Assembly: GCF_027359675.1 (NCBI RefSeq)
Contig: NZ_CP114786.1
Location: 1,802,501 to 1,866,500, forward strand
Source of the DNA: Roseibium sp. Sym1
GTDB lineage: Bacteria; Pseudomonadota; Alphaproteobacteria; Rhizobiales; Stappiaceae
Direction: 5' to 3'
DNA: 64,000 nucleotides
Position 1 is the first letter of the stretch. Every line of letters starts with the position of its first letter. The notes under the pieces were generated by a model. It saw only the letters and a program-made list of their open reading frames with translations, did not search any database and was not told the origin of the DNA. The position numbers and the translations under genes are program-made. Shown one piece after another: positions 1 through 64,000 of the stretch.

Positions 1-284
1 GAACCCGGCCAAACCCTCCAATGGGCACCGCCGCCTGGCGGCGACAAACCTCGCCAGGGTCAATGGCGCGGGGCCGATTTTCGGCTGTGTTCTGGGGAAA
101 TAGGCCGGGGTGGGTGGTCCTTCCCACCAGCCTGGTCTACTTAGACCAAGAATTTTTTGTCTATGGGGTGGCAAAACGCTGGCGTTGCCTGTATAACGCC
201 GCGCATTCCAACACGTTGCGTGACGCCACGCCCCGGGCTTACCCGGTCCGGGCCGCGCTGTTATGGACCACGGAGAAAAGAAAA
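1..284. other. Upstream region of rpmF, no gene seen
   Basis: I see no convincing coding sequence here; the reading frame that runs through it into rpmF has no family signature before the rpmF start. A TATAAC hexamer near 192 could be a -10 box for rpmF, but its -35 partner is poor. Confidence 0.4.
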
Positions 285-470
285 ATGGCCGTTCCAAAGA
301 GAAAAACCTCGCGCATGAAGCGCGGTTTTCGCCGTTCTACGGACGCCCTGAAGCAGCCGTCTTACGTTGAGGACAAGGATTCGGGCGAACTGCGCCGTCC
401 GCATCACGTTGACCTGAAGACCGGCATGTACCGGGGCCGTCAGATCCTTACCGCTAAGGACGAGGCATAA
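285..470 (+). CDS. rpmF: 50S ribosomal protein L32
   Basis: A 61-aa basic protein starting [17 protein letters not shown], the conserved N-terminus of bacterial L32, a large-subunit protein near the peptidyl transferase region. The length fits the alphaproteobacterial family. The ATG at 285 was chosen over longer upstream starts because homology begins exactly there. The alphaproteobacterial form lacks the zinc-binding cysteines found in some L32 proteins, and none are seen here. The gene stands alone on the + strand and is followed by a hairpin terminator at 559-596. Confidence 0.97.
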
Positions 471-480
471 CACCTCTCCG

Positions 481-498
481 CTTTCAGCGCGCTGAAAG
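481..498. repeat. 18-bp perfect palindrome after rpmF
   Basis: CTTTCAGCG followed directly by its reverse complement, 11 bp after the rpmF stop. It could form a hairpin in the mRNA 3' end or bind a dimeric protein. No T-tract follows, so it is not a classical terminator. Confidence 0.5.
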
Positions 499-558
499 CA
501 GACGGTGTCAGGCTCGGGTCCCTTTCGGACGGATCGCCGCATGGCAAAACGAGATCTA

Positions 559-596
559 GGCTGGCCTTGTTCCGACGGGCCGGCCTTTTTCTTTGT
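559..596 (+). terminator. Rho-independent terminator of rpmF
   Basis: GGCTGGCC at 559-566 pairs with GGCCGGCC at 578-585 (one G-U pair). The stem is followed by TTTTTCTTTG, a classical U-rich tail on the + strand. Confidence 0.85.
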
Positions 597-687
597 CTTT
601 TGCGGGCCATGCCTTGAATAAGCTTTCAAGATCGTGTCAGCTCGCCGCCATCGGCCCGCACCGGGCCAGTCCTGCCGGGAGCCTGCC

Positions 688-1110
688 ATGCGCCTTTTCT
701 CCGCCGTTCCGTTCACGCTGTTTTCCCTGCTGATCTACAACGCGCTGGCGTTCACGGCGGCGGCCGGGGATGCCGGGTTCTGGGCGCAGCCGATCATCAC
801 CATCGCCATGGTCTCCGGCGCGACCTTCCAGTTGCTCACCAGCGACGTCCTGATCACGCTGGGGCTTTTCTTCCTGTTCATCGAGATCCTGAAGGCGACC
901 CGTATCGGCACGACGGCGCTGCTCGACCACATGTTTTCCGTGCTGGTCTTCGTCGCCTATCTGGTCGAGTTCCTGGTGCTGCAACAGGCGGCCACGTCCC
1001 TGTTCTTCATCCTGATGGCGATTTCCCTGATCGACGTGATCGCGGGTTTCTCGATTTCCATCACCGGCGCGCGCCGGGATGTGTCCTTCGGGCATGGCGA
1101 GATGCACTGA
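688..1110 (+). CDS. Small integral membrane protein, unknown function
   Basis: A 140-aa hydrophobic protein. About four membrane segments are visible, near residues 3-22, 30-55, 65-95 and 100-125, with short loops and a short polar C-terminus. I start at the ATG at 688 because the upstream stretch is Arg/Pro-rich, lacks a good ribosome site, and the hydrophobic N-terminus begins here. It contains no enzymatic motif I recognise. It follows the rpmF terminator and is probably transcribed on its own, ending in a REP-rich gap. Confidence 0.7.
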   Translation: MRLFSAVPFTLFSLLIYNALAFTAAAGDAGFWAQPIITIAMVSGATFQLLTSDVLITLGLFFLFIEILKATRIGTTALLDHMFSVLVFVAYLVEFLVLQQAATSLFFILMAISLIDVIAGFSISITGARRDVSFGHGEMH

Positions 1111-1453
1111 GGATGAAACCGAATGCCGTCATTCCGGACAGGTGAGGGCGCAGCCGAGCGCCGATCCGGACTCCAGACATATTTCGCGCTGAAAGCGCGG
1201 CCAAAGCTTTTGTCTGAATATGGAGTTCGCTTGCGCTCACGCTGACGCGCTGGGTTCCGGATCGGCGTGCAGCCTTGCTGCACTTGTCCGGAATGCCGGG
1301 GGGAGAAAGTGCTCCCAGGTTGTCATCCCGGGCGCAGCGCAGCAGAGACCCGGGACCCAGGACTCCCGGGCGAAACTTGATTGATTCCAGCGGTTTATGA
1401 GGTTCCCTGAATTCCCGATTTCGCGGGAATGACAGACGGGGAAAGTGGCACCC
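1111..1453. repeat. Intergenic region with two REP-like inverted-repeat units
   Basis: Unit 1 spans 1130-1295: the left arm begins CATTCCGGACA and ends GCCGATCCGGA, and the right arm (1256-1295) is its imperfect reverse complement, so about 40-bp arms enclose a partly self-complementary centre. Unit 2 spans about 1320-1433, starting TGTCATCCCGGGCG and ending CGCGGGAATGACA. These resemble palindromic units common between alphaproteobacterial genes. The flanking genes converge here, so the repeats may also act as bidirectional 3'-end hairpins. Confidence 0.7.
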
Positions 1454-2092
1454 TCAGGCCTCGCCCTCTTCCACGATGGCGTGCTTCTGGATCAATGGCA
1501 GCTGGGTCAGGGTGAAGACGAGGGTGATCGGCATGATGCCGAAAACCTTGAAGCTGACCCAGAAATCGGTCGAGAAGCTGCGCCAGACGATCTCGTTGAT
1601 GATCGCCAGCACAAAGAAGAACACGCCCCAGCGGAAGGTCAGCTTGCGCCAGCCCTCGTCGGTCAGCTTGAAGGCGCTGTCGAAGACATAGCCGAGCAGG
1701 GATTTTCCGAACAGAAGTCCGCCGAGCAGGATCGAGCCGAACAGGCAGTTGACGATGGTCGGCTTCAGCTTGATGAAGAGCTCGTCATGCAGCCACAGCG
1801 TCAGCGCGCCGAAGACCAGCACGACGACGCCGGAGACCAGCGGCATGATCGGCAGGCGTTTTGTCAGCCACAGGGACACGACCAGGGAAACCGAAATGGC
1901 GATCATGAAGGCCGCGGTCGCCAGGAAGATCGGTTTGCCGACGGACTGAAGCACCGGAAAGGCGGCGGCGATCTGCTCACCGCGCGCGTTGAACAGGAAG
2001 AAGACACCGAGCGGCCCCAGTTCCAGCGCCAGCTTCAGAAGTGGCGACAGTTCCTTGCGGGTCGGGTCGTTCGGGCCGTGTTCGAATTCCAT
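1454..2092 (-). CDS. yciB: Septation protein A / inner membrane-spanning protein YciB
   Basis: A 212-aa polytopic inner-membrane protein of the YciB/IspZ family, which affects cell-envelope integrity and septation. Five or six hydrophobic segments are visible. Family-typical stretches include [12 protein letters not shown] near the N-terminus, [19 protein letters not shown] in the middle, and [17 protein letters not shown] with FWVSFKVFG near the C-terminus. The length is slightly longer than the 180-200 aa usual in enterics. It is transcribed alone on the - strand, convergent with the preceding + strand membrane gene. Confidence 0.95.
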
Positions 2093-2340
2093 GTTTTTTT
2101 GTTTGCTCCTCGTCGGGTGTTCCCGGGAAATAGGGGCAGAGTGTGGCGCGCGTCAAGGCATTGCCTCCACAAACACGGCTCACCGCGCGACTTGGTGGGT
2201 TATTTCAGCGAATTTTGAGCAGTTTTTTTGCAGTCCATTGAATTTGGGTCGGGCTATCGAAAACTTGTCCAGTAAAGGTCTCCGCCGGATTGCTTCCCGC
2301 GGTTATTCATCAAGATTTTTGCTTGAGGCACGTTCTTTCA

Positions 2341-3153
2341 ATGTTGCTCGGTCTTGCCTTGATCGGTTTGTTTTCCATGTCGCCGATCTTTTTTGTCAGG
2401 CTTCAAACGGCCTTGAAACTATCGGCCGCGGCCTTTCTCGGACTGCTGTTGTGGTGGCGTTTGACCCCACCTTCAGAGCCGGAGGGGATGGGGCTGGGGG
2501 GCGTGCTGGCAGGACTGATTGTCGCCGGTATGTGCCTCGCGGTCGTGTTGCGTCTTCTCTTTACGTTTCTCGTTTATCTCTTCAACAGGGGGTTAGCGAT
2601 CCGGGATGCCGAAACCGCTTCGCCTGTTTGGCTGGACGTGGTCTTCGGTCTCTGGGCATCGGGAATTCTCTCGTTAATAGGCTTTATCGCTCTCGCGTGG
2701 CAAACCCGCGACCTTGCGAATCCCTTCTTGGTGCATTTGATCCTTGCGATTGCCGGTGCGACCGCTTTCACCGTATCGGCAGTCATGGGAGCAATGGCAC
2801 CGCTGGCGCGGCCCTTGCATTTATCAGCAGGTATTGGAACTGGCGCATCCATCTTGGTCCTGACGGCATACAGCTGGGCTTGGTATCCGCAAATGATCAA
2901 TGACGCGATTGCAAGAAAAGTCGGTGGGGGACCTTTTTGCCTCTATTCTCCGGAGGCGAGAAAGGCATTGCCGCAAGGGGCGCGACTAACGTTCCTGACG
3001 CTGCCCAAGCGCACCCGCAATGGCCATTTCCATCTGGTTTCGCCTGAAAAGAGGTGGGACTGGAGCTACTACTTACGGGAATTCGACTCCGAAGCGCCGA
3101 GTGATCCTTACTGGTTCCAACGGTTTTGTCTCGGTGAGCTCGATCCGCGATGA
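2341..3153 (+). CDS. Multi-pass membrane protein, unknown function
   Basis: A 270-aa protein. Hydrophobic segments lie near residues 1-18, 25-38, 50-75, 95-117, 122-150 and 155-175, followed by a soluble C-terminal part of about 85 residues rich in Trp, Tyr and Arg. I start at the ATG at 2341, which opens directly into a hydrophobic segment; an in-frame ATG at 2290 would add 17 polar residues. No family was recognised. It is isolated and converges on phaB, with a shared hairpin terminator between them. The gene has somewhat lower GC than its neighbours in its 5' half, a weak hint of different origin. Confidence 0.65.
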   Translation: MLLGLALIGLFSMSPIFFVRLQTALKLSAAAFLGLLLWWRLTPPSEPEGMGLGGVLAGLIVAGMCLAVVLRLLFTFLVYLFNRGLAIRDAETASPVWLDVVFGLWASGILSLIGFIALAWQTRDLANPFLVHLILAIAGATAFTVSAVMGAMAPLARPLHLSAGIGTGASILVLTAYSWAWYPQMINDAIARKVGGGPFCLYSPEARKALPQGARLTFLTLPKRTRNGHFHLVSPEKRWDWSYYLREFDSEAPSDPYWFQRFCLGELDPR

Positions 3154-3178
3154 GCCGTTGGCGGAAGAGTCAAATAGA

Positions 3179-3199
3179 AAGGCGCCGCTGGGGCGCCTT
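3179..3199. terminator. Bidirectional hairpin terminator between convergent genes
   Basis: AAGGCGCC (3179-3186) and GGCGCCTT (3192-3199) form an 8-bp stem. Read on the - strand it is followed by TTTCTATTT, which suits termination after phaB; on the + strand the tail is TTCCTG. Confidence 0.75.
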
Positions 3200-3224
3200 C
3201 CTGCTTGTCTGCTGAGCTGGCAAT

Positions 3225-3953
3225 TCAGCCGTTGGCGATGTACTGGCCGCCGTTGATGGTCATCACGGCACCGGTCATGAAGGCCGCGGCGTCGGACGCG
3301 AGATAGACCACGGTCTGCGCAATTTCCTCCGGATGGCCGAGACGGCCGACCGGGATGTTCGAGACGATGCTCTCCAGGACCTTTTCCGGCATGGCGGCGA
3401 CCATGTCGGTGTTGATGTAGCCCGGGCAGACGCAGTTGACGGTGATGCCCTTGAAGGCGTTTTCCTGGGCAAGCGCCTTGGTGAAACCGATCACGCCGGC
3501 CTTGGCGGCCGAGTAGTTGGTCTGACCCATCTGGCCCTTCTGGCCGTTGATCGACGAGATGTTGATGATGCGGCCGGAGCCGCGGCCGCGCATGCCGTTG
3601 ATCACCGGCTTGGTCATCGTGAACATCGAATCGAGATTCGTCGACAGGACGGCGCGCCACTGGTCGAAGTCCATCTTGTGGAACATGCCGTCACGGGTGA
3701 TGCCGGCATTGTTGACCAGCACTTCCACCGGCCCCAGCTCGTTTTCGACCTGGGCAATGCCCGCCGCGCAGGCGTCAGGATCGGAAACGTCCCATTTGTA
3801 GACGTGAATGCCGGTCTCGGCCTTGAAGGCTTCCGCCTTTTCGGTGTTGCCGGCATATGTGGCCGCCACGGTGTAACCAGCGTCTTTCAGGCCCCGCGAA
3901 ATCGATTCGCCGATACCGCGCGTGCCTCCCGTGACCAATGCGACCTTGCTCAT
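3225..3953 (-). CDS. phaB: Acetoacetyl-CoA reductase (NADPH)
   Basis: A 242-aa short-chain dehydrogenase that reduces acetoacetyl-CoA to (R)-3-hydroxybutyryl-CoA, the second step of polyhydroxybutyrate synthesis in the cytosol. The N-terminal nucleotide-binding motif TGGTRGIG is near residue 9, NNAG near residue 88, and the catalytic Ser with YSAAK near residues 138-155; the C-terminus ends MTINGGQYIANG, typical of PhaB. I chose the ATG at 3953 because AGGAGG lies 7 bases upstream; a longer start would add 18 unrelated residues. It sits about 125 bp downstream of phaA on the same strand, with a hairpin in the gap. Confidence 0.96.
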   Translation of the reverse strand: MSKVALVTGGTRGIGESISRGLKDAGYTVAATYAGNTEKAEAFKAETGIHVYKWDVSDPDACAAGIAQVENELGPVEVLVNNAGITRDGMFHKMDFDQWRAVLSTNLDSMFTMTKPVINGMRGRGSGRIINISSINGQKGQMGQTNYSAAKAGVIGFTKALAQENAFKGITVNCVCPGYINTDMVAAMPEKVLESIVSNIPVGRLGHPEEIAQTVVYLASDAAAFMTGAVMTINGGQYIANG

Positions 3954-4032
3954 TCCCCTTCCTCCTGACTTCCAGTTCCGGACCCTTCGGGTCTCAAGGT
4001 TTTTCAACGTTCTTCGAAGATCTGACCTGTTC

Positions 4033-4061
4033 GGTCACGGCCGGACGAGCCGGCCATGACC
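4033..4061. promoter_or_regulatory. Hairpin in the phaA-phaB intergenic space
   Basis: GGTCA-C-GGCCGG pairs with CCGGCC-A-TGACC around a 5-base loop, giving an 11-bp stem with one mismatch. There is no T-tract on the - strand, so it looks like an mRNA processing or stability element between phaA and phaB rather than a full terminator. Confidence 0.5.
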
Positions 4062-4079
4062 AATTCCGATTGTTTCCGG

Positions 4080-5261
4080 TCAGCGCTCCAGGCACATGGC
4101 AACGCCCATGCCGCCGCCGATGCACAGCGTCGCGAGGCCTTTCTTGGCGTCACGGCGGTTCATTTCATGCAGCAGGGTGCACAGGATGCGGGCGCCGGAG
4201 GCCCCGATCGGGTGACCGATGGCAATCGCGCCGCCATTGACGTTGACGATGTCCGGGTTCCAGCCCATGTCCTTGTTGACGGCGCAGGCCTGGGCGGCGA
4301 AGGCCTCGTTGGCTTCCACCAGGTCCAGGTCGGCGGCGTTCCAGCCGGCCTTTTCCAGCGCCTTGCGCGAGGCCGGGATCGGACCGGAGCCCATGATCGC
4401 GGGATCGACGCCGGCGGTCGCCCAGGAGGCGATGCGGGCGAGCGGCTTGAGACCGCGCTTTTCGGCCTCCGCGGCGCTCATGACCAGGATGGCGGCGGCG
4501 CCGTCATTGATGCCGGACGCATTGGCCGCCGTTACGGAACCCTCCTTGGCAAAGGCCGGACGCAGCTTGGCGACGCTGTCCAGGGTGGCGCCGTGGCGGA
4601 TATACTCATCGTCCTCGACGACCTTTTCGGCGCGGCGCTCGACGACCGTCACCGGGGTGATCTCGTCCTTGAACTTGCCGGCCTTCTGGGCGGCTTCGGC
4701 CTTGTTCTGGGAGGCAACGGCGAATGCGTCCTGCTGGTCGCGGTTGATCTGCCATTTCTCGGCGACGTTCTCTGCGGTCTGGCCCATGTGGTAACCGTTG
4801 AAGGCGTCCCAGAGACCGTCCTTGATCATCGTGTCGATCATCTTGTAGTCGCCCATCTTGTAGCCGGCGCGCATGTGAGCGCAGTGCGGCGACAGGGACA
4901 TGTTTTCCTGGCCGCCGGCCATCATGATGGTGGCGTCGCCGGTCAGGATTTGCTGCGCTGCAATGGCAACGGTGCGCAGGCCCGAGCCGCAGACCTGGTT
5001 GAGGGTCCAGGCGGTGGCCGCGTCGGAGATACCGGCCTTGATGGCGGCCTGGCGGGCCGGATTCTGTCCCTGGCCGGCTGTGAGCACCTGGCCGAAAACG
5101 ACCTCGTCGACGTCGCCGCCCTCGACACCGGACTGTTCCATGGCCGCTTTCATGACAATGGCACCCAGGTCATGCGCGGGGGTATTTGCGAAGGATCCGT
5201 TGAAGGATCCGACAGGTGTGCGGGTGGCACTGACAATGACGATATCGGTGAAAGCGCTCAT
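4080..5261 (-). CDS. phaA: Acetyl-CoA C-acetyltransferase (beta-ketothiolase)
   Basis: A 393-aa thiolase that condenses two acetyl-CoA to acetoacetyl-CoA, the first step of PHB synthesis. The nucleophilic cysteine is C91 in NQVCGSG; the C-terminal half carries NEAFAAQ, GGAIAIGHPIGASG (catalytic His) and the second active-site cysteine in CIGGGMG. The length is canonical. Two adjacent ATG codons occur at 5264 and 5261; GGAGAG sits 7 bases from the second, so I use 5261. It is upstream of phaB on the same strand and divergent from phaR, the usual alphaproteobacterial layout. Confidence 0.97.
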   Translation of the reverse strand: MSAFTDIVIVSATRTPVGSFNGSFANTPAHDLGAIVMKAAMEQSGVEGGDVDEVVFGQVLTAGQGQNPARQAAIKAGISDAATAWTLNQVCGSGLRTVAIAAQQILTGDATIMMAGGQENMSLSPHCAHMRAGYKMGDYKMIDTMIKDGLWDAFNGYHMGQTAENVAEKWQINRDQQDAFAVASQNKAEAAQKAGKFKDEITPVTVVERRAEKVVEDDEYIRHGATLDSVAKLRPAFAKEGSVTAANASGINDGAAAILVMSAAEAEKRGLKPLARIASWATAGVDPAIMGSGPIPASRKALEKAGWNAADLDLVEANEAFAAQACAVNKDMGWNPDIVNVNGGAIAIGHPIGASGARILCTLLHEMNRRDAKKGLATLCIGGGMGVAMCLER

Positions 5262-5583
5262 CATACTCTCCAGGACTCGTGGCCGATCGGCCGTAGTGGA
5301 CTGGTGCCGCAAGGGCACCTTTTAATCCTTATTGATGCGGGAACTAGAACTGCACCAGCTGGTCGTGTCAACCGTATCAGTCCTTATCGGCGACCTGTTT
5401 TCGCATTTGCGGCATCATCCTTTCGTCACTGCACATAAAAAGGGTGGCACGATCCGATACGATTGGCTTAGTCTCTTAGTTGGAGGAGATGACAAGTCTG
5501 CGAAAGCCTTGTCGTCAAATGGGAAACCAGAGCGGGAGGACCTCCCGTTCATGCCCAAAAAGGCAAACAGGCGGAATTCACGG

Positions 5584-6159
5584 ATGGCCAAGACCAACGA
5601 GCCGACAATCATCAAGAAATACGCCAACCGGCGGCTCTACAACACGGGCACCAGCACCTATGTCACGCTTGAGGACCTGGCGGTGATGGTGAAGGGGGAG
5701 GAGGACTTCGTCGTCTATGACGCAAAGTCCGGCGATGACATCACCCGGTCCGTGCTCACCCAGATCATTTTCGAGCAGGAAGGCAAGGGGCAGAACCTGC
5801 TGCCGGTCACCTTCCTGCGCCAGCTGATCCGTTTTTACGGTGACAGCATGCAGGGCCTCGTGCCGAGCTTTCTCGAGTATTCCATGACCTCGCTGACCAA
5901 GGAGCAGGAGAAGCTGCGCTCGCAAATGAGCGAAGCCTTCGGCGCGACGGCCTTCGACGCGATCGAGGACCAGGTCAAGCGCAACACGGAAATGTTCGAG
6001 CGGGCGATGAAGATGTTCATGCCGTTCCCGACCGGCGAAGGCGGCAGTCCCGCCACTGCCGCGAAGGAAGACAAGTCCGAGCCATCGGACCTGGACAACA
6101 TGAAGAAACAGCTGGAAGAGATGCAGAAGAAGATCAACCAGCTGAGCGACAAGAGCTGA
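5584..6159 (+). CDS. phaR: Polyhydroxyalkanoate synthesis repressor PhaR
   Basis: A 191-aa DNA-binding repressor that also binds PHB and tunes phasin and PHB gene expression. The conserved PHB/PHA accumulation regulator domain starts IIKKYANRRLYNT and runs to about residue 75 (VTFLRQLIRFYGDSMQ). The C-terminus is a charged, coiled-coil-like tail (MKKQLEEMQKKINQL). Homology starts at MAKTNEP (ATG 5584). An in-frame ATG at 5551 has the better Shine-Dalgarno (GGGAGGA, 9-base spacing) and would add 11 basic residues, so the true start is uncertain. It is divergent from phaA. Confidence 0.95.
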   Translation: MAKTNEPTIIKKYANRRLYNTGTSTYVTLEDLAVMVKGEEDFVVYDAKSGDDITRSVLTQIIFEQEGKGQNLLPVTFLRQLIRFYGDSMQGLVPSFLEYSMTSLTKEQEKLRSQMSEAFGATAFDAIEDQVKRNTEMFERAMKMFMPFPTGEGGSPATAAKEDKSEPSDLDNMKKQLEEMQKKINQLSDKS

Positions 6160-6214
6160 ATTATCGAAGGACCGGACGTGAGCATGGCCGGGCCGAAGGC
6201 AATCGCATAGGGCA

Positions 6215-6337
6215 GAAGCCTGCTCCCTCTTCCTATGGGAGAGGGTAGGGGTGAGGGAACAAATCCCTGAAAGTTGCGGAGAGGCCTGCTCCCTCACCCG
6301 GACCGTTGCTCCGACCTCTCCCAATGGGAGAGGTAAC
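6215..6337. repeat. Repeat with CCCTCTCCC/GGGAGAGGG palindromes
   Basis: Two related palindromic blocks, each beginning CTGCTCCCTC and containing a short inverted repeat around TATGGGAGAGG or AATGGGAGAGG, lie between phaR and the GNAT gene. The second palindrome supplies the purine-rich sequence that serves as ribosome site for the next gene. Confidence 0.6.
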
Positions 6338-6341
6338 TTCG

Positions 6342-6884
6342 GTGACTGCGGACAAGGCGCCGGTCAAATGCGATATCCCTGCGGCCAAGTCCCTTGAACC
6401 GGGCCGTCCGATTTCGGTCGTCTCCCTTGAAACATGCCCCGATCAGCTGGACCGGATCGAACTCTGGTTCGCGGACGCTTGGCCGGGCTGGTACGGCCCG
6501 GGCGGGCAGGGAGATGCGCACCGGGACCTCGACAGATGCCTCGCCTCCCGCGATCGGCTGCCGCGCTGCCTGGTTGCGTTCGACACCGGGCGGCGGCCGG
6601 TCGGCACCGTGTCGCTGCGCGACTCCTCGCCGGGGTCCGACCGCTACCCGGGGGCATGGCTCACGGCGCTTCTGGTACCGGAGACCTGCAGGCGGGCGGG
6701 GATCGGAACCGCGCTGGTCGCCGCAGCCGAACGGGAGGCCCGTGAGGTCGGATTCGGCGAAATCCACGCATCAACGGCCAGCGCGCAATCCCTGTTTCTG
6801 GCCAGGGACTGGCAGCCGTTGGATACGCTGGCCTATCCGGAAGGTGAGCTCGAGGTTTTCCGGAAGGTGTTCAGTCTGGCTTGA
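6342..6884 (+). CDS. GNAT family N-acetyltransferase
   Basis: About 180 aa with the GNAT fold pattern: the acetyl-CoA-binding loop is visible as TCRRAGIGTALVAAAEREA (Q/RxxGxG/A motif) after the beta-strand AWLTALLVPE, then FGEIHASTASAQSLFLARDWQ typical of the C-terminal strands. The substrate cannot be told. I prefer the GTG at 6342, which has GGGAGAGG 8 bases upstream; in-frame ATGs at 6306 and 6324 lie inside the palindromic repeat. It is a single gene between repeats. Confidence 0.85.
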   Translation: MTADKAPVKCDIPAAKSLEPGRPISVVSLETCPDQLDRIELWFADAWPGWYGPGGQGDAHRDLDRCLASRDRLPRCLVAFDTGRRPVGTVSLRDSSPGSDRYPGAWLTALLVPETCRRAGIGTALVAAAEREAREVGFGEIHASTASAQSLFLARDWQPLDTLAYPEGELEVFRKVFSLA

Positions 6885-6906
6885 ATTGCGGCAGCAACAC
6901 ATTCAG

Positions 6907-7016
6907 CGTCATCCTGAGGACGCGCGAAAGCGCTGTCTCGAAGGATTCGGCCACTTGTTCCAGAATCTTGCAGCCGATCCTTCGAGTCGGGCCTGTCGGC
7001 CCTCCTCAGGATGACG
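6907..7016. repeat. Palindromic intergenic element (about 110 bp)
   Basis: Perfect 14-bp outer arms CGTCATCCTGAGGA / TCCTCAGGATGACG plus an inner pair CTCGAAGGAT / ATCCTTCGAG. The whole unit can fold as one long hairpin. It sits between two convergent genes and belongs to the widespread alphaproteobacterial TCATCCTGAGGA-type palindromic units. Confidence 0.8.
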
Positions 7017-7044
7017 TCTCATTTGGGGTAGAGACCCTTTCGCC

Positions 7045-7476
7045 TCAGCCGCAATCGGCGACCAGACCCGCCGCTTCGATACCGGCGACGGCGCAGGCCT
7101 CGTCATTGTCAGACGTGTCGCCGGTGATGCCGACGGCCCCCAGAGTTTCACCGTTGCCGTCCTTGACCAGGACACCACCCGGAACCGGAACGATGGCGCC
7201 GCCGGAAACGCCGTTGAGCGCGTTGACGAAATGCGGGCGCGATTCGGCATTGTCATTCAGCCATCTGGTGCCGGTGCCGACGGCCAGCGCTCCGATGGCC
7301 TTGCCGGCAGCGATCTGCGGCCGCATGATCGAGGCGCCGTCCTGGCGCTTGAGAAGAACGGCATGCCCGCCTGCGTCGAGCACGGAAACCGTCAGGGGCT
7401 TGAGGTTCAGTTCAGCCGCTTTTTCCATCGCGGCAGAGGTGATGATCTCCGCCGTAGACAAAGTGAGTTTGCTCAT
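7045..7476 (-). CDS. GlcG/HbpS family heme-binding-like protein (DUF336)
   Basis: A 143-aa protein of the GlcG/HbpS (DUF336) family, whose members bind heme or accompany glycolate, diol or oxidoreductase pathways; the biochemical role here is unknown. Family features are SVLDAGGHAVLLKRQDGA near residue 31, a central AAGKAIGALAVGTGT, PVPGGVLVKDG and the C-terminal GAVGITGDTSDNDEACAVAGI. The ATG at 7476 was chosen because homology starts at SKLTLSTAE and AAGGAG lies upstream. It is divergent from the gamma-glutamyltransferase gene, with about 135 bp shared promoter space. Confidence 0.88.
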   Translation of the reverse strand: MSKLTLSTAEIITSAAMEKAAELNLKPLTVSVLDAGGHAVLLKRQDGASIMRPQIAAGKAIGALAVGTGTRWLNDNAESRPHFVNALNGVSGGAIVPVPGGVLVKDGNGETLGAVGITGDTSDNDEACAVAGIEAAGLVADCG

Positions 7477-7610
7477 TCGATGACTTCTCCTTAAGGTGCT
7501 GGCCGTCATTCGATTTTGCTAGCAGACCGGGCCTTGGGCGCATAGGCGAAAAACCCGCGAAGCATTTTCGGCAAAATGGATAAAATGCTTCAGCGGGTAG
7601 GAGAACCTCA

Positions 7611-9206
7611 GTGAATCGCGATTTTCAGGCACCAGGCCGCTCCCCAGTCTTTGCGCGGGAAGCGGCGGCGGCAACCTCGCATCCCCTTGCGACCAGCGCG
7701 GCGCTTGAAACTCTCCTGGCGGGCGGCAATGCGGTCGACGCGGCGATCGCGGCCGTTGCGGTGCAGTGCGTGGTCGAACCCCATATGACCGGTGTCGGCG
7801 GCGACTGTTTTGCCATCGTCATGGAGCCGGATGGACGGTTGACCGGCTTCAACGGCTCCGGTGCCGCACCACGCGCGGCAACGCCCGACAAACTCGCCGA
7901 GCTTGGTGTTGCCGAAATCACGGACACATCGCCCCATGCGGTCACCGTTCCGGGCGCGGTGCGCGCCTGGGAAACGCTGCACAAGGCGCACGGAGCGGCG
8001 CCGTTCAAATCGCTGTTCAAGCGGGCCATTCATTATGCCAGGGACGGTTTCCCCGTTGCGCCGCGCGTCGCGCACGACTGGGTGAAAAACCTGGACAAGC
8101 TTCGGGCCGATCCGGTTTCCGCGGCGCGCTACCTGATCAAGGGCGAGGCGCCGGAGACGGGCACGATCCTGAAGTATCCGCATCTGGCGGACACGCTTCA
8201 AAAGATCGCCGAGGGCGGCGCCGATGCGTTCTACTCCGGCGACATTGCCAAGGACATCGTGTCCGCGTTGCAATCGCGCGGCGGGCTGATGACCGAGGAC
8301 GACCTCGCGGCCTGTCATACCACGGCCGTGTCGCCGGTCTTGAGGGAGTACAAGGGCCACACGGTGGCCGAATTGCCGCCGAACGGCCAGGGCATCATCG
8401 CCCTGATCATGCTCGGTATCCTGGAAAAATTCGATCTGCAAGGGTTCGACCCGCTCGGCCCGGAACGGTTCCACCTGGAAATGGAGGCCGCCCGGCTTGC
8501 CTATGCGGTGCGCAACAGGTTCGTCACCGACCCGGGTCACATGGATGTCTGCCACACGCGCCTGATCGGTTCCGATTACATCGATCAGCTGGCCCGGGAA
8601 GTTTCCCTCGACAAGCGCATGGCGAGCGTTCCGGAAAATGCCCTGGTGCCGCAGACCGATACGGTCTACCTGACGGTGGTGGACAAGGACGGGTTGTCCG
8701 TCTCCTTCATCAATTCCCTGTTCAGCGATTTCGGCAGCGGCATCGTGGCTCCGGACAGCGGCGTGTTGCTGCACTGCCGGGGCAAGTCGTTCCGGGCCGC
8801 GCCCGGACATGCCAACTCGATCGATGGCGGCAAGCGCCCGATGCACACCATCATTCCGGCGACGGTGCTCAAGGGCGGTGCGCCGTTCCTTTCCTTCGGG
8901 GTGATGGGCGGCCAGTACCAGGCCTGCGGTCATGCGCATCTGCTGACCAACATCATCGACTACGGCATGGATGTGCAGGCCGCGATCGACTTCCCGCGCA
9001 TGTTCTTCAACATGGATACCCACGCTCTGGAGGCCGAGAAGCTGGTGCCGCCGTCGACCCTGGAAGGCTTGAAGGCCCTGGGGCACACCGTCACTCCGGC
9101 ATCAGGGCCGATCGGCGGATCCCAGGCGATCATGATCGACAGGGCGCGTCATCTCCTGACCGCCGGTTCCGATCCGCGCAAGGACGGCCACGCGGCAGGG
9201 TACTGA
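7611..9206 (+). CDS. Gamma-glutamyltransferase family protein
   Basis: A 531-aa Ntn-hydrolase of the gamma-glutamyltranspeptidase family. Members cleave themselves to expose a Thr nucleophile and transfer or hydrolyse gamma-glutamyl groups, or act as cephalosporin acylases. The N-terminal half has TSHPLATSAALETLLAGGNAVDAAIA and GVGGDCF; the nucleophile is Thr351 in TDTVYLTVVDKDG; SFINSLFSDFGSGI and a C-terminal SFGVMGGQYQ follow. No signal peptide is visible, so a cytoplasmic role is likelier than the periplasmic GGT role. The start is GTG at 7611. Substrate specificity is not predictable from sequence. Confidence 0.93.
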   Translation: MNRDFQAPGRSPVFAREAAAATSHPLATSAALETLLAGGNAVDAAIAAVAVQCVVEPHMTGVGGDCFAIVMEPDGRLTGFNGSGAAPRAATPDKLAELGVAEITDTSPHAVTVPGAVRAWETLHKAHGAAPFKSLFKRAIHYARDGFPVAPRVAHDWVKNLDKLRADPVSAARYLIKGEAPETGTILKYPHLADTLQKIAEGGADAFYSGDIAKDIVSALQSRGGLMTEDDLAACHTTAVSPVLREYKGHTVAELPPNGQGIIALIMLGILEKFDLQGFDPLGPERFHLEMEAARLAYAVRNRFVTDPGHMDVCHTRLIGSDYIDQLAREVSLDKRMASVPENALVPQTDTVYLTVVDKDGLSVSFINSLFSDFGSGIVAPDSGVLLHCRGKSFRAAPGHANSIDGGKRPMHTIIPATVLKGGAPFLSFGVMGGQYQACGHAHLLTNIIDYGMDVQAAIDFPRMFFNMDTHALEAEKLVPPSTLEGLKALGHTVTPASGPIGGSQAIMIDRARHLLTAGSDPRKDGHAAGY

Positions 9207-9306
9207 TCCTGCCGGCTTGCGGGCCGCGTCAATTTGAACCTTGAGTTCCGGGACCCGGCTGTGTTGATTGGGCACGGACGCGCCGACACTCGACAGAGGT
9301 TTCAAG

Positions 9307-10707
9307 ATGCCTGGACTTTCCCGGCGGGAATTGTTGCTCGGCGGCGCCGGCACGCTGACCGCCTTCGCTGCCGGCGGGCTTGGCGCGCGCCAGGCGCTGG
9401 CCGCCGATCACGCGCTCACCCTGGCCAGTCTCGACCATGCCATCCTGCCGGACAAGACGACCCGGAACATGATGAGCTTCGCGCCGGACGGGCCGCCTCC
9501 GGTGTTGCGGTTCAGACAGGGCCGGAAAACAACCATCGATGTCCGCAACTCCCTGGACGAAGCCTCGGTCGTGCACTGGCACGGGCTCAGGATCGCCAAC
9601 GGCATGGACGGCGTGCCGTACCTGACGCAATATCCGATAGAGGCAGGCCAGTCCTTCCGCTACGACTTCACGCCGCCCGATGCGGGCACTTTCTGGTACC
9701 ACCCGCATTGCAACACGCTGGAACAGATGGCCCGGGGCCTCACCGGTGTCATGGTCGTGGAAGAGGACGAGGATCCGGGCTTCGACCGGGACCTGCCGCT
9801 GAATATCCGGGATTTCCGGCTTGGCGGCGACGGCCAGTTCATCGAATTCTTCAAGGCGCGCAACGCGGCGCGTGGCGGCACTTATGGCACCGTGCCGACG
9901 GTCAACTGGTCCGTTGCGCCGGTGTATGACCTTCCGGCGGGCAGTCTTGTGCGGCTGCGGCTTGCGGTGACGGACGTGACGCGCGTCGGTAGCTACGAGA
10001 TCAGTGGTGGCGAGATCAGTGGTGGCGAGGCGCGGGTGATCGCGCTGGATTCCAACCCGCTGCCCGGGCCGGTGGCCGCGAAGGACATCATCCTGTCACC
10101 GGGCCAGCGGGCGGATATCGCCCTGCGGGTTCCCGACCGGGAGGACGAGGTGGTGCGCCTGTTGCTCAAGCGTCCGAACGGCGACCGGGAGCTGTGCTCC
10201 TTCCGGCCCACGGGGCAAAGCGCCGGCCGGGACCTGCGGGAGCTGAAGCCGCTGCCGCCGAACCCGGTGCCGGAACCGGACCTTGCCAATGCGGAGGTGC
10301 TGGAATTCGTGTTCGGCTGGTCGCCCGAAGGCGACGCGCCCCAGGCCAGCATCTGCGGCTCGCTCGGCTATACGTTCTGGTCGATCAACCGCACCGCCTG
10401 GCCCGGCGACCTGCCGGGGCCGTTCGATCCGTTGGCGACGCTCAAGCTTGGCAAGTCCTATGTCCTGCGGCTGCGCAACGAATCGCCGAACGACCATCCC
10501 ATCCACCTGCACGGCGTTTCCTTCAGGCTGCTGCGCTCGAACAAGCGGAAACTGCCGCCGATGGTGACCGACACCGCCCTGTTGCTGGAAGAAGAAACCA
10601 TGGATGTGGCCTTGGTCGCCGACAATCCGGGGGACTGGGCGTTTCATTGCCACGTGATCGAACACCAGAAAACCGGCCTGGCCGGTTTCCTGAGGATCGA
10701 CGGCTGA
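9307..10707 (+). CDS. Tat-exported multicopper oxidase (laccase-like)
   Basis: A 466-aa multicopper oxidase that would oxidise a phenol or metal ion and reduce oxygen to water in the periplasm. The Tat signal is SRRELLLGG at residues 5-13, with likely cleavage after AQALAA-type residues near 34. Copper ligands are complete: HWHG at 90-93, WYHPH at 130-134, HPIHLHG at 397-403 and HCHVIEH at 447-453. Leu458 is in the axial position of type 1 copper. I chose the ATG at 9307, with AGAGG 7 bases upstream. Residues near 234-244 contain an in-frame duplication (EISGG twice) caused by a 15-bp tandem repeat at about 10007-10036. Confidence 0.95.
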   Translation: MPGLSRRELLLGGAGTLTAFAAGGLGARQALAADHALTLASLDHAILPDKTTRNMMSFAPDGPPPVLRFRQGRKTTIDVRNSLDEASVVHWHGLRIANGMDGVPYLTQYPIEAGQSFRYDFTPPDAGTFWYHPHCNTLEQMARGLTGVMVVEEDEDPGFDRDLPLNIRDFRLGGDGQFIEFFKARNAARGGTYGTVPTVNWSVAPVYDLPAGSLVRLRLAVTDVTRVGSYEISGGEISGGEARVIALDSNPLPGPVAAKDIILSPGQRADIALRVPDREDEVVRLLLKRPNGDRELCSFRPTGQSAGRDLRELKPLPPNPVPEPDLANAEVLEFVFGWSPEGDAPQASICGSLGYTFWSINRTAWPGDLPGPFDPLATLKLGKSYVLRLRNESPNDHPIHLHGVSFRLLRSNKRKLPPMVTDTALLLEEETMDVALVADNPGDWAFHCHVIEHQKTGLAGFLRIDG

Positions 10708-10732
10708 CGGACAGGTGTCAGACAGGCAGGCT

Positions 10733-11050
10733 TCAGGCGGACAGGGACACCGTATAGGAGCGCTCGTCGACGTCTTCGGCGGCTGTCCGGTAGGAGGCGT
10801 GGTGCTGCCGGCGCTCCAGCTCCGTTTCCAGCGCCAGGTGACGGCTGGCCAGAAGCTGTGTCGCATATTCGGCATGGGCGCCGGCGTGCAGGCCGCGCTC
10901 GAGTTCCGCAGCGGCGATATGGGCCGGCATGTCGATGCCGCCAAAAGCGCTGTCGGTGGTGTCGAAAAGCTCCGGGTTCGGGATGAACTCGGCAACCGGC
11001 TTCTGGCGGATGCGCAGGGCCGGTACGGCGGTAACGGGGTTCACTCGCAT
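10733..11050 (-). CDS. Small hypothetical protein, MRVNPVT family member 1
   Basis: A 105-aa protein starting MRVNPVTAVPALRIRQKP. The middle is acidic/alanine-rich (HIAAAELERGLHAGAHAEYATQLLASR) and probably helical; no membrane segment or cysteine is seen. It shares its exact first seven residues and overall size with the protein encoded at 12439-12774, so I think the two are distant paralogues. It follows the ECF sigma locus on the same strand. The ATG at 11050 was chosen for that shared N-terminus. Function unknown. Confidence 0.65.
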   Translation of the reverse strand: MRVNPVTAVPALRIRQKPVAEFIPNPELFDTTDSAFGGIDMPAHIAAAELERGLHAGAHAEYATQLLASRHLALETELERRQHHASYRTAAEDVDERSYTVSLSA

Positions 11051-11270
11051 TTCGAAGTCTCCGTGGCGGGCCAGTCCGTGGCCAATCTGGTCGGAGGTCC
11101 GGAGAGTCCGGATCTGTTTTTCAATATAGGATGAACCGCAACGGAAAAATGTGACGCGCGTCACATTCTGGTCGCTGCCCTGTTCCACTTGAGAGGCGAG
11201 CAGCCGGGTTCCGCATCGCTGCCGCGTGAAGCAGCGATGCGAAGACCCGGATTGGGATACGGCGCGGGAT

Positions 11271-11630
11271 TCACTTTGCGCTGAGGACCATCAATTCGAT
11301 CCGTTTGAGCTCCCGCAGGATCCTGTCCGCCTGCATCTGCGGCGCCAGACTCAGTTTCAGCGCGGTTGCGAGAAGCATCAGGACGGCTGCGGTCAAGCCC
11401 CATTTGACGGCGCCCAGAACATCCTGCGTGCCGTAGAATTGGACGGCACACCAGACGCCGGCCAGGAACATCAGACCCTGGAGCGTCATGACGACCCAGG
11501 TGACCCAGCCCAGCTTTCCGGTGAATTGCTTGAGCCCCAGCGCAAAAAAACCGAGCTCCCGCGTCTCTTCCACAAGCCGCTGATCCTCGTCTTTCAGCGC
11601 GTCTTCGATCAGTCTGTCGAGCTTATCCAT
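11271..11630 (-). CDS. DUF6768-like membrane protein, sigma-factor partner
   Basis: A 119-aa protein with an acidic N-terminus (MDKLDRLIEDALKDEDQ), two membrane segments near residues 43-65 and 70-92, and a C-terminal LREIKRxE-like helix (ILRELKRIELMVL). The pattern matches small two-TM proteins (DUF6768) usually encoded directly after ECF sigma factors. The start overlaps the sigma gene by 8 bp, so the two are translationally coupled. By analogy it may sequester the sigma factor at the membrane, but it lacks the zinc-binding anti-sigma motif. The family name is from memory, so moderate confidence. Confidence 0.7.
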   Translation of the reverse strand: MDKLDRLIEDALKDEDQRLVEETRELGFFALGLKQFTGKLGWVTWVVMTLQGLMFLAGVWCAVQFYGTQDVLGAVKWGLTAAVLMLLATALKLSLAPQMQADRILRELKRIELMVLSAK

Positions 11631-12186
11631 TTGCTTCTCCTTCGAGCAGGTCGCGCAGCGTCTCGCGCGCTTTCATCAGCCGGGTCTTGACGGTGCCGAC
11701 CGGCACATTGAGGGCGGTCGCCACTTCGTTGACCCGAAGGTCTTCCAGATAAAAAAGGGCGACGGTTGCTTGCTGTGTCGGGGGCAGCTTTTTCAACGCG
11801 GCAAGGATTGCGTCTGTTTCGAGCCCTCCGGGCTCTGGCGGTTCCGGCGCAACTTCGGCTTCGGCCGCATAGGCCTGTGACAGCTTGCGGCCCTTTTGCC
11901 GGTCCTTGATGTGAGCGGCGACACGCCGGGACACGATGCACAGGGCCCAGGGCAGAAAGGCGCGTTCCTGCCGAAGCGACGGCAAGGCCCGGATGATCTG
12001 GATCCACGCCTCCTGCACGATGTCCCGGGCCGCTTCCCGATCGCCGGAAAGACGCGCCGCGTGCGCATGGAGTCTGGGGCCGCGCAGCTCTATCAGGCGG
12101 TTCAGGGCCTGCCGGTCGCCCCGTTTGGCGTCGAGGATCAGGAACTCCTCCAGTACACGCGTCTTTTGGTGTCGATCCTCGTCCAT
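11623..12186 (-). CDS. ECF-type RNA polymerase sigma factor
   Basis: A 187-aa sigma-70 family factor of extracytoplasmic-function type. Region 2 spans about residues 15-80 (AARDIVQEAWIQIIRALPSLRQERAFLPWALCI is the core-binding/-10 area), and region 4 spans about 125-180 (LPPTQQATVALFYLEDLRVNEVATALNVPVGTVKTRL helix-turn-helix). The ATG at 12186 gives the normal ECF length. It is followed by the overlapping membrane protein gene, its probable regulator. I found no clear autoregulatory promoter upstream. Confidence 0.92.
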   Translation of the reverse strand: MDEDRHQKTRVLEEFLILDAKRGDRQALNRLIELRGPRLHAHAARLSGDREAARDIVQEAWIQIIRALPSLRQERAFLPWALCIVSRRVAAHIKDRQKGRKLSQAYAAEAEVAPEPPEPGGLETDAILAALKKLPPTQQATVALFYLEDLRVNEVATALNVPVGTVKTRLMKARETLRDLLEGEANG

Positions 12187-12438
12187 GCCAGCCTCGGTTT
12201 GTGCCCTTCTGCAGCATAAGTGCAGTTGGCGCCGATTTCGGTTCATTGGTTGCCCGGATTTTTTCGTGCCGATGTCGTTGGGCACGGTACCGGCGCCGGA
12301 TCAGGCCACAGGCAGGCTTGAAGGAAACGTGTTCCGGCCCATGAAGACAGCCATGGTTCTCCGGTCTTTGGCAAAAAAGAACCCGGAGCAGGGCCCCGGG
12401 CTGAAGGTCTCCAGTGGTACTTCTGGAAAGTGGTGCGC

Positions 12439-12774
12439 CTAACGCTCGGCCTTGAGCAGATGGCCGGCAACGCGGCGGCGCGGCAGGGCGGCCACGGCGC
12501 GATAGCTGTTGGCGCCATTGAGGGCTTCGTCCGGGCGTGGTGTGCCGGCCTGGATGTCGTAGTCGCGGGTGGCGATCAGTTGCGCCAGAAAAATCGAGTT
12601 GGGGCGATAACGGGAGGCAAAGGCGGCCTGGTCGCGCTCCAGTGTCGGCTGGTGCGGCACAGGAAGATGCCTGCCGAAATCATCCGCGCGACGCTCGGTC
12701 TCCGTTTCTCCCACGGAGGGACGCTTGCGCCTCACATTGGCACGGCCAGCGGATGTAACCGGGTTCACTCGCAC
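12439..12774 (-). CDS. Small hypothetical protein, MRVNPVT family member 2
   Basis: A 111-aa basic protein starting MRVNPVTSAGRANVRRKRP from a GTG codon, with GAGG 9 bases upstream. The C-terminal half (SIFLAQLIATRDYDIQAG, then ANSYRAVAALPRRRVAGHLL) is Arg-rich and may be a conserved segment. It shares the first seven residues with the 105-aa protein at 10733-11050, and both lie around the sigma-factor locus. No catalytic motif or membrane segment is visible. Function unknown. Confidence 0.65.
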   Translation of the reverse strand: MRVNPVTSAGRANVRRKRPSVGETETERRADDFGRHLPVPHQPTLERDQAAFASRYRPNSIFLAQLIATRDYDIQAGTPRPDEALNGANSYRAVAALPRRRVAGHLLKAER

Positions 12775-13072
12775 GTTTTAACGCCTCGTTGTTTCAGAAT
12801 GGCACACTTGGTGTGGCCTTTCCTGAAACGTCGCAATCACCATGCCAATATAGGCGGGCGTTAACCTTTTGTCCGCAGAAAACCGCCGATCCGTGTTCAC
12901 AAAAGTTAACAAGGTGGTGCGAAACAGGACAAAAGTTAAAGAGATGCGGGGATGGCGGGGGCTATTTTCTCAATTGGAGACGGGACGCGTAAGGGGACCA
13001 GAGGACCGGGCAAGAGGGTGCCCAGGCCGAGTGTGAGGGCCGGGTGCCTGGGCCGGGTTTCAGAGCCGGACG

Positions 13073-13702
13073 TCAGGACCGGGCCTGGACCGGAAGACGG
13101 AAATCCCCCGGGGCCAGCCGGCCGTCTTGCAAGAGATGCTGAAGGGAGAGGGCGACGGACATGGCGTCGTCCAGGGCGTCATGCTGGCGTCTCTGCCTGC
13201 CTTCCAGTCCGAAATAGTCCGCCAGCTTGCCGCTGGTCGTTTTCTTCAGGTCCTCGTAGGGCACGCCGGCCTTGAGGACCAGGGCGGAGGCATTGCCGAA
13301 GCGTTGCGGCGGCAAGGCCGGCTCGCATCCCGCGATATAACTGCTGATCGCATAGAGATAGAGTTCGTCCTTGCCCCAGGACCACAGTGTGCAGTCGCCG
13401 GCGAAATCTTCAAACCGCGTCAGGGCGTCGATCATGGGAATGCCGTCCCGGTCGACCGATGCCTGGTCAATTCCGGTCAGTTCCGTGAAGAACGGGTCCA
13501 GCAAGGCCTTGCCGCCAAACCGGTCCTTCGGGGCGATCAGCACCTGGAACTCGTCCAGCAGGGCAAATTCCGGAGCCAGCGAGAGCTTGACGGCGCCGAT
13601 CTGAACAACGGTCGGATCGGGATCGAGGGGGCCGCCCCAAAGCCGGCTCATGGCGCCGGGAGCGGTGAGGAATTCGCAGTCGAAAATGATGGCGTGTGAC
13701 AT
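13073..13702 (-). CDS. 3'-5' exonuclease, DEDD superfamily
   Basis: A 209-aa RNase T/DnaQ-like exonuclease. Metal-binding residues are visible as D8 and E10 in IFDCEF (ExoI), an Asp in the TLWSWGKDE region (ExoII) and HDALDD near residue 175 (ExoIII, DEDDh type). Such proteins trim DNA or RNA 3' ends in repair or RNA turnover; the substrate here is unknown. It is the right length for a stand-alone domain with no polymerase attached. It lies about 40 bp downstream of the MAPEG gene on the same strand and may be cotranscribed with it. Confidence 0.85.
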   Translation of the reverse strand: MSHAIIFDCEFLTAPGAMSRLWGGPLDPDPTVVQIGAVKLSLAPEFALLDEFQVLIAPKDRFGGKALLDPFFTELTGIDQASVDRDGIPMIDALTRFEDFAGDCTLWSWGKDELYLYAISSYIAGCEPALPPQRFGNASALVLKAGVPYEDLKKTTSGKLADYFGLEGRQRRQHDALDDAMSVALSLQHLLQDGRLAPGDFRLPVQARS

Positions 13703-13744
13703 CCGCAGTGGCTCCGTCGGCTTCGGGTTGGAAAGGAAGATGCG

Positions 13745-14272
13745 TCAGATCAGCGCCATGACCACCGTCGTGATCAGAAGCAGTACGGTCGAATAGAACG
13801 TGAGGGCGAAGCCGAAGGCCCGTCCGCCGGCGCCTTTCGCATAGCCATGCCAGAACAGGGCCCGGCCGATCCAGAACAGGCCTGCCGCCGCGGGAAGGGC
13901 CCCAAGATAGTGCGCAGGAGCCAGAATGGCGAAGCAGCCATAGACACTTGCGGCCAGCACGGTCTGTTCCAGCGTGTTCTGCAGCACCGCCTGCAGGACA
14001 CTTGCCTCGGCCGAGCCGGAGGTCAGACCGCTGCCGTCGATGTCTTCCGGTGTGAAGAACCGGTGCCTGGCAAGGACACCGATCGACGCGAGCAACCACA
14101 CGCTGATCGCGAGCGTGCATATTGCCAGGAGCTCAAGCCGTCCACCGGTGCCGGCCTCCGCCGGAAGACCTGCGGGCAACAGAAAGGCGCCCGCCGCCAG
14201 GGCCAGGCCGGAGACCAGCAGGGCGGCGGCCATGCCCTTGAAGACGGAGGTCTGTTTCTGAGAAAGCTGCAT
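13745..14272 (-). CDS. MAPEG family membrane protein
   Basis: A 175-aa four-helix membrane protein. Hydrophobic segments lie near residues 12-35, 45-68, 100-120 and 150-174. The family-typical stretch is LQAVLQNTLEQTVLAASVYG followed by AAGLFWIGRALFWHGYAKG, where MAPEG enzymes bind glutathione or lipids. Bacterial members may be glutathione transferases or have no known substrate. It lies downstream of the rplT terminator and upstream of the exonuclease gene on the same strand. Confidence 0.85.
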   Translation of the reverse strand: MQLSQKQTSVFKGMAAALLVSGLALAAGAFLLPAGLPAEAGTGGRLELLAICTLAISVWLLASIGVLARHRFFTPEDIDGSGLTSGSAEASVLQAVLQNTLEQTVLAASVYGCFAILAPAHYLGALPAAAGLFWIGRALFWHGYAKGAGGRAFGFALTFYSTVLLLITTVVMALI

Positions 14273-14329
14273 GTCCCCGGCACCGGATCGAAAGGCTGAA
14301 GGTGGAGACGACAGGGAATCACATGAGCG

Positions 14330-14366
14330 CGCAAAAGAAAAGCGCGGCCCGACGGACCGCGCTTTG
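14330..14366 (-). terminator. Rho-independent terminator of rpmI-rplT
   Basis: AAAGCGCGG (14339-14347) and CCGCGCTTT (14357-14365) form a perfect 9-bp stem. On the - strand it is followed by TCTTTT, just past the rplT stop. Confidence 0.9.
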
Positions 14367-14391
14367 CAAATTCTCGAAAGTGTCCCCTGCC

Positions 14392-14751
14392 TTAAGCGGC
14401 GAGGGCACCCTGCGCCTTGTCGACCAGAGCCTTGAAGGCGTCCGGCTGATTGATGGCCAGGTCGGACAGAACCTTGCGGTCGACCTCGACACCGGCCTTG
14501 GACAGGCCGTTGATGAAGGTGCCGTAGGTCATGCCGTGCTGACGGGTGGCGGCGTTGATGCGCTGGATCCAGAGCGAACGGAAGTTGCGCTTCTTGGCCT
14601 TGCGGTCGCGATAGGCGTACTGTGCGGCCTTTTCGACGGCCTGCTTGGCAACGCGGATGGTGTTCTTGCGGCGGCCGTAATAGCCTTTTGCTGCTTTAAG
14701 AACTTTCTTGTGACGAGCGTGGGCGGTTACGCCCCGTTTGACGCGTGACAT
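14392..14751 (-). CDS. rplT: 50S ribosomal protein L20
   Basis: A 119-aa ribosomal protein that is needed early in 50S assembly and binds 23S rRNA. It begins [30 protein letters not shown] and contains the conserved [21 protein letters not shown]. In many bacteria L20 also represses its own operon by binding the leader mRNA. It lies 26 bp downstream of rpmI. No pheS follows, unlike many proteobacteria; a terminator closes the operon instead. Confidence 0.98.
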
Positions 14752-14777
14752 TTAGATGATCTCCTTCGGGGCTGGCT

Positions 14778-14975
14778 TTATGCGTAGGGCAGGAACTGCT
14801 TCACGATCTTTGCATCCTGGTCGCTCAACGTGGTCGTGCCACGGGCGTTGCGGATGAACTTGTTCGTGCGCTTGATCATGCCATGACGCTTGCCGGCCTG
14901 CGCGGTTTTCACCTTGCCGGTCGCGGTCACCTTGAAGCGCTTCTTGGCGCCGGATTTCGTCTTCAGCTTGGGCAT
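14778..14975 (-). CDS. rpmI: 50S ribosomal protein L35
   Basis: A 65-aa basic protein, [18 protein letters not shown]..., the canonical L35 sequence and length; it has KRHGMIKR and ends KQFLPYA. First gene of the rpmI-rplT operon; the infC gene that often precedes it is not present here. Confidence 0.98.
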
Positions 14976-15235
14976 TTTGCATCCTTTCTTTGGTAAGCCC
15001 GCTTGAAAACGGGCTCTTCATTCTTGGTGCATTCAGAGCCGACACGGCATGCCCTTGGTTGTCGAAGACGGTCTGCATCGGAACACAGGAATCCAGTCCA
15101 CGACGAGCCGGACGACTCTGGACCGGGCGCTTATATGGGAGGTGTCCGCCGAATGCAACCGGAATCCGGGCCTGGAACGCAAGATCTTGATGCCCGTTTT
15201 CCGGTTGCGGGTCGCAATGCAGTGCAGATCCCGGA
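14976..15235 (-). promoter_or_regulatory. Leader region of rpmI-rplT with a hairpin
   Basis: A 260-bp stretch without a supported gene. Close to rpmI, AGCCCG (14996-15001) and CGGGCT (15010-15015) form a short hairpin about 20 bp before the start codon. It could take part in the L20 autoregulation known for this operon in other bacteria, but I cannot show a structure that mimics the L20 rRNA site. Confidence 0.35.
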
Positions 15236-15853
15236 CTAGGCGGCTTTCCGTGCCTGAGCCCGGGCATCGTCCAGCCTTTCGGCAAACGCTTCCGGCGCCG
15301 CCGTTGCCGTGCCCTGAACGTGGACGAATTCCACCGTCTCGATACCCAGAAACGCGAACAGGAATTTCAGGTAGGGTTCGAGAAAATTGGCCGCGGCAAA
15401 AGGTTCTTCCTGCAAGTAACCCTCGGCGCCGTAAGCGCAGACGATGACCGCCCGGCGGGCCCGGACCAGCCCCTTGAAGCCTGTTTCATCCATCGAAAAC
15501 GTATGCCCGATCCGCATGATCTGGTCGATCCAGGCCTTCAGGGCCGCCGGAATGGAGAAATTGTAGATCGGGACCGCAAGAAGCAGCGTGTCGGACCCCT
15601 GGATTTCCGCGATCAACGCATCCGACAGGGCGGTTGCCGCCTTGAGGTCGTCGGACAGGGTGTCCTGCGGCGCGTAGAAACCCTCGATGGTGTCTTGCGC
15701 AATGAACGGAATGGACCCGTCGGCCACGTTGCGGGTGATCACACGGCATCCCGGGTTTCTCTGTCTGTATTCGGCTTCGAAGACGTCGGCGACCGCGGCC
15801 GAGTGCGAGCCCTCCAGCCGGGAACTTGAATTGATGCGGAGCAACTGTGTCAT
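15236..15853 (-). CDS. azoR: FMN-dependent NADH:quinone oxidoreductase / azoreductase
   Basis: A 205-aa flavodoxin-fold enzyme that reduces quinones and azo compounds with NADH through FMN, in the cytosol. The FMN phosphate loop SSSRLEGSHS is at residues 9-18, the second FMN stretch is VPIYNFSIPAALKAWIDQI near residue 94, and a YGAEG-type loop near residue 140. AGGAGG lies 7 bases upstream of the ATG at 15853. It is divergent from a LysR-type regulator that probably controls it. Confidence 0.93.
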   Translation of the reverse strand: MTQLLRINSSSRLEGSHSAAVADVFEAEYRQRNPGCRVITRNVADGSIPFIAQDTIEGFYAPQDTLSDDLKAATALSDALIAEIQGSDTLLLAVPIYNFSIPAALKAWIDQIMRIGHTFSMDETGFKGLVRARRAVIVCAYGAEGYLQEEPFAAANFLEPYLKFLFAFLGIETVEFVHVQGTATAAPEAFAERLDDARAQARKAA

Positions 15854-15921
15854 GAACCTGCCTCCTTGTTGAATGGCAAGTTCGATGTAGTTTGATGCTG
15901 TTTTTCAAAAAATAGATCGAA

Positions 15922-15949
15922 ATGCACTTAACTCGTGCGTAATGTGCAT
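15922..15949. promoter_or_regulatory. Candidate LysR operator between azoR and lysR-type gene
   Basis: ATGCAC (15922-15927) and GTGCAT (15944-15949) are inverted 6-bp arms 16 bp apart in the azoR/LysR divergent promoter. Location and symmetry suit a LysR-type binding site, although the spacing is longer than the usual T-N11-A core. Confidence 0.35.
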
Positions 15950-15951
15950 GA

Positions 15952-16848
15952 ATGGAGCTTGAAACACTGAAAACCGCCCTGCTGGTTCGCGATCTCGGCA
16001 GTTTCGCCGCCGTTGCCCGGCTGCTCGATCTGGACGCGTCGAGCATTTCGCGCGTGATCGCGCAGTTGGAACAGGATGTCGGGTTCCGGTTGTTCCAGCG
16101 CAGCACCCGCAGCCTTGCCCCAACGGGGGAGGGAGAGCTCTATCTCAACCGGATCGCGCCACTGGTGGAAGAACTGGAGGCTGCCGGGGAGGAGGCCTGC
16201 ACAAATGCGGTGGCGCCGCGCGGCACCTTGCGCCTCACCGCCAGCATTTCCTTCGTTCAGGAATGCCTGATGCCCATCCTTCCGGAGTTTCGGACTCGGT
16301 ATCCGGAGATCGATCTCGAAATCCTGGCGTCCGACGCCAATCTGGATCTCAGGGCCGACGGCATCGACCTTGCCGTGCGTTTCGGCCAGGTGCCGCAGGG
16401 CGACTGGATCGTTTCGAAATTGGTGACAACCAGCTACCGCGTGGTGGCGTCGCCGGACTATCTGGAAAGAACGGGCAGGCCCGCGCATCCCGAGGACCTG
16501 TCTGAGCGCGACTGCATCCGGTTTGCCATCCCGGGCTTCAAGACGCTCTGGCAATTTCGGGAAAAGGACGCGGAGCCTTTCAGTGTTCCCGTCGGAGGCG
16601 CAACGGTGATCTCGAACGCCCTGTCCATCCGCTCGGCGGCACGGCTCGGCATGGGCGTTGCGCTCCTGCCCATCATGCTGGTGCAGCGGGATCTGGCAAA
16701 GGGCACCCTGGTCGATCTTTTCCCGGATCATGCCTGCGCGGCGGCCTCGTTCGAGACGGCGGCCTGGCTGCTCTATCCAAGCCGGTCCTATCTGCCGCAG
16801 AAGGTCAGGGTCATGATCGACTTTCTGAAAGAGCGGTATGGGCGGTGA
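15952..16848 (+). CDS. LysR family transcriptional regulator
   Basis: A 298-aa LTTR. The N-terminal winged helix-turn-helix is clear (LETLKTALLVRDLGSFAAVARLLDLDASSISRVIAQLEQDVGFRLFQRSTRSLAPT, residues 2-60), followed by a type 2 periplasmic-binding-like effector domain (residues 90-295; GTLRLTASISFVQECLMPILPEF). The family is usually activated by a small ligand and often regulates the divergent neighbour, so azoR is the likely target, perhaps in response to quinones or electrophiles (inference). Confidence 0.93.
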   Translation: MELETLKTALLVRDLGSFAAVARLLDLDASSISRVIAQLEQDVGFRLFQRSTRSLAPTGEGELYLNRIAPLVEELEAAGEEACTNAVAPRGTLRLTASISFVQECLMPILPEFRTRYPEIDLEILASDANLDLRADGIDLAVRFGQVPQGDWIVSKLVTTSYRVVASPDYLERTGRPAHPEDLSERDCIRFAIPGFKTLWQFREKDAEPFSVPVGGATVISNALSIRSAARLGMGVALLPIMLVQRDLAKGTLVDLFPDHACAAASFETAAWLLYPSRSYLPQKVRVMIDFLKERYGR

Positions 16849-17197
16849 GGCCACCGACCAGCGAGATCACTGATCAGGTGTTCGACTCGATAGCCACCCG
16901 GGCTTTGACCCGGTCCCAAAAAGGCAAGGCCGAGTTGCGGCAGGTCTGTCGGTTCTGCCGGATAGTTGCCCTTGGCAACCTGTCAGTCAATTTGACGAGT
17001 TCTGACTCCAGGTAGTCTGACAGAATTGACGATAGAGTTAGGTCGTTCGCCTTCATCGTCGACCTGTTTTATCAGTACTAATACATATTCTTTCGCGTAA
17101 GTTGTAGTTTATCTGACTTTGGTCAAGTTATTTTAAAGCAAATTCCCTAAAGTTTCCGGAGTTCTTGACTGATTCCACCGGTAGCGGAGTGAGCCGA
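16849..17197. other. Intergenic region upstream of the PAS-protein gene
   Basis: About 350 bp with an AT-rich right half (17070-17160). A 60-codon frame on the - strand (16874-17056) has a weak ribosome site but no recognisable family and I do not call it. No clear promoter hexamers were identified beyond general AT richness. Confidence 0.4.
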
Positions 17198-18430
17198 ATG
17201 CTCGATACGGACATGACGACGGAGACGGACCGCGAGTCGCCGTTTGCCTTTGACGAACTGTTCTTTTCTAGAACCACCGACAGCGGCATCATTCTGTCCG
17301 GAAACAGCGTTTTCCAGCGGGTTAGCGGTTACAGCTGGGATGAACTCATCAACAAGCCCCACAAGATCATCCGCCATCCGGACATGCCGAAAGCGGTCTT
17401 CTGGCTCTTGTGGGACACGATCAAGAAAGGCCGGCCCATCGGCGCCTTCGTGAAGAACAAGGCCAAGGACGGGCGCTATTATTGGGTTTTCGCCATTGTA
17501 ACGCCGATTGAAAACGGCTTCCTTTCCGTTCGTGTCAAGCCGAAGGGCGCGCTGTTCCAGGCCGCCGAACAGGAATACAGGGCGCTGAGATCAAAAGAGC
17601 TCTCTGAAAAGTTGAGCTCGGACGAAAGCGCCCGGCTGCTGCTCGGCCGTCTCCAGGAACTCGGTTTCAGGGAATATGCATCCTTCATGTCGGCCGCCAT
17701 GTGCGAGGTCCTCATGGAGCGCAACCAGCAGATCGGACGCGAGGAAGACAAGAGCATCAGCCTGTTCAAGAAGCTCATGGCTTTCGCGAAGTCCCTTCTG
17801 GAAAAGGCCGAGGATATCTACCGGATCTACGAGGGCAATGAATATGTCTCCCTCAACATGCGCATCCACTCGGCGCAACTCGGTGACGAAGGCGCGCCGC
17901 TGTGTGTCATCTCCAACAACTACACCGCCGCCTCCAAGGAAATCCAGGGAACGATGAAGCGGTTCATGGAAGGTGGGGAACAGGTCGCACAGGCGATCAA
18001 CGAGGGCCTGTTCCTGGTCGGCACGTCCAAGATCCAGCGGGAGGTCTACGACGAATTCACAAAGGAAAATGACGGGGAAGAGAAGAACGGGGAACAGGCT
18101 TCGAACCAGCTGGAAATGGACCATCTCGACCAGCAGCGGCAGGCCTATGCAGTCAAGGCGGCAGACGGTCTGAAGGCGATCGCGAAACAGGTTACGCAGT
18201 TCCAGGATGCCTGTCAGGAAATGCGCCAGCTTGTCCTGGGGCTGGAGGTGACGCGGATCATGGGCAAGATCGAGAGCGCCTCGTTAAGTGCTGCACAAGT
18301 CAGTCTGAACAACCTGATCGATGACCTCGGCATCTTTCAGCGAGACATCCTGGACGGTCTCAAGGACATCAACATGGCCAGCAGGTCGATCAACGCGACC
18401 ATAGAGCAGCTCCTCAACGAGACGGCCTAA
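17198..18430 (+). CDS. Aer-type PAS domain sensory protein without MCP domain
   Basis: A 410-aa protein. Residues about 20-115 form a PAS domain very like aerotaxis receptors (GYSWDELINKPHKIIRHPDMPKAVFWLLWDTIKKGRP, then KDGRYYWVFAIVTPI), which in that family senses redox through FAD. The remaining 290 residues are helical and coiled-coil-like but I see no HAMP segment, membrane helix or MCP hairpin. The C-terminus (LGLEVTRIMGKIESASL onwards) may be a helical interaction domain. I chose the ATG at 17198 (GGAG 8 bases upstream) over a TTG at 17165. Probable cytosolic redox or energy sensor; output unknown. Confidence 0.8.
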   Translation: MLDTDMTTETDRESPFAFDELFFSRTTDSGIILSGNSVFQRVSGYSWDELINKPHKIIRHPDMPKAVFWLLWDTIKKGRPIGAFVKNKAKDGRYYWVFAIVTPIENGFLSVRVKPKGALFQAAEQEYRALRSKELSEKLSSDESARLLLGRLQELGFREYASFMSAAMCEVLMERNQQIGREEDKSISLFKKLMAFAKSLLEKAEDIYRIYEGNEYVSLNMRIHSAQLGDEGAPLCVISNNYTAASKEIQGTMKRFMEGGEQVAQAINEGLFLVGTSKIQREVYDEFTKENDGEEKNGEQASNQLEMDHLDQQRQAYAVKAADGLKAIAKQVTQFQDACQEMRQLVLGLEVTRIMGKIESASLSAAQVSLNNLIDDLGIFQRDILDGLKDINMASRSINATIEQLLNETA

Positions 18431-18481
18431 CCGGGGCCCGGGGCCATGGCACCCGGGCTTCTGTCGGGGGCGGCCTGCCCG

Positions 18482-19474
18482 TCAGGCATTCACATCGACG
18501 ACCACCCGGCCCTTGACCTGGCCTTTCAGGATATCCGCGCCGAGTTGCGGCAGATCATTGAGCGTCGCCGGACGGATCATAGCTTCCAGCTTGTCCATGG
18601 GCAGGTCTTTCGCCAGCCGCTCCCAGGCCTTCAGCCTCGCGTCATAAGGTTTCATGACGCTGTCGATGCCCAGCAGGTTGACCCCGCGCAGCAGGAACGG
18701 AATGACCGTGGCGGGCAGGGCCGCGCCTCCGGCGAGGCCGACAGCCGCGACAGATGCACCGTATTTCATCTGGCCGAGGATTCTCGCCAGCATGGGGCCG
18801 CCAACAGCGTCGACGCAGCCGGCCCAGGTCTCGCTTTCGAGCGGGCGCTTGACGGTTTCGGCGACATCGTCGCGCGGTACAATGCTGCTGGCGCCGAGAG
18901 ATTTCAGATAGTCCCAAGTCGCTTCCCGGCCGGTGACCGCTGCGACCTCGTAGCCGAGATTGGCAAGGATGGCGGTCGCGACCGAGCCGACACCGCCGGC
19001 GGCGCCCGTGACCAGGACGGGACCGTTCTCCGGCTTGAGCCCGTGTTCCTCCAGCGCCATGACCGCGAGCATGGCGGTGAACCCGGCCGTGCCGATCGCC
19101 ATGGCGTTGCGGGTGGTCAGGCCTTCGGGAAGCGGCACCAGCCACTCGCCCTTGACCCGCGCCTTCTGCGAATAGCCGCCCCACCAGGCCTCACCGACGC
19201 GCCAGCCGGTCAGCACCACCTTGTCGCCCGGCTTGTACCAGTCGTCGGAACTTTCCTCGACCGTGCCGGCAAAATCGATGCCCGGCACATGCGGGTAATT
19301 CCTGACCAGGCCGCCGCCGGGGCCCAGGCAGAGGCCGTCCTTGTAGTTCAGGGTCGAATATTCGACATTGACGGTGACATCGGCTTCCGGCAACCGGCTC
19401 TCGTCGATCTCCTGGATCGCGGCATGGGTCTTGCCGTCTTCGTCCTTGTCGACAATCAGGGCCTTGAACGTCAT
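18482..19474 (-). CDS. acuI: AcuI/YhdH-type acryloyl-CoA reductase
   Basis: A 330-aa zinc-free medium-chain dehydrogenase of the YhdH/AcuI family, which reduces acryloyl-CoA to propionyl-CoA with NADPH. In marine alphaproteobacteria this detoxifies acrylate made from DMSP. Family features are STLNYKDGLCL near residue 40, PGIDFAGTV, and the nucleotide-binding VTGAAGGVGSVATAILANLGYEVAAVTG near residue 155. The length is canonical. It lies 26 bp downstream of the DUF1326 gene and is probably the last gene of that operon. Assignment to AcuI rather than a generic quinone oxidoreductase relies on overall resemblance. Confidence 0.85.
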   Translation of the reverse strand: MTFKALIVDKDEDGKTHAAIQEIDESRLPEADVTVNVEYSTLNYKDGLCLGPGGGLVRNYPHVPGIDFAGTVEESSDDWYKPGDKVVLTGWRVGEAWWGGYSQKARVKGEWLVPLPEGLTTRNAMAIGTAGFTAMLAVMALEEHGLKPENGPVLVTGAAGGVGSVATAILANLGYEVAAVTGREATWDYLKSLGASSIVPRDDVAETVKRPLESETWAGCVDAVGGPMLARILGQMKYGASVAAVGLAGGAALPATVIPFLLRGVNLLGIDSVMKPYDARLKAWERLAKDLPMDKLEAMIRPATLNDLPQLGADILKGQVKGRVVVDVNA

Positions 19475-19500
19475 CAGCTGTTCTCCAATTCCGGTTGTTG

Positions 19501-20127
19501 TCAGGCTGCGGCTTCGGCGGCCGGGCCGGACCAGTCGATCTGGCAGATTTCAGCACTTCTGCCGTCGAAATCCCAGACCCTGCCGTAAGCGCGCACACGG
19601 CCTTGCGTGGCCGTGGCGACCGTGATGTCCGATCCCATCCAGTATTCGGTGTTTGTGACGACAATGTCCTTGTCCGGGTTGGCACCGCGTACCGGCTCCA
19701 CCTCCCCCTTGATCGCCTTGCCGACGATCAGGCGACGCTTTTTGCCCGCGTTTTCATAGGAGACGGGAGCCCGTTCCGCACCCAGGAATTCGCTCACCAG
19801 AACCTTGAAGAGTCCCGTGGTGCCCTTGGCCTGGCCGGAAAAGATCCTGATGAGGCCGTCATAGGCGGCGTCGCTGGCGCGTTCGTCGATATAGGCGGCG
19901 GCCTTCCAGTTGCCGCGGGCCATCAGGCCCGGAATTTCAAGCACCAGGCCGACATTGAGACCGGAGAGATCCTCGCCCTCATAGTGACCTTCGTCGATGC
20001 GCACGCCCGCCCAGGCCTGGCAATAACCTTCCGTGGGCGGATGCTTGCCGAGCGAGACCACGCAGGGACAGAAGACGGTGCAATTGCAGTTGAGGATCAG
20101 TTCTCCGCGAATGGCCCATCCGGACAT
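19501..20127 (-). CDS. DUF1326 domain-containing protein
   Basis: A 208-aa protein with the DUF1326 hallmark ELILNCNCTVFCPC near the N-terminus, a Cys cluster (NCNCxxxCPC) that suggests metal binding, and the C-terminal KDIVVTNTEYWMGSDITVA. GGGAGA precedes the ATG at 20127. It is separated from the upstream DUF2182 gene by 10 bp, a gene pair seen together in many proteobacteria; the two are thought to act together in an undescribed metal-related function. Confidence 0.9.
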   Translation of the reverse strand: MSGWAIRGELILNCNCTVFCPCVVSLGKHPPTEGYCQAWAGVRIDEGHYEGEDLSGLNVGLVLEIPGLMARGNWKAAAYIDERASDAAYDGLIRIFSGQAKGTTGLFKVLVSEFLGAERAPVSYENAGKKRRLIVGKAIKGEVEPVRGANPDKDIVVTNTEYWMGSDITVATATQGRVRAYGRVWDFDGRSAEICQIDWSGPAAEAAA

Positions 20128-20137
20128 GGTTTTCTCC

Positions 20138-20929
20138 CTAGTTGATTGTTGTGATTGCGGACAGGAGCAAGACGACTGCTCCCGACAAAATGAGAAAGAC
20201 ACCGAGCGGTGCCGTGATCCTGGCACCGACGGCCGGCAGTTTTTCGAGTGTCATCAGCACCATGGCGAGGCCCATGAACGCCAGGTTCATGGTGCCGGCG
20301 ACAAAGGCGAGCAGCATCAGCGCCCAGCAGCAGCCGAGACAGACGGCGCCAAGCCTCACACCCAGTTTCGCACCGCCTGTCGCGCCGGCCTGCCAGTGAC
20401 TGAAGAAGAAGGTCATCGGGCTCTGGCAGGCGTTGAGGCAGGCCTCCTTGAGGCGGCTGAACTGGTAGGCGCCCGCAAGAAGCAGAAGAAGGCCGTTGAG
20501 CGGTGCCGAGACCGACCGGCCGAGCGTCGAGACCAGGCCGAATTCCGCCAGCCGAACCTGCAGGAGCGCCGCCGCAACGGCAAAGCCGAGCCAGACGGTC
20601 ACGTAACCTGCGAGAAGGGCTGCGACCGGCTGCCCTCCGGCGCCTGCCGTCCGGTTGATCTGGGCAAAGGTGCGGAAGGCCGGGAAGGCGGTCGGCGCCA
20701 TCATGGCGAGCGCCATCAGCGACCACATGATGAGGGCGGAGCCAAAGCCCGCATCCGCCGCGGTTGTCCGGCAGAGTGACAGAAGAAAGGCAAGGCCATC
20801 GATTTGCAGGGCCGCCGGCACATCGCGCGTCTGCATGGCGAACAGGACGCCCCAGGCGGCGAGCACGCTGCCGTAGAAGGCCAGCCACAGGCCTCTCTGA
20901 CCGGCAAGCAGCCGCGTCATGGTCTCCAT
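20138..20929 (-). CDS. DUF2182 metal-binding integral membrane protein
   Basis: A 263-aa polytopic membrane protein of the DUF2182 family (predicted metal-binding). Six to seven hydrophobic segments are visible. Conserved features are WSLMALAMMAPTAFP near residue 70, a SRLKEACLNACQSPMTFFFSHW loop near residue 155, and GVRLGAVCLGCCWALM near residue 188. GGGAGG lies upstream of the ATG at 20929. It is the first gene of the DUF2182-DUF1326-acuI run and divergent from the GntR regulator. Confidence 0.9.
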   Translation of the reverse strand: METMTRLLAGQRGLWLAFYGSVLAAWGVLFAMQTRDVPAALQIDGLAFLLSLCRTTAADAGFGSALIMWSLMALAMMAPTAFPAFRTFAQINRTAGAGGQPVAALLAGYVTVWLGFAVAAALLQVRLAEFGLVSTLGRSVSAPLNGLLLLLAGAYQFSRLKEACLNACQSPMTFFFSHWQAGATGGAKLGVRLGAVCLGCCWALMLLAFVAGTMNLAFMGLAMVLMTLEKLPAVGARITAPLGVFLILSGAVVLLLSAITTIN

Positions 20930-20982
20930 CGGATCCTCCCGAGATCGTCTTTGACCTAACGCTGCGCGCCCAAAGCGTAAAA

Positions 20983-21010
20983 GTCAAACATTTAATTGTC
21001 AGACATTTAA
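20983..21010. promoter_or_regulatory. Direct repeat in the DUF2182/GntR divergent promoter
   Basis: Two copies of GTCA(A/G)ACATTTAA (20983-20995 and 20998-21010), 15 bp apart, stand between the divergent genes, and TTGACC at 21021 may be a -35 box for the GntR gene. A repeat on this spacing is a good candidate operator for the regulator. Confidence 0.4.
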
Positions 21011-21085
21011 ACATTTTGAATTGACCCTGACCTTTCTCCTCTTTAGGTTCGACGGGGATGAAGGGCAGACCGGCCGGAGGCGCGC

Positions 21086-21817
21086 TTGGCGATTGAATTC
21101 AACACGATTCAGAAAGAGGGCCTGTCGGTCCAGATCGCCAATGCCATTCGCGATGCCATCCTGGAAGGGCGCCTTGCCGGCGAGGAGCGCCTGCCGAGCG
21201 AAGCCGAGCTGGCCGAGCGCTTCGACGTATCGCGCTCGACGGTCCGCGAGGCGCTGAAGCGCCTGGCGGCACAGAACCTGATCCGGAGCGAGCGCGGCTC
21301 CTCGGGCGGAGCCTTCGTCAACCGCATCACATGGGACGAGGCCCAGGACAATCTGGTGACGACCACCCGGCTCCTGATCGGCATGAACGATATTCCCCTG
21401 GAAGACGCCATCGAGGCCCGGTTTGCGCTGGAAACCTCGGCCTTGCCGCTGGCGGCCGAAAAGCGGTCGCCGGACCATCTGGCGGACATGCGCAGGGAAA
21501 TCGCCCGTCAGCGCGACGCACTGACCAGCGACGAGGCGTTCTGCGCCTCGGACGTCGCCTTTCATTCGGCGATTGCCTCGGCAACCGGCAATCCGCTGCT
21601 GGGGTTTCAGTTGTCGGCCGCGTTCGAGGCCATGCAGCCCCTCATGAACATGCTGGTCTACAAGCTGCGCGACCGCGAGCGGATTGCCGACCTGCACGAA
21701 GCGCTGGCAGATGCGCTGGAAGCCGGGGACGGCGGCATGGCGCAGCAACAGCTCGAGGCCCTGTCGGCCTATACGCGCGATCTCGCCGCGCAACGGCGCC
21801 GGCCGAGGCCGGCCTGA
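21086..21817 (+). CDS. FadR/FCD-type GntR family transcriptional regulator
   Basis: A 243-aa regulator with an N-terminal GntR winged helix-turn-helix (residues 10-75; GEERLPSEAELAERFDVSRSTVREALKRLAAQNLI) and a C-terminal all-helical FCD ligand-binding domain (residues 95-225). The FCD metal-site residues are suggested by the FHSAIASATGN segment and the C-terminal H in DLHEAL. The start is TTG at 21086, with GGAGG 5 bases upstream. It is divergent from the DUF2182 operon, which it may regulate; FCD regulators usually respond to carboxylic acids. Confidence 0.92.
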   Translation: MAIEFNTIQKEGLSVQIANAIRDAILEGRLAGEERLPSEAELAERFDVSRSTVREALKRLAAQNLIRSERGSSGGAFVNRITWDEAQDNLVTTTRLLIGMNDIPLEDAIEARFALETSALPLAAEKRSPDHLADMRREIARQRDALTSDEAFCASDVAFHSAIASATGNPLLGFQLSAAFEAMQPLMNMLVYKLRDRERIADLHEALADALEAGDGGMAQQQLEALSAYTRDLAAQRRRPRPA

Positions 21818-21867
21818 CGAACATTTCCGGCTTTGCCTGCCGCCCGGACATCTCGCGCTTGACCCTC

Positions 21868-21889
21868 ATTGATCGGAAAACGCTCTAAC
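21868..21889. repeat. Solo copy of the MITE end sequence
   Basis: ATTGATCGGAAAACGCTCTAAC here matches the right end of the inverted-repeat element at 22523-22545, with one difference. It lies 50 bp after the GntR gene and in the same orientation as the right end. Confidence 0.7.
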
Positions 21890-22054
21890 GACGGGCGGGC
21901 ACGTTCGTGCTGCGCGGTGTTCGGCACGAGGTGACGCAGCGAATTTGCATTTTCTTACCCAAAAGTATAATATAGACGAAAGTCGAAGATCGAATCGTCG
22001 CCGGAACGGCCCGCAACGACTTGGCGGGGGCGGCACAGCCAACGGAGCAAAGAC

Positions 22055-22201
22055 ATGAAGTTCTGGAGCATTGCCGTCGTCGCGCTGATCCTTGCCGGTG
22101 TTGCCGCCACCAAGGCCACCAATCCGAGCCTCGCCCTGACCGACCACCAGGTCGCTTCCGGCGTGCCGGTCACGACCCTGCACACTCCGGCCACGCCTTG
22201 A
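22055..22201 (+). CDS. Small exported or membrane peptide, unknown
   Basis: A 48-aa reading frame, MKFWSIAVVALILAGVAATKA..., with GGAG 8 bases upstream of the ATG. The first 18 residues look like a signal peptide or membrane anchor (K then a hydrophobic run); the rest is a Thr/Pro-rich tail ending HTPATP. It lies between a repeat copy and the inverted-repeat element. Too short for homology by eye; the ribosome site and signal-like start are the only support. Confidence 0.5.
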   Translation: MKFWSIAVVALILAGVAATKATNPSLALTDHQVASGVPVTTLHTPATP

Positions 22202-22244
22202 CGAGGAGCCGGACAGCGACCGGACCGGGGCCGATCGACCGCTG

Positions 22245-22541
22245 GAGCGTTTTCCGATCAATTAGGATCATTTGACCGAGACGGTTTGGCGCACTGGCCA
22301 GGCGGGTCACCCGCGGTGGTGTTTCCCACCGCAAGGGTGGGCCAACGACGCCTGTGCGCCAAACCGTCCGGCCCAATTTCAATTGCTTCTCATACGCATC
22401 CGGGCTGTTGCGGGTGATGGTATCCGGCCCATCGGCAGCGTTGCGCCGCTTGCCCGATGCACCGCATCGCGCTTCGCGACGCGCCTTGCCGACTGAACCG
22501 GATACACTCATCAAATGATCCTAATTGATCGGAAAACGTTC
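22245..22541. mobile_element. MITE-like element with 31-bp terminal inverted repeats
   Basis: The left end (22245-22275) begins GAGCGTTTTCCGATCAATTA and the right end (22511-22541) is its reverse complement with a single mismatch. The 297-bp element has no coding capacity and holds an inner inverted repeat (GACGGTTTGGCGCA near 22282 / TGCGCCAAACCGTC near 22357). The right end covers the stop codon of the receiver-EAL gene. A further solo copy of the end lies at 21868. Confidence 0.75.
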
Positions 22542-23782
22542 TAACCTTTGGTTTTGCCGAATGGCACCATGGCAAGGTCTGCCTTTTCACGGGTTGAACC
22601 CTTCGCGACGGCACTCTGTAGCCATGACTTGAGATGCGTGCTGCGCATCGGCTTGGCGAAATGGAACCCCTGGGCCAGAACAAAGCCGAGTTCCAGAAGG
22701 GCCAGGGCCGTCTTTTCGTCTTCGACACCTTCCGCCAGAGGCGTCATGTCGGTTTTCTGGGCCAGCAAGCAGCTGATCTCGCAGATTGCCCGGCATTTGG
22801 CACTGTCCAGTATGTCCCTGACAAAGCGTTGATCGACCTTGAGCTCCGTGTAAGGCACATGGACAATCTGTTCGAGTGAAGAGTAGCCGGTTCCGAAATC
22901 GTCGATGGAAACGCCGAAGCCGGCCATCCTCAAGCGCGTCAGGATGTCGATGGCGGTGCCGACATGAGACGAAGCGGCTGTTTCGGCGACTTCCAGAATT
23001 AGCTGTGCGGGCTGCAAGCCGGCGTCGTGGACGACCTGCAAAATCCTGTCCGGGAGGCTGATATCCTCGAATGTCGCCGCAGACAGGTTGACCGAGCAAG
23101 TCAGGTGCGGTGCTATTCTTGTGAAATCCTTCTGGTCCCTGCAAGCTGTCTCAATGACGAAGTCCGTCAAGGTTCCCATCGCTGCCGGATCGGACTCCAG
23201 AACCGGAATGAAATGCGCAGGAGATACCAAGCCGTGCTCAGGACGGTCCCACCTGATCAGGGCTTCCACGCCAATCACGCTTCTGTTGTCGAGGCGCAGT
23301 TGCGGCTGGTAAACCAGAAAAAATTCTTTCCTTGCCAGGCCTTGCAGAATGTCTTCTCGCAGAAAATGTGCCGGCTCGTTGGTTGAGGCCGCTTTCGCGA
23401 GGACCGTCGTTGCGAGCTCGGCTTCCGCAAGTTCAAGCGTTTTCTCCAGTTCCATCAGCCCGATCGGCTTGTTCATCACGTCAAGCACCGCGAGCTTGTT
23501 TGCGCGTGCGCCCTCACGGGCGGCGTTCAGGATTGCCGGGTCCTGACCGCTCATCAACACGAGCAAGGCATTGGTGCCTGTTTCCGCAAGGAAACGGATG
23601 CATTCGATGCCGTTTACATCCGGCATGAACAGATCGAGAAAGATCAGGTCCGTTTCAACCGAGAAGCGGTCCGCAAATTCCCCGGCGTTGGTCGCGACGG
23701 TGACGCTGTGTCCGAGATCCTCTATGGCCTCCCGGACATAGTCGGCAAATTCGGCTTCGTCATCGTAGATCAGGACCTTCAT
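22541..23782 (-). CDS. Response regulator with EAL (c-di-GMP phosphodiesterase) domain
   Basis: A 413-aa protein. Residues 1-120 are a receiver (IYDDEAEF, phospho-acceptor in LIFLDLFMPD near residue 50, Lys in MNKPIG near 105). Residues about 145-390 are an EAL domain with most catalytic motifs intact: EALIRW, NLSA, EVAET, DDFGTGYSSL, KVDQRF, AEGVED and QGFHFAKPM. It should hydrolyse cyclic di-GMP when phosphorylated. Its start overlaps the stop of the hybrid kinase gene (ATGA), so that kinase is the obvious partner. The stop codon lies in the terminal repeat of the MITE-like element. Confidence 0.92.
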   Translation of the reverse strand: MKVLIYDDEAEFADYVREAIEDLGHSVTVATNAGEFADRFSVETDLIFLDLFMPDVNGIECIRFLAETGTNALLVLMSGQDPAILNAAREGARANKLAVLDVMNKPIGLMELEKTLELAEAELATTVLAKAASTNEPAHFLREDILQGLARKEFFLVYQPQLRLDNRSVIGVEALIRWDRPEHGLVSPAHFIPVLESDPAAMGTLTDFVIETACRDQKDFTRIAPHLTCSVNLSAATFEDISLPDRILQVVHDAGLQPAQLILEVAETAASSHVGTAIDILTRLRMAGFGVSIDDFGTGYSSLEQIVHVPYTELKVDQRFVRDILDSAKCRAICEISCLLAQKTDMTPLAEGVEDEKTALALLELGFVLAQGFHFAKPMRSTHLKSWLQSAVAKGSTREKADLAMVPFGKTKG

Positions 23783-26592
23783 GACTTGCCCCCTTCATCG
23801 AGATTCCTGCGAATCGCGGCGGCCAGACGGCTCTGGGTGTAGGGTTTGACCAGCAGATTCTCTTCGGAAGTGTCCAGATTCGACCGGCCTTCGCCCGGAA
23901 ATCCGGACGTCAGCAGCGTTTTTAGTCCCGGCCGGATGGATTTCGCCTGACGGCACAACTCGATCCCGTTGAGCGCTCCCGGCATGACAATGTCGGTGAA
24001 GAGCAGATCGATGCTTTCATGGTGGCGCAGGCTCGACAGCGCCTCGGCAGGGGAATGACAGGTCGTGACGCAATATCCGAGTTCTTCCAGCGTTGCCCTG
24101 GCGAAGGCCGCAAGCTCGGCTTCATCGTCGACGATCAGGATATGTTCCGAGCCACGCGGCAGCACATGAGCCTCCTGCACGGTGCCGGTCTCGAGACGGG
24201 CACCGTCCTCCACAAGCGGGAGATAGATCCGGAAACTGGTCCCCATGGCCGGTTCGGAATAAATTCTTACTTCGCCGCGAGAGCGTTTCACAAACCCGTA
24301 GACCATGGCCAGGCCGAGGCCTGTGCCCTTGTCCTTGGGCTTTGTCGTGAAGAACGGTTCGAAGATACGAGACCTGATTTCCTCGGGAATGCCGGGGCCT
24401 GTGTCGGAAATCGTGAGGCGGCCGTAATGCCCCCTGGCGAGATCCTGCAATTCCGGGGCGGGGCTTTCCTCGACAACGGTCTCATCGAGCGAGATCGTCA
24501 AGCGGCCCGAGTTCTGCATCGCATCGCGGGCGTTGACTGCAAGGTTTATGACGACGTCCTGCAAGTCGCCCATGTCGACATTTGCGATGAGCGGGCCCGA
24601 TGCAGGGTTTATGGTCAGGTCGATGCTCTTCGGAATCGAGCCGCGCAGCAACGCTTCCACATTCTCGATAGCCTCGTTGAGATCGCAGGAGACGGTTTCC
24701 GCGTAATAGTCTTTCTGCCGCGAAAACGTCAGAAGCTGCTGGGTGATCTTGCTTGCCCGCCGCGACGCGGCGTGGGCCTTGGCAAAATAGCTTTCAAGGT
24801 TCGTCCCAGGTTCCGCCTTGCGCAGCCCGAGTTCGAGATTGCCCATGATAATGCCAAGCAAATTATTGAAATCATGAGCGATGCCGCCAGTCAACAGGCC
24901 GATCGCTTCCAGCTTCTGTGCTCTGTGCAACTGGTTCTCGAGCCGTTCGTGTTCGGTGAGGTCGGTCAGGGAGCCGATGAACTGAATGCCTTCGGCCAGA
25001 TCAATCCTGCCAACACCAAGCGTGAGAGGGAACTGTGTCCCGTCCTTCTTTTGACCCATCAGGCGTTGGCCGTGCCCGATGATGCGTTCTTCGCCTGTTT
25101 TCTTGTAGGCCGACAGATAGTCGTCATGCCGGGAAGAATGCTCAAAAGGCATCAGCATGGCGACGTTCCGGCCGACAACCTCGTCGGCCCGGTACTGAAA
25201 CATGCGTTCTGCTTCACGGTTGAATTCAAGGACGGTGCCGACCTTGTCGATGAGAACCATGCCGACAAGCGTGTTCTCAAGTGCCGCGCGGACGCGCGCC
25301 TCGGCGGACTGAAGCTGCTCCCTGGCGCGAACCGCTTCCGTAATTCTGCGTCCCGTTCCCCGATAGCCCTGGAAAACACCCTGATCGTCGAAAAAAGGCA
25401 CCCCGGATATCGAGATAACCTGCTCGCTGCCGTCATTGGCCCGAAGGCGATAGGTAAACTCTCGAAACGGTTGCTGGTCCCTGATCAGGGCGTCGAGCGT
25501 CTGCCATTTTTCCGTGGTGGTGTCCTCAGACGCAACTTCGTTGCGGGTCTTGCCGAGAACGTCCCGCCTGTCGATGCCGGAAAGATGGCGGTGATTGCCC
25601 GCAAACTGAGACATGCGGTTGCTGGAATCGGTTTCCCAGATCCAGTCCGATGCCGTTTGCGTGTAGTCCCTGAATTTTTTCTCGCTTTCGCGGATTTCCC
25701 GCTCTCTTTCCCTGCGGGCGGTGATGTCCGTCCGGATTTCCATGATCCCGCCGTCGGGCAGACGTTTTTCCGACACCAGCAGCCACTCGCTGGAAGTCAG
25801 GCGTTGTTCGTAGGGCTGTTCGGCAGGATGCGCATGGGACGCGAGCCGCTCCTGCAACCAGTCGTCCTCGCGCCCGATCGCATCCAGATAGTGGCGGTTG
25901 CGAAGGCCTTCCTCCAGGATCTCCTTGAACGGGCGTGCGAGTCGAACCGTCGAGCCGTCCTTGTCGTAATATTCCCGGTAGCGCCTGTTGCAATAGACGA
26001 GCCGGTCCTCCGCGTCGAAGACGGCAAGGCCTTCTGACATGACGTTGGCGACATCATCAAACAACGCCGTCAATCGGTGGGCATCGCTGTTTCTTTCATG
26101 TTTGTCGCGCAGGTTCTCGATCTGGTGGATGACAAGCCGGGCAAGTGCGGCGAGACCCTTCTGCTCGTGTTCGCCGAACAGCCTCCGTTCGGGACCGGCA
26201 ACCGATACGGTTCCAATCCGATACCCTTTGCGCGTTATCAGGGGTGCGCCCGCATAGAACCTTACGTGCGGAGTGCCGGTTACCAGCGGGTCGTCCCTGA
26301 AACGGCTGTCTTCCAGGGCGTCAGGCACACACAATGGTGTGTCCTGAAGGATCGCGTGATCGCAGAAAGAGCCCGCCCTGGGGAGCGACGCCGTGTTCAA
26401 ACCGATTTCCGACAGGAAATACTGTGTATCCCGGCCGATAAAACAGACGTAGGCAATGTCGACTCCGAAGAGCGCCACCAGTGTCTGCGCCGTGTCCCTG
26501 AAGATGGGGTCCGCTTCGGTTTCAAGATACTTGAAGCTGTCGATTTCCTTCAGTCTCGCGCACTCATCGTCGACTTGTCCGGTATCTGTCAT
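23779..26592 (-). CDS. Hybrid sensor histidine kinase (GAF-PAS-PAS-PAS-HisKA-HATPase-REC)
   Basis: A 937-aa soluble hybrid kinase. In order: GAF domain (about 20-170; [22 protein letters not shown]), three PAS-like domains (about 185-300, 310-430 and 435-550; RFKRTGRRITE-type PAC ends and the FixL-like [23 protein letters not shown]), HisKA with phospho-acceptor H573 in GGIAHDFNN, HATPase_c ([29 protein letters not shown]), and a C-terminal receiver ([10 protein letters not shown]). No membrane segment is seen, so it probably senses an internal cue such as redox or light. The overlap with the receiver-EAL gene links it to c-di-GMP control. Confidence 0.95.
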
Positions 26593-26940
26593 TGTCCAAT
26601 CAGCAAATATTATTCAGTGTGATCTGCTTGTTGCAGCCATCATTGCCGAGAATACTTTCAATATGGTGTGTGGCAACAGGCATCTTTCAGTAAAAGTTCT
26701 CAAGATGACGCAGATGCGGATTTCAGTCATAGGAAATTTCTGATCCGTTCCGTGTGCAAGGTTTTTGCCCATCCGGATGCCTGAGGTTCCCCGAAGGAAG
26801 TGTCTGGGCTGAAGACCGGGCAGGCCTCTGGAAAGCCGTGACGCGTAAGACGAGCGGGTCAACAACACCCGCCTGATCCGCCGCATGCATCTTCCCGTGG
26901 CAGGGAAGATCAGTGCCGATGCGCAGCAGTCCAGATGGTA
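26593..26940. other. Gap between the hybrid kinase and SagB-like genes
   Basis: About 350 bp with no supported gene. GCGGGT (26854-26859) and ACCCGC (26867-26872) make a 6-bp hairpin that could end the TOMM operon transcript, but there is no T-tract. The kinase promoter should lie at 26593-26700, where the sequence is AT-rich. Confidence 0.4.
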
Positions 26941-27738
26941 TCAGGTGTCTTCTGAAAATCTGAGCTTGTGTCTGTCTTCCGAGGTGCCGTGGCCGATGGC
27001 GACGGCATAAAGAACGACTTCCTCGTTTTCCGGACAATGGCACAATGCGCCGACCTCATCATCGAAGAACCCTCCGATGTTCAGGGACTGGGCTCCCAGG
27101 CCGGTACAGGCAAGGTTGATGTTCTGCGCCACGTGGCCGGCTTCCAGCAGGACATACCGATAGCCCCTGTCTCCGTATTTCTTGAGCGAACGGGACATCC
27201 TGCTGGTTATGACGATCAGAGCCGGTGCGAGCATCGGCGGATATTGACCCATGAACAGGTAGCGCATGAGCGGGGCGGGGAGCGTGAGGTCGCGGTTGCG
27301 TTCCAGACCTTTGAGAAGAGGCTGGTAATGGTAGATCCCGTTGCTGAGCCCGGACGTGTTTCTGGACACAAGATACAGCTCGAGCGGATACATTCCGCCG
27401 CCTGAGGGAACCGGGCGTTCCAGAAACTCGGCGGTGTTCCAGTGGTCCTGTCCCCAGACGCCATAGCCATGGAACAGGATGCCCGACACCGTTTCGAGCG
27501 AAATCGGATCCTGTGCGAATTCCCGGCACGAACAGCGATTGGCGAGAACATCGCTCAGCCCTGTCGTGACCCGTGGCGGCGCCGGAAGCGGCTGAAACGG
27601 TCTCGAGGGGGCTTCCGCCCCGGGTTCGGGAACGTCATCGGCGCCGCTGGTCTCTTCAGCGTTGTGTGCCCATCGCGACGAATTGCGATGGTAGGTCCAG
27701 GCGAGTTCAAAATCGGAGAAGGCCGGTGGATGTTTCAT
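26941..27738 (-). CDS. SagB/ThcOx-type FMN dehydrogenase (azoline oxidase)
   Basis: A 265-aa nitroreductase-fold protein of the SagB family. In TOMM biosynthesis SagB uses FMN to oxidise thiazoline/oxazoline rings to thiazoles/oxazoles. Visible family features are RCSCREF near residue 67 (FMN phosphate contacts), SGGGMYPLELYLVS near residue 110, and RYVLLEAGHVAQNINLACTGLG near residue 192. It lies 7 bp downstream of the YcaO fusion gene and is the last of three genes after the precursor peptide. Confidence 0.92.
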   Translation of the reverse strand: MKHPPAFSDFELAWTYHRNSSRWAHNAEETSGADDVPEPGAEAPSRPFQPLPAPPRVTTGLSDVLANRCSCREFAQDPISLETVSGILFHGYGVWGQDHWNTAEFLERPVPSGGGMYPLELYLVSRNTSGLSNGIYHYQPLLKGLERNRDLTLPAPLMRYLFMGQYPPMLAPALIVITSRMSRSLKKYGDRGYRYVLLEAGHVAQNINLACTGLGAQSLNIGGFFDDEVGALCHCPENEEVVLYAVAIGHGTSEDRHKLRFSEDT

Positions 27739-27745
27739 CTGTCGT

Positions 27746-30091
27746 TCAGGCGAGTGGATGAGGATAGGGGTTCAGGGTGTGGGGTGTCGTGGGCGCGAGG
27801 CCGAGATGTTCCGGGAACCGGTAAAGACGGGAGGCGGCCAGCCGTCGCTCGCGGAAGCCGAAATGCATCGGCTGGTAGTCCGGGATCACGACGCGCGCGA
27901 CGCTTGCTCCCACCGTCCGGGCATCATCGGACGTCAGATTGGCATAGAGGAGGTCAGTCCCCTGGGCGGCCAGTTTCGCGGACAGGTCCTCCAGACAGTC
28001 GATGGTGGTCCGCGGCCCGGTCTGCGAAAGGCTCCAGTCGATGCGGCCCGGCGGAGCCTTTCTGAGAAAGTCGAACTGCGCCAGGGTTTCGGTCGATGCG
28101 TAGAGCAGGTCGTGATCTTCCAGTTCGGTCACGCCGGACGGGTCGCGCACCAGGTCCTCCATGCGGGAGCGCACCTCCGGCTGCCGCAGGCGCATGCGCA
28201 AGGCGGGCCGGACCTGGCAGGCCTCGACCAGAGCCCCGGCCGCGGCGCGGGCCGGATCGTGGCCGGCGCCGAGCCCGACCACCGCCGCCGGTCCGTCCGA
28301 CCACAGGCCGGTGCCCGGCGCCGGGGCGAAGGCAATCCCGATAAAGACGTGAACGCCGTTGTCGGTCGGTGCCTGGAACAGCTCCAGGCTGATGTCCCGG
28401 CGCGCATGGGCGGTCACGAGATCGCGGATGTCCGGGTCCGGATGGTCCGACGGATCGACGGCACGGCAAGGCAACCGGTTCAACCACGTGGACAGGAAGG
28501 CGTCGCGTTCGATCACTTCATAGGCGCCGGACAGAATTGCGTCCGCCAGGGTCGGTCCCGCGGCCAGGCCGTTTGAGGTGATCGGGAACAGGAACGGCTC
28601 GTCGCCCTGTGTTTCATATGCCATCAGCACGGCAAGCGCGGGAACCGCCCGCTCGCGGCCGTCCACCAGAGAGCGCATCGCCACCCATCCAAGGCTGCAA
28701 TCGGGCTCATAGGGGTCATATTTGAGACCCGGGTATTGTTCGGGTTGAAACAGCACGAGCCGCGCCGGGTCCAGAGACGGCATGTCCAACCGGTCGGCGC
28801 GGCCGCGCTGAATGCGCTCCTCTCCCCAGCTGCTGGCGGCGTACCGTTCGATGGCCTCGCCCATGGCGCTGAGCCGTGCCGCCGCATGGGTGAAGCCCTT
28901 GCCGGAGGCGACGACCGGACTGTCATCGGTCTCGAGAAAGCGGTGATTTGCAAGCTCGGCACGCCAGACATAGGGCCTTTGCGGCTCCGACAGGTCCTTG
29001 TGAATGCGGTGGAGCTTGCGAACGATCCCGGTCAGGGGGCTGACCAGCTCGTCGATATGGGCGGCCAGATCGCCGGGTTTTCCGCAGCTCAAGTCCTGCA
29101 GGAGGGGGTGCTCAGGGGGCTGGAAGTTTTTTTTTGAGCAGACCGGGCAATCGGGCCGGCGCAACACCTTGTGAAAGGTCCAGCCTGTCTGAAAGGGAAC
29201 GTATTCCAGCAGGTGGTCGACTGCGTTCGCGCGGCCAAAAGCAAGCTTTGTCTTGATGATCTGGTTGACCGCCTCTCCGGCGAGAATCTGCGTCAGATAT
29301 CCGACAGACCCGCCGGCATCGTAAACAGGGTCGGGCCGTGCGGCGACAGCCTCTTCATATGCCAGGTGGGCGGTGAAATCCGACGCACACGCCGCCACCC
29401 GCATCCGGGCGCAGGTGAAGCAGGCGGTTTCAAAGGGGAAAACGAGCGGCCCGAGCAGGCTCGAAGCGGTCCCGACGCGGCAGAACAAGGCCGGCACGCC
29501 GAGTTCGTGGATCACCCTGTTGACCCGGTGATCGATTGCCGGGTGCGCCGCGCCGAAGGCCGAGACGACGAAATCGTAGGAAGCAAGATGCTGCAGAAGC
29601 GCATCTTCCTCCAGCCCGACCGGCGAGTCTTCGCTGCCGTCGATTATTTCGGCAACGCCGACGTGCAATTCCCCCAGGGCGCGGACGATTTCCCGTGCCA
29701 GCCTGCCGTTGCCGAACACGGCGACACGGAAAGCGGACAGGAGGGATCTGGATTCGGCGCGGTCCAGCCCGACGGTTTCCAGGTAGTCGAGAAACGGGTC
29801 CGCGCCGGAGCCGGGCGCGTCGGAATACAGCAGGCCGACCTTGTTCAGCTCCGAAAGAAGGCCGGCCAGCATGTCCGTGCCGGACAGACCCGCCGCCACC
29901 GCGATCTCCGATACGCTGTGGGTGCCATCGAGCAGAGGGAGGATTTTCTGCTCGAAAAGGTCCGCCGAGGACCCGCTCAGGTCCACGGCAGCGTGAGGTG
30001 CCTTGATTGTCAGGCGGTCCGTGTCGCGCCTCAGGACAGCGCCTTCCGGTACCAGCCGGAAGGCGAGGTCGTCACCGTTGTTCTTGATCAC
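27746..30091 (-). CDS. TOMM cyclodehydratase: E1-like/YcaO fusion
   Basis: A 781-aa fusion of the leader-binding E1-ThiF-like partner and YcaO. Residues 1-100 look like a winged-helix precursor-binding region; about 110-330 form the ThiF-like part with two CxxC pairs (CFTCARM and CPVCSKK) that fit the family's zinc site; about 365-770 form YcaO, with ATP-binding motifs SAMGEAIERYAAS and AYEVIERDAF. The C-terminus ends NPYPHPLA, the PxPxP tail known for azoline-forming YcaO enzymes. It should convert Cys (and Ser/Thr) of the precursor to azolines using ATP. It lies about 50 bp downstream of the precursor gene. Confidence 0.93.
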   Translation of the reverse strand: MIKNNGDDLAFRLVPEGAVLRRDTDRLTIKAPHAAVDLSGSSADLFEQKILPLLDGTHSVSEIAVAAGLSGTDMLAGLLSELNKVGLLYSDAPGSGADPFLDYLETVGLDRAESRSLLSAFRVAVFGNGRLAREIVRALGELHVGVAEIIDGSEDSPVGLEEDALLQHLASYDFVVSAFGAAHPAIDHRVNRVIHELGVPALFCRVGTASSLLGPLVFPFETACFTCARMRVAACASDFTAHLAYEEAVAARPDPVYDAGGSVGYLTQILAGEAVNQIIKTKLAFGRANAVDHLLEYVPFQTGWTFHKVLRRPDCPVCSKKNFQPPEHPLLQDLSCGKPGDLAAHIDELVSPLTGIVRKLHRIHKDLSEPQRPYVWRAELANHRFLETDDSPVVASGKGFTHAAARLSAMGEAIERYAASSWGEERIQRGRADRLDMPSLDPARLVLFQPEQYPGLKYDPYEPDCSLGWVAMRSLVDGRERAVPALAVLMAYETQGDEPFLFPITSNGLAAGPTLADAILSGAYEVIERDAFLSTWLNRLPCRAVDPSDHPDPDIRDLVTAHARRDISLELFQAPTDNGVHVFIGIAFAPAPGTGLWSDGPAAVVGLGAGHDPARAAAGALVEACQVRPALRMRLRQPEVRSRMEDLVRDPSGVTELEDHDLLYASTETLAQFDFLRKAPPGRIDWSLSQTGPRTTIDCLEDLSAKLAAQGTDLLYANLTSDDARTVGASVARVVIPDYQPMHFGFRERRLAASRLYRFPEHLGLAPTTPHTLNPYPHPLA

Positions 30092-30140
30092 GTCTTGTCT
30101 CGTCCGGCCAGTGTGCGGGATGGTGTTGAAACCGGCTGGA

Positions 30141-30473
30141 TCAACCGCCCATGCGGCTGAAGCGGCTTACCCTGCCGCGCAGACCGCCGACCGAGCAGGG
30201 ACCGCAGGAGCATTCGACGTCACACGGCTGGCAGACCACGTCGCACAAGACCTGGCACACCGTGGAGCAGCGCACGACGATGCAGCGGAAGCAATCATTG
30301 ATCCCGCACATGTTGCCCCAGTCCGCGGCAATGACGTCACGGACTTTCTGGAATGCCTTGATTTCGTCGACGGTCAGCTCGGTCGCCACCGGCGCTCTTT
30401 CCGCGACCATGTTGTCAAGCAGGGTTTCGATACGTTCTATGCGAAGGGAAAGTTCTTTGGTTTCATCGGACAT
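30141..30473 (-). CDS. Cys-rich TOMM precursor peptide
   Basis: A 110-aa peptide. Residues 1-55 form an acidic, helical leader (MSDETKELSLRIERIETL, then LTVDEIKAFQKVRDVIAADW); the rest is a core with 11 Cys (NMCGINDCFRCIVVRC, STVCQVLCDVVC, then five more), followed by SVGGLRGRVSRFSRMGG. Cys are spaced every two to five residues, as in heavily modified TOMM substrates. The ATG at 30473 has GGAG 6 bases upstream. Position directly before the YcaO fusion makes it the natural substrate. The leader does not look like Nif11 or nitrile-hydratase types. Confidence 0.88.
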   Translation of the reverse strand: MSDETKELSLRIERIETLLDNMVAERAPVATELTVDEIKAFQKVRDVIAADWGNMCGINDCFRCIVVRCSTVCQVLCDVVCQPCDVECSCGPCSVGGLRGRVSRFSRMGG

Positions 30474-30711
30474 AATAATCTCCAACTCACTAACTAAAAA
30501 TGGTTGTATTAACGCAGCGTAATTATCGCATAAATTGTGTTGATTGCCTAGCTGTTTTTACCGGTTGCATGAGCGACAGGACGCGGGATCCGCATGAACC
30601 GGCGTGCAGGCCGGGGCGGGGAAGTTATCGTAGGCATACCAACCCTGCTTGTGCCGGGCCCATGAAAGACCCGGGGACAGAAGGCGGCAAATGAAACGAT
30701 GAGGTAAAGGC
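30474..30711. promoter_or_regulatory. Promoter region of the TOMM operon
   Basis: Non-coding and AT-rich near the precursor gene. On the - strand GATAAT (complement of 30522-30527) is a good -10 candidate about 50 bp before the start codon; the -35 match is poor. The right part, next to the att site, shows nothing else. Confidence 0.35.
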
Positions 30712-30757
30712 TGGTGACCCCGGCGCGATTCGAACGCGCGACCCTCAGATTAGGAAT
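30712..30757 (-). pseudogene. 3' half of tRNA-Arg(CCU), probable attachment site
   Basis: On the - strand this reads TTCCTAA (anticodon loop with CCT), stem strand TCTGA, T arm GCGCG-TTCGAAT-CGCGC, acceptor strand CGGGGTC and ACCA. The matching 5' anticodon strand (TCAGA) and acceptor strand (GACCCCG) are missing. Further right, 30775-30790 resembles a tRNA-Arg D arm (CTAACGGATAAGGCG on the - strand) but is about 14 bases too far away. An integrase follows at once, so this is best read as the att core left by integration into a tRNA-Arg gene. Confidence 0.7.
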
Positions 30758-30893
30758 TTAAAGCGAGCCGTACGCCGCCTTATCCGTTAGCTCTATTAAC
30801 CTCAGAAGTCATCAATTTCCTCTTGATATTCAATTAATTATCGTATAGCGTGCGGTTGTTGCCAATTGCAACCGTTAAACACTTCGTTGCGCC

Positions 30894-30916
30894 AAAACCG
30901 TTTCAAAAACCGTTTC
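30894..30916. repeat. Tandem repeat upstream of the integrase start
   Basis: AAAACCGTTTC occurs twice (30894-30904 and 30906-30916) just before the integrase ATG and about 140 bp from the att core. Short direct repeats at this place suit arm-type integrase or excisionase binding sites. Confidence 0.45.
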
Positions 30917-30937
30917 AAAAATCTCAGGTATCATGAC

Positions 30938-32311
30938 ATGGCCGATATGCGTATCCTATTGAACGATAAAGCAATTGAACGTCTTATGCCGCCCGATAAG
31001 GGACGCTACATTGTCCGGGATACCGAGCTAAAAGGGTTCTTCCTTATGGTCGGAGCCCGAAAAAAGACCTTCATGGTACAGGCGGATCTCCGAAAACTAG
31101 GCAAGCGCGCCTCCACGGTTCGTCTCGCCATTGGCGACACGAGGGAGCTCTCCACGCGTGCGGCGAGGTCTGTTGCGAAGGAGTATCTGTCCCAGCTCAG
31201 CCGGGGTATTCATCCCAGGAACGGTGAGAAAGCTGCCAAGGCTTCAAACGCTTCTGAGATAACGAACGGCGAAAATAACGAGGCATCCGGCATCACGCTC
31301 AAGCAAGCCTGGGCTCGCTACAAGATTGCCATGCAGCGTAAGAACCGGAGCGAGCGCACGATCGAGAGTTATAGGGATCACGTCGAGCGGATCTTTAAGG
31401 ATTGGCAGGAGATGCCCCTGAAGCAGTTTGGCGATGATCCTGGCCGGGTTGCCGCCAAACATGACGAGATTGGTGAGAAGCACGGTCCCTACATAGCCAA
31501 TGGCAGCATGCGCACTTTCAGGGCGATCTACAATCACGCTCGAAAGACCAATCGGGAACTGCCTGCAGACAACCCGGTCGACAGCGTGGACTGGAACCAT
31601 GAGAAACGCCGCGATAGCGGCATGGGTCTCATTGACCTGAAGGAATGGTTTATCGAGGCTGCCCAGCTTGAAAATCCCGTCCGACGCGAGTTTCACCTGT
31701 TTACACTGCTGTCCGCGTGCCGGCCGGCCGCGTTAAGAGAAGCGAAACCAGCCCATCTGGATTTTCGCCGCAGGGTGCTTCACATCCCCCGTCCGAAAGG
31801 AGGTGCGGATCGTGCCTTTGATATCCCGCTGTCGAGGGAGATGGTCTGTTGCCTCCTGCGATGCATTCGATTTGGTCGGCAGATGCACCCGTATGAGGCC
31901 AATGACTGGCTGTTTCCCGCAGACAGTGCCACTGGTCATCTGGTTGAGCACAAGGAAGATCGCGCGACATTGTCGAAATGGGGCAATGAACTGCGCCAGA
32001 CCTATCGCACCGTGGCGACGCCGGCGGGTGTCTCGGAACTGGACGCAAGGATGTTGATGAATCATTCGGTTCCTGGCGTGAACTCCGGGTACATTACACG
32101 GCATAAGCTGCTTGAGGATCATCTACGAGCGCAGCAGCAGTCAATCAGCGATACGATGTTTTCAGTGTTTCGCAACACGTTAAATGAGAACCGTGAAATT
32201 CAAGATTGGCTTGGGATCGGTGCGGCACGTCGTCAGCTCCTTCGTGCAAAAGAATATTCTAGACACTCTGAACAGAATGAAATCGTGCGAATGCGCGTTT
32301 GGGCCGCTTAG
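30938..32311 (+). CDS. int: Tyrosine recombinase / integrase
   Basis: A 457-aa integrase of the P4/CP4-like type, with an N-terminal DUF4102-like arm-binding region (ERLMPPDKGRYIVRDTELKGFFLMVG), a central SAM-like core-binding domain (about 135-225) and a C-terminal catalytic domain. The first Arg is in LLSACRPAALRE, the second box is NELRQTYR (the usual His of HxxR is Asn), the third is MNHSVPG, and the nucleophile is the Tyr in NSGYITRH. The ATG at 30938 is preferred over an upstream TTG. Placement next to a tRNA fragment shows it drives integration of the element to the right. Confidence 0.92.
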   Translation: MADMRILLNDKAIERLMPPDKGRYIVRDTELKGFFLMVGARKKTFMVQADLRKLGKRASTVRLAIGDTRELSTRAARSVAKEYLSQLSRGIHPRNGEKAAKASNASEITNGENNEASGITLKQAWARYKIAMQRKNRSERTIESYRDHVERIFKDWQEMPLKQFGDDPGRVAAKHDEIGEKHGPYIANGSMRTFRAIYNHARKTNRELPADNPVDSVDWNHEKRRDSGMGLIDLKEWFIEAAQLENPVRREFHLFTLLSACRPAALREAKPAHLDFRRRVLHIPRPKGGADRAFDIPLSREMVCCLLRCIRFGRQMHPYEANDWLFPADSATGHLVEHKEDRATLSKWGNELRQTYRTVATPAGVSELDARMLMNHSVPGVNSGYITRHKLLEDHLRAQQQSISDTMFSVFRNTLNENREIQDWLGIGAARRQLLRAKEYSRHSEQNEIVRMRVWAA

Positions 32312-32326
32312 CCAAATAAGTCTAAC

Positions 32327-32359
32327 TGTATTGCATTTTGCGATACAATTCTCTATATA
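32327..32359 (+). promoter_or_regulatory. Promoter and operator of the toxin-antitoxin pair
   Basis: TTGCAT (32331-32336) and TATATA (32354-32359) are separated by 17 bp, a near-consensus promoter. An inverted repeat TGTATTGCA / TGCGATACA (32327-32335 and 32339-32347) covers the -35 box, as expected for autorepression by the antitoxin. Confidence 0.65.
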
Positions 32360-32379
32360 TGCAACAAAGGAGACCTGCC

Positions 32380-32679
32380 ATGGCTACCGTTGCCGACCGC
32401 AAGGAGCATCCGATATCGATGCGTCTGCCTGAATCGGATGTCGCAATGATCGACCGGGCCGCCAGCCTGCGCGGCCGCTCGCGCACAGACTTCGTGCGCG
32501 AGGCTGCCGTGCGCGCTGCCGAAGAGGTGGTTATGGAGTCAGGTCTCATTCGAATGAGCGCGGAGGGTTTCGCCGCTTTCATGGATGTCGTTTCCGCCGA
32601 TACGGCGCCTATTCCTGAGATGGTGGATCTGGTCCGGCGAGCCGCGCCTTGGGAGACCAGCGGCACTTCGAAGCCGTAA
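32380..32679 (+). CDS. DUF1778 (TacA-like) antitoxin
   Basis: A 99-aa protein with a ribbon-helix-helix N-terminus (PISMRLPESDVAMIDRAASLRGRSRTDFVREAAVRAAEEV, residues 10-50), typical of DUF1778 antitoxins, and a C-terminal toxin-neutralising tail. AGGAG lies 8 bases before the ATG. It is followed 6 bp later by a GNAT toxin gene. The protein should bind the operator at 32327-32347 with the toxin and repress the pair. Confidence 0.9.
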   Translation: MATVADRKEHPISMRLPESDVAMIDRAASLRGRSRTDFVREAAVRAAEEVVMESGLIRMSAEGFAAFMDVVSADTAPIPEMVDLVRRAAPWETSGTSKP

Positions 32680-32685
32680 TCCACT

Positions 32686-33192
32686 GTGCTCTCCGCACCG
32701 GAGCCGTTGAATGCGGCGCATGTTCTTACCGATTTCTCCTGTGGCAAGCCCGCTCTCGATCATTGGCTGAAGACCCGGGCGCTCTCCAACCAGCAGAAGG
32801 GTTTTACGGCTGTCATGGTTGTGCATGATGATGGCCGAGTGGTGGGGTACTATGGGCTCGCGCCGACATCGATCGTGCCCACCGTCATGCCGAGATCGAT
32901 CCGCACCGGTCAACCGCCTGATCCCGTTCCCTGCCTTCTCCTCGGACAACTCGCAACCGATTTGGCCTGGGCAGGGCAGGGGATCGGCACCGGCCTCGTC
33001 AAGCATGCATTGGAGCGCAGCGTTCAGGCGGCTGCTCTCATCGGTGGGCGGGCATTGGTGGTGAACGCTGTCGATAACGAGGCGGCGCAGTTCTGGCAGC
33101 GCCGCGGTTTTGTACCTTCCCGCGGCGATCCGTTTGTTCTCTTCCGCTCCACTGCCGCCATTGCGGCGTCACTCGAGGCTGCAAGAGCTTAG
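32686..33192 (+). CDS. GNAT family toxin (TacT-like)
   Basis: A 168-aa GNAT acetyltransferase that in this toxin family acetylates the amino group of charged tRNAs and blocks translation. Features are FSCGKPALDHWLKTRA near the N-terminus, LLLGQLATDLAWAGQGIGTGLVKHAL (acetyl-CoA loop QGIGTG) and ALVVNAVDNEAAQFWQRRGF. The catalytic Tyr usually found in the FYxxxGF motif is Trp here, which may reduce or change activity. The start is GTG at 32686. It is cotranscribed with the DUF1778 antitoxin. Confidence 0.88.
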   Translation: MLSAPEPLNAAHVLTDFSCGKPALDHWLKTRALSNQQKGFTAVMVVHDDGRVVGYYGLAPTSIVPTVMPRSIRTGQPPDPVPCLLLGQLATDLAWAGQGIGTGLVKHALERSVQAAALIGGRALVVNAVDNEAAQFWQRRGFVPSRGDPFVLFRSTAAIAASLEAARA

Positions 33193-33543
33193 TCACCAAG
33201 GGGAGTGAAGGTGCACACGGGGCGTGCCAATAGGTACTAAGGCGAGCGAATGGCTCTTAGTGACCGTCGCAGAGAATCGCGATACCCCGAAATAGGCGTA
33301 CACAGAACGCCCGCACAAGCCGGACGAAAACTTACGACCAAATCTCTAGCGAGATCATCACTGAGATGGAAGCTGGCCGCGTGCGTGAATCGGCGTCACG
33401 GATTGACCCCGGTGGTACGTACAATTTCAATAACTTACGACGCCGATCGGCAACGGGGCCTCTTGCCGATTCACAACATTCGCTTAAGGCGGCTATATGA
33501 TAGGACGAGCGCCGCAGGATAGGCGGGCAGAACTACCTCACTA
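33193..33543. other. Gap between the toxin gene and the seven-gene operon
   Basis: About 350 bp. A 90-codon + strand frame (33250-33522) is Arg-rich with no ribosome site and no recognisable family, so I do not call it. No clear terminator for the convergent transcripts was found. Confidence 0.4.
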
Positions 33544-36500
33544 TCATTCGATCGACTTCTCGACAAAGCCGAGCGTATTGGCATTTTCGACCAGCGTCCG
33601 CACCTTTGCGCGATCGAGTCCGCCGGGCACTTCTGCTTCGATCTCGAGCCTTAGCCTCACTTCGTTACCTGGTAGCGTCGTGAGCTGTTCGACGATCGCC
33701 TCGACAATTTGGTGGATATCCCTTGCCGGCCGTTCCGGCGAGATCATTACGGTGCCGGTAAACCGCGTTGGCTTCCGCTCTGAATGAGGCGAACCGGGAG
33801 CCCCGTCCGTTGCTTGCTCTTCGAATTTTTGCGACTTCTCACCAGGCGCCTCCGAACCGCCGGTCAGGCCAGGCTCTGCGGGGGCCGGCCTGTGTGCCTC
33901 AGCAACGTCAGACTTCACGATGATGCTATCGCTGTCGATGACCACAACCGCATTGTCGGTTCGTTCGATTGCAAGCCCCAGATAGGCACCTGCATTCTCA
34001 TCCCATCGCTCGGCGTAGGCGAAGGGTCCGGGCAGCATGCCGCTGACGGCTGCCTGTACGGCCTTAATCAAGACGTCCCGGTTCTTCAGTCGCGGTAGAT
34101 AGATGTGGCGGTTAAGATACTCCAGCAAATCCTTCAATGACAGGTGTGGTTTGCCGTTCCAGATGTATTTCTGGAGATCGCGATCGAGGCGCGATGGTCC
34201 CAGTTCGGTGAGCAGCCCTTCCTCGGCCACGAGCTTTTTGCTCACCCGCGCCAATAGCCCGTCCTGTGCCGGAATCTTGCCCGACATCCACTCGACATCG
34301 GCCTGGGCACTCTCCTGCGTCGGATAATGCAGATAGCACCACGCCTCCTTGAGACGCGTCTTTATCGTCTCGGTTGCTTCGGCCAGCTTGGCCTTAGCGA
34401 GCGCACTGTCACTCTGGGTGAGGTTGAGCCGATCAGTGTCGCGGACGATCTCGCCCCACGCTAGGGAGGTGCGCACGGCGTCTTTCAGGTTGTCGAGCTG
34501 GCGGGCGTCCGCAGCGATAAACACCAGGGTGTTGCGATACACGCGCGGTGCGCTGCCACGCTGCATCAGGATGTCCTTCGCTTCGATCAACGCTTCCGAG
34601 GTGTCGCGTCCGTTGTGCGAATGCGCGACCCCCAATACCACGGCCCGCACGCCGCCGGCTTCATCGGGCACCTCGGCCGAGGAGGCTGGCGCGACCTGCC
34701 GGGCGTCGAAATGCCCACGATCCGCGAGGCCATTCACATATTTGCCGAGTTCCGCGTCGATCGTCACGTCAACCAACGCCGCTTCGATCTGCGCTGCCTT
34801 ATCCGCGGCAATTCGGTTGAGGCTGGCCGACATGGAGTACCAGTAGCGGCCAAGATCGGCGTGCATGAACTTGGCCTGGTTGGTCAGCCGCCGAAGTGCG
34901 TCTCCAAAAATTGCCGGGCGCTCTCCCGGCTGCACGACTCCAAGATTGATCTGCTTGTCGTCCAAACCGGTATTCTGCTGCTGGTGCGTCGGCGCGGTTC
35001 CCATGAAGATCGTTCGGGCGACCCGCCTGGTCGCCGAGTAGCGGTTCAGGTTCGGCGCCGATTGATCGATCTTATAGGGCGTGGACGTTGTGCCATCGAC
35101 ATCACCGGCGATGATCGACTGCCAGCTTACGTCGAGATAGTGCAGCAACTCCGGCTCAATGCGCGGCGAGCTAACCGCGACGCTTCCTGGCATGATCATC
35201 ACCGACGGGTCGCCGCTCATCCAAAGCTCGTGGACGGCCTGCGCCATCAGACGGAGTACGCCTCGCGTACGTTGGAATTTTTCGAGTGAACCCCAACTCG
35301 TGTAGAGTTGATCGAACAACTCGGGATGGATCGGATAAGCCTTCTCCAGCTTGCGGCGGTAGTCTTCGTCCGCGCAGCCCTGCGGGAAATCGTTGGCGTT
35401 CTCTCGATAGAGCTTGGCGAACTGCTTCAGCGTGTTGTCACGGTGATGGAATTTGTCGCCGGGGATGTCCTTGAACAGCCGCCGCCGGACGATTTCATAG
35501 CTCTCTTCCTGGCTCGCCGGCCGCCACGAGGATTCCACACGGCTGAAGGTCTGCTTGAGGCGCGCTAGCGCTTCCTGGCCCCCTTCGCCACCCACCTCGA
35601 TCTGCGAGGCGGGTAAGGAGGCGACGAGCAGTGTGCCGGGGCTAGCCTTCACCGCCTCCGTCAGCGACTGAACGAAGGACAAATTCGCATCGAACGACCC
35701 CGACGGCAGCCCCTCGACCTTGTAGATCTGCCGGAGGTAGGCGACCCATTCATCGATCAGGATTAGGCTCGGCGCATATTTCTTGAAGAGCGCCTCCAAG
35801 AGGTTCGAGCCCGGTGCGATGCCGCTGGCGTCGTTTCCCGCCACCATGGCATAGGCGTCAGCGCCGCCAAGCTGCCAGGCGAGTTCACCCCAGGTCGTTC
35901 GGATTTTCCGATCACCCTCGGCGTGGAGCACGTCCTGCGGTCCTCGCGATGTGCCGACGAGCACAGCGCGATTGACGCCCTTCGGCACGCTAAGGCCCTG
36001 CTTTTCGAGCAACTGGTCCAGGCCGGAGAGATCCTGGACCGGAGTCGGGCCGCCCATGTGATAGAGGGCCAGCATCGAGTGTGTCTTGCCGCCGCCGAAG
36101 TTAGTTTGCAGTTCAACGACGGGATCGCCGCCGCTGCCGGACAGCCGCTTCGCTGCCCCGATCAGCAGCGCGCTCAAACCTTCCGTCAGATAGGTGCGGC
36201 TGAAGAACTGGCGCGGGTCGCGATATTCCGGCGGAGCGCTGCCCGAATGCACCTTGGCGAGATCGGCTGCGAATTCGGCCTGCTGGAACTCGCCGGTGGC
36301 AACATCCTGGTGCGGCTCGACCACCTCGCGCCACGGCAATAGGCCGGCCACGGTCTCGACCGAGATTTCGAGACGCTGGGTTTTCCGTCGCTCCTCGTTG
36401 CGCCGAAGCTCGGTGAACTTCGTGCGCAGAATAGTGTCGCGCATCTTGCCGAGCTGCTCGGCCGTCTCGCCGGCGCTGATCGCCTCCATCAACCGACGCA

Positions 36501-36840
36501 TGGAATCGAGCGCGCGCTCGGCGTCGTCGTAGGTGAAGGTCGCGTTGTGCGATAGCTTGTTCCGAACGTCGCCCAGCTCATTGACCAGCGAGCGTTCGGC
36601 ACGGCCGAGCACCGCTTTGAACGCCTCGCTCCAGAAGCGATCCATGACGTTGAACAGCGCGGCCTGGTCCCAACCGACCGCGCCGCTGCTGTTAGGACGC
36701 AAGTTCGGCAGCTTTTCCAGCACCTGGACTTGCCAGTGCCCCTTTAGCGAGGTTTCGAGCCGCTTTTCGACGAAAGGAATCAGCGCCACCGGCAGCAGTT
36801 CCATTCCTTCAAATACATATTGGCGCGTGCTTTTTGCCAC
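33544..36840 (-). CDS. HEPN (Swt1-type)-DUF499 ATPase
   Basis: A 1098-aa protein. Residues 1-120 resemble the Swt1 HEPN domain, with the RxxxxH motif as R93-N-K-L-S-H98, a putative RNase site. Residues about 200-900 are a DUF499-type P-loop ATPase: Walker A NFGGGKTHS (K252), Walker B-like LILIDEWVAYLRQ near residue 360. The C-terminus (EVRLRLEIEAEVPGGLDRAKVRTLVENANTLGF) is conserved in such proteins. DUF499 ATPases accompany DUF1156 methyltransferases in defence loci. It starts at GTG 36840 with GAGGGG upstream, 13 bp after the methyltransferase gene, and is the last gene of the operon. Confidence 0.88.
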   Translation of the reverse strand: MAKSTRQYVFEGMELLPVALIPFVEKRLETSLKGHWQVQVLEKLPNLRPNSSGAVGWDQAALFNVMDRFWSEAFKAVLGRAERSLVNELGDVRNKLSHNATFTYDDAERALDSMRRLMEAISAGETAEQLGKMRDTILRTKFTELRRNEERRKTQRLEISVETVAGLLPWREVVEPHQDVATGEFQQAEFAADLAKVHSGSAPPEYRDPRQFFSRTYLTEGLSALLIGAAKRLSGSGGDPVVELQTNFGGGKTHSMLALYHMGGPTPVQDLSGLDQLLEKQGLSVPKGVNRAVLVGTSRGPQDVLHAEGDRKIRTTWGELAWQLGGADAYAMVAGNDASGIAPGSNLLEALFKKYAPSLILIDEWVAYLRQIYKVEGLPSGSFDANLSFVQSLTEAVKASPGTLLVASLPASQIEVGGEGGQEALARLKQTFSRVESSWRPASQEESYEIVRRRLFKDIPGDKFHHRDNTLKQFAKLYRENANDFPQGCADEDYRRKLEKAYPIHPELFDQLYTSWGSLEKFQRTRGVLRLMAQAVHELWMSGDPSVMIMPGSVAVSSPRIEPELLHYLDVSWQSIIAGDVDGTTSTPYKIDQSAPNLNRYSATRRVARTIFMGTAPTHQQQNTGLDDKQINLGVVQPGERPAIFGDALRRLTNQAKFMHADLGRYWYSMSASLNRIAADKAAQIEAALVDVTIDAELGKYVNGLADRGHFDARQVAPASSAEVPDEAGGVRAVVLGVAHSHNGRDTSEALIEAKDILMQRGSAPRVYRNTLVFIAADARQLDNLKDAVRTSLAWGEIVRDTDRLNLTQSDSALAKAKLAEATETIKTRLKEAWCYLHYPTQESAQADVEWMSGKIPAQDGLLARVSKKLVAEEGLLTELGPSRLDRDLQKYIWNGKPHLSLKDLLEYLNRHIYLPRLKNRDVLIKAVQAAVSGMLPGPFAYAERWDENAGAYLGLAIERTDNAVVVIDSDSIIVKSDVAEAHRPAPAEPGLTGGSEAPGEKSQKFEEQATDGAPGSPHSERKPTRFTGTVMISPERPARDIHQIVEAIVEQLTTLPGNEVRLRLEIEAEVPGGLDRAKVRTLVENANTLGFVEKSIE

Positions 36841-36853
36841 GTTCCGTTCCCCC

Positions 36854-39766
36854 TCAAATATCCAACCGGATCTGACGATCGCCGCGTGCGTCGTGGATGG
36901 ACGCCGCGGCCTTTGTCAGCTCAGTCCAATCGGCGATCAGGGCGTTGTAGGCCGTGGCCTCCTTCGCATCCTTCCGCTTGTTTGCGCTGATGTCGTAGAG
37001 GCAGTAGGCGAGATCCTTCACCGCCACGGCCTGGGTGCTGATCTTCTTCAAAAGGACGGCGGTATCGTGGGAGATACCGTCCTTCTCGTGCAGGCGGATC
37101 AAATGCTGGAGACACTCCCACACCGTCAGGTGTCTGTCCTCTTCCGGATCCCAATCCTTGTCGAGTTCGTCACGGGCGAGGATGCGGACCTTGCCGGCGG
37201 CGCTATCTATGATCCCGGCGTGCTTGACGCTTTCGACCGCGATACCGCGCGCACGGGCAAGGTTGTCAGCCACACCATAGTCCCCCTTGCCTTTCCCGTG
37301 CTGCTCGAACCAGGTGATGGCGAACCGGGTGTCCGCGTCGAACTCACCCTGGATGCCCCCTAGGTACTCGTCGAGTTCTTTGTTGATGAGCTGAAGCGCG
37401 GTTTTCACGCTCATCGGATTGTCGTCTGACTCCAGCACAGTCTTGTAGCGCGAGAACACGCCCATGCCGGGGCCGATGGCTGATTGTGGCATATCCGCCG
37501 GCGCGATGTTGGCGGCCTGAAGCTCGGAGATCGATGGCGGCAGCTCGCGCTTCAATGCACGGATGAACTCAGCGCGTGTAATGCTTTCTGCCGTGGTTTC
37601 CTTCTTTCGACAAACGAGGACGACGGAGTTGGCAAGAGCATTGGTCCCCGAGGCGATCATGCGGTTCGCCATTTCGGTACGCATCGGCCAAGTACCAACG
37701 ACAGCGTAGCCGGCTTCGACTACTGCTTGCAGAAAGGTGGCCCAACCTGTCGAGCTGATGCCCTCTTGATCAATCTCGCTCTGCTTGAATGCGTAATAAA
37801 TCGTCGCCGGAAACGCATCCGATGATTGGGCCGCCATATTCGCGATTGCACGGCTCATCCCATCAAGGAAAAAGCGTTCGGCAGACTCGCGCCCCCCATG
37901 CCGATACGGCGTTGCTACCAGCTCCTCGGCCTTGGGCGTGGCGAGAACGGAAAAGACCTCTGGATATACCTTCTGGATATTTGGCTTCATCCAGCAGTAG
38001 AAAAAGTCCGACAAATCCGCATAGCCAATATTGTCATAATAGGGCGGATCGCACGAAATAACGGTCCCCGCTGGGTATTCGGCGGTCTGCGCGTCCTGAT
38101 TACACTCGATACCCGGTGAAAATGGTAGAAACCGGTCCAAAACCTTGGAAACCGTTGTCGCGCTCACGAGAAAATCGCCAGCAGCACTTGCAAATGGATT
38201 GGCCTCGAAAAAATCCCACGACATGGGAATAGCCTGCCGACTGAACATATTCTTTAGCTGCGTCTTGTCCGCTGCCCACCGGCAGATCGTGTTGCAGCTG
38301 TCGGCAAGTCTGCTACCCGCCAATCCAAGATAGACGCTTACTGCCTCAGCATAGGCTTGGGCTCCGCTACCGCCATCGCGCAAAGGTACGCCATCGTTCT
38401 GGAGTCCGACGGCCAAACCATCGACCTCAATTTGTTCCCGTGCTTCCTGTACCAGATCGCTGAAAGTGTTCAGAGCCACCAACTGGCGATCAGTGAACAA
38501 GTCGCCGAAAGTCGCTAGGCCGTAGTCCACCGTCCAGAAATTGCGAGGATCGTTCGGGAGTTTGGTTACCGGTTCCCATACAGGCTTTGCCGACAGGGCG
38601 ATTGTTTCGTGCATCTCCGTAGGCGCGACATAGGCTCTGCTGCGATTACCTTCCGCAACAATGGCGATCAGCGTTTGGCCCATTTTGCCGGCACGCCCAT
38701 TACTCTTCACATAGTCAGGAGTGATTGCAGCATCTGACATAAGGCAGCGGAAATTCGCGCCGCGACCTGCCTTGGTCCCCTCCTTGGCCGCCGCGATCTC
38801 GGCTTTGGTTCCGCCATGCCTGACCCGATAGGAAATGGACTTCGCCTGCTTATCGACGATGGGCTCGACCCACGCCTCCTTGCCGGTCTTAGTGCTGAGC
38901 AGGAAGCTCGATGCGATTGGTACCGCAACATTCGAGAACGCTGGATCGGGACTTGGCACCGTGCGCGCCCAGATCCAACCAATCACTGTCGCCCTGGCCC
39001 CCCCATATCCCTTCGTCAGTTCAATCTGCGGATAGAGATGCCCGATGCGTTCCCATGCCTTCTTGCGCATCCACTCGCCGTAATATTTGACGTCCTCCGC
39101 TAGACCCTCGGCGTTACGATAGAACTGCCGGTCCTTCGCGCCCCGATGGACCGGCTCCTTGTCCTTGAACTTCGGCGGGATCTCGATCATCGCCTTGCCG
39201 ATCATCACCGCGACCGGGTTCAGATCAGACCCATAGGCGGGCAGACCGAGACGCTGCGCCTCCAGCGGGATTGACCCGCCGCCCGAAAACGGGTCATAGA
39301 CTGGCGGCAACTCGCCGCCGCAGCTCTTGCGGATTTCGACACGGGCCCGTTTCAGCACCTTCTCGTTAGTCGAGTTCTCCCACTTCACCAGGTCCTCGAT
39401 GATGGCGAAGAGCCGCTTGCGCTCAATCTCGACCGCTACGTCCTCCAGCGTCGGCTCTGGTGAAACCGCCGCCGTCCCCTGCGCCGAAGCCTTGCTCTTC
39501 TCCCAAGCAGCAAGGCGCTCCGGTAGTTCCGCTTCCGCCTGAGCACGGAGTGAGGAGTTGGCGAGCAGTTCTTCGGCGTGAGACGAAGGGTCATCAACCA
39601 GCTGGGCAAAAAGAACAGCTCGACACGCAGCTAACGGCCGCCGCGCCCACCACAGATGCAGCGTTGACGGATGGCCATGCCTGATCGACTTCTCGCGCGC
39701 AGAGGCCGCATTGATCGCTTCGAGCGGAATGGCGACTTCGATGAGTTTCTTTTTGTAAGCTGTCAC
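36854..39766 (-). CDS. DUF1156 DNA methyltransferase
   Basis: A 970-aa methyltransferase. The N-terminal DUF1156 signature is SAREKSIRHGHPSTLHLWWARRP near residue 22. The SAM-binding motif DPFSGGGSIPLEA begins at D158, and the catalytic motif IV is DPPYYDN from D573, which points to amino-methylation (N6-adenine or N4-cytosine). The large insertion between the two motifs is typical of the family. The GTG at 39766 overlaps the previous stop (GTGA). In defence loci of this class the enzyme marks host DNA, with the ATPase and helicase as partners. Confidence 0.92.
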   Translation of the reverse strand: MTAYKKKLIEVAIPLEAINAASAREKSIRHGHPSTLHLWWARRPLAACRAVLFAQLVDDPSSHAEELLANSSLRAQAEAELPERLAAWEKSKASAQGTAAVSPEPTLEDVAVEIERKRLFAIIEDLVKWENSTNEKVLKRARVEIRKSCGGELPPVYDPFSGGGSIPLEAQRLGLPAYGSDLNPVAVMIGKAMIEIPPKFKDKEPVHRGAKDRQFYRNAEGLAEDVKYYGEWMRKKAWERIGHLYPQIELTKGYGGARATVIGWIWARTVPSPDPAFSNVAVPIASSFLLSTKTGKEAWVEPIVDKQAKSISYRVRHGGTKAEIAAAKEGTKAGRGANFRCLMSDAAITPDYVKSNGRAGKMGQTLIAIVAEGNRSRAYVAPTEMHETIALSAKPVWEPVTKLPNDPRNFWTVDYGLATFGDLFTDRQLVALNTFSDLVQEAREQIEVDGLAVGLQNDGVPLRDGGSGAQAYAEAVSVYLGLAGSRLADSCNTICRWAADKTQLKNMFSRQAIPMSWDFFEANPFASAAGDFLVSATTVSKVLDRFLPFSPGIECNQDAQTAEYPAGTVISCDPPYYDNIGYADLSDFFYCWMKPNIQKVYPEVFSVLATPKAEELVATPYRHGGRESAERFFLDGMSRAIANMAAQSSDAFPATIYYAFKQSEIDQEGISSTGWATFLQAVVEAGYAVVGTWPMRTEMANRMIASGTNALANSVVLVCRKKETTAESITRAEFIRALKRELPPSISELQAANIAPADMPQSAIGPGMGVFSRYKTVLESDDNPMSVKTALQLINKELDEYLGGIQGEFDADTRFAITWFEQHGKGKGDYGVADNLARARGIAVESVKHAGIIDSAAGKVRILARDELDKDWDPEEDRHLTVWECLQHLIRLHEKDGISHDTAVLLKKISTQAVAVKDLAYCLYDISANKRKDAKEATAYNALIADWTELTKAAASIHDARGDRQIRLDI

Positions 39767-41055
39767 AGTTCCACCTCGATCCAATCGAAATCAGGAAACG
39801 GCTCGCCCGGATGCCGAAGCCTTAGCTCGCCCATCAAGGAACCGTCCGAAAAAACACTGCCGTAAAATGTCCCGCCATCCAGATCGGCGGGCGTGTCTCG
39901 CCGCTCCGATGGTTCCAGCGCCATCAACTCTGAAGCACCAGCCGGCTGTACCGCCGAACTCAGAGCGCGCAGGACTTTCAGATCAAGGCCGACAAGTTCG
40001 ATGTCGATGCCATCCCGGAACCAGGGGAAAGGCCAAAACGGCCAGTCTCGGAATTCACGCCAGAATTTGCGGCTAGACAGGTCGGGATACCTCGGCGCCA
40101 CAGACGCGATGCTGACAGCATATTGGCGTCCACCCACGGATAGAAGAGGAAACTCGTATCGCCGCGGCTCCTCTTCGTCTTCCCGAAGCCGAGTAGCCGC
40201 GTCGTCCAATCCCATCAGCGATAGCCACGAGGAATAATTAGCCCGGCGAACCGCGTCGCGGGGGAATTCGACAGGATTTTCAGAGATCTCCGGTTCAGGG
40301 TCGACGAAAGCGATAAGCGATGTCTCGCCGGAAGTATCTCCGGTTTCACGTAGGAAGGTGCCGATCGCAAAGCTCTTGATTGGCTGGGGGGTGATATATT
40401 TGTCCCAACCGTCGAGCTGGGTCAGTCCCTCCCTCAGGGCGCCTTTGATTGGCGGTTTCCGTCCAGGAGTCGAGAACCCACCCTTGCACTCGGCGAGCAC
40501 CCATTCCTGTCGTGCGTTTTCGGCGATGAAGTCTGGTGCCTTCGTCTTGTCTGCTGGCCATTGCCTATTTTGCGTGGTGGCGCGTTTCCTCCATTCGGTT
40601 TCAAAGCGACCGACATAGGCGTAGCCGGTGTCCTCCAGGAACAGTAGAGCCATACCTTGTGCAATCCGACCGGCTAAGCCAGTGCCGGCGAAGTCAGCAT
40701 AGAAATTTGACATGCCCTCGTTCAGGCACCATTCGCTCGCGTCCCAATCGAACAGGTGACCGTTTTCGAGAAGAAACCCGGTAGCCCCTACCCACCGAAT
40801 TGGCGCGGACGGCCACCGCAAGCAATCAGCCTTCTTGACCGCGTGGGCGAGACGCCAAGCACTGAAATTCACGGTGCCCGATGCTTTCGGTAGCGGTCGT
40901 GTACGACCGTGGGGCTTCTCCACCTTGGCCTTCGCCAATTCATGGACGGGGAGGTTGCTGTGCCCGTTAAACGCCTGAAGGACCCGTTTGGAAACGCCAC
41001 CCCAACGAGCCATGTGGTCGAGCGGCAACGCCATAGCGCTAGTCGTTGAGGTCAT
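39763..41055 (-). CDS. Unknown protein with PD-(D/E)XK-like nuclease motif
   Basis: A 430-aa protein with no family I can name. Near residues 168-190 it has APDFIA followed 13 residues later by VLAECKGG, the PD...(D/E)xK pattern of restriction-like nucleases. The C-terminal third is rich in acidic and aromatic residues (WREFRDWPFWPFPWF). The start overlaps the upstream ATPase gene by 17 bp and its stop overlaps the methyltransferase start, so it belongs tightly to the operon. It could be the DNA-cutting subunit; this is inference from one motif. Confidence 0.7.
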   Translation of the reverse strand: MTSTTSAMALPLDHMARWGGVSKRVLQAFNGHSNLPVHELAKAKVEKPHGRTRPLPKASGTVNFSAWRLAHAVKKADCLRWPSAPIRWVGATGFLLENGHLFDWDASEWCLNEGMSNFYADFAGTGLAGRIAQGMALLFLEDTGYAYVGRFETEWRKRATTQNRQWPADKTKAPDFIAENARQEWVLAECKGGFSTPGRKPPIKGALREGLTQLDGWDKYITPQPIKSFAIGTFLRETGDTSGETSLIAFVDPEPEISENPVEFPRDAVRRANYSSWLSLMGLDDAATRLREDEEEPRRYEFPLLSVGGRQYAVSIASVAPRYPDLSSRKFWREFRDWPFWPFPWFRDGIDIELVGLDLKVLRALSSAVQPAGASELMALEPSERRDTPADLDGGTFYGSVFSDGSLMGELRLRHPGEPFPDFDWIEVEL

Positions 41056-44000
41056 AAACGAGCCTGTATGTTGCGGGATGAATGGTGATCTCGCCGTTGT
41101 CGCGCAGCGCGCGTAGGTGAGTCCCCGTCATCTCGACGGGCTCGCCCTCCGGGTTGACGAGAATGAATGAGTACACGTCGGGCTTCAGATCGAGCAGGCC
41201 CCAGATGTCAGCTTCGATCTGAAGCGCGTCGCGCTCCAGACAGTGTTCCTTCGGATAGTAGTGGCACAACACCTCGCCGCTTGCCGAGCGGCGCTCCCAC
41301 GGAAATCTCGCACCATTGGCGCGGCCGATCCAGCTTCCATCCGAATTGAAAAAGCGGTCGTTGCCGTCGGCCTTGTAACCGTGGGCGAGCGCGAAACGCG
41401 CCATGACGCTGGGACGTGGAGGCTTGGGGGCAACACGGGGCTTGGTGGCGATTTCAGCGTCAATCAAGTCATGATCCAGCTCTTTGGGCTGCGGCTCGGG
41501 TTCGGGCGGTGCGGTGGATTCATCGTCCTCCGACAGATGGACATCGTCCTTCGCGATCGACGCAGCATCCTCATCAGCGCCCGCGGAAGGCTCCCCTACT
41601 ACACCGTCCTCAATCGGTGCGGCTTCGGGCGGGAGCTCGACAGCCGACGCAACGGTTTCTTGCTCAGGGCCAAGCGTGAAGTTCTCCTCGAGGTAGTCCT
41701 TTATGTCCTCAGGCGATCGATCGAACGCATAGGCTAGGGCTGCGCGAATATCGGTAGTCAGGTTCCTTCCGATCTCCTCGGGCACGCGCTTGGCGAGCTT
41801 CGCCTTCGGTAGAGGGCCAACGAACAGTTGACGGTCCAGCCAAAGGACGTCGGTAAGCCGCGCGGTGCCAGCGGGCATACCATCGAGGTAGGGAATGACC
41901 TCCAGTTTGGGCGCCTGGACCCAGCTTGTCTCCGCAATCGCTTCCGCTAGTGCTCTCACACGCTCGGTGTCGGCGGAATCGGCAAACTCGATCCGCCCGA
42001 GCTGAACTCCGAACGCTGTCAACCAGGCGCGCCGGTCTTCAAGACCCGTAAGCGACGAAGGCTGGTTGAAGCGCTCTTCGACGAGGTCCGATAGCGCAGC
42101 CATTGACGCAAACGGGACAGCCTGAACCGTGTCGGCCGAGAGCTGACGGAGATCCGCAGTCCTGCGTTTTACCCAATTGTGAAGGTGCCCGTAAGTGAAC
42201 AGGCTTTGCATGCTGAGCATATACGCGAGCGTGTCCACCGGAACCCATTCGCCCAGCAGGTTCACCCAATGGCCGCACTCTTCCCAGATTCGCGTCGGGT
42301 AGCGTCCCAGCAGGGTGCGAACGCGACGCGCATCGTCGGGCGACAGCACCTTTTCTGATTCCAGAGTGCCCAGCCATTGTAGCGCCAGGTCCGCTGACGG
42401 ACGATCAGCGACACCGATGCGCCGCCATAAGCTGAGATCGACCACCGAGACCCGGACTGTCGCAGCGCCAGGAACATCCTCTTCATCCCCGGCTAGGAAC
42501 ACTCCTCCCGACGTGACCCACGTGCCGTCGTGGGCAAGTATGAGTTTCTCGGTCCTGAAGGCATCCCTGATGCTCTGCGCGTCCGTGGTCGAGCTTCCGT
42601 CAAACATCTGATCGAGACGGCGATACCATTTCTCGACTTCGTGGCTAGGAGCCCTGTCCGACTTTGCCAATGCGCGCAGCCGGTCGAGCAAGCGCTCCGG
42701 GCCGCTCGGTGTATTCCGGACGCCGAGCAAGTCCAGCAGCGGGCGGGTCGTTTCCCGGTCGAGCAGCCCCTGCACAAAAGGCTCGACATCGATCAGTGCT
42801 TCCGTCTCCGGGGTGCGCCGCAGAAGATCGCCGGGTTTATGCAGGAAACCGCGCACATCGCGAAGGCACGGCAGCTCCCGAAGCCGCGATGCCCACGTCG
42901 GAAGTAGCCCGCGGCGCAATACGGTTCGTCGATGGCCGTTGGAAGCTTCCTCAACGATTGTCGCAGATGCCTTCTGTGACCAGAAATCGCTCTTCTCCGC
43001 AATCAGTCTCTCCGCGACGGCAGCCCATATGCCGTCGTCCGTCTTTGCTGCGCGCTGCCAATGCGTCCAAAGCTCAGCTGGAAAGTCCCAATCGTTAATA
43101 TAGAACCACGGGTCCTTGTACCGATACTCAACCCGTCCCGAGAATGCTCGCTTCTTGAGCTCGACATTCAGCGAAGACTCGCGTCCCGAGAACGTCCGCG
43201 TCTCTGCAAGGGGTGGGAATGTCCGCAGCCCCGATCTGCCCGACGAGATCCATTGGAGCCACTCGTCGCGGGTACAGGACTTGAAGCTCGCAACATAATC
43301 GGGATGTAGAAGCCGAGTTTTCTGGATTGCCTCTGGCAACAGCTGTTCCAGCGTGCCGTGCTCATCGAACAGCACGGCCTTTTCGATAGCGCGAAGCTTC
43401 AGGTCAGCACAGGCATACCGAAAGGATCCGCCGATGGTGACCCCCAGCTTAGCTGCGATTTGGGCAAGCTGGACGCACTCGACCAGCTTTGGCTGATCAG
43501 AACTGAAGTAATCGACGGCGACGCGTTCGATCACGGCATTGACGTCGCTGGTCCCGTCAAGGCCGATCTCCTCTAGCACCGCGAAGGCTGCCTCGACAGC
43601 GTCGCCTCGCCCAGTGTCCTTGGCACTCCTGCCGCGACGCTGTTCAGCGAGGAAGCGCGTCCAGTTCTGGTTGAGTACTATCAGATGGTCGGCCAGGAAC
43701 TCCCAGTCCTCGTCCGACTGTAGCAACTTCTTCTCGCCGAGTCGTACGACCTCCGAGGCTGAGTAGAGCACTTCCTTGCCTTGGACCGGAACGACGCGTA
43801 GTTGATCGGCGTTGCGGCATTGCCAGCCAGTCACCTCGGGCGCGATATACGACCACAAATTCAGCAGGTGTCGCCACGTGGACGGTCGGGGGAGATGCTT
43901 GTTACGCAGTTGCTCAAGCAGATCGGCTTTCGAAAATTCCTCGACTAGGTTCCAATGAACCAGCTTGGTTCGGTCTCTCGACGACACATGCTGGCAGAGC

Positions 44001-45271
44001 GCCGGTCGCGACTGTTTATCGAGCAAGGCCATCGCCTGGTCGGCGGGCCAGATATCAAATATCGGCTGTGGGACAGCGATCGCCCCGTTGGCTGCGGCGA
44101 CATGGCCTTCTTCGGTGAGCAGGACCGGCCGATCTCCGATCGCTTCATCAAACGCCAGCTCGACAATGGCAGCACAAGTCCCTTCTAGCGTGCTCGCCTC
44201 TCGGTCGACGTCTGGGAGAAACCCGTAGGCATCCGCCCTCTCTCGCGGACTGGCTTTGGCTTGTTCGAGCCAATCTGCCATCGCATTGGCGGCGAGCTCG
44301 CCGGTGCGCTTCAGCAGCCAGCGATTGGTCGGCGACGTCTCTGGATCTTTGATCTTAAGTCGCGCAGGATCCTGGATGAAGGGAGCGTTGCAGGCGAAGG
44401 GAAGCGGGGTCTCAACACCGGTCGGCAGGACAACATAGAGTCGTCCTTTCGCTCCCAGGACGATCTCCACCCGGCAGGGTGGAAAGTCGCCGCCGTCCTC
44501 GGCGCCAATCATACGCTCCTTACGGATCTCGTCGAGCGCATCGACCGGAAACTCCTCTTCGGCCGAGCGCACCAGCAGGAAGGGATCATCCGCTTTATCG
44601 TCAAGGGCCATCCATTCGCTGTTGGCGATGGGACCCGGGCCGAGGCTTTGCCAATGCACTGCCTCATCGCCGATTTGAAGGCGGCGAATTGTCTTGAAGA
44701 AGAGCAGCGACACCGGGCTTTTCAGCCATTCGTCGAGGTTCTTTTCGACCTCACGGCGCAGCAAGGGGTTGGAGATCGCCACCTCGACACGCGTCGTTCC
44801 CGACGTGGTGCTCGCGCCGTCGATCCAGCGCGGTTCGGTGAACCGGGTGCGTTCGAAGGCGATAGCGAGAGTCGGCGTGAAAAGCTCGACCCGATCACCC
44901 AGGCTGAATGTGCTCTTGAAGCCGATTCCCCGAAAACCGATCGTATGGAGGGCGCGCTTGTTCGAGTAGCCGAAGCGGCAGATCGACGCGAAATGAGCTT
45001 CGATGAAATCCTCGCCATCATGCTCGAACACGAAGCGATCATTCTCGATCGATACCCGCGCTTCCTTGGCGCCAGCATCGTCGGCGTTCTGAAGCAGCTC
45101 CGAGAGAATGTGTCGCGGGCTTTGCACCTGTTTGAAGAGCTGGTGCCAAGGACCTGCGAGCTCCGGGTCCGCTTCGAGCTGGTCCCAACGTCTCGACGCG
45201 CTTTCCCGTATCCGATGGAAATAGCCGGGGGGAGCGGCGGCGCTGGCCGCTATTTGACGCCCCGCGCTCAT
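41039..45271 (-). CDS. Sacsin/Hsp90-like ATP-binding protein, 1410 aa
   Basis: The N-terminal 200 residues are a GHKL ATPase of the sacsin type: ILSELLQNADDAGA near residue 55 (N-box) and IGFRGIGFKSTFSLGD near residue 110 (G-box). The middle 1000 residues show no clear domains; an acidic linker (EDAASIAKDDVHLSEDDEST) precedes a conserved C-terminal block of about 130 residues that includes HYYPKEHCLERDALQIEADIW. The ATG at 45271 overlaps the previous stop (ATGA). Large sacsin-like ATPases occur in defence islands, but their role is not well known. Confidence 0.8.
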   Translation of the reverse strand: MSAGRQIAASAAAPPGYFHRIRESASRRWDQLEADPELAGPWHQLFKQVQSPRHILSELLQNADDAGAKEARVSIENDRFVFEHDGEDFIEAHFASICRFGYSNKRALHTIGFRGIGFKSTFSLGDRVELFTPTLAIAFERTRFTEPRWIDGASTTSGTTRVEVAISNPLLRREVEKNLDEWLKSPVSLLFFKTIRRLQIGDEAVHWQSLGPGPIANSEWMALDDKADDPFLLVRSAEEEFPVDALDEIRKERMIGAEDGGDFPPCRVEIVLGAKGRLYVVLPTGVETPLPFACNAPFIQDPARLKIKDPETSPTNRWLLKRTGELAANAMADWLEQAKASPRERADAYGFLPDVDREASTLEGTCAAIVELAFDEAIGDRPVLLTEEGHVAAANGAIAVPQPIFDIWPADQAMALLDKQSRPALCQHVSSRDRTKLVHWNLVEEFSKADLLEQLRNKHLPRPSTWRHLLNLWSYIAPEVTGWQCRNADQLRVVPVQGKEVLYSASEVVRLGEKKLLQSDEDWEFLADHLIVLNQNWTRFLAEQRRGRSAKDTGRGDAVEAAFAVLEEIGLDGTSDVNAVIERVAVDYFSSDQPKLVECVQLAQIAAKLGVTIGGSFRYACADLKLRAIEKAVLFDEHGTLEQLLPEAIQKTRLLHPDYVASFKSCTRDEWLQWISSGRSGLRTFPPLAETRTFSGRESSLNVELKKRAFSGRVEYRYKDPWFYINDWDFPAELWTHWQRAAKTDDGIWAAVAERLIAEKSDFWSQKASATIVEEASNGHRRTVLRRGLLPTWASRLRELPCLRDVRGFLHKPGDLLRRTPETEALIDVEPFVQGLLDRETTRPLLDLLGVRNTPSGPERLLDRLRALAKSDRAPSHEVEKWYRRLDQMFDGSSTTDAQSIRDAFRTEKLILAHDGTWVTSGGVFLAGDEEDVPGAATVRVSVVDLSLWRRIGVADRPSADLALQWLGTLESEKVLSPDDARRVRTLLGRYPTRIWEECGHWVNLLGEWVPVDTLAYMLSMQSLFTYGHLHNWVKRRTADLRQLSADTVQAVPFASMAALSDLVEERFNQPSSLTGLEDRRAWLTAFGVQLGRIEFADSADTERVRALAEAIAETSWVQAPKLEVIPYLDGMPAGTARLTDVLWLDRQLFVGPLPKAKLAKRVPEEIGRNLTTDIRAALAYAFDRSPEDIKDYLEENFTLGPEQETVASAVELPPEAAPIEDGVVGEPSAGADEDAASIAKDDVHLSEDDESTAPPEPEPQPKELDHDLIDAEIATKPRVAPKPPRPSVMARFALAHGYKADGNDRFFNSDGSWIGRANGARFPWERRSASGEVLCHYYPKEHCLERDALQIEADIWGLLDLKPDVYSFILVNPEGEPVEMTGTHLRALRDNGEITIHPATYRLVYDLND

Positions 45272-45759
45272 AGCGGCCACTCAAGTGTAGAGGGAGTGGC
45301 TACCAGTTCTGGTCCGCGCGGTGGGGAGCTTTTGCGCCAGCCACCCTTGACCGTTTGGATCGCGGAAATCGCCAAGCGTTGCGCGGCAGCCAGCTCGCAC
45401 AGTTCGGACACGTGCCAAAATACCGCCCAGTGCCCTTGATTATCCGACGAATATTGCCCCGTAGTCGGGGGGCGATGCAACATGCCATTCGAATGCTTGC
45501 CGTTTCCGCTTTCCTCACAACCGACATACCATCCCACCCAGGACACGATAAAACTGTCCTTCGCCGGTACGTCCTCATGCGACGGATATATGAGGACAGG
45601 AACACGCTGATCGGCGCGCAGTTCGTCGACTTTGCGGAACAGCTCCCACTTGCGCGAGCCAAATGCAACGAAGCCGGTATTGCCGGAGATTTCGGCTCCC
45701 GATTGAAGGTGCTCCAGCGGAACAGGGGCGAGGATGGAGAAGTCCTGGATATCAATCAC
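45268..45759 (-). CDS. Small operon protein, unknown function
   Basis: A 163-aa protein starting from GTG (AGGGGG 5 bases upstream), Trp- and Ser-rich with several conserved-looking aromatic blocks (SWVGWYVGCEESGNGKH, GHWAVFWHVSEL). I recognise no family. It sits 9 bp after the helicase gene and overlaps the sacsin-like gene by 4 bp, so it is translated with both and is likely an accessory subunit. Confidence 0.7.
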   Translation of the reverse strand: MIDIQDFSILAPVPLEHLQSGAEISGNTGFVAFGSRKWELFRKVDELRADQRVPVLIYPSHEDVPAKDSFIVSWVGWYVGCEESGNGKHSNGMLHRPPTTGQYSSDNQGHWAVFWHVSELCELAAAQRLAISAIQTVKGGWRKSSPPRGPELVATPSTLEWPL

Positions 45760-45768
45760 GACAACCCC

Positions 45769-48700
45769 CTAAGCTGGCTCTTGCGCCCGCTCCAGCAGGC
45801 GACGAAGGTCGAATTGAATTGCTGTTTCAAGGAACGAGGGCTCCCGCTCGACGAGCGGGCCACGCACGTAGCGCGGTTCATGGGCGAAGCCGTCGGCGAC
45901 CGCTACGATCGCCAGAATGAATTTCTCCGGCTCGTGCAAGGACGTGATGACTTCCTGGCGCGTGATCATCACGGAATTTGCACCATCGATGCGACCTTTG
46001 ACTTCTATGAACCGAAGATGCCCCGATTTCGGATCATGTGAAGCAATGTCGTAGCCAACCTTCTGGCCGGAGACATCGACAGGAGCGTGTCCCAGAGCGC
46101 GTTCCGCCGCCATCACCGCTTGCATCGCGGCAATCTCGATTTTCTTGCGGGCGGCGGGATCTTCCGCGAAATGGTCTGGAACTCGGGGGGCATCCCGCGC
46201 AGCCAGAAGGCCATGCGGAATGACCACCATGCCACCGCGCACACGTGGCGGTTGGGATGAAATAAACCGCTCCTGCTCAAGCTGGTCCATTCGGCGCTTC
46301 TGCCGCTCCGCGAGGTCCTCGGCACGACGCTGCGCGTTCTGCCAGTTTAGCCGGGTTCGCTTACCGGCCTTTTCTTCTTCTTTCAGTTCGAAGGCACGCG
46401 AGTCCCAGTAATTGATCTCTTTTTTCAGTCGGGCCCGGACTTCCTGCTCGACCTTCTCGACTTCAGGCAACCGGCGGGCCTTGACCTCTGAGACATGTTC
46501 CTGGGCCAGTTCCACCGTGGCAAACCTGATCGCAGACTTCTCCAGTTCGCTGGTCAGCCATTGCTCGTCGAGCAGGTCACGCACAGCGTCGATCTCTTCT
46601 GTCTTTGCCGGTCGCAGGTTGAGATGAGGCGCGATTCCGGCGTTGACAGTCGTGCCGGCTCGGTCGATTGCGGCGAACTGGAGGCGCTGCGAGATTACAT
46701 GCGGCTTCCCTGCGCTTGTGGTTCGGCCGTCCTGTACTGTGTGCTCCAGAAGGAAGATTGCCGAAATCGCGTCGCCCGGATCGGTCTCATCGACCATGAT
46801 TGCACCTTGGCGCATGATCTGCTCATATTGCTCGCGGATCAGGCTGATTACGGCCTCCAGAAGCGGGTGACCGGGGCAGATAAAGGAAGCGACTGGCTGC
46901 TGGTTGATGTGGGCCTTGTCGAAACAAATCCGCTCATATTGTTTCTGAACAGGCGCTCCGGTGCCAATCTGCCGATCGCGCTCGCGGATGCGTACCGGAA
47001 CGTGCGTGATCTCCCAGCGCCCATCTTCGCGACGCTTGAGACGGCCACCGAGATGCTGGAATGCCTCAATGAAGAAACTCTGGATGTGATGAGGCTGGAG
47101 CCGCTGTGCTTCGGCACGCTCCATTTCGAGTCGCAGCTCATCGACCTTGGCCGCGGGCATAGTGTCGTTGGTCAGCGCCCGCCGCCGAAGTAACTCCAGC
47201 AGATGGGATTGATCGACTGCTCCATCTACCTGGCGGAAGAGATATGCTTTCACATCCTCCTGCTCGCTGTACTGCACTGCCTGGAGGAGCAGCTCCTTGA
47301 GCGACGTACCTTCAAAAAGCTCACCCAGCACATCGTAGACGCGACCGCCCAATGCCTCCCGTGCCGTCTCCAGCTTTTCTAGGAGCCGCGCATAGACTTC
47401 ACCTTCGCGCGTGTCAGCCGCCACGAGATTCCACAAGTGACATACCTCGGACTGCCCGATTCTATGGATGCGACCGAACCTCTGCTCGATCTTGTTGGGA
47501 TTCCATGGAAGGTCGTAGTTGACCATCAGATGCCCGCGCTGAAGGTTCACACCCTCGCCGGCTGCGTCGTTTGCGATAAGGACAAGCAAGTCCTTGTCCT
47601 GCATGAATCGCTCGATAACTTTTCGACGTTCCTCGCGCGATACCCCGCCATGAATCACGTCGACTGCCTCGGGATTGCCAAGGCGCGCACGTACCTTGTC
47701 GAGAAGATAGTGAAGCGTGTCTTTGGGCTCTGTGAAGATGATCAACTTACGGCGATTCCCCGCCGCGTCAGTCATGAGATCATCGTCGAGAATACGATTG
47801 AGTTCGGTCCACTTCGTGTCCACGCCGGAACGCAGGACGCCCATGGCTTTGGACTCGAGGTCTTTCAGCGTCTCGACTTCCAACGCAAGCTGTTCGATCG
47901 TCTCAGCCGTCGTCGCGCCAGTTGAAATCAGATCCTCAAGTTCGTCGATCTCCTCCTGGCCGTATTCCTCGATGTTGCCCAGCATATCAGCGTTGAGCGC
48001 CGGCTCAGCGACTCCGGCACGGCGCCCTTTGGCCGCCAGCCGCGCTTCGCCCAACTCTGTCTCCAAACGCTCGCGACGGCGTTTCAGCGACTGGTAGATT
48101 GCTGCCGGAGATGAAGCGAGGCGCCGTTGCAGGATCTGTAATGCGAAACCAACATTGTTGCGCTTCTTGTTATCCCCTTCGGCGAACCGCTGCACACGGT
48201 TCATTTCGGTACGCACATATTCGGTGACGGCAGTATAAAGGGCGGCCTCGCCTTCGGAGAGCTCGTACTTGACTGTGCGGGCACGGCGCGGCGGGAAAAG
48301 CGGCCGGCCGTCGAACTTGAGCAATTCCTCCTTCGTCAGCCTCCGCATCATGTCTTCGGTGTCAGCGTAATGTACGCCGTCCCGGAATCGGCCTTCGAAA
48401 CGATCGCCGTCGAGCAGTGCCATGAAGAGTTGGAAGTCCTCCTCCTTACCATTGTGTGGGGTCGCCGACATGAGCAGGAGATGGCGACAGACTTGCCCAA
48501 GCTTCTGCCCGACTTGATAGCGGCGTGTATATTTCACCTCGCCGCCAAAATACGTCGCTGACATACGATGTGCTTCGTCACAGACGATCAGGTCCCATTC
48601 GCGGGCGCTCATGAGCTTCTCCTGAAGCTCCTCGTTGCGCGCCAACACATCGAGCCTGACAATTAACCGGTCTCGATCGCTGAACGGGTTGCCCGACCGC

Positions 48701-49272
48701 GAGGTTTCGATCATGTCACGTGTGAGGATGTCGAATTCCAGATCAAATTTTTGCCCGAGTTCGTCTTGCCACTGCTCAACAAGACTGCCAGGCGCGACGA
48801 TCAGGCATCGTTCGAGATCACTTCGTGCGATCAACTCCTTGAGGAGCAGGCCGGCCATGATCGTCTTACCGGCACCAGGGTCGTCTGCGAGGAGGAAACG
48901 CAACGGCTGGCGCGGCAGCATCTCGCCGTATACTGCTGAGATCTGGTGCGGCAACGGATCGACCAGGCTCGTGTGAATGGCGAGGTAGGGGTCGAAATAG
49001 TGTGCCAGCTTGATGCGGTTGGCCTCGGTCACGAGACGCAAAAGCGCGCCATCGGCATCGAACGACCAGGCTCGACCGCTCTGCTCCACCTCAAGGCGAT
49101 GCTCATCGTCGCGATAGAGGACCGACTCCGCCACCGTTCCGTTATGGTCGCGGTAGACGACGTTAATCGCCTGGTCGCCAATCCAGTCGACCGAAACGAC
49201 ATGCGCCGGCCTCGCCGAGGCAATACCGCAGATCGACGCGCCGTTCTTTACATCCTCGAGTTTTGCACCCAT
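45769..49272 (-). CDS. SNF2-type helicase with C-terminal DUF3883 domain
   Basis: A 1167-aa SF2 helicase/translocase. Motif I is LLADDPGAGKT (K136), motif II CDEAHRMS near residue 235, motif III LLLMSATPHNGKEEDF, and the helicase C-terminal half has FTEPKDTLHYLL, VLIANDAAGEGVNLQ and IEQRFGRIHRIGQ. The last 120 residues form DUF3883 (VGYDIASHDPKSGHLRFIEVKGR), a PD-(D/E)XK-like fold. The architecture matches DrmD/Hma-type helicases of phage-defence loci, where it may load onto or translocate along foreign DNA. First large gene after the regulator, 25 bp downstream. Confidence 0.92.
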   Translation of the reverse strand: MGAKLEDVKNGASICGIASARPAHVVSVDWIGDQAINVVYRDHNGTVAESVLYRDDEHRLEVEQSGRAWSFDADGALLRLVTEANRIKLAHYFDPYLAIHTSLVDPLPHQISAVYGEMLPRQPLRFLLADDPGAGKTIMAGLLLKELIARSDLERCLIVAPGSLVEQWQDELGQKFDLEFDILTRDMIETSRSGNPFSDRDRLIVRLDVLARNEELQEKLMSAREWDLIVCDEAHRMSATYFGGEVKYTRRYQVGQKLGQVCRHLLLMSATPHNGKEEDFQLFMALLDGDRFEGRFRDGVHYADTEDMMRRLTKEELLKFDGRPLFPPRRARTVKYELSEGEAALYTAVTEYVRTEMNRVQRFAEGDNKKRNNVGFALQILQRRLASSPAAIYQSLKRRRERLETELGEARLAAKGRRAGVAEPALNADMLGNIEEYGQEEIDELEDLISTGATTAETIEQLALEVETLKDLESKAMGVLRSGVDTKWTELNRILDDDLMTDAAGNRRKLIIFTEPKDTLHYLLDKVRARLGNPEAVDVIHGGVSREERRKVIERFMQDKDLLVLIANDAAGEGVNLQRGHLMVNYDLPWNPNKIEQRFGRIHRIGQSEVCHLWNLVAADTREGEVYARLLEKLETAREALGGRVYDVLGELFEGTSLKELLLQAVQYSEQEDVKAYLFRQVDGAVDQSHLLELLRRRALTNDTMPAAKVDELRLEMERAEAQRLQPHHIQSFFIEAFQHLGGRLKRREDGRWEITHVPVRIRERDRQIGTGAPVQKQYERICFDKAHINQQPVASFICPGHPLLEAVISLIREQYEQIMRQGAIMVDETDPGDAISAIFLLEHTVQDGRTTSAGKPHVISQRLQFAAIDRAGTTVNAGIAPHLNLRPAKTEEIDAVRDLLDEQWLTSELEKSAIRFATVELAQEHVSEVKARRLPEVEKVEQEVRARLKKEINYWDSRAFELKEEEKAGKRTRLNWQNAQRRAEDLAERQKRRMDQLEQERFISSQPPRVRGGMVVIPHGLLAARDAPRVPDHFAEDPAARKKIEIAAMQAVMAAERALGHAPVDVSGQKVGYDIASHDPKSGHLRFIEVKGRIDGANSVMITRQEVITSLHEPEKFILAIVAVADGFAHEPRYVRGPLVEREPSFLETAIQFDLRRLLERAQEPA

Positions 49273-49297
49273 CAGTCGACGCTTCCCCCCGAAATCT

Positions 49298-50161
49298 TCA
49301 TAGCTGAAGCTCCGCCTTTTCCAGCGCCGCCTCAGTCTCCTTGCGGTTTAATGCAACGATATGCTGCGTACGAGGGCTTTGCTTTGCCGCATCCACAAGC
49401 AAGCCAAGTCGCTTGAGAACATAGAACAGCATTGCATAGCGAACCGAAAGAACGCCGCTCCCGTGGTCGAACCCGTAGTCTTTGGCGACAACCTTTTTCT
49501 GGCTCTCCGTGAGATCGGGATGCGGACCGATGACCACGTCGAAAAAGTTGTTCCAGAGCCAGTCCTGCTCGCCAGTTGCCCCGGGGTCGCCTTTGCCGCC
49601 GACTTCAAGCGTCCGTGGCAACAGGAAGTCCTTGAACTTGTGCTCAAGGTGACAATAGGCGCGAACATGCCAACGGAACCCGTCATAGCCAAACGCATGC
49701 GGCGTGATCCTTCTCCAAATCGGATCCGGGCGAACTTTGTTCATAGACTGATAGAAGACATCCACCGAGACGCCTTCGCGCACGGCATCGAGAATCTTGC
49801 GCAGAACCTCGATGTCGACATCCCGCTTGGGCGTTAGCGCAACATCGGTCTTGGGGAGTTCCGCAATCCAGGAATCACTTGATGGGACGGAGCCTTCGGC
49901 AACTGAACGAAGCTGGGCGAGATAGACATAAGGGTCGGGATCCAGGAAGCGCAGGACAAACTTCTTGGCAGCAACATAGCGCTTGCCGCGCTTGTCATAC
50001 TCCATGTTTCCGGGCGCCCTCTCCTGATAAAGCGCCAGATCTTTCGAAGCCTGCGGAACCGACACGCCAAAAAACTCAACGATGTCGGCGCGGTTGATCG
50101 AGCCCTCCCAGAACAGGCGAAACTCAATAAATTCAAGCCTTTGCTCAACACCCCAGCGCAC
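49298..50161 (-). CDS. WYL-domain regulator, BrxR/CapW-like
   Basis: A 287-aa protein with an N-terminal winged helix (RLEFIEFRLFWEGSINRADIVEFFGVSVPQASKDLALYQE), a WYL domain (about 130-200; VFYQSMNKVRPDPIWRRITPHAFGYDGFRWHVRAYCH) and a C-terminal WCX-like extension. The arrangement matches the BrxR/CapW repressors that sit at the head of BREX, CBASS and other defence operons. GGGAG lies 6 bases upstream of the GTG at 50161. It is the first gene of the operon and divergent from the AddB-like operon, so it probably controls both. Confidence 0.9.
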   Translation of the reverse strand: MRWGVEQRLEFIEFRLFWEGSINRADIVEFFGVSVPQASKDLALYQERAPGNMEYDKRGKRYVAAKKFVLRFLDPDPYVYLAQLRSVAEGSVPSSDSWIAELPKTDVALTPKRDVDIEVLRKILDAVREGVSVDVFYQSMNKVRPDPIWRRITPHAFGYDGFRWHVRAYCHLEHKFKDFLLPRTLEVGGKGDPGATGEQDWLWNNFFDVVIGPHPDLTESQKKVVAKDYGFDHGSGVLSVRYAMLFYVLKRLGLLVDAAKQSPRTQHIVALNRKETEAALEKAELQL

Positions 50162-50312
50162 TCACGGCTCCCTGACTGCGAGAAACTATACGATTGGCCA
50201 CCTTGGTCAGACTATAAACTATATGGACAAGACGGAAAGTCCGTGTAATTATTATTCCCATTATAGCCGTTCGTCAACGGCAGAACATCGCTAATTGCCG
50301 AAGGAGAGGGTG
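50162..50312. promoter_or_regulatory. Divergent promoter/operator region of the two defence-like operons
   Basis: AAACTATA occurs at 50183-50190 and 50216-50223, and an imperfect inverted repeat (TATACGATTGGCC ... GGTCAGACTATA) spans 50187-50216. It lies 20-60 bp before the WYL regulator gene and is the best operator candidate for that protein. The right half is AT-rich and may hold the + strand promoter. Confidence 0.45.
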
Positions 50313-50456
50313 ATGCCGAAGCGCAGTGCAAACCGTGAGGTAACCAGCAAGAAGGCGGCGAGCGCAGCCGCGAAGGTCTTACGGAACCCGAATAGCAGCA
50401 AGGCAGCCAAGAGCGCGGCTGCGTCGGCGCTGACCCAGCGTCCGAACAAGAAGTAA
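50313..50456 (+). CDS. Small basic Ala/Lys-rich protein (47 aa)
   Basis: Reads MPKRSANREVTSKKAASAAA..., ending TQRPNKK. AAGGAG lies 6 bases upstream of the ATG, and the stop comes 18 bp before the AddB-like gene, so it heads that operon. The composition (Lys, Ala, Ser, Asn) suggests a nucleic-acid binding or histone-like peptide. Function unknown. Confidence 0.65.
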   Translation: MPKRSANREVTSKKAASAAAKVLRNPNSSKAAKSAAASALTQRPNKK

Positions 50457-50474
50457 CCCGGAAAGGGGGCAGCG

Positions 50475-53129
50475 ATGACGGCCGCGAAGCGATCCACCCT
50501 TGTCGTGTATGGTCGCCTGGCAATGCGGGAGGCCCGCCTCGCGGCGGCTCGTGGCGGTCAACATGGCCTCCAGATCATGTCATTCGAACAAGCCGCGGTG
50601 CGGCTCGCGGGCGGCTTCACCCGCGCGATCGACGAAGAAAGCCTGCGCGCGGCGATCCAGACGGTCCTCCCTGAAACACCGATGGGCGAACTGGAAGATA
50701 TCAAGATGCTGCCGGGCATGATCGGCGCGGCCGCCGACACACTGCACAAGGCGTGGCGGGCAGGTATCGATCTTGCCTCCCGGTCAGCTGATCATCCAAG
50801 GCTTGAAGCCATCGCTCGCCTGGAGGCCGCTGTTCTCACCGAACTTCCGGGCGGAATGATGTGTTCGGTCGATATTGTCGCCACAGCCATCAGCCGGATC
50901 ACCCATGCGCCCGCCATATTCGGCTCGATGGAAATCGTCGGACTGACCGAACTGTCTCCCTGCTGGCGGCCTCTGCTGAAGGCGCTCGCCGAGCACATCC
51001 CCATGCAATGGACGTCAGGTCCTCGCCCTGTCCCAGCCTGGCTCAAGGAAAGCGGAGTTGCTGTCTCTCGAGGCGATGCTGAGGCGCCGACCATTCGATC
51101 CGTCAGTGCCGCGACCGCTTACCATGAGGCAGTCGAGACACTGCGTTGGGTTCGGTCACTGCTCGCGTCGGGCGTATCGCCCGCCGACATTGCCATCGCC
51201 ACCGCGTCGCCGGCCGACTACGACGATCATTTTCTCGCGCTGCGAGCCGATGCCAATATTGATCTGCATTTCGTTCATGGCGTCCCTGCCGTCACGACAC
51301 GTGACGGACAAGCGGCAGCGGCACTCGCCGACATCGTCGTGCGCGGACTTTCGCAGTCGCGCTTGCGCCGTCTCGCCGCCCTGTGCCGCGATTCTGCACC
51401 TCTGGCTTCCCTTCCCGATGGCTGGATGCGCGTCCTTCCAAGCGATGCACCCTTGTCAACGCCGTCCGCCTGGAACCAACTGCTGGCGCGCCTCGCGCCA
51501 GACGACTGGCCTGACGGCATGGATCACGCCCCGGTGTTGCGTGCTGCGGTCGATCTGCTGGCAAAGGGACCGGACGCGGTACAGGAGATCGGCGAAGCCT
51601 TCCTCAAGGGCCGGGCATTGTCCATCTGGCGCAAAGCCCTTCTGGCAGGGCCCGCCGGCGCGATCGACAGCACGCTGGAATCATTGAAACAGGATGACGG
51701 GCTCGAGGCCTCCGTCTCCGTGGCCTGGATGCCGGCCAGCGCCCTCGCCGCGTCGCCGCGACGCTTCGCTCGGCTGATCGGTCTCAATTCCTCCCGCTGG
51801 CCACGCGGGATCGCCGAAGATCGGCTGATCCCGGACCACATCATTCCAACGGGCGAGCTCGACCCGCTTCCCGTCAATCTGGCAGATCGCCGTGACTTTG
51901 ATACGATCCTCGCCACTACGGGCAGCGACGTCGTCCTCACCCGCGCCCGACGCGACAGCGACGGCCGGCTGCTGGGTCGCAGCCCTCTCCTCGCCACCTA
52001 TGACGAGGAAGCCTATCTGCGGCGCAACGCCGTTCCCGCCCATGCCTTCAGTGAAACCGACCGGCTGATGGCGCGGCCACAGGAATTCGCCGCCGATCCC
52101 CAGGCATTGAGTGCGCGTTCCTGCTGGCGCGATTGGCGCATGGCCGATGTGACAGCTCATGATGGAATGGTCAGGTCTGATCATCCTTTGGTTCTCGCGA
52201 TCCTCGCGCGGACCCAGTCGGCGAGCTCGCTCAAGACACTGCTGCGCAGCCCCATCAACTTCCTCTGGCGCTATGCTCTCGGTTGGAAATCCCCGCAAGG
52301 CAGTGCCGAGCCGCTCGTGCTTGACGCCCTGCAAACCGGCGACCTCATCCATCTGGTGCTCGACGGCGCCCTGCGAAACCTCGAGGCGACAGGCGGTATC
52401 GCGTCCGCCGACGTGGCTGCCGTTCGGGCTGCGGTGGACGAAGCTGCTGGTGCGGTGGCGGCCGAATGGGAAAGCGAACGGCCCGTTCCGCCCGCTGTTA
52501 TCTGGGGCCGCACGCTTGGGGACGCGCGCGCTCTTGCCGGACAGGCGCTTGCCTATGGCAATGATCATTTGCCGGGCAGCCGATCCTTTGGCGAAGTCCC
52601 GTTCGGCGGGTCCGAGCCCAAGTCGGAGGCGGCATTGCCCTGGGACGCCAGTGTGCCGGTGATCATCCCCGACACCGGATTTCAGATTGCCGGCTATATC
52701 GATCGGCTCGACATCGCTGATGACGGCAGTTGGGCGCTCGTACGCGACTACAAGACCGGTAAGTCGCCCAAAGGCAACATCCGCATGAACGGCGGCCGCG
52801 AGCTTCAGCGTTGCCTCTATGCCTTCGCCGTCAAGGCGCTCCTGGGCGACCACATCGCGATCAGTGCCTCGCTGCTCTATCCGCGTGAACCGCTTGACCT
52901 CCGGCTTGACGAGCCGGACATCGTCCTGGCGGAGATCAAGGCATATCTGCAGGCGGCGAGAACCGCATTGGCCAGCGGCGCTGCACTGCCCGGGCCGGAT
53001 ACCGGAGGCGACTATGACGATCTCGCTTTTGCCCTGCCGGCAAACGCAGGCGCCACCTACTGCAAACGCAAGCAAGCCGCTGCAATCGAGCGGTTGAGCG
53101 AAGTCGCGCCGATCTGGGAGGCGGAATGA
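50475..53129 (+). CDS. AddB-like PD-(D/E)XK nuclease protein
   Basis: An 884-aa protein resembling AddB, the inactivated-helicase subunit of AddAB-type recombination nucleases. The N-terminus (TLVVYGRLAMREARLAAARGG) lacks a working Walker A. The C-terminal RecB-family nuclease is clear: AGYIDRLDIADDGSWALVRDYKTGK near residue 755. Only one or two of the four iron-sulfur cysteines of true AddB are visible (CKRKQ near the end). GGGGG precedes the ATG at 50475. Its stop overlaps the start of the helicase-nuclease gene (ATGA). Confidence 0.85.
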   Translation: MTAAKRSTLVVYGRLAMREARLAAARGGQHGLQIMSFEQAAVRLAGGFTRAIDEESLRAAIQTVLPETPMGELEDIKMLPGMIGAAADTLHKAWRAGIDLASRSADHPRLEAIARLEAAVLTELPGGMMCSVDIVATAISRITHAPAIFGSMEIVGLTELSPCWRPLLKALAEHIPMQWTSGPRPVPAWLKESGVAVSRGDAEAPTIRSVSAATAYHEAVETLRWVRSLLASGVSPADIAIATASPADYDDHFLALRADANIDLHFVHGVPAVTTRDGQAAAALADIVVRGLSQSRLRRLAALCRDSAPLASLPDGWMRVLPSDAPLSTPSAWNQLLARLAPDDWPDGMDHAPVLRAAVDLLAKGPDAVQEIGEAFLKGRALSIWRKALLAGPAGAIDSTLESLKQDDGLEASVSVAWMPASALAASPRRFARLIGLNSSRWPRGIAEDRLIPDHIIPTGELDPLPVNLADRRDFDTILATTGSDVVLTRARRDSDGRLLGRSPLLATYDEEAYLRRNAVPAHAFSETDRLMARPQEFAADPQALSARSCWRDWRMADVTAHDGMVRSDHPLVLAILARTQSASSLKTLLRSPINFLWRYALGWKSPQGSAEPLVLDALQTGDLIHLVLDGALRNLEATGGIASADVAAVRAAVDEAAGAVAAEWESERPVPPAVIWGRTLGDARALAGQALAYGNDHLPGSRSFGEVPFGGSEPKSEAALPWDASVPVIIPDTGFQIAGYIDRLDIADDGSWALVRDYKTGKSPKGNIRMNGGRELQRCLYAFAVKALLGDHIAISASLLYPREPLDLRLDEPDIVLAEIKAYLQAARTALASGAALPGPDTGGDYDDLAFALPANAGATYCKRKQAAAIERLSEVAPIWEAE

Positions 53130-56100
53130 TGAGCAGCGTGGAAGTCCTCAAGGATGATGGTGCCCGGCGTGACGCTATCAGCCGCCACGACCGGTCCATC
53201 CTGGTGGAGGCCGGCGCGGGGTCGGGCAAGACCGCCGTCATGGCCGGCAGGATCGCTGTCATGCTGGCGCAGGGTGTCGCGCCAAGTTCCATCGCCGCGG
53301 TTACGTTTACAGAACTGGCGGCCAGCGAGCTCCTCTTGCGCGTCCGCGATTTCGTCGAAGATCTCGCCGCCGGCCATGTCGCACCGGAGCTCCGCGCCGG
53401 CCTGCCGGAGGGACTGTCTGCGGCGCAGCGCGACAATCTGATTTCGGCCAGCACGGCGATCGACGAAATCACCTGCTCGACCATCCACGGCTTCTGTCAG
53501 CGATTGATCAAGCCCTACCCGGCGGAAGCTGATATCGATCCGGGCGCAGCGGTCATCGATCGCAACCAGGCCGATCTCAACTTCCTCGAAATCGTCGATG
53601 GCTGGCTGCGCGAGCGATTGTCTGGCGATCAGGGCGGTGTCCTGGCCGAGATGGTGCTGCATAGCCCGGGAGAGACCGTCGCTCTGATGCATAAGATCGC
53701 CGAAGCCCTCCGGCGTTCGAGGAATCTGGTCGCACCGGACGCGATGCTCTTTGCAAGCCACCTGCAAGCCTTCCAGCAGGCGGCCGACGAACTATCGGCC
53801 TTTGTGCAAGGTGCCGGCGTCGATGAGCCGGAAACGGAGGTCTTCGCCGCGCGCTTTTCTGAAATGGTGGCTGCCCTTCCATCCGTTGCAGATGGTTCCA
53901 CGCCCGCCGCACTCGTCGGGCTGCTGGTTGCACGTCCGCATCCCGACCTTACGACCGGGGCAGGCAGTTTTTACGCCTACCGCAAGAAGGGCAAATGGGC
54001 GGCGGCGGCCAAGCAGGCCGGGCTTTCCAAGGCAGACGGTGACAGGCTGAACGATACGGCCAGCGGTTTGTACGAGGCGTGCTGTGGCGCGTGGACCGCA
54101 CTGCTCCAGGCGGTTTCCGGCCAGGTCCTGACGACATTGATAGATGAAGCACGCACAATCCTGGCACGCTATCGCGAGCACAAGCGCGCCAGCGCCCAGC
54201 TTGATTTCGACGATCTTATCTACGCCGCGCGCGATCTGTTGCGTGACCATGAAATTGTGCGACAGGCGCTCGGTCAGCGGTATTCAAAGGTCTTGGTCGA
54301 CGAGTTTCAGGACACCGACCCGCTCCAGGCCGAAATCTTTTGGCGTCTATGCGGTGATCCCGGCGATGACCCGAAGGACTGGACGAACTTCCGGATTAGG
54401 CCGGGCGCACTCTTCTTGGTCGGTGACCCCAAGCAGGCAATCTACCGCTTCCGCAGCGCGGATGTCGGTGCTTATGTCCAGGCCCGCACGGCCTTCTCGA
54501 ATCAGGACGTGGACGGACTCGTTTCGATCTCGACCAATTTCCGTTCCTGTGCCTCGATCCTCACTTTCGTCAACGAACGGTTCGAGGCTGTTCTATCGGC
54601 TGATGGCCAGCCCGGCTTCACAGCGCTCGATCCCTTCCACAGCGATCCGGATGATGGCGTCTGCGTCGCGGCGATCGATATCGCGGTTGCTGACGAGAAC
54701 GGCAAGGCCAGCGCCGAGCAGCGACGCGACGCCGAAGCCGAATCGGTGGCTGAACTTTGCGCGCGGTTGATCGGCAGTCATCCGGTCCGGGATCGCAAAG
54801 CCGGTGCACAACGCCCCTGCCAGCCAGGCGACATCGCCCTGCTCGCCCCGACCGGCGCGGAACTCTGGCGTTATGAAGAAGCCCTTGAACGCCGTGGCAT
54901 CCCGGTCGCAACCCAGGCCGGTAAAGGTCTGTTTCGTCGGCAGGAAGTTCAGGACCTCATCGCGATCACGCGGGTTCTCGCCGATCGTCGTGATACGCTG
55001 GCGCTCGGCGCACTGCTGCGCGGCCCGATTGTCGGGCTCAGCGAAGAGGAACTCCTGGACATCGTCTGGGCGCTTCCGCGTTCGGAACAAGAACCCGACC
55101 GGATCCCGTGGCTCGACCTCGGTGTCGACCCGGCGACAATAATGCATCCGCTGGCGCGCGATGTGATCGAGCGGCTGCAGGCGCTCCAGAAACGCGCCAA
55201 CAGCACGACACCGCACGATCTTCTTTCGCAGGCCGTTGATGTCCTTCGGGTACGCCCTGTTCTTCTGGAACGGCATCGCGGTCAGGCAGAACGAGCGCTT
55301 GCCAATGTCGATCTCTATCTCAGCCTCGCCGTCAGCTATGCAGTACGCGGCCTGCGGGCCTTTTCCGAGACAATAACGGCGGCATGGATGGATGAGGCCC
55401 GTGCCGTGGAAGGCCGGCCTGATGCGCAGGAAGAAGCCGTCGCCCTCTACACGATGCATGCCGCGAAAGGTCTCGAATGGCCGGTCGTCATCCCCATTAA
55501 CACCATGACAGGTGTGATGGCGCCTGATAGCGCCGTGACCGATCGCCAGACTGATACCTTCTACTGCCCGGTTCTGGGTGTCCCTCCGTCCGGTTACGAC
55601 GCGGCGCGGCAGGCTGAGAAGGATGAACTGGACCGCGAGCGGGTTCGGCTCTGGTATGTCGCGGCAACCCGCGCCCGGGAGCTCTTGGTCTTGCCGCGGC
55701 TCGACGCCACGCCTTCAGCGTCGGCCTGGATCGGCCTGGTGGACCTGTCCCTGACAGAACTCCCTCCCCTTGACGTGTCGCATCTGCCGATCGATCCGAT
55801 CGTGGTGACAGGCGATGCCGCAAACGACCAGACACGGGAGAGCTTTGACACTGAGGCTGATTTGATTGCTGAAAGGCAGATGCACCTGACCTGGCTTGCG
55901 CCGAGCCGCGACGAGACGGCGACCGGTTCGGTGCTTCAGGAAGAAGAGCCGGATATATGGATCGGCTCCGCTGATACTTCGGCACCAGACGCAGAAGCGG
56001 CCGCCTCCCTCCAGGGCGGGCGCGCGCGTGGACTTATCCTTCACAAGCTCATGGAAGAAATTCTGACAGGGGAATGCGACGAGGCCGGCGCGGCTCTCAT

Positions 56101-56521
56101 CGCGCGTGCCGCTGACCTCATCCGTGCGCTCGGCGAGGAGCCCGCCTCCGAGCCGGCGAACGGGCTTTCGCCTGAGGAACTGGTCGGTTGCGTTACGCGA
56201 ACGCTGGCCTTGTCGGAGGTGGCGGCCTTGCGTCCCTCATTGCTCGCTGAATTTCCGGTCTATGCCCTTCAGCAAGAGGATGCCGAGCTGGTTGCGACTG
56301 CCGGCATCGCGGACGCGCTTACAATTGATCCGGAAGGTCGGCCAACCGTCGTGATCGACTGGAAGAGCGACGTGAATCCCGCCCAGGAGACACTCGATCA
56401 CTATCGGGCCCAAGTGCTTGCCTATCTCGACATGACCGGTGCTGAACGGGGCCTGATCGTTCTGATGACGAGCGGAACGGTGATCACCGTCCCGCCTTCG
56501 CCCCAGACGATTGCGGCTTAG
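53126..56521 (+). CDS. AddA/UvrD-like helicase-nuclease
   Basis: A 1131-aa UvrD-family (SF1A) helicase with a RecB-type nuclease tail. Motif I is EAGAGSGKT (K35), Ia/Ib TFTELAASEL, motif II VDEFQDTDPLQ, motif III VGDPKQAIYRFRSAD, motif V MHAAKGLEWPVVIP, motif VI WYVAATRARELL; the nuclease motif is AGIADAL plus VVIDWKSDVNP near residue 1080. With the AddB-like protein it should form a DNA-end-processing complex, parallel to and separate from the chromosomal AddAB. Translationally coupled to the previous gene. Confidence 0.92.
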   Translation: MMSSVEVLKDDGARRDAISRHDRSILVEAGAGSGKTAVMAGRIAVMLAQGVAPSSIAAVTFTELAASELLLRVRDFVEDLAAGHVAPELRAGLPEGLSAAQRDNLISASTAIDEITCSTIHGFCQRLIKPYPAEADIDPGAAVIDRNQADLNFLEIVDGWLRERLSGDQGGVLAEMVLHSPGETVALMHKIAEALRRSRNLVAPDAMLFASHLQAFQQAADELSAFVQGAGVDEPETEVFAARFSEMVAALPSVADGSTPAALVGLLVARPHPDLTTGAGSFYAYRKKGKWAAAAKQAGLSKADGDRLNDTASGLYEACCGAWTALLQAVSGQVLTTLIDEARTILARYREHKRASAQLDFDDLIYAARDLLRDHEIVRQALGQRYSKVLVDEFQDTDPLQAEIFWRLCGDPGDDPKDWTNFRIRPGALFLVGDPKQAIYRFRSADVGAYVQARTAFSNQDVDGLVSISTNFRSCASILTFVNERFEAVLSADGQPGFTALDPFHSDPDDGVCVAAIDIAVADENGKASAEQRRDAEAESVAELCARLIGSHPVRDRKAGAQRPCQPGDIALLAPTGAELWRYEEALERRGIPVATQAGKGLFRRQEVQDLIAITRVLADRRDTLALGALLRGPIVGLSEEELLDIVWALPRSEQEPDRIPWLDLGVDPATIMHPLARDVIERLQALQKRANSTTPHDLLSQAVDVLRVRPVLLERHRGQAERALANVDLYLSLAVSYAVRGLRAFSETITAAWMDEARAVEGRPDAQEEAVALYTMHAAKGLEWPVVIPINTMTGVMAPDSAVTDRQTDTFYCPVLGVPPSGYDAARQAEKDELDRERVRLWYVAATRARELLVLPRLDATPSASAWIGLVDLSLTELPPLDVSHLPIDPIVVTGDAANDQTRESFDTEADLIAERQMHLTWLAPSRDETATGSVLQEEEPDIWIGSADTSAPDAEAAASLQGGRARGLILHKLMEEILTGECDEAGAALIARAADLIRALGEEPASEPANGLSPEELVGCVTRTLALSEVAALRPSLLAEFPVYALQQEDAELVATAGIADALTIDPEGRPTVVIDWKSDVNPAQETLDHYRAQVLAYLDMTGAERGLIVLMTSGTVITVPPSPQTIAA

Positions 56522-56535
56522 TCTGGGACGCGACC

Positions 56536-59500
56536 ATGGCCTCCCGCAAACGCCCCGAACCCGCCCAGGACGATCTCTTCAATCCCGAGGTCGAACTGCT
56601 GCTGCCGGCTCGGCTTGCGATCGAGGGCAAGGTCCTGGGAAGTCCGATACGCCAGTTGGCGGTTCCGCCGCTGCGCGTGCGCTGCCGGCTGCGACCCTTT
56701 TCGATCCGCCGTGCGACGGGTCATGAAACCACGCTGCCGACCGGCGAGGCACTGAAGATTCTCAATGCGAAGACTGCCACCTCGCTGGAGGCGGATCTCA
56801 TTCTTCTGGTCCCCGGTGCAAGTGAACCTGCGCAGATCGCCAAAGCACTCGATGCCGGCAAAGGCCGGTGGATGACTGCGTTGCCCATCCGCATCGACAC
56901 GTTGAAGCGCCAAGCGCGGGTCGAACGGCTGGCAGCGGTTTCGGCATCCTGGTCAGGCGCCTTTCATCTCCGGGAGGGACGAGCAGCCGAAAGTGAGCAG
57001 CCAGCCCAGCCCGGTCTGCGACGTCCTCAAATCGGCGCGTTGCACGCGGCTTTGGCCCATGCGACGCGATCGAGCGATCCGGCCACCATCGTCATGCCGA
57101 CGGGCACCGGCAAGACGGAAACCATGCTCGCGCTCAACGCCCACCAGCGCTTCGAGAGACTACTGGTCGTGGTGCCGACGGACGCCCTGCGAGAGCAGAT
57201 CGCGGGCAAATTCGAGACCTTCGGCGTGCTGAGGCAACAGCAATGCCTGGAAGACAAGGCAGTATTTCCCGTGGTGATGCGCCTTTCGCACATTCCGACG
57301 ACGGTAGCCGAGGTGGATGAGATCTTCGACAGCGCCAATGTCATCGTCACGACGATGCAGATCGCCGGCCGGGCCGAAGCAGCGGTCCAGGAGCGGATGG
57401 CAGCACGTGCCTCTGCGCTGTTTATCGACGAGGCTCATCACATCGGTGCCCCGACCTGGGCCCGCTTTCGGGGTCTCTTCGCCGATCGCGAGCCGCCGCT
57501 TCCGATCGTCCAGTTCACCGCCACACCGTTCCGTGAGGACGGCCGGCGCGTCGACGGCGAGTTCATCTACACCTATCCGCTCAAGAAGGCGCAGGCCGAA
57601 GGCTATTTCAAACCGATCCGCTTCGAGGCTGTTTTCGGGCTCGATCAGGCGGACGCCGATCTCGCGGTCGCGGAGAAGCTCGGTGAAGTCCTCCAGGGTG
57701 ATCTGGCCGCCGGCCTCAACCATCTCGCCATGGCGCGCTGTCAGACCATCGACCGTGCCAGAACCCTCCACCAGCTTTACAGCGAGATGTACCCGGAACT
57801 TCGTCCGGTCATCGTTCATAGCCAGCAGTCGATCCGTGAACGTCGTGCAAACCTTGCCGCTCTGCGGCGCTTCGAGAGCCGGATCATCGTTTGCGTGGAC
57901 ATGCTTGGCGAAGGTTTCGATCTGCCGGAACTGAAGATCGCCGCCCTGCACGATCCGCACAAGAGCATAGCCGTCACCATCCAGTTTGTCGGCCGCTTCA
58001 CCCGCCAGGATCCGCGCCTCGGCGACGCCACCGTCATCGCCAACACCGGCATTGACGACATTGATCGTTCACTGGCCAAGCTCTATGCGGAGGATGCCGA
58101 CTGGAACGCACTGGTTGAGGCACTCAGCACCGCGAAGATCGACCGGCAGGTCCGCCGTTCCGAGATGTTCAAGGGCTTTGTAGGCGACTTGAGCGACATT
58201 CCGCTGCAGACGCTTGAACCGAAGATGAACGCCGTCGTCTATCGCACCAATTGCAATGGTTGGGAGCCTTTGCGGGCCGAGGACTTGTATAGTCCCGGCG
58301 TCTATCTCGGCATGAAGGTTAACCCACACCAGCGTGTCGCCATCTTCGTCACCCGCTCCGAAGAGCAGGCCGGCTGGACCACGGCCCAGCACGCGACCAA
58401 TGTCACCTGGGACCTGCACATGATGCATTGGGATCCCGATAGTCAGCTCCTCTATATCAGCAGCTCAATCAAGGGACCGTATGACCGATTGGCCAAGGCG
58501 GTCTGCGGTGAGGCCACACGCCGGGTCGAGGGCGAGGAGGTGTTCCGCAGCCTGCACGGGTTCAATCGCCTGATCCTGCGCAATCTTGGCCTGACGCACC
58601 ATCAGGGACGCGGTGTCCGCTACTCCATGTATATGGGTGTCGATGTCGCCGACGGACTCGACACGGCGAAGTCCCAGTCGCGCATCAAGAACAACGTGTT
58701 CGCAACCGGGTTCCTCGACGGCGTTCCCGCCTCTCGTGGCTGTTCAGCCAAAGGCAAGTTCTGGTCGATTTCGCGGGTTCGTGATCTGACTGACTGGGTC
58801 GAATGGTGCGCGGATATCGGCAAGGCCGTCAACGATCCAGGGATCACCACCGATGGCGTCTTCAAGAGCGCGATGCGACCTCGCCAGATCAGCGAACGCC
58901 CAAATGTGCCGCCGGTCGCGATCCACTGGCCTGAATCGCTGCTGACGCAAATCGAGGACCGGATAGAAATCAGTTTCGGCGCCGAGCCCGTAGCCTTCGC
59001 CGAATGCGACATCGAGCTGCTGGATCATGAACGCACGGGTCCGTTGCGCTTCGCTGTGCGCAGCGACACCCATATCGCCGAATTCGAAATCGTGTTTGCC
59101 GAAGGTGTCGCCCGCTATCCGCAGCGCTCTGGTCCGAAAACAACCATAAAGGTCAGCGGCAAGGTGAAACCGCTGTCGGAATCCTTCGGCGAGGATTCCC
59201 CGCAGATCGACTTTGGAGATGGCTCACTGCTGATCTACAGCCACCTCTATGCCCTGCCTGAAGGCGTCGTGGTCGAACCCTATCCCAACGACCGGATCGA
59301 GGCCTGGGATTGGTCGAAAACCAATATCCGCGCCGAGGCGCAGGGACCTGAGAAGCGTGCCGACTCGGTGCAGCGACGCGTCATCGAGACATTGCTCGCA
59401 GAGCGTGACGCATATGACCTCATTTTCGACGATGACGGCGCCGGCGAGATCGCGGATGTGGTCACTCTTCGAATAACTGAAGGTCTGGTGCAGGTGACGC

Positions 59501-59874
59501 TTCACCATTGCAAATATTCCAGTTCCGACACGCCTGGTGCACGGGTGAAAGATCTCTATGAAGTGTGCGGGCAGGCCCAAAAATCCGCCCGCTGGCGTGA
59601 TCGTCCCAATCGAATGTTCATTCATATGCTGAAGCGGGAGAAGTTGCGCCTCGAGAAGGGCCAGACTTCCCGCTTCGAACATGGAACGGCCGCCTTCCTC
59701 AAGAAGCTGAAAGCGAGCTGGCAGGACTATCGCTACGAATTCGATGTGCGCATTGTTCAGCCTGGACTGTCGCGAGCGGCCGTCACAGAGGAAGGGCTGC
59801 ATCTACTAGCCAGCGTGGAAACCTATCTCCTTGAGACGCGTGCCATGCGGCTGAAGGTAATCGCAAGTAGCTGA
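56536..59874 (+). CDS. DEAD/DEAH helicase with nuclease-like C-terminus
   Basis: A 1112-aa SF2 helicase. Motif I is MPTGTGKTE (K193), motif II FIDEAHH, motif III QFTATPFRED, and the C-terminal helicase half has VCVDMLGEGFDLPEL and QFVGRFTRQDPRLG. Near residues 955-1000 DDDGAGEIADVV and HHCKYS form a PD-(D/E)XK-like motif set. The N-terminal 150 residues are unassigned. It starts 14 bp after the AddA-like gene and completes a three-gene helicase/nuclease set. Similar triads occur on alphaproteobacterial integrative elements; their role, defence or element replication, is not settled. Confidence 0.88.
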   Translation: MASRKRPEPAQDDLFNPEVELLLPARLAIEGKVLGSPIRQLAVPPLRVRCRLRPFSIRRATGHETTLPTGEALKILNAKTATSLEADLILLVPGASEPAQIAKALDAGKGRWMTALPIRIDTLKRQARVERLAAVSASWSGAFHLREGRAAESEQPAQPGLRRPQIGALHAALAHATRSSDPATIVMPTGTGKTETMLALNAHQRFERLLVVVPTDALREQIAGKFETFGVLRQQQCLEDKAVFPVVMRLSHIPTTVAEVDEIFDSANVIVTTMQIAGRAEAAVQERMAARASALFIDEAHHIGAPTWARFRGLFADREPPLPIVQFTATPFREDGRRVDGEFIYTYPLKKAQAEGYFKPIRFEAVFGLDQADADLAVAEKLGEVLQGDLAAGLNHLAMARCQTIDRARTLHQLYSEMYPELRPVIVHSQQSIRERRANLAALRRFESRIIVCVDMLGEGFDLPELKIAALHDPHKSIAVTIQFVGRFTRQDPRLGDATVIANTGIDDIDRSLAKLYAEDADWNALVEALSTAKIDRQVRRSEMFKGFVGDLSDIPLQTLEPKMNAVVYRTNCNGWEPLRAEDLYSPGVYLGMKVNPHQRVAIFVTRSEEQAGWTTAQHATNVTWDLHMMHWDPDSQLLYISSSIKGPYDRLAKAVCGEATRRVEGEEVFRSLHGFNRLILRNLGLTHHQGRGVRYSMYMGVDVADGLDTAKSQSRIKNNVFATGFLDGVPASRGCSAKGKFWSISRVRDLTDWVEWCADIGKAVNDPGITTDGVFKSAMRPRQISERPNVPPVAIHWPESLLTQIEDRIEISFGAEPVAFAECDIELLDHERTGPLRFAVRSDTHIAEFEIVFAEGVARYPQRSGPKTTIKVSGKVKPLSESFGEDSPQIDFGDGSLLIYSHLYALPEGVVVEPYPNDRIEAWDWSKTNIRAEAQGPEKRADSVQRRVIETLLAERDAYDLIFDDDGAGEIADVVTLRITEGLVQVTLHHCKYSSSDTPGARVKDLYEVCGQAQKSARWRDRPNRMFIHMLKREKLRLEKGQTSRFEHGTAAFLKKLKASWQDYRYEFDVRIVQPGLSRAAVTEEGLHLLASVETYLLETRAMRLKVIASS

Positions 59875-60000
59875 CCGCTCGAAGAAGATGGAGGGGAAAG
59901 CCTTCCCCTGCGACCGAGCCTGTAGTCTTGGCCGACCCCTTCGAGCGGGGGAATCCCCCGCAACGCCCCCTTTGAGAGTGAGAGTGCGGACGGGTTTGCC

Positions 60001-60049
60001 GTGACGGGATGAGGACCGGAGGAGAAACCTCCAGCGCCCGTCGCGGAGA
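60001..60049 (+). promoter_or_regulatory. radC-motif-like RNA leader, copy 1 (ArdC remnant)
   Basis: Outer stem GTGACGGG (60001-60008) pairs with CCCGTCGC (60037-60044, one G-U); inner stem GGAGG/CCTCC at 60018-60022 and 60028-60032. The ribosome site GGAG starts at the base of the outer stem, 7 bases before the ATG at 60056. Same architecture as two more leaders in this region. Confidence 0.65.
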
Positions 60050-60055
60050 CCCGCG

Positions 60056-60235
60056 ATGTCCAAACAGAACCGTAAATCCGGCGCCCGGAGCAACCGGACC
60101 AACCTTTACTCCGAAATCACCGACAAAATCATCGCCGAGCCGGAGGCCAGCCGGGCAGCCGACTGGATCGAGTCCTTCCTTTCGGATGAGACTGGTTCCG
60201 CCGACGCCGGCACTGGCGACAAGAGGGCGGCATGA
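60056..60235 (+). CDS. ArdC N-terminal remnant
   Basis: A 59-aa frame, MSKQNRKSGARSNRTNLYSEITDKIIAEPEAS..., matching the start of ArdC antirestriction proteins (NLYxEITxxIIAELExG). After about 35 residues it loses the family and ends DKRAA; the catalytic metallopeptidase part is absent. It may be a pseudogene or a kept short DNA-binding peptide. It retains an intact leader, ribosome site and ATGA overlap with the next gene, which suggests that it is still translated to couple DUF2958 expression. Confidence 0.65.
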   Translation: MSKQNRKSGARSNRTNLYSEITDKIIAEPEASRAADWIESFLSDETGSADAGTGDKRAA

Positions 60236-60636
60236 TCCTCCTGACTCCCGATCTCCGTGAACGCCTGCTTGCCAACGGCCGTGAGCGCGACGCCGACCAC
60301 GTGCCGGTCGTCAAATTCTTCAATCCTTTCGGCCAAGGCGTCTGGCTAGCAACCGAGCTCGATCCTGACGGCGACATTCTGTTCGGCCTTGCTGATCTCG
60401 GCTATCCGGAACTTGGGCATTTCTCGCTGGGGGACCTGGAATCCATCCGGCTGCCCTTCGGCATGGGGATCGAGCGCGACATCCTGTTTCAGACCGACGT
60501 GCCGGTCTCGGTCTGGGCGGAAGCGGCCCGTCAAGCCGGCAGCATCCGCGCGGCCGAGCGCATGCTTTATGCCCGGCATCGAAGCGATGATGTGCGCAAC
60601 AGGAATTCCGTGGATGCGGAAAACCGGAACGCCTGA
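60232..60636 (+). CDS. DUF2958 domain-containing protein
   Basis: A 134-aa protein of the DUF2958 family, found on plasmids and conjugative elements next to ArdC, RadC and ParB genes. The family pattern is visible: PVVKFFNPFGQGVWLATELDPDGDILFGLADLGYPELGHFSL, then GIERDILF. Function unknown. The start overlaps the ArdC remnant (ATGA), and the RadC gene with its own RNA leader follows about 120 bp later. Confidence 0.88.
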   Translation: MILLTPDLRERLLANGRERDADHVPVVKFFNPFGQGVWLATELDPDGDILFGLADLGYPELGHFSLGDLESIRLPFGMGIERDILFQTDVPVSVWAEAARQAGSIRAAERMLYARHRSDDVRNRNSVDAENRNA

Positions 60637-60700
60637 ATTCTGGCTGCAGTGCTTTACGGGTCTGCGCCGCTCTCAGAGGAAGAGGGCGGCGCGGTTCCTC

Positions 60701-60746
60701 GTGACGGGTTGTGAGCATTGGCAAGGGGCCTGCTGCCCGTCGGGAG
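60701..60746 (+). promoter_or_regulatory. radC-motif-like RNA leader, copy 2 (RadC)
   Basis: Outer stem GACGGG (60703-60708) pairs with CCCGTC (60736-60741); inner stems AGCA/TGCT and GGC/GCC form the second hairpin. GGGAG follows immediately, 8 bases before the RadC ATG at 60755. Confidence 0.65.
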
Positions 60747-60754
60747 ACCAGACC

Positions 60755-61243
60755 ATGACCCGGCATCAGAAGACATTTGCCATGGAAACGCAGCACGCAC
60801 CAATCTCGGCTGAGGAGCGGGTGGTTATTTACGAAGCGCGCCAGATTCTGCTGCGCCACCTCAACCAGAACCCGGTCCTGTCGTCCTGGCAGGCGGTGCT
60901 CGACTATTGCGCCCTTACCATCCGCGGCGAGGTCGAGCGGTTTCATGTGCTTTATCTGGACAAGAAGAACAGGCTCATTTCGGATGAGTGTCTGGCGACC
61001 GGAACCGTCGATCACGTGCCGGTCTATCCAAGGGAGGTCCTGAAGCGCGGTCTCGAACTCAACGCCACCGCGCTGATCCTGGTCCACAATCATCCGTCCG
61101 GCGATCCCGAGCCCTCGCGCGCCGACATCACGATGACGAAGGAAATCAGAAAGGGCTGCCAGGTTCTGGGCTTGACGCTGCATGACCATATCATCGTCGG
61201 CATCGGCCGGGAGGTCAGTCTGCGCGCCCGCGGCGAGATCTGA
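60755..61243 (+). CDS. radC: RadC-like JAB/MPN domain protein
   Basis: A 162-aa protein containing the JAMM motif of the RadC family, HNHPSGDPEPSRAD near residue 110, which binds zinc. The family is common on plasmids and phages, and its function (possibly DNA repair or element maintenance) is still unclear. The N-terminal HhH part of chromosomal RadC is missing, as usual for element-borne copies. The ATG at 60755 sits right after the RNA leader. Confidence 0.92.
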   Translation: MTRHQKTFAMETQHAPISAEERVVIYEARQILLRHLNQNPVLSSWQAVLDYCALTIRGEVERFHVLYLDKKNRLISDECLATGTVDHVPVYPREVLKRGLELNATALILVHNHPSGDPEPSRADITMTKEIRKGCQVLGLTLHDHIIVGIGREVSLRARGEI

Positions 61244-61363
61244 TGGATTGCAGAATGCGCTGACGGAACCCGGCTGCATTCGACCTTCGGTCCCGAAGCG
61301 GTGGCTTCCGATCGCAGGGGGCAGGCCACGCTCCATCGAGAGGGAGAGGAGGGCTGGGGCTTT

Positions 61364-61412
61364 CGCGACGGGTTGAGTGCAGAGAGAGAGGCTCTCGGCG
61401 CCCGTCGCGGAG
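61364..61412 (+). promoter_or_regulatory. radC-motif-like RNA leader, copy 3 (ParB)
   Basis: CGCGACGGG (61364-61372) and CCCGTCGCG (61401-61409) form a perfect 9-bp outer stem; the inner stem is GAGAG (61382-61386) / CTCTC (61392-61396). The ribosome site GGAG overlaps the base of the outer stem, and the ATG of parB is at 61422. Confidence 0.7.
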
Positions 61413-61421
61413 AATATCCCA

Positions 61422-63581
61422 ATGGCACCTGCCAATCAGAAACTCACCCTGTCGCCCTCGCGTGACATCCCCTTCAACAAGCTCGTCCTCAGCCAGTCGA
61501 ACGTCCGGCGTATCAAGGCCGGCATCTCGGTCGAGGAACTGGCCGAGGACATCGCCCGCCGCGGCACACTCCTCCAGAGCCTCAATGTCCGCCCCGTGCT
61601 CGATGAGGGCGGCAACGAGACCGGCATGTTCGAGGTGCCGGCCGGCGGACGCCGCTATCAGGCCCTGGCAATCCTCGTAAAACAGAAGCGTCTCGCCAAG
61701 ACCGCACCCGTGCCCTGCGTTGTCCGCGATCCGGCGACCAGCATCCTCGCCGAGGATGACAGTCTCGCCGAAAACACCCAGCGCGTCGCGCTGCATCCCC
61801 TCGACCAGTTCCGTGCCTTCTTGGCATTGCGGAACAAGGGCATGAGCGAGGAGGAGATCGCGGCGGCCTTCTTCACCACGGTCCAGGTCGTCAGGCAGCG
61901 GTTGCGCCTTGCCACTGTGTCTCCCGTGCTGCTCGAAGTCTATGCCGCAGACGGCATGACGCTGGAGATGTTGATGGCCTTCACCGTCAATCCGGACCAT
62001 GCCCGTCAGGAACAGGTTTTGGAAAGCATTCGCAACTCCTGGCAGAAGGAGCCGTGGCAGATCCGGCGCATGCTCACCGAAACCACGGTGCCGGCATCCG
62101 ATAAGCGCGCCCGTTTCATCGGCCTTGAAGCTTATGAGGCGGCGGGCGGCGCAATCCTGCGCGATCTCTTCTCCCACGACAATGACGGCTGGCTGCAGGA
62201 CGTCTCCCTGCTCGATAGCCTGGTTGACCAGAAGCTAAAAGGTATGGCGGACGAGATTGCCGACCAGGGCTGGAAATGGATCGACGCTTCGGTCGAACTC
62301 CCCTACGGCCACGCCAACGGTCTGCGCAAACTGACCGGTGCGATGCAGGACCTTACCGAAGAGGAACGGGCGGTCCGAGAAGCACTCCGCAAGGAGCATG
62401 ACGACCTCGAGGCGGAATACACGGAGGCCAGCGATCTGCCCGACGAGGTCGATCTGCGTCTGGCGGAGATCGAGGCCGCGCTTGAGGCCTTCGAAAACCG
62501 TCCCGTCAGCTTCGATCCGGAAGAGATTGCCCGCGCCGGTGTCTTCCTCAGCATCGGCCGGGATGGCGAATTCGTCGTCGATCATGGCTATGTCCGTCCC
62601 GAGGATGAGCTTGACGCCGCCGTCGAGGGCAGTGGCTCTGGAAACGGAGGTGACGCCAGCATCGATCACGATGATGCTGGTGTCGGTTCTTCGGCGCGGC
62701 GCGCTGTCATCACCATCGGCAGCCAGCCGATGGATGCAGATGACGACGAAGGCGACGTCATCAAGCCGCTTCCGGAACGCCTTGTTACAGAGCTGACGGC
62801 CGAACGGACGTTGGCGCTGCGCGACAGGCTGGCGAACAATCCGTCCGTCGCGTTCCTGGCTGTGTTGCACAAGTTCTGCCGGGACGTCTTCTCTCGCTAC
62901 ATGACCTATAGCCCGGCCATGGAAGTCTCGGTGCGCAACACCGGCTTCTCCCTGCAAGCGCCCGGCCTGAAGGAAATTCCGGCGGCACAGGCCATCGAGG
63001 AACGCCACAAGGCCTGGGAGGCGCGTATGCCGGACGACGAGGCCGCCCTCTGGGATTGGCTCGCCTCGCTCGAAGGCACCGAGCAGGCGGAGCTCTTCGC
63101 TCATTGCGCGGCGTTCGGCGTCAACGCTCTCTACGAGAAGGCCGATCGCTACGGCGGCGGCACCGTCACCGTGCACGGCATCCAGCAGCGTCTCGCCGAG
63201 GCCGATCGTCTCGCCCGCGCTGTCGGTCTCGACATGGTGGAAGCAGGCTGGCGGCCAACGGCCGAAAACTACCTCGGCCGCGTCACCAAGCCTCGCATCC
63301 TCGAAGCCGTACGCGAAGGGGCGGGCGAGCGCGCCGCCGAGTTGATCAACCATCTCAAGAAGGGCGATATGGCCAAGGAGGCCGAACGGCTGCTGGCTGA
63401 CACAAGCTGGCTGCCGGAGCCGCTGCGCATGACGGACGCTGGCGATGCCTCGCCGGTCGAGGCGGAAAACGAGGAGGGCGGAGCAGATGAGACTCTTCCG
63501 GCGTTCCTCACCGATGATGACGGCGACGATGAGAACGCGGAAGCTAACGAGGATGACGCCGCCCTTGTAGCTGCCGAGTAA
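61422..63581 (+). CDS. parB: Large ParB-like partition/nuclease-domain protein
   Basis: A 719-aa protein. The N-terminal ParB domain (residues 12-125) shows IPFNKLVLSQSNVRR, EELAEDIARRGTLLQSLNVRP, EVPAGGRRYQAL and LAENTQRVALHPLDQFRAF (the CTP-binding box). A helix-turn-helix follows (EEIAAAFFTTVQVVRQRLRLA). The long C-terminus is acidic and ends in a Asp/Glu-rich tail. Such proteins are typical of alphaproteobacterial plasmids and ICEs. No parA is next to it, so the role may be regulatory or element-specific rather than a standard partition system. Confidence 0.92.
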   Translation: MAPANQKLTLSPSRDIPFNKLVLSQSNVRRIKAGISVEELAEDIARRGTLLQSLNVRPVLDEGGNETGMFEVPAGGRRYQALAILVKQKRLAKTAPVPCVVRDPATSILAEDDSLAENTQRVALHPLDQFRAFLALRNKGMSEEEIAAAFFTTVQVVRQRLRLATVSPVLLEVYAADGMTLEMLMAFTVNPDHARQEQVLESIRNSWQKEPWQIRRMLTETTVPASDKRARFIGLEAYEAAGGAILRDLFSHDNDGWLQDVSLLDSLVDQKLKGMADEIADQGWKWIDASVELPYGHANGLRKLTGAMQDLTEEERAVREALRKEHDDLEAEYTEASDLPDEVDLRLAEIEAALEAFENRPVSFDPEEIARAGVFLSIGRDGEFVVDHGYVRPEDELDAAVEGSGSGNGGDASIDHDDAGVGSSARRAVITIGSQPMDADDDEGDVIKPLPERLVTELTAERTLALRDRLANNPSVAFLAVLHKFCRDVFSRYMTYSPAMEVSVRNTGFSLQAPGLKEIPAAQAIEERHKAWEARMPDDEAALWDWLASLEGTEQAELFAHCAAFGVNALYEKADRYGGGTVTVHGIQQRLAEADRLARAVGLDMVEAGWRPTAENYLGRVTKPRILEAVREGAGERAAELINHLKKGDMAKEAERLLADTSWLPEPLRMTDAGDASPVEAENEEGGADETLPAFLTDDDGDDENAEANEDDAALVAAE

Positions 63582-63591
63582 CGCGATCCCG

Positions 63592-63621
63592 CCCCGGAGC
63601 TGCAAGGCTCCGGGCTTTTTT
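63592..63621 (+). terminator. Rho-independent terminator of parB
   Basis: CCCGGAGC (63593-63600) and GCTCCGGG (63607-63614) form an 8-bp stem with a 6-base loop, followed by CTTTTTT, 11 bp after the parB stop. Confidence 0.92.
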
Positions 63622-64000
63622 CATGGTGGCCTTGGTCGGGCAGCAATTACAGGGCTGTTCAAAGGACCCAACACCATCAAGTCAATTGTGCTCCGATGGA
63701 GATCCGCCGGTTGCCTGACCTATGGCTTCGCTTCTGCCCATCGTTGCATTCCCTCTCGATCGGCTGGCAGAGGACAGAGGTGGTCGTGCAAACGCATTTC
63801 CGGGTTTCCGGCTTCTGACGGACACGGAAACCATCCCCCGCTTCCATTCGCTGACCTTGGTCTGAACGAGGCTTTGTCATTCAACCCGCATGGGGTCGGC
63901 TTACGCGCGCGTGCCGCCTCGCGGATTCGGGACGAGCCCGAACGCGCGCGGTGATTGCCGTTCTCGATCAGACACTACGGGCGCCTGTCGCGCGGGGGAT
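63622..64000. other. Right end of the window, no gene supported
   Basis: About 380 bp. Frames on both strands (63688-63954 +, 63677-63880 -) lack ribosome sites and family signatures. The last 25 bases (GGGCGCCTGTCGCGCGGGGG) resemble the 3' strand of the RNA leaders upstream, so a fourth leader and gene may start just past the edge. Confidence 0.4.

Follow-up and report, generated by a model that had tools for sequence, protein, structure and literature searches.

Hma, known from PADLOC (Payne et al. 2021, PMC8565338), is the same system that Rakesh and Krishnan (2026, PMC12839542) call Type-1 BREX-related (BR). Its reported spread covers 1,638 instances in 26 phyla for Hma (PMC8565338) and 2,446 taxa for Type-1 BR (PMC12839542). 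As described in the text of PMC12839542, Type-1 BR comprises only an ATPase, an MTase, and a helicase, with other nucleases nearby or inside the locus. Features of the type include an N6-adenine methyltransferase and a helicase with an N-terminal TUDOR domain and an active C-terminal PD-(D/E)XK domain. The ATPase is a HEPN-DUF499 fusion in 1370 of the 2446 Type-1 BR taxa (PMC12839542), and phage defence by HmaA has been reported in Halomonas (PMC11232893, as cited by PMC12839542). Hma is often found near Septu type I and also elsewhere (PMC8565338). The main text of PMC12839542 contains none of the terms sacsin, GHKL, HATPase, or Hsp90; it does note fusions of Schlafen RNases with a minimal histidine kinase. 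A COG1743-DUF499-SWI2/SNF2-nuclease core accompanied by a standalone EVE protein is known from archaea (Bell, Wolf and Koonin 2020, PMC7641849).

The window analyzed here is a 64,000-nucleotide stretch of DNA from Roseibium sp. Sym1. The initial annotation had described seven genes in one strand order, and all seven ORFs lie where it had placed them, on the minus strand from 33544 to 50161. Its domain calls (WYL, SNF2 with NOV_C, sacsin, DUF1156, and HEPN_Swt1 with DUF499) are confirmed by Pfam and NCBIfam profiles. With the listed starts, the start/stop overlaps that it had assigned to the operon are found at three of the six junctions (163-aa/sacsin, sacsin/430-aa, and 430-aa/HmaB), and the other three have gaps of 25, 9, and 13 bp. 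Whether the sacsin and 430-aa genes overlap hinges on which start codon is used, as the start of the 423-aa database copy leaves a 4-bp gap. The first gene encodes a WYL-domain regulator (49298..50161; Pfam WYL, 29.5 bits; PADLOC WYL), and WYL matches occur in 22 of the 28 sacsin-bearing loci examined.

The three core genes, HmaA (45769..49272), HmaB (36854..39784), and HmaC (33544..36840), form one operon on the same strand, scoring 1592, 1234, and 946 bits against PADLOC profiles. These matches cover nearly the whole profiles, bearing out the proposal of Hma-type components, and the operon core is almost certainly an Hma system. HmaA is an SNF2 helicase (Pfam SNF2 and Helicase_C) with a C-terminal NOV_C/DUF3883 domain (Pfam NOV_C, 75.3 bits). 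The motif GYDI...FIEVKGR is kept in all eight aligned rows shown; the domain is of the PD-(D/E)XK type, and its active-site motif predicts that it is active. HmaB, a DUF1156 protein, carries the motifs FSGGGS and DPPY (at 579), which we take to fit amino-methyltransferases (N6A or N4C). Mean identity in HmaB is 0.42-0.60 in bins 301-600 versus 0.84-0.93 in bins 751-976, and residues of about 300-600 are the predicted variable target-recognition region. HmaC combines a HEPN domain (Pfam HEPN_Swt1, 92.1 bits, residues 12-122) with a DUF499 AAA+ ATPase, and the HEPN R-x4-H motif (RNKLSH) is present in the window and in the seven sacsin-bearing relatives shown. PADLOC, Pfam, and NCBIfam profiles detect no PglZ family in any of the seven proteins; PglZ and iSTAND define Type-3 BR.

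The recurrent extra gene, SACS (41039..45280), encodes a 1,413-aa sacsin-type GHKL ATPase. It matches the NCBIfam sacsin N-terminal domain at 76.3 bits (cut-off 50; P_loop_sacsin, 1.9e-21), and its score with the Pfam SACS model, 30.2, is slightly below the cut-off of 32.8. The ATP-site motifs ELLQNADDA, H(D/N)GEDF, and GFRGIGFKS are intact in all eight rows shown. SACS also matches PADLOC TmtA, the protein of a single-gene system, at 187 bits over two stretches, the better of which places residues 53-462 of 1413 on 73-489 of 1486. No effector domain is recognised in SACS by PADLOC, Pfam, or NCBIfam profiles, its Pfam matches include no profile for S5, the domain that follows GHKL in MORC/paraMORC proteins, and PDB sequences yield no match. 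A protein database search returned 1651 relatives among 7999 scored candidates, the best 120 of which are listed as proteins without genome context. Pattern scans for SACS recovered close relatives best and covered those below about 45% identity poorly.

In 24 of the 28 sacsin loci, which include the window's own record (L014), a single strand carries HmaA, SACS, HmaB, and HmaC in succession; the other four are interrupted by contig ends or a deletion. Because the same order recurs on one strand in so many loci, the arrangement is not due to chance. At every locus whose two flanks can both be read, SACS has HmaA on one side and HmaB on the other, all on the same strand. Of the 27 loci that extend 2 kb or more upstream of SACS, 26 have HmaA within that distance; in 27 of the 28 loci HmaB lies no more than 1.5 kb downstream. 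The exceptions are L029, in which a SACS fragment (residues 753-1090) is followed by HmaB pieces, and L018, in which a deletion fuses SACS to the end of HmaC. At 49-92% identity and across three Hma lineages, SACS retains both its position and its ATP-site motifs. Viral contigs yielded one SACS relative (L057).

Phylogenetic trees of HmaA and HmaC were built without L014, L018, L022, and L029 (the window's own record, then broken or cut loci) and the fetched loci L042, L044, L051, and L052. On both trees, for which the program gave long-branch warnings, sacsin presence changes at least three times on well-supported branches. Sacsin therefore identifies a variant that recurs, and a "sacsin subtype" forming a single clade is not supported. 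The sacsin-bearing form of Hma recurs in distant microbes. The distinct, possibly undescribed subtype suggested by the initial annotation thus survives as an Hma core with a repeatedly linked sacsin ATPase, and neither as a seven-gene set nor as a single clade. No description of sacsin-bearing Hma was found in the main texts of the top-ranked papers that the literature searches covered; a listing in the supplements of PMC12839542 is possible.

The divergence of SACS tracks that of HmaA (rho 0.63) and HmaC (0.59) more than that of whole HmaB (0.23). When gaps are counted, stretches of SACS follow the conserved C-terminus of HmaB (0.36-0.63), whereas the values for the HmaB recognition region stay near zero (-0.01 to 0.09). 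This pattern suits a part of the machine rather than a specificity part. Partial Mantel r values between three SACS stretches and the HmaB recognition region are -0.05, -0.11, and -0.02, giving no support to the idea that SACS partners HmaB in specificity. SACS is probably tied functionally to Hma.

The two remaining genes, whose products have no hit among Pfam, NCBIfam, or PADLOC families, were proposed to be fixed together with the other five. This proposal does not hold. The 163-aa gene (45268..45759) occurs in 8 of the 28 sacsin loci and the 430-aa gene (39763..41055; likely 423 aa) in 3 of the 28, the window's own record counted in both cases. Each is also found in Hma without sacsin, the former in L056 and the decayed L035 and the latter in L043. 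The seven genes are therefore ruled out as one fixed unit, and these two are accessory genes that do not define a subtype. Across 219 genomes from the order to which the window belongs, the 163-aa profile matches the window genome alone and the 430-aa profile matches the window genome and one other (G836).

The predicted structure of the 163-aa protein matches YTH/ASCH domains, and a PUA-like fold is very likely on this model. Its family alignment of 38 rows (504 relatives found, best 120 listed) contains invariant tryptophans and gives one match to PDB sequences, at E 0.88. None of the 38 members matches the Pfam YTH, EVE, or ASCH profiles at E up to 5, a range in which the filters of HMMER discard most hits once E exceeds about 0.1. 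That the protein reads m6A is a rather doubtful proposition. One relative was found on viral contigs (L056). In the 430-aa family, the active-site residues of a PD...ExK motif (P174, D175, E189, and K191) are invariant in all 40 rows of the alignment (165 relatives found, best 120 listed), and the protein is probably a nuclease, judging from these residues. The alignment has no PDB sequence match, and none of 42 pattern stretches on viral contigs was confirmed.

The hmaA-hmaB junction accepts other genes as well. In L039 it is occupied by PtuA (605 bits) and PtuB (323 bits). The HmaA stop codon forms ATGA with the next start in 28 of 41 HmaA-bearing loci, regardless of whether the next gene is SACS, an ASCH-like gene, the 163-aa gene, the 430-aa gene, PtuA, or HmaB. 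Divergent from the Hma operon lies a three-gene plus-strand operon (50475..59874) encoding an AddB-like protein (50475-53129), an AddA-like UvrD nuclease (53126-56521), and an SF2 helicase (56536-59874), with Pfam PDDEXK_1, UvrD, and ResIII matches across it. AddB is divergent to WYL in full in 12 of 28 sacsin loci, plus one remnant. In a survey of 385 genomes, the operon is present in all three with more than weak SACS matches and in six others; it is also on 60 plasmid records (25 of the 60 listed), at least one with a full SACS. Because it occurs in these other genomes and plasmid records, it was set aside as part of the Hma-SACS system and is treated as a linked, separable neighbour module.

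The best explanation of the locus is restriction-like phage defence by Hma with an added sacsin-type GHKL ATPase, to which we assign a probability of about 55%. From its family and motifs, HmaB would methylate adenines in a specific motif, thereby marking self. HmaC, which joins an ORC-like AAA+ ATPase to a HEPN RNase domain, would assemble a scanning complex, and HmaA would act as a translocating helicase-nuclease that destroys unmarked DNA, as its family suggests. SACS may be an ATP-driven clamp or chaperone that closes and opens around HmaA/HmaB or their DNA and may gate the switch from methylating to cutting, a role that we propose tentatively, at less than even odds. In the hmaA-hmaB slot, the PUA-like (YTH-type) protein could serve as an optional modified-base reader and the PD-(D/E)XK protein as an optional second nuclease. 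GHKL ATPases in restriction systems, with proposed DNA looping, are a published theme (PMC2292703).

Gain and loss of slot genes between loci, the nested PtuA and PtuB of L039, and the resemblance of N-terminal SACS to TmtA are also consistent with SACS and each other slot gene being autonomous backup immune modules. Such modules, co-expressed from the junction, would sense phage or Hma failure and kill or restrict alone, and auxiliary or backup nucleases within such loci have been published (PMC12839542). However, all placeable SACS relatives of at least 49% identity adjoin Hma genes, in scans that favour close relatives and with one plasmid hit (H3) judged from annotation alone, and SACS lacks a recognised effector domain; we regard this alternative as possible but not probable. 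Slightly less likely is that SACS, making no direct DNA contact, restrains the HEPN RNase of HmaC or a toxic Hma activity until infection. Eukaryotic sacsin is chaperone-like (PMC3710099), the R-x4-H motif is retained alongside SACS, and SACS divergence tracks HmaC, but SACS adjoins HmaA and HmaB rather than HmaC. Moreover, Hma relatives that lack sacsin can keep the HEPN region (in L043 and L046 the HmaC match begins at residue 1), so its restraint does not require SACS.

A plain Hma to which the SACS, 163-aa, and 430-aa genes contribute nothing specific would agree with publication of Hma as a three-gene core (PMC8565338, PMC12839542) and with extra genes that are not universal. It is improbable given the retention of SACS position and ATP-site motifs in three lineages and the invariant active site of the 430-aa family. 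A bolder, unlikely extension of the preferred reading makes the junction a general plug-in interface for exchange of Hma sensors and effectors, with base readers (ASCH-like, YTH-like) in front, the sacsin GHKL clamp in the middle, and nucleases at the back. In the window, the YTH-fold reader would inspect the adenine mark of HmaB or phage adenine modifications, and the clamp would turn reading, via ATP-driven closure, into licence or attack. If true, this would be a self-reading restriction system in which a prokaryotic sacsin-type ATPase gates DNA or a complex.

Hma/BREX-related systems are widespread, and the recurrent position of SACS in three Hma lineages provides a testable handle on helicase-methylase coupling. 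It also offers a bacterial setting in which to study the function of sacsin-type ATPase modules. The ordered hmaA-hmaB slot suggests where more undescribed defence genes may turn up, and with a predicted YTH-type fold next to an adenine-type methylase, whether the system reads its own mark can be tested directly.

The locus resembles the archaeal COG1743-DUF499 systems in its core and in having a separate PUA-superfamily protein (in archaea the modified-base reader EVE), given the predicted YTH/ASCH-type fold of the 163-aa protein; it differs in that this gene is inside the operon and its family lacks EVE, YTH, and ASCH Pfam matches. As in MORC/paraMORC systems (Iyer et al. 2008, PMC2292703), a GHKL ATPase stands beside an SF2/SNF2 helicase, a methylase, and a predicted PD-(D/E)XK nuclease, but SACS is sacsin-type and belongs to a DUF499 system; the word sacsin does not appear in the text of PMC2292703. 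Tiamat shares an alignable N-terminal region with SACS, yet the best aligned stretch leaves part of the protein uncovered. When nested in Hma, Septu (PtuAB) uses the same junction, but its proteins are unrelated. The closest match is Hma/Type-1 BR itself, with homologous HmaA, HmaB, and HmaC, a HEPN-DUF499 fusion, a DUF1156 methylase, and an SNF2 helicase with a C-terminal nuclease-type domain, from which the window differs in what lies between hmaA and hmaB, namely a GHKL ATPase of the sacsin type together with two optional genes.

All seven open reading frames of the initial annotation are present on the minus strand: a WYL regulator (49298..50161), the SNF2 helicase HmaA (45769..49272), a 163-aa predicted PUA-like protein (45268..45759), a 1,413-aa sacsin-type GHKL ATPase (SACS; 41039..45280), a 430-aa predicted PD-(D/E)XK protein (39763..41055), the DUF1156 methylase HmaB (36854..39784), and the HEPN-DUF499 ATPase HmaC (33544..36840). 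With the listed starts, the start/stop overlaps described between them are found at three of six junctions, whereas the other three are gaps of 9, 13, and 25 bp. The claimed Hma-type core was confirmed by PADLOC, which matches HmaA (1592 bits, residues 4–1166 of 1167), HmaB (1234 bits), and HmaC (946 bits, residues 167–1096). Pfam and NCBIfam identify HEPN_Swt1, DUF499, DUF1156, SNF2, NOV_C, WYL, and the sacsin N-terminal ATP-binding domain, the last scoring above the NCBIfam cut-off and slightly below that of Pfam SACS. The 163-aa and 430-aa proteins have no family match in PADLOC, Pfam, or NCBIfam. All seven proteins recur at 100% identity in L014, the window's own record, from the alphaproteobacterium Labrenzia sp. 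R4_2.

A scan for SACS relatives, with one genome per species, yielded 28 loci, L014 among them. Of the 27 loci with 2 kb or more of upstream sequence, 26 have HmaA within 2 kb upstream of SACS, and 27 of all 28 have HmaB no more than 1.5 kb downstream. HmaA, SACS, HmaB, and HmaC are consecutive in that order in 24 of 28 loci, and intergenic gaps are almost invariant in close loci. One contig (L022) begins within SACS, leaving its upstream side unreadable; the locus that lacks HmaA upstream is L029, where a SACS fragment is followed by pieces of HmaB, and the one that lacks HmaB downstream is L018, which carries a deletion there. The same order occurs in two plasmid loci, L033 and L034 (the latter the same Niveispirillum replicon as L042), and, with HmaB interrupted, on a contig from a viral collection (L057). 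The part of the earlier proposal that joined SACS to the Hma core stands, but seven fixed genes do not: counting L014, 8 of the 28 loci carry the 163-aa gene and 3 the 430-aa gene, and both also occur in Hma loci lacking SACS.

The hmaA–hmaB junction, hereafter the slot, was read in 13 further HmaC-positive genomes (L039–L051). It is empty in L040, L041, L046, and L047, and in L048 and L049 among distant Hma-like loci. It holds a Septu pair in L039 (3902-5876; PtuA 605 bits, PtuB 323 bits), the 163-aa gene with SACS in L042, the 430-aa gene in L043, and DNA with no assigned gene in L045 and L050; the sequences of L044 and L051 stop short of it. Without SACS, the order HmaA-163-HmaB-HmaC is seen in L056 and, decayed, in L035, and HmaA-430-HmaB-HmaC in L043, where HmaB is split over two frames; L055 reads 430-HmaB-HmaC, with HmaA beyond the contig. 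An ASCH-like gene occupies the slot in 3 of 28 sacsin loci, its ASCH match being weak and below cut-off (E 0.017). L033 carries a split form (ASCH E 0.007), the latter half of which shows weak similarity to a B3 DNA-binding domain (E 0.15). Rarer occupants encode 206-aa and 197-aa proteins (one sacsin locus each). The 197-aa protein (L024:14251-14844) contains an R-x4-H motif (RNFAAH), is HEPN-like by eye, and has no Pfam match. The order ASCH-like, 163-aa, SACS, then 430-aa, 206-aa, or 197-aa is unbroken in all loci read. In 28 of 41 HmaA-bearing loci (leaving out L007, where the frame could not be extended, and the duplicates L001 and L042), the HmaA stop overlaps the following start as ATGA, whichever gene comes next; the remainder comprise 2 GTGA and 11 other junctions, including the window, L023, L025, and L028. 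The slot resembles a cassette position, translationally coupled to HmaA in most lineages, though not all. Relatives of the 163-aa protein (34–36% identity) are also encoded on cyanobacterial (Nostoc) plasmids (L036, L037), where the surrounding sequence retrieved shows no Hma match.

Maximum-likelihood trees built from 37 HmaA rows and 36 HmaC rows, for which the program warns of long branches, divide sacsin-bearing loci into three groups with well-supported branches between them: the window group, L023/L025 (Rhizobium/Mesorhizobium), and L016/L028. Nearest to the window group are L043 and L046, which lack SACS. That close Hma relatives manage without it is the strongest point for regarding SACS as a mere lodger in the locus. 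Against this stands its exclusivity: all SACS relatives of at least 49% identity that could be placed adjoin Hma genes. Septu, by contrast, also occurs elsewhere, beyond Hma loci. Gene content, gene order, intact motifs, and predicted folds are what the analysis shows; from the association, we infer that SACS works with the Hma core. Judging from its family, the core would methylate self, scan, and cut. SACS might serve as a clamp, by an analogy, possibly wrong, with MutL/MORC-type GHKL ATPases as treated in PMC2292703.

Among 22 close rows (21 loci plus the window), SACS distances correlate with those of HmaA (rho 0.63), HmaC (0.59), and WYL (0.54), versus 0.23 for HmaB. With gaps counted and genes cut into parts, SACS stretches give correlations of 0.23–0.60 with HmaA, 0.36–0.63 with the HmaB C-terminus, and −0.01 to 0.09 with HmaB residues 300–600. 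Residues of about 300–600 are hypervariable, as expected if this region sets the methylation target, and vary nearly independently of the other operon genes (rho −0.04 to 0.26), which would suit an exchange of target specificity by recombination. HmaC is variable at residues of about 951–1098 (bins of 0.62–0.77 versus 0.83–0.99 for bins 1–950); no covariation was found between this C-terminus and the HmaB recognition region.

HmaC is found in 14 of 385 alphaproteobacterial genomes (E ≤ 1e-60). SACS is rare, since it matches in 5 of the 385 (E ≤ 1e-10) and, at E ≤ 1e-60, in 2 of 398 genomes of the window's phylum (the window genome and G066). Of the five, the window genome and G175 have full-length SACS, G066 has one with an internal deletion, and the other two show weak partial matches. 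Its range spans Alphaproteobacteria and gammaproteobacterial (L026), myxococcal (L016), and archaeal (L028) bins, which are possibly mis-assigned. The decayed G066 locus (L052, 9527-12596) retains a single 490-codon open frame despite the large SACS deletion; its HmaB is truncated and HmaC was not found. A 164-aa frame (G065:C49:5115-5504) resembling the SACS C-terminal domain alone (38% identity) suggests that this domain may exist by itself. On a Rhizobium plasmid (L030:6169-13036), a distant sacsin-like gene (26% protein identity) directly follows a helicase-related gene and adjoins an ABC three-component system, perhaps representing another sacsin–helicase defence pair.

Divergent from the operon and adjoining WYL is a plus-strand AddB-like/AddA-like/SF2 helicase operon (50475-59874). 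AddB accompanies sacsin-Hma in full in 12 of 28 loci, with one remnant. The AddB-AddA-SF2 operon also occurs on 60 plasmid records, of which 39 are classed as conjugative, and adjoins other defence-like genes in the two examined (L053, L054); it is possibly an undescribed RecBCD-like module. Two plus-strand genes flank the region, one encoding an integrase-type arm DNA-binding domain (30866-32311) and the other ParB-like (61377-63581), so the locus may lie inside an integrated mobile element.

The terms "Sacsin", "Hsp90", "GHKL", and "HATPase" are absent from the main text of PMC12839542, which does mention fusions of Schlafen RNases to a minimal histidine kinase. The only paper found to name sacsin together with DUF499 or DUF1156 is PMC3710099, which, in its accessible part, handles sacsin and DUF499 separately. 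No published description of a sacsin-bearing Hma variant was among the matches listed, in a search that left subscription papers, preprint servers, and supplements outside. As far as the searched literature shows, this variant, with its ordered accessory slot, is undescribed; its core is the known Hma, and the sacsin-bearing variant is real.
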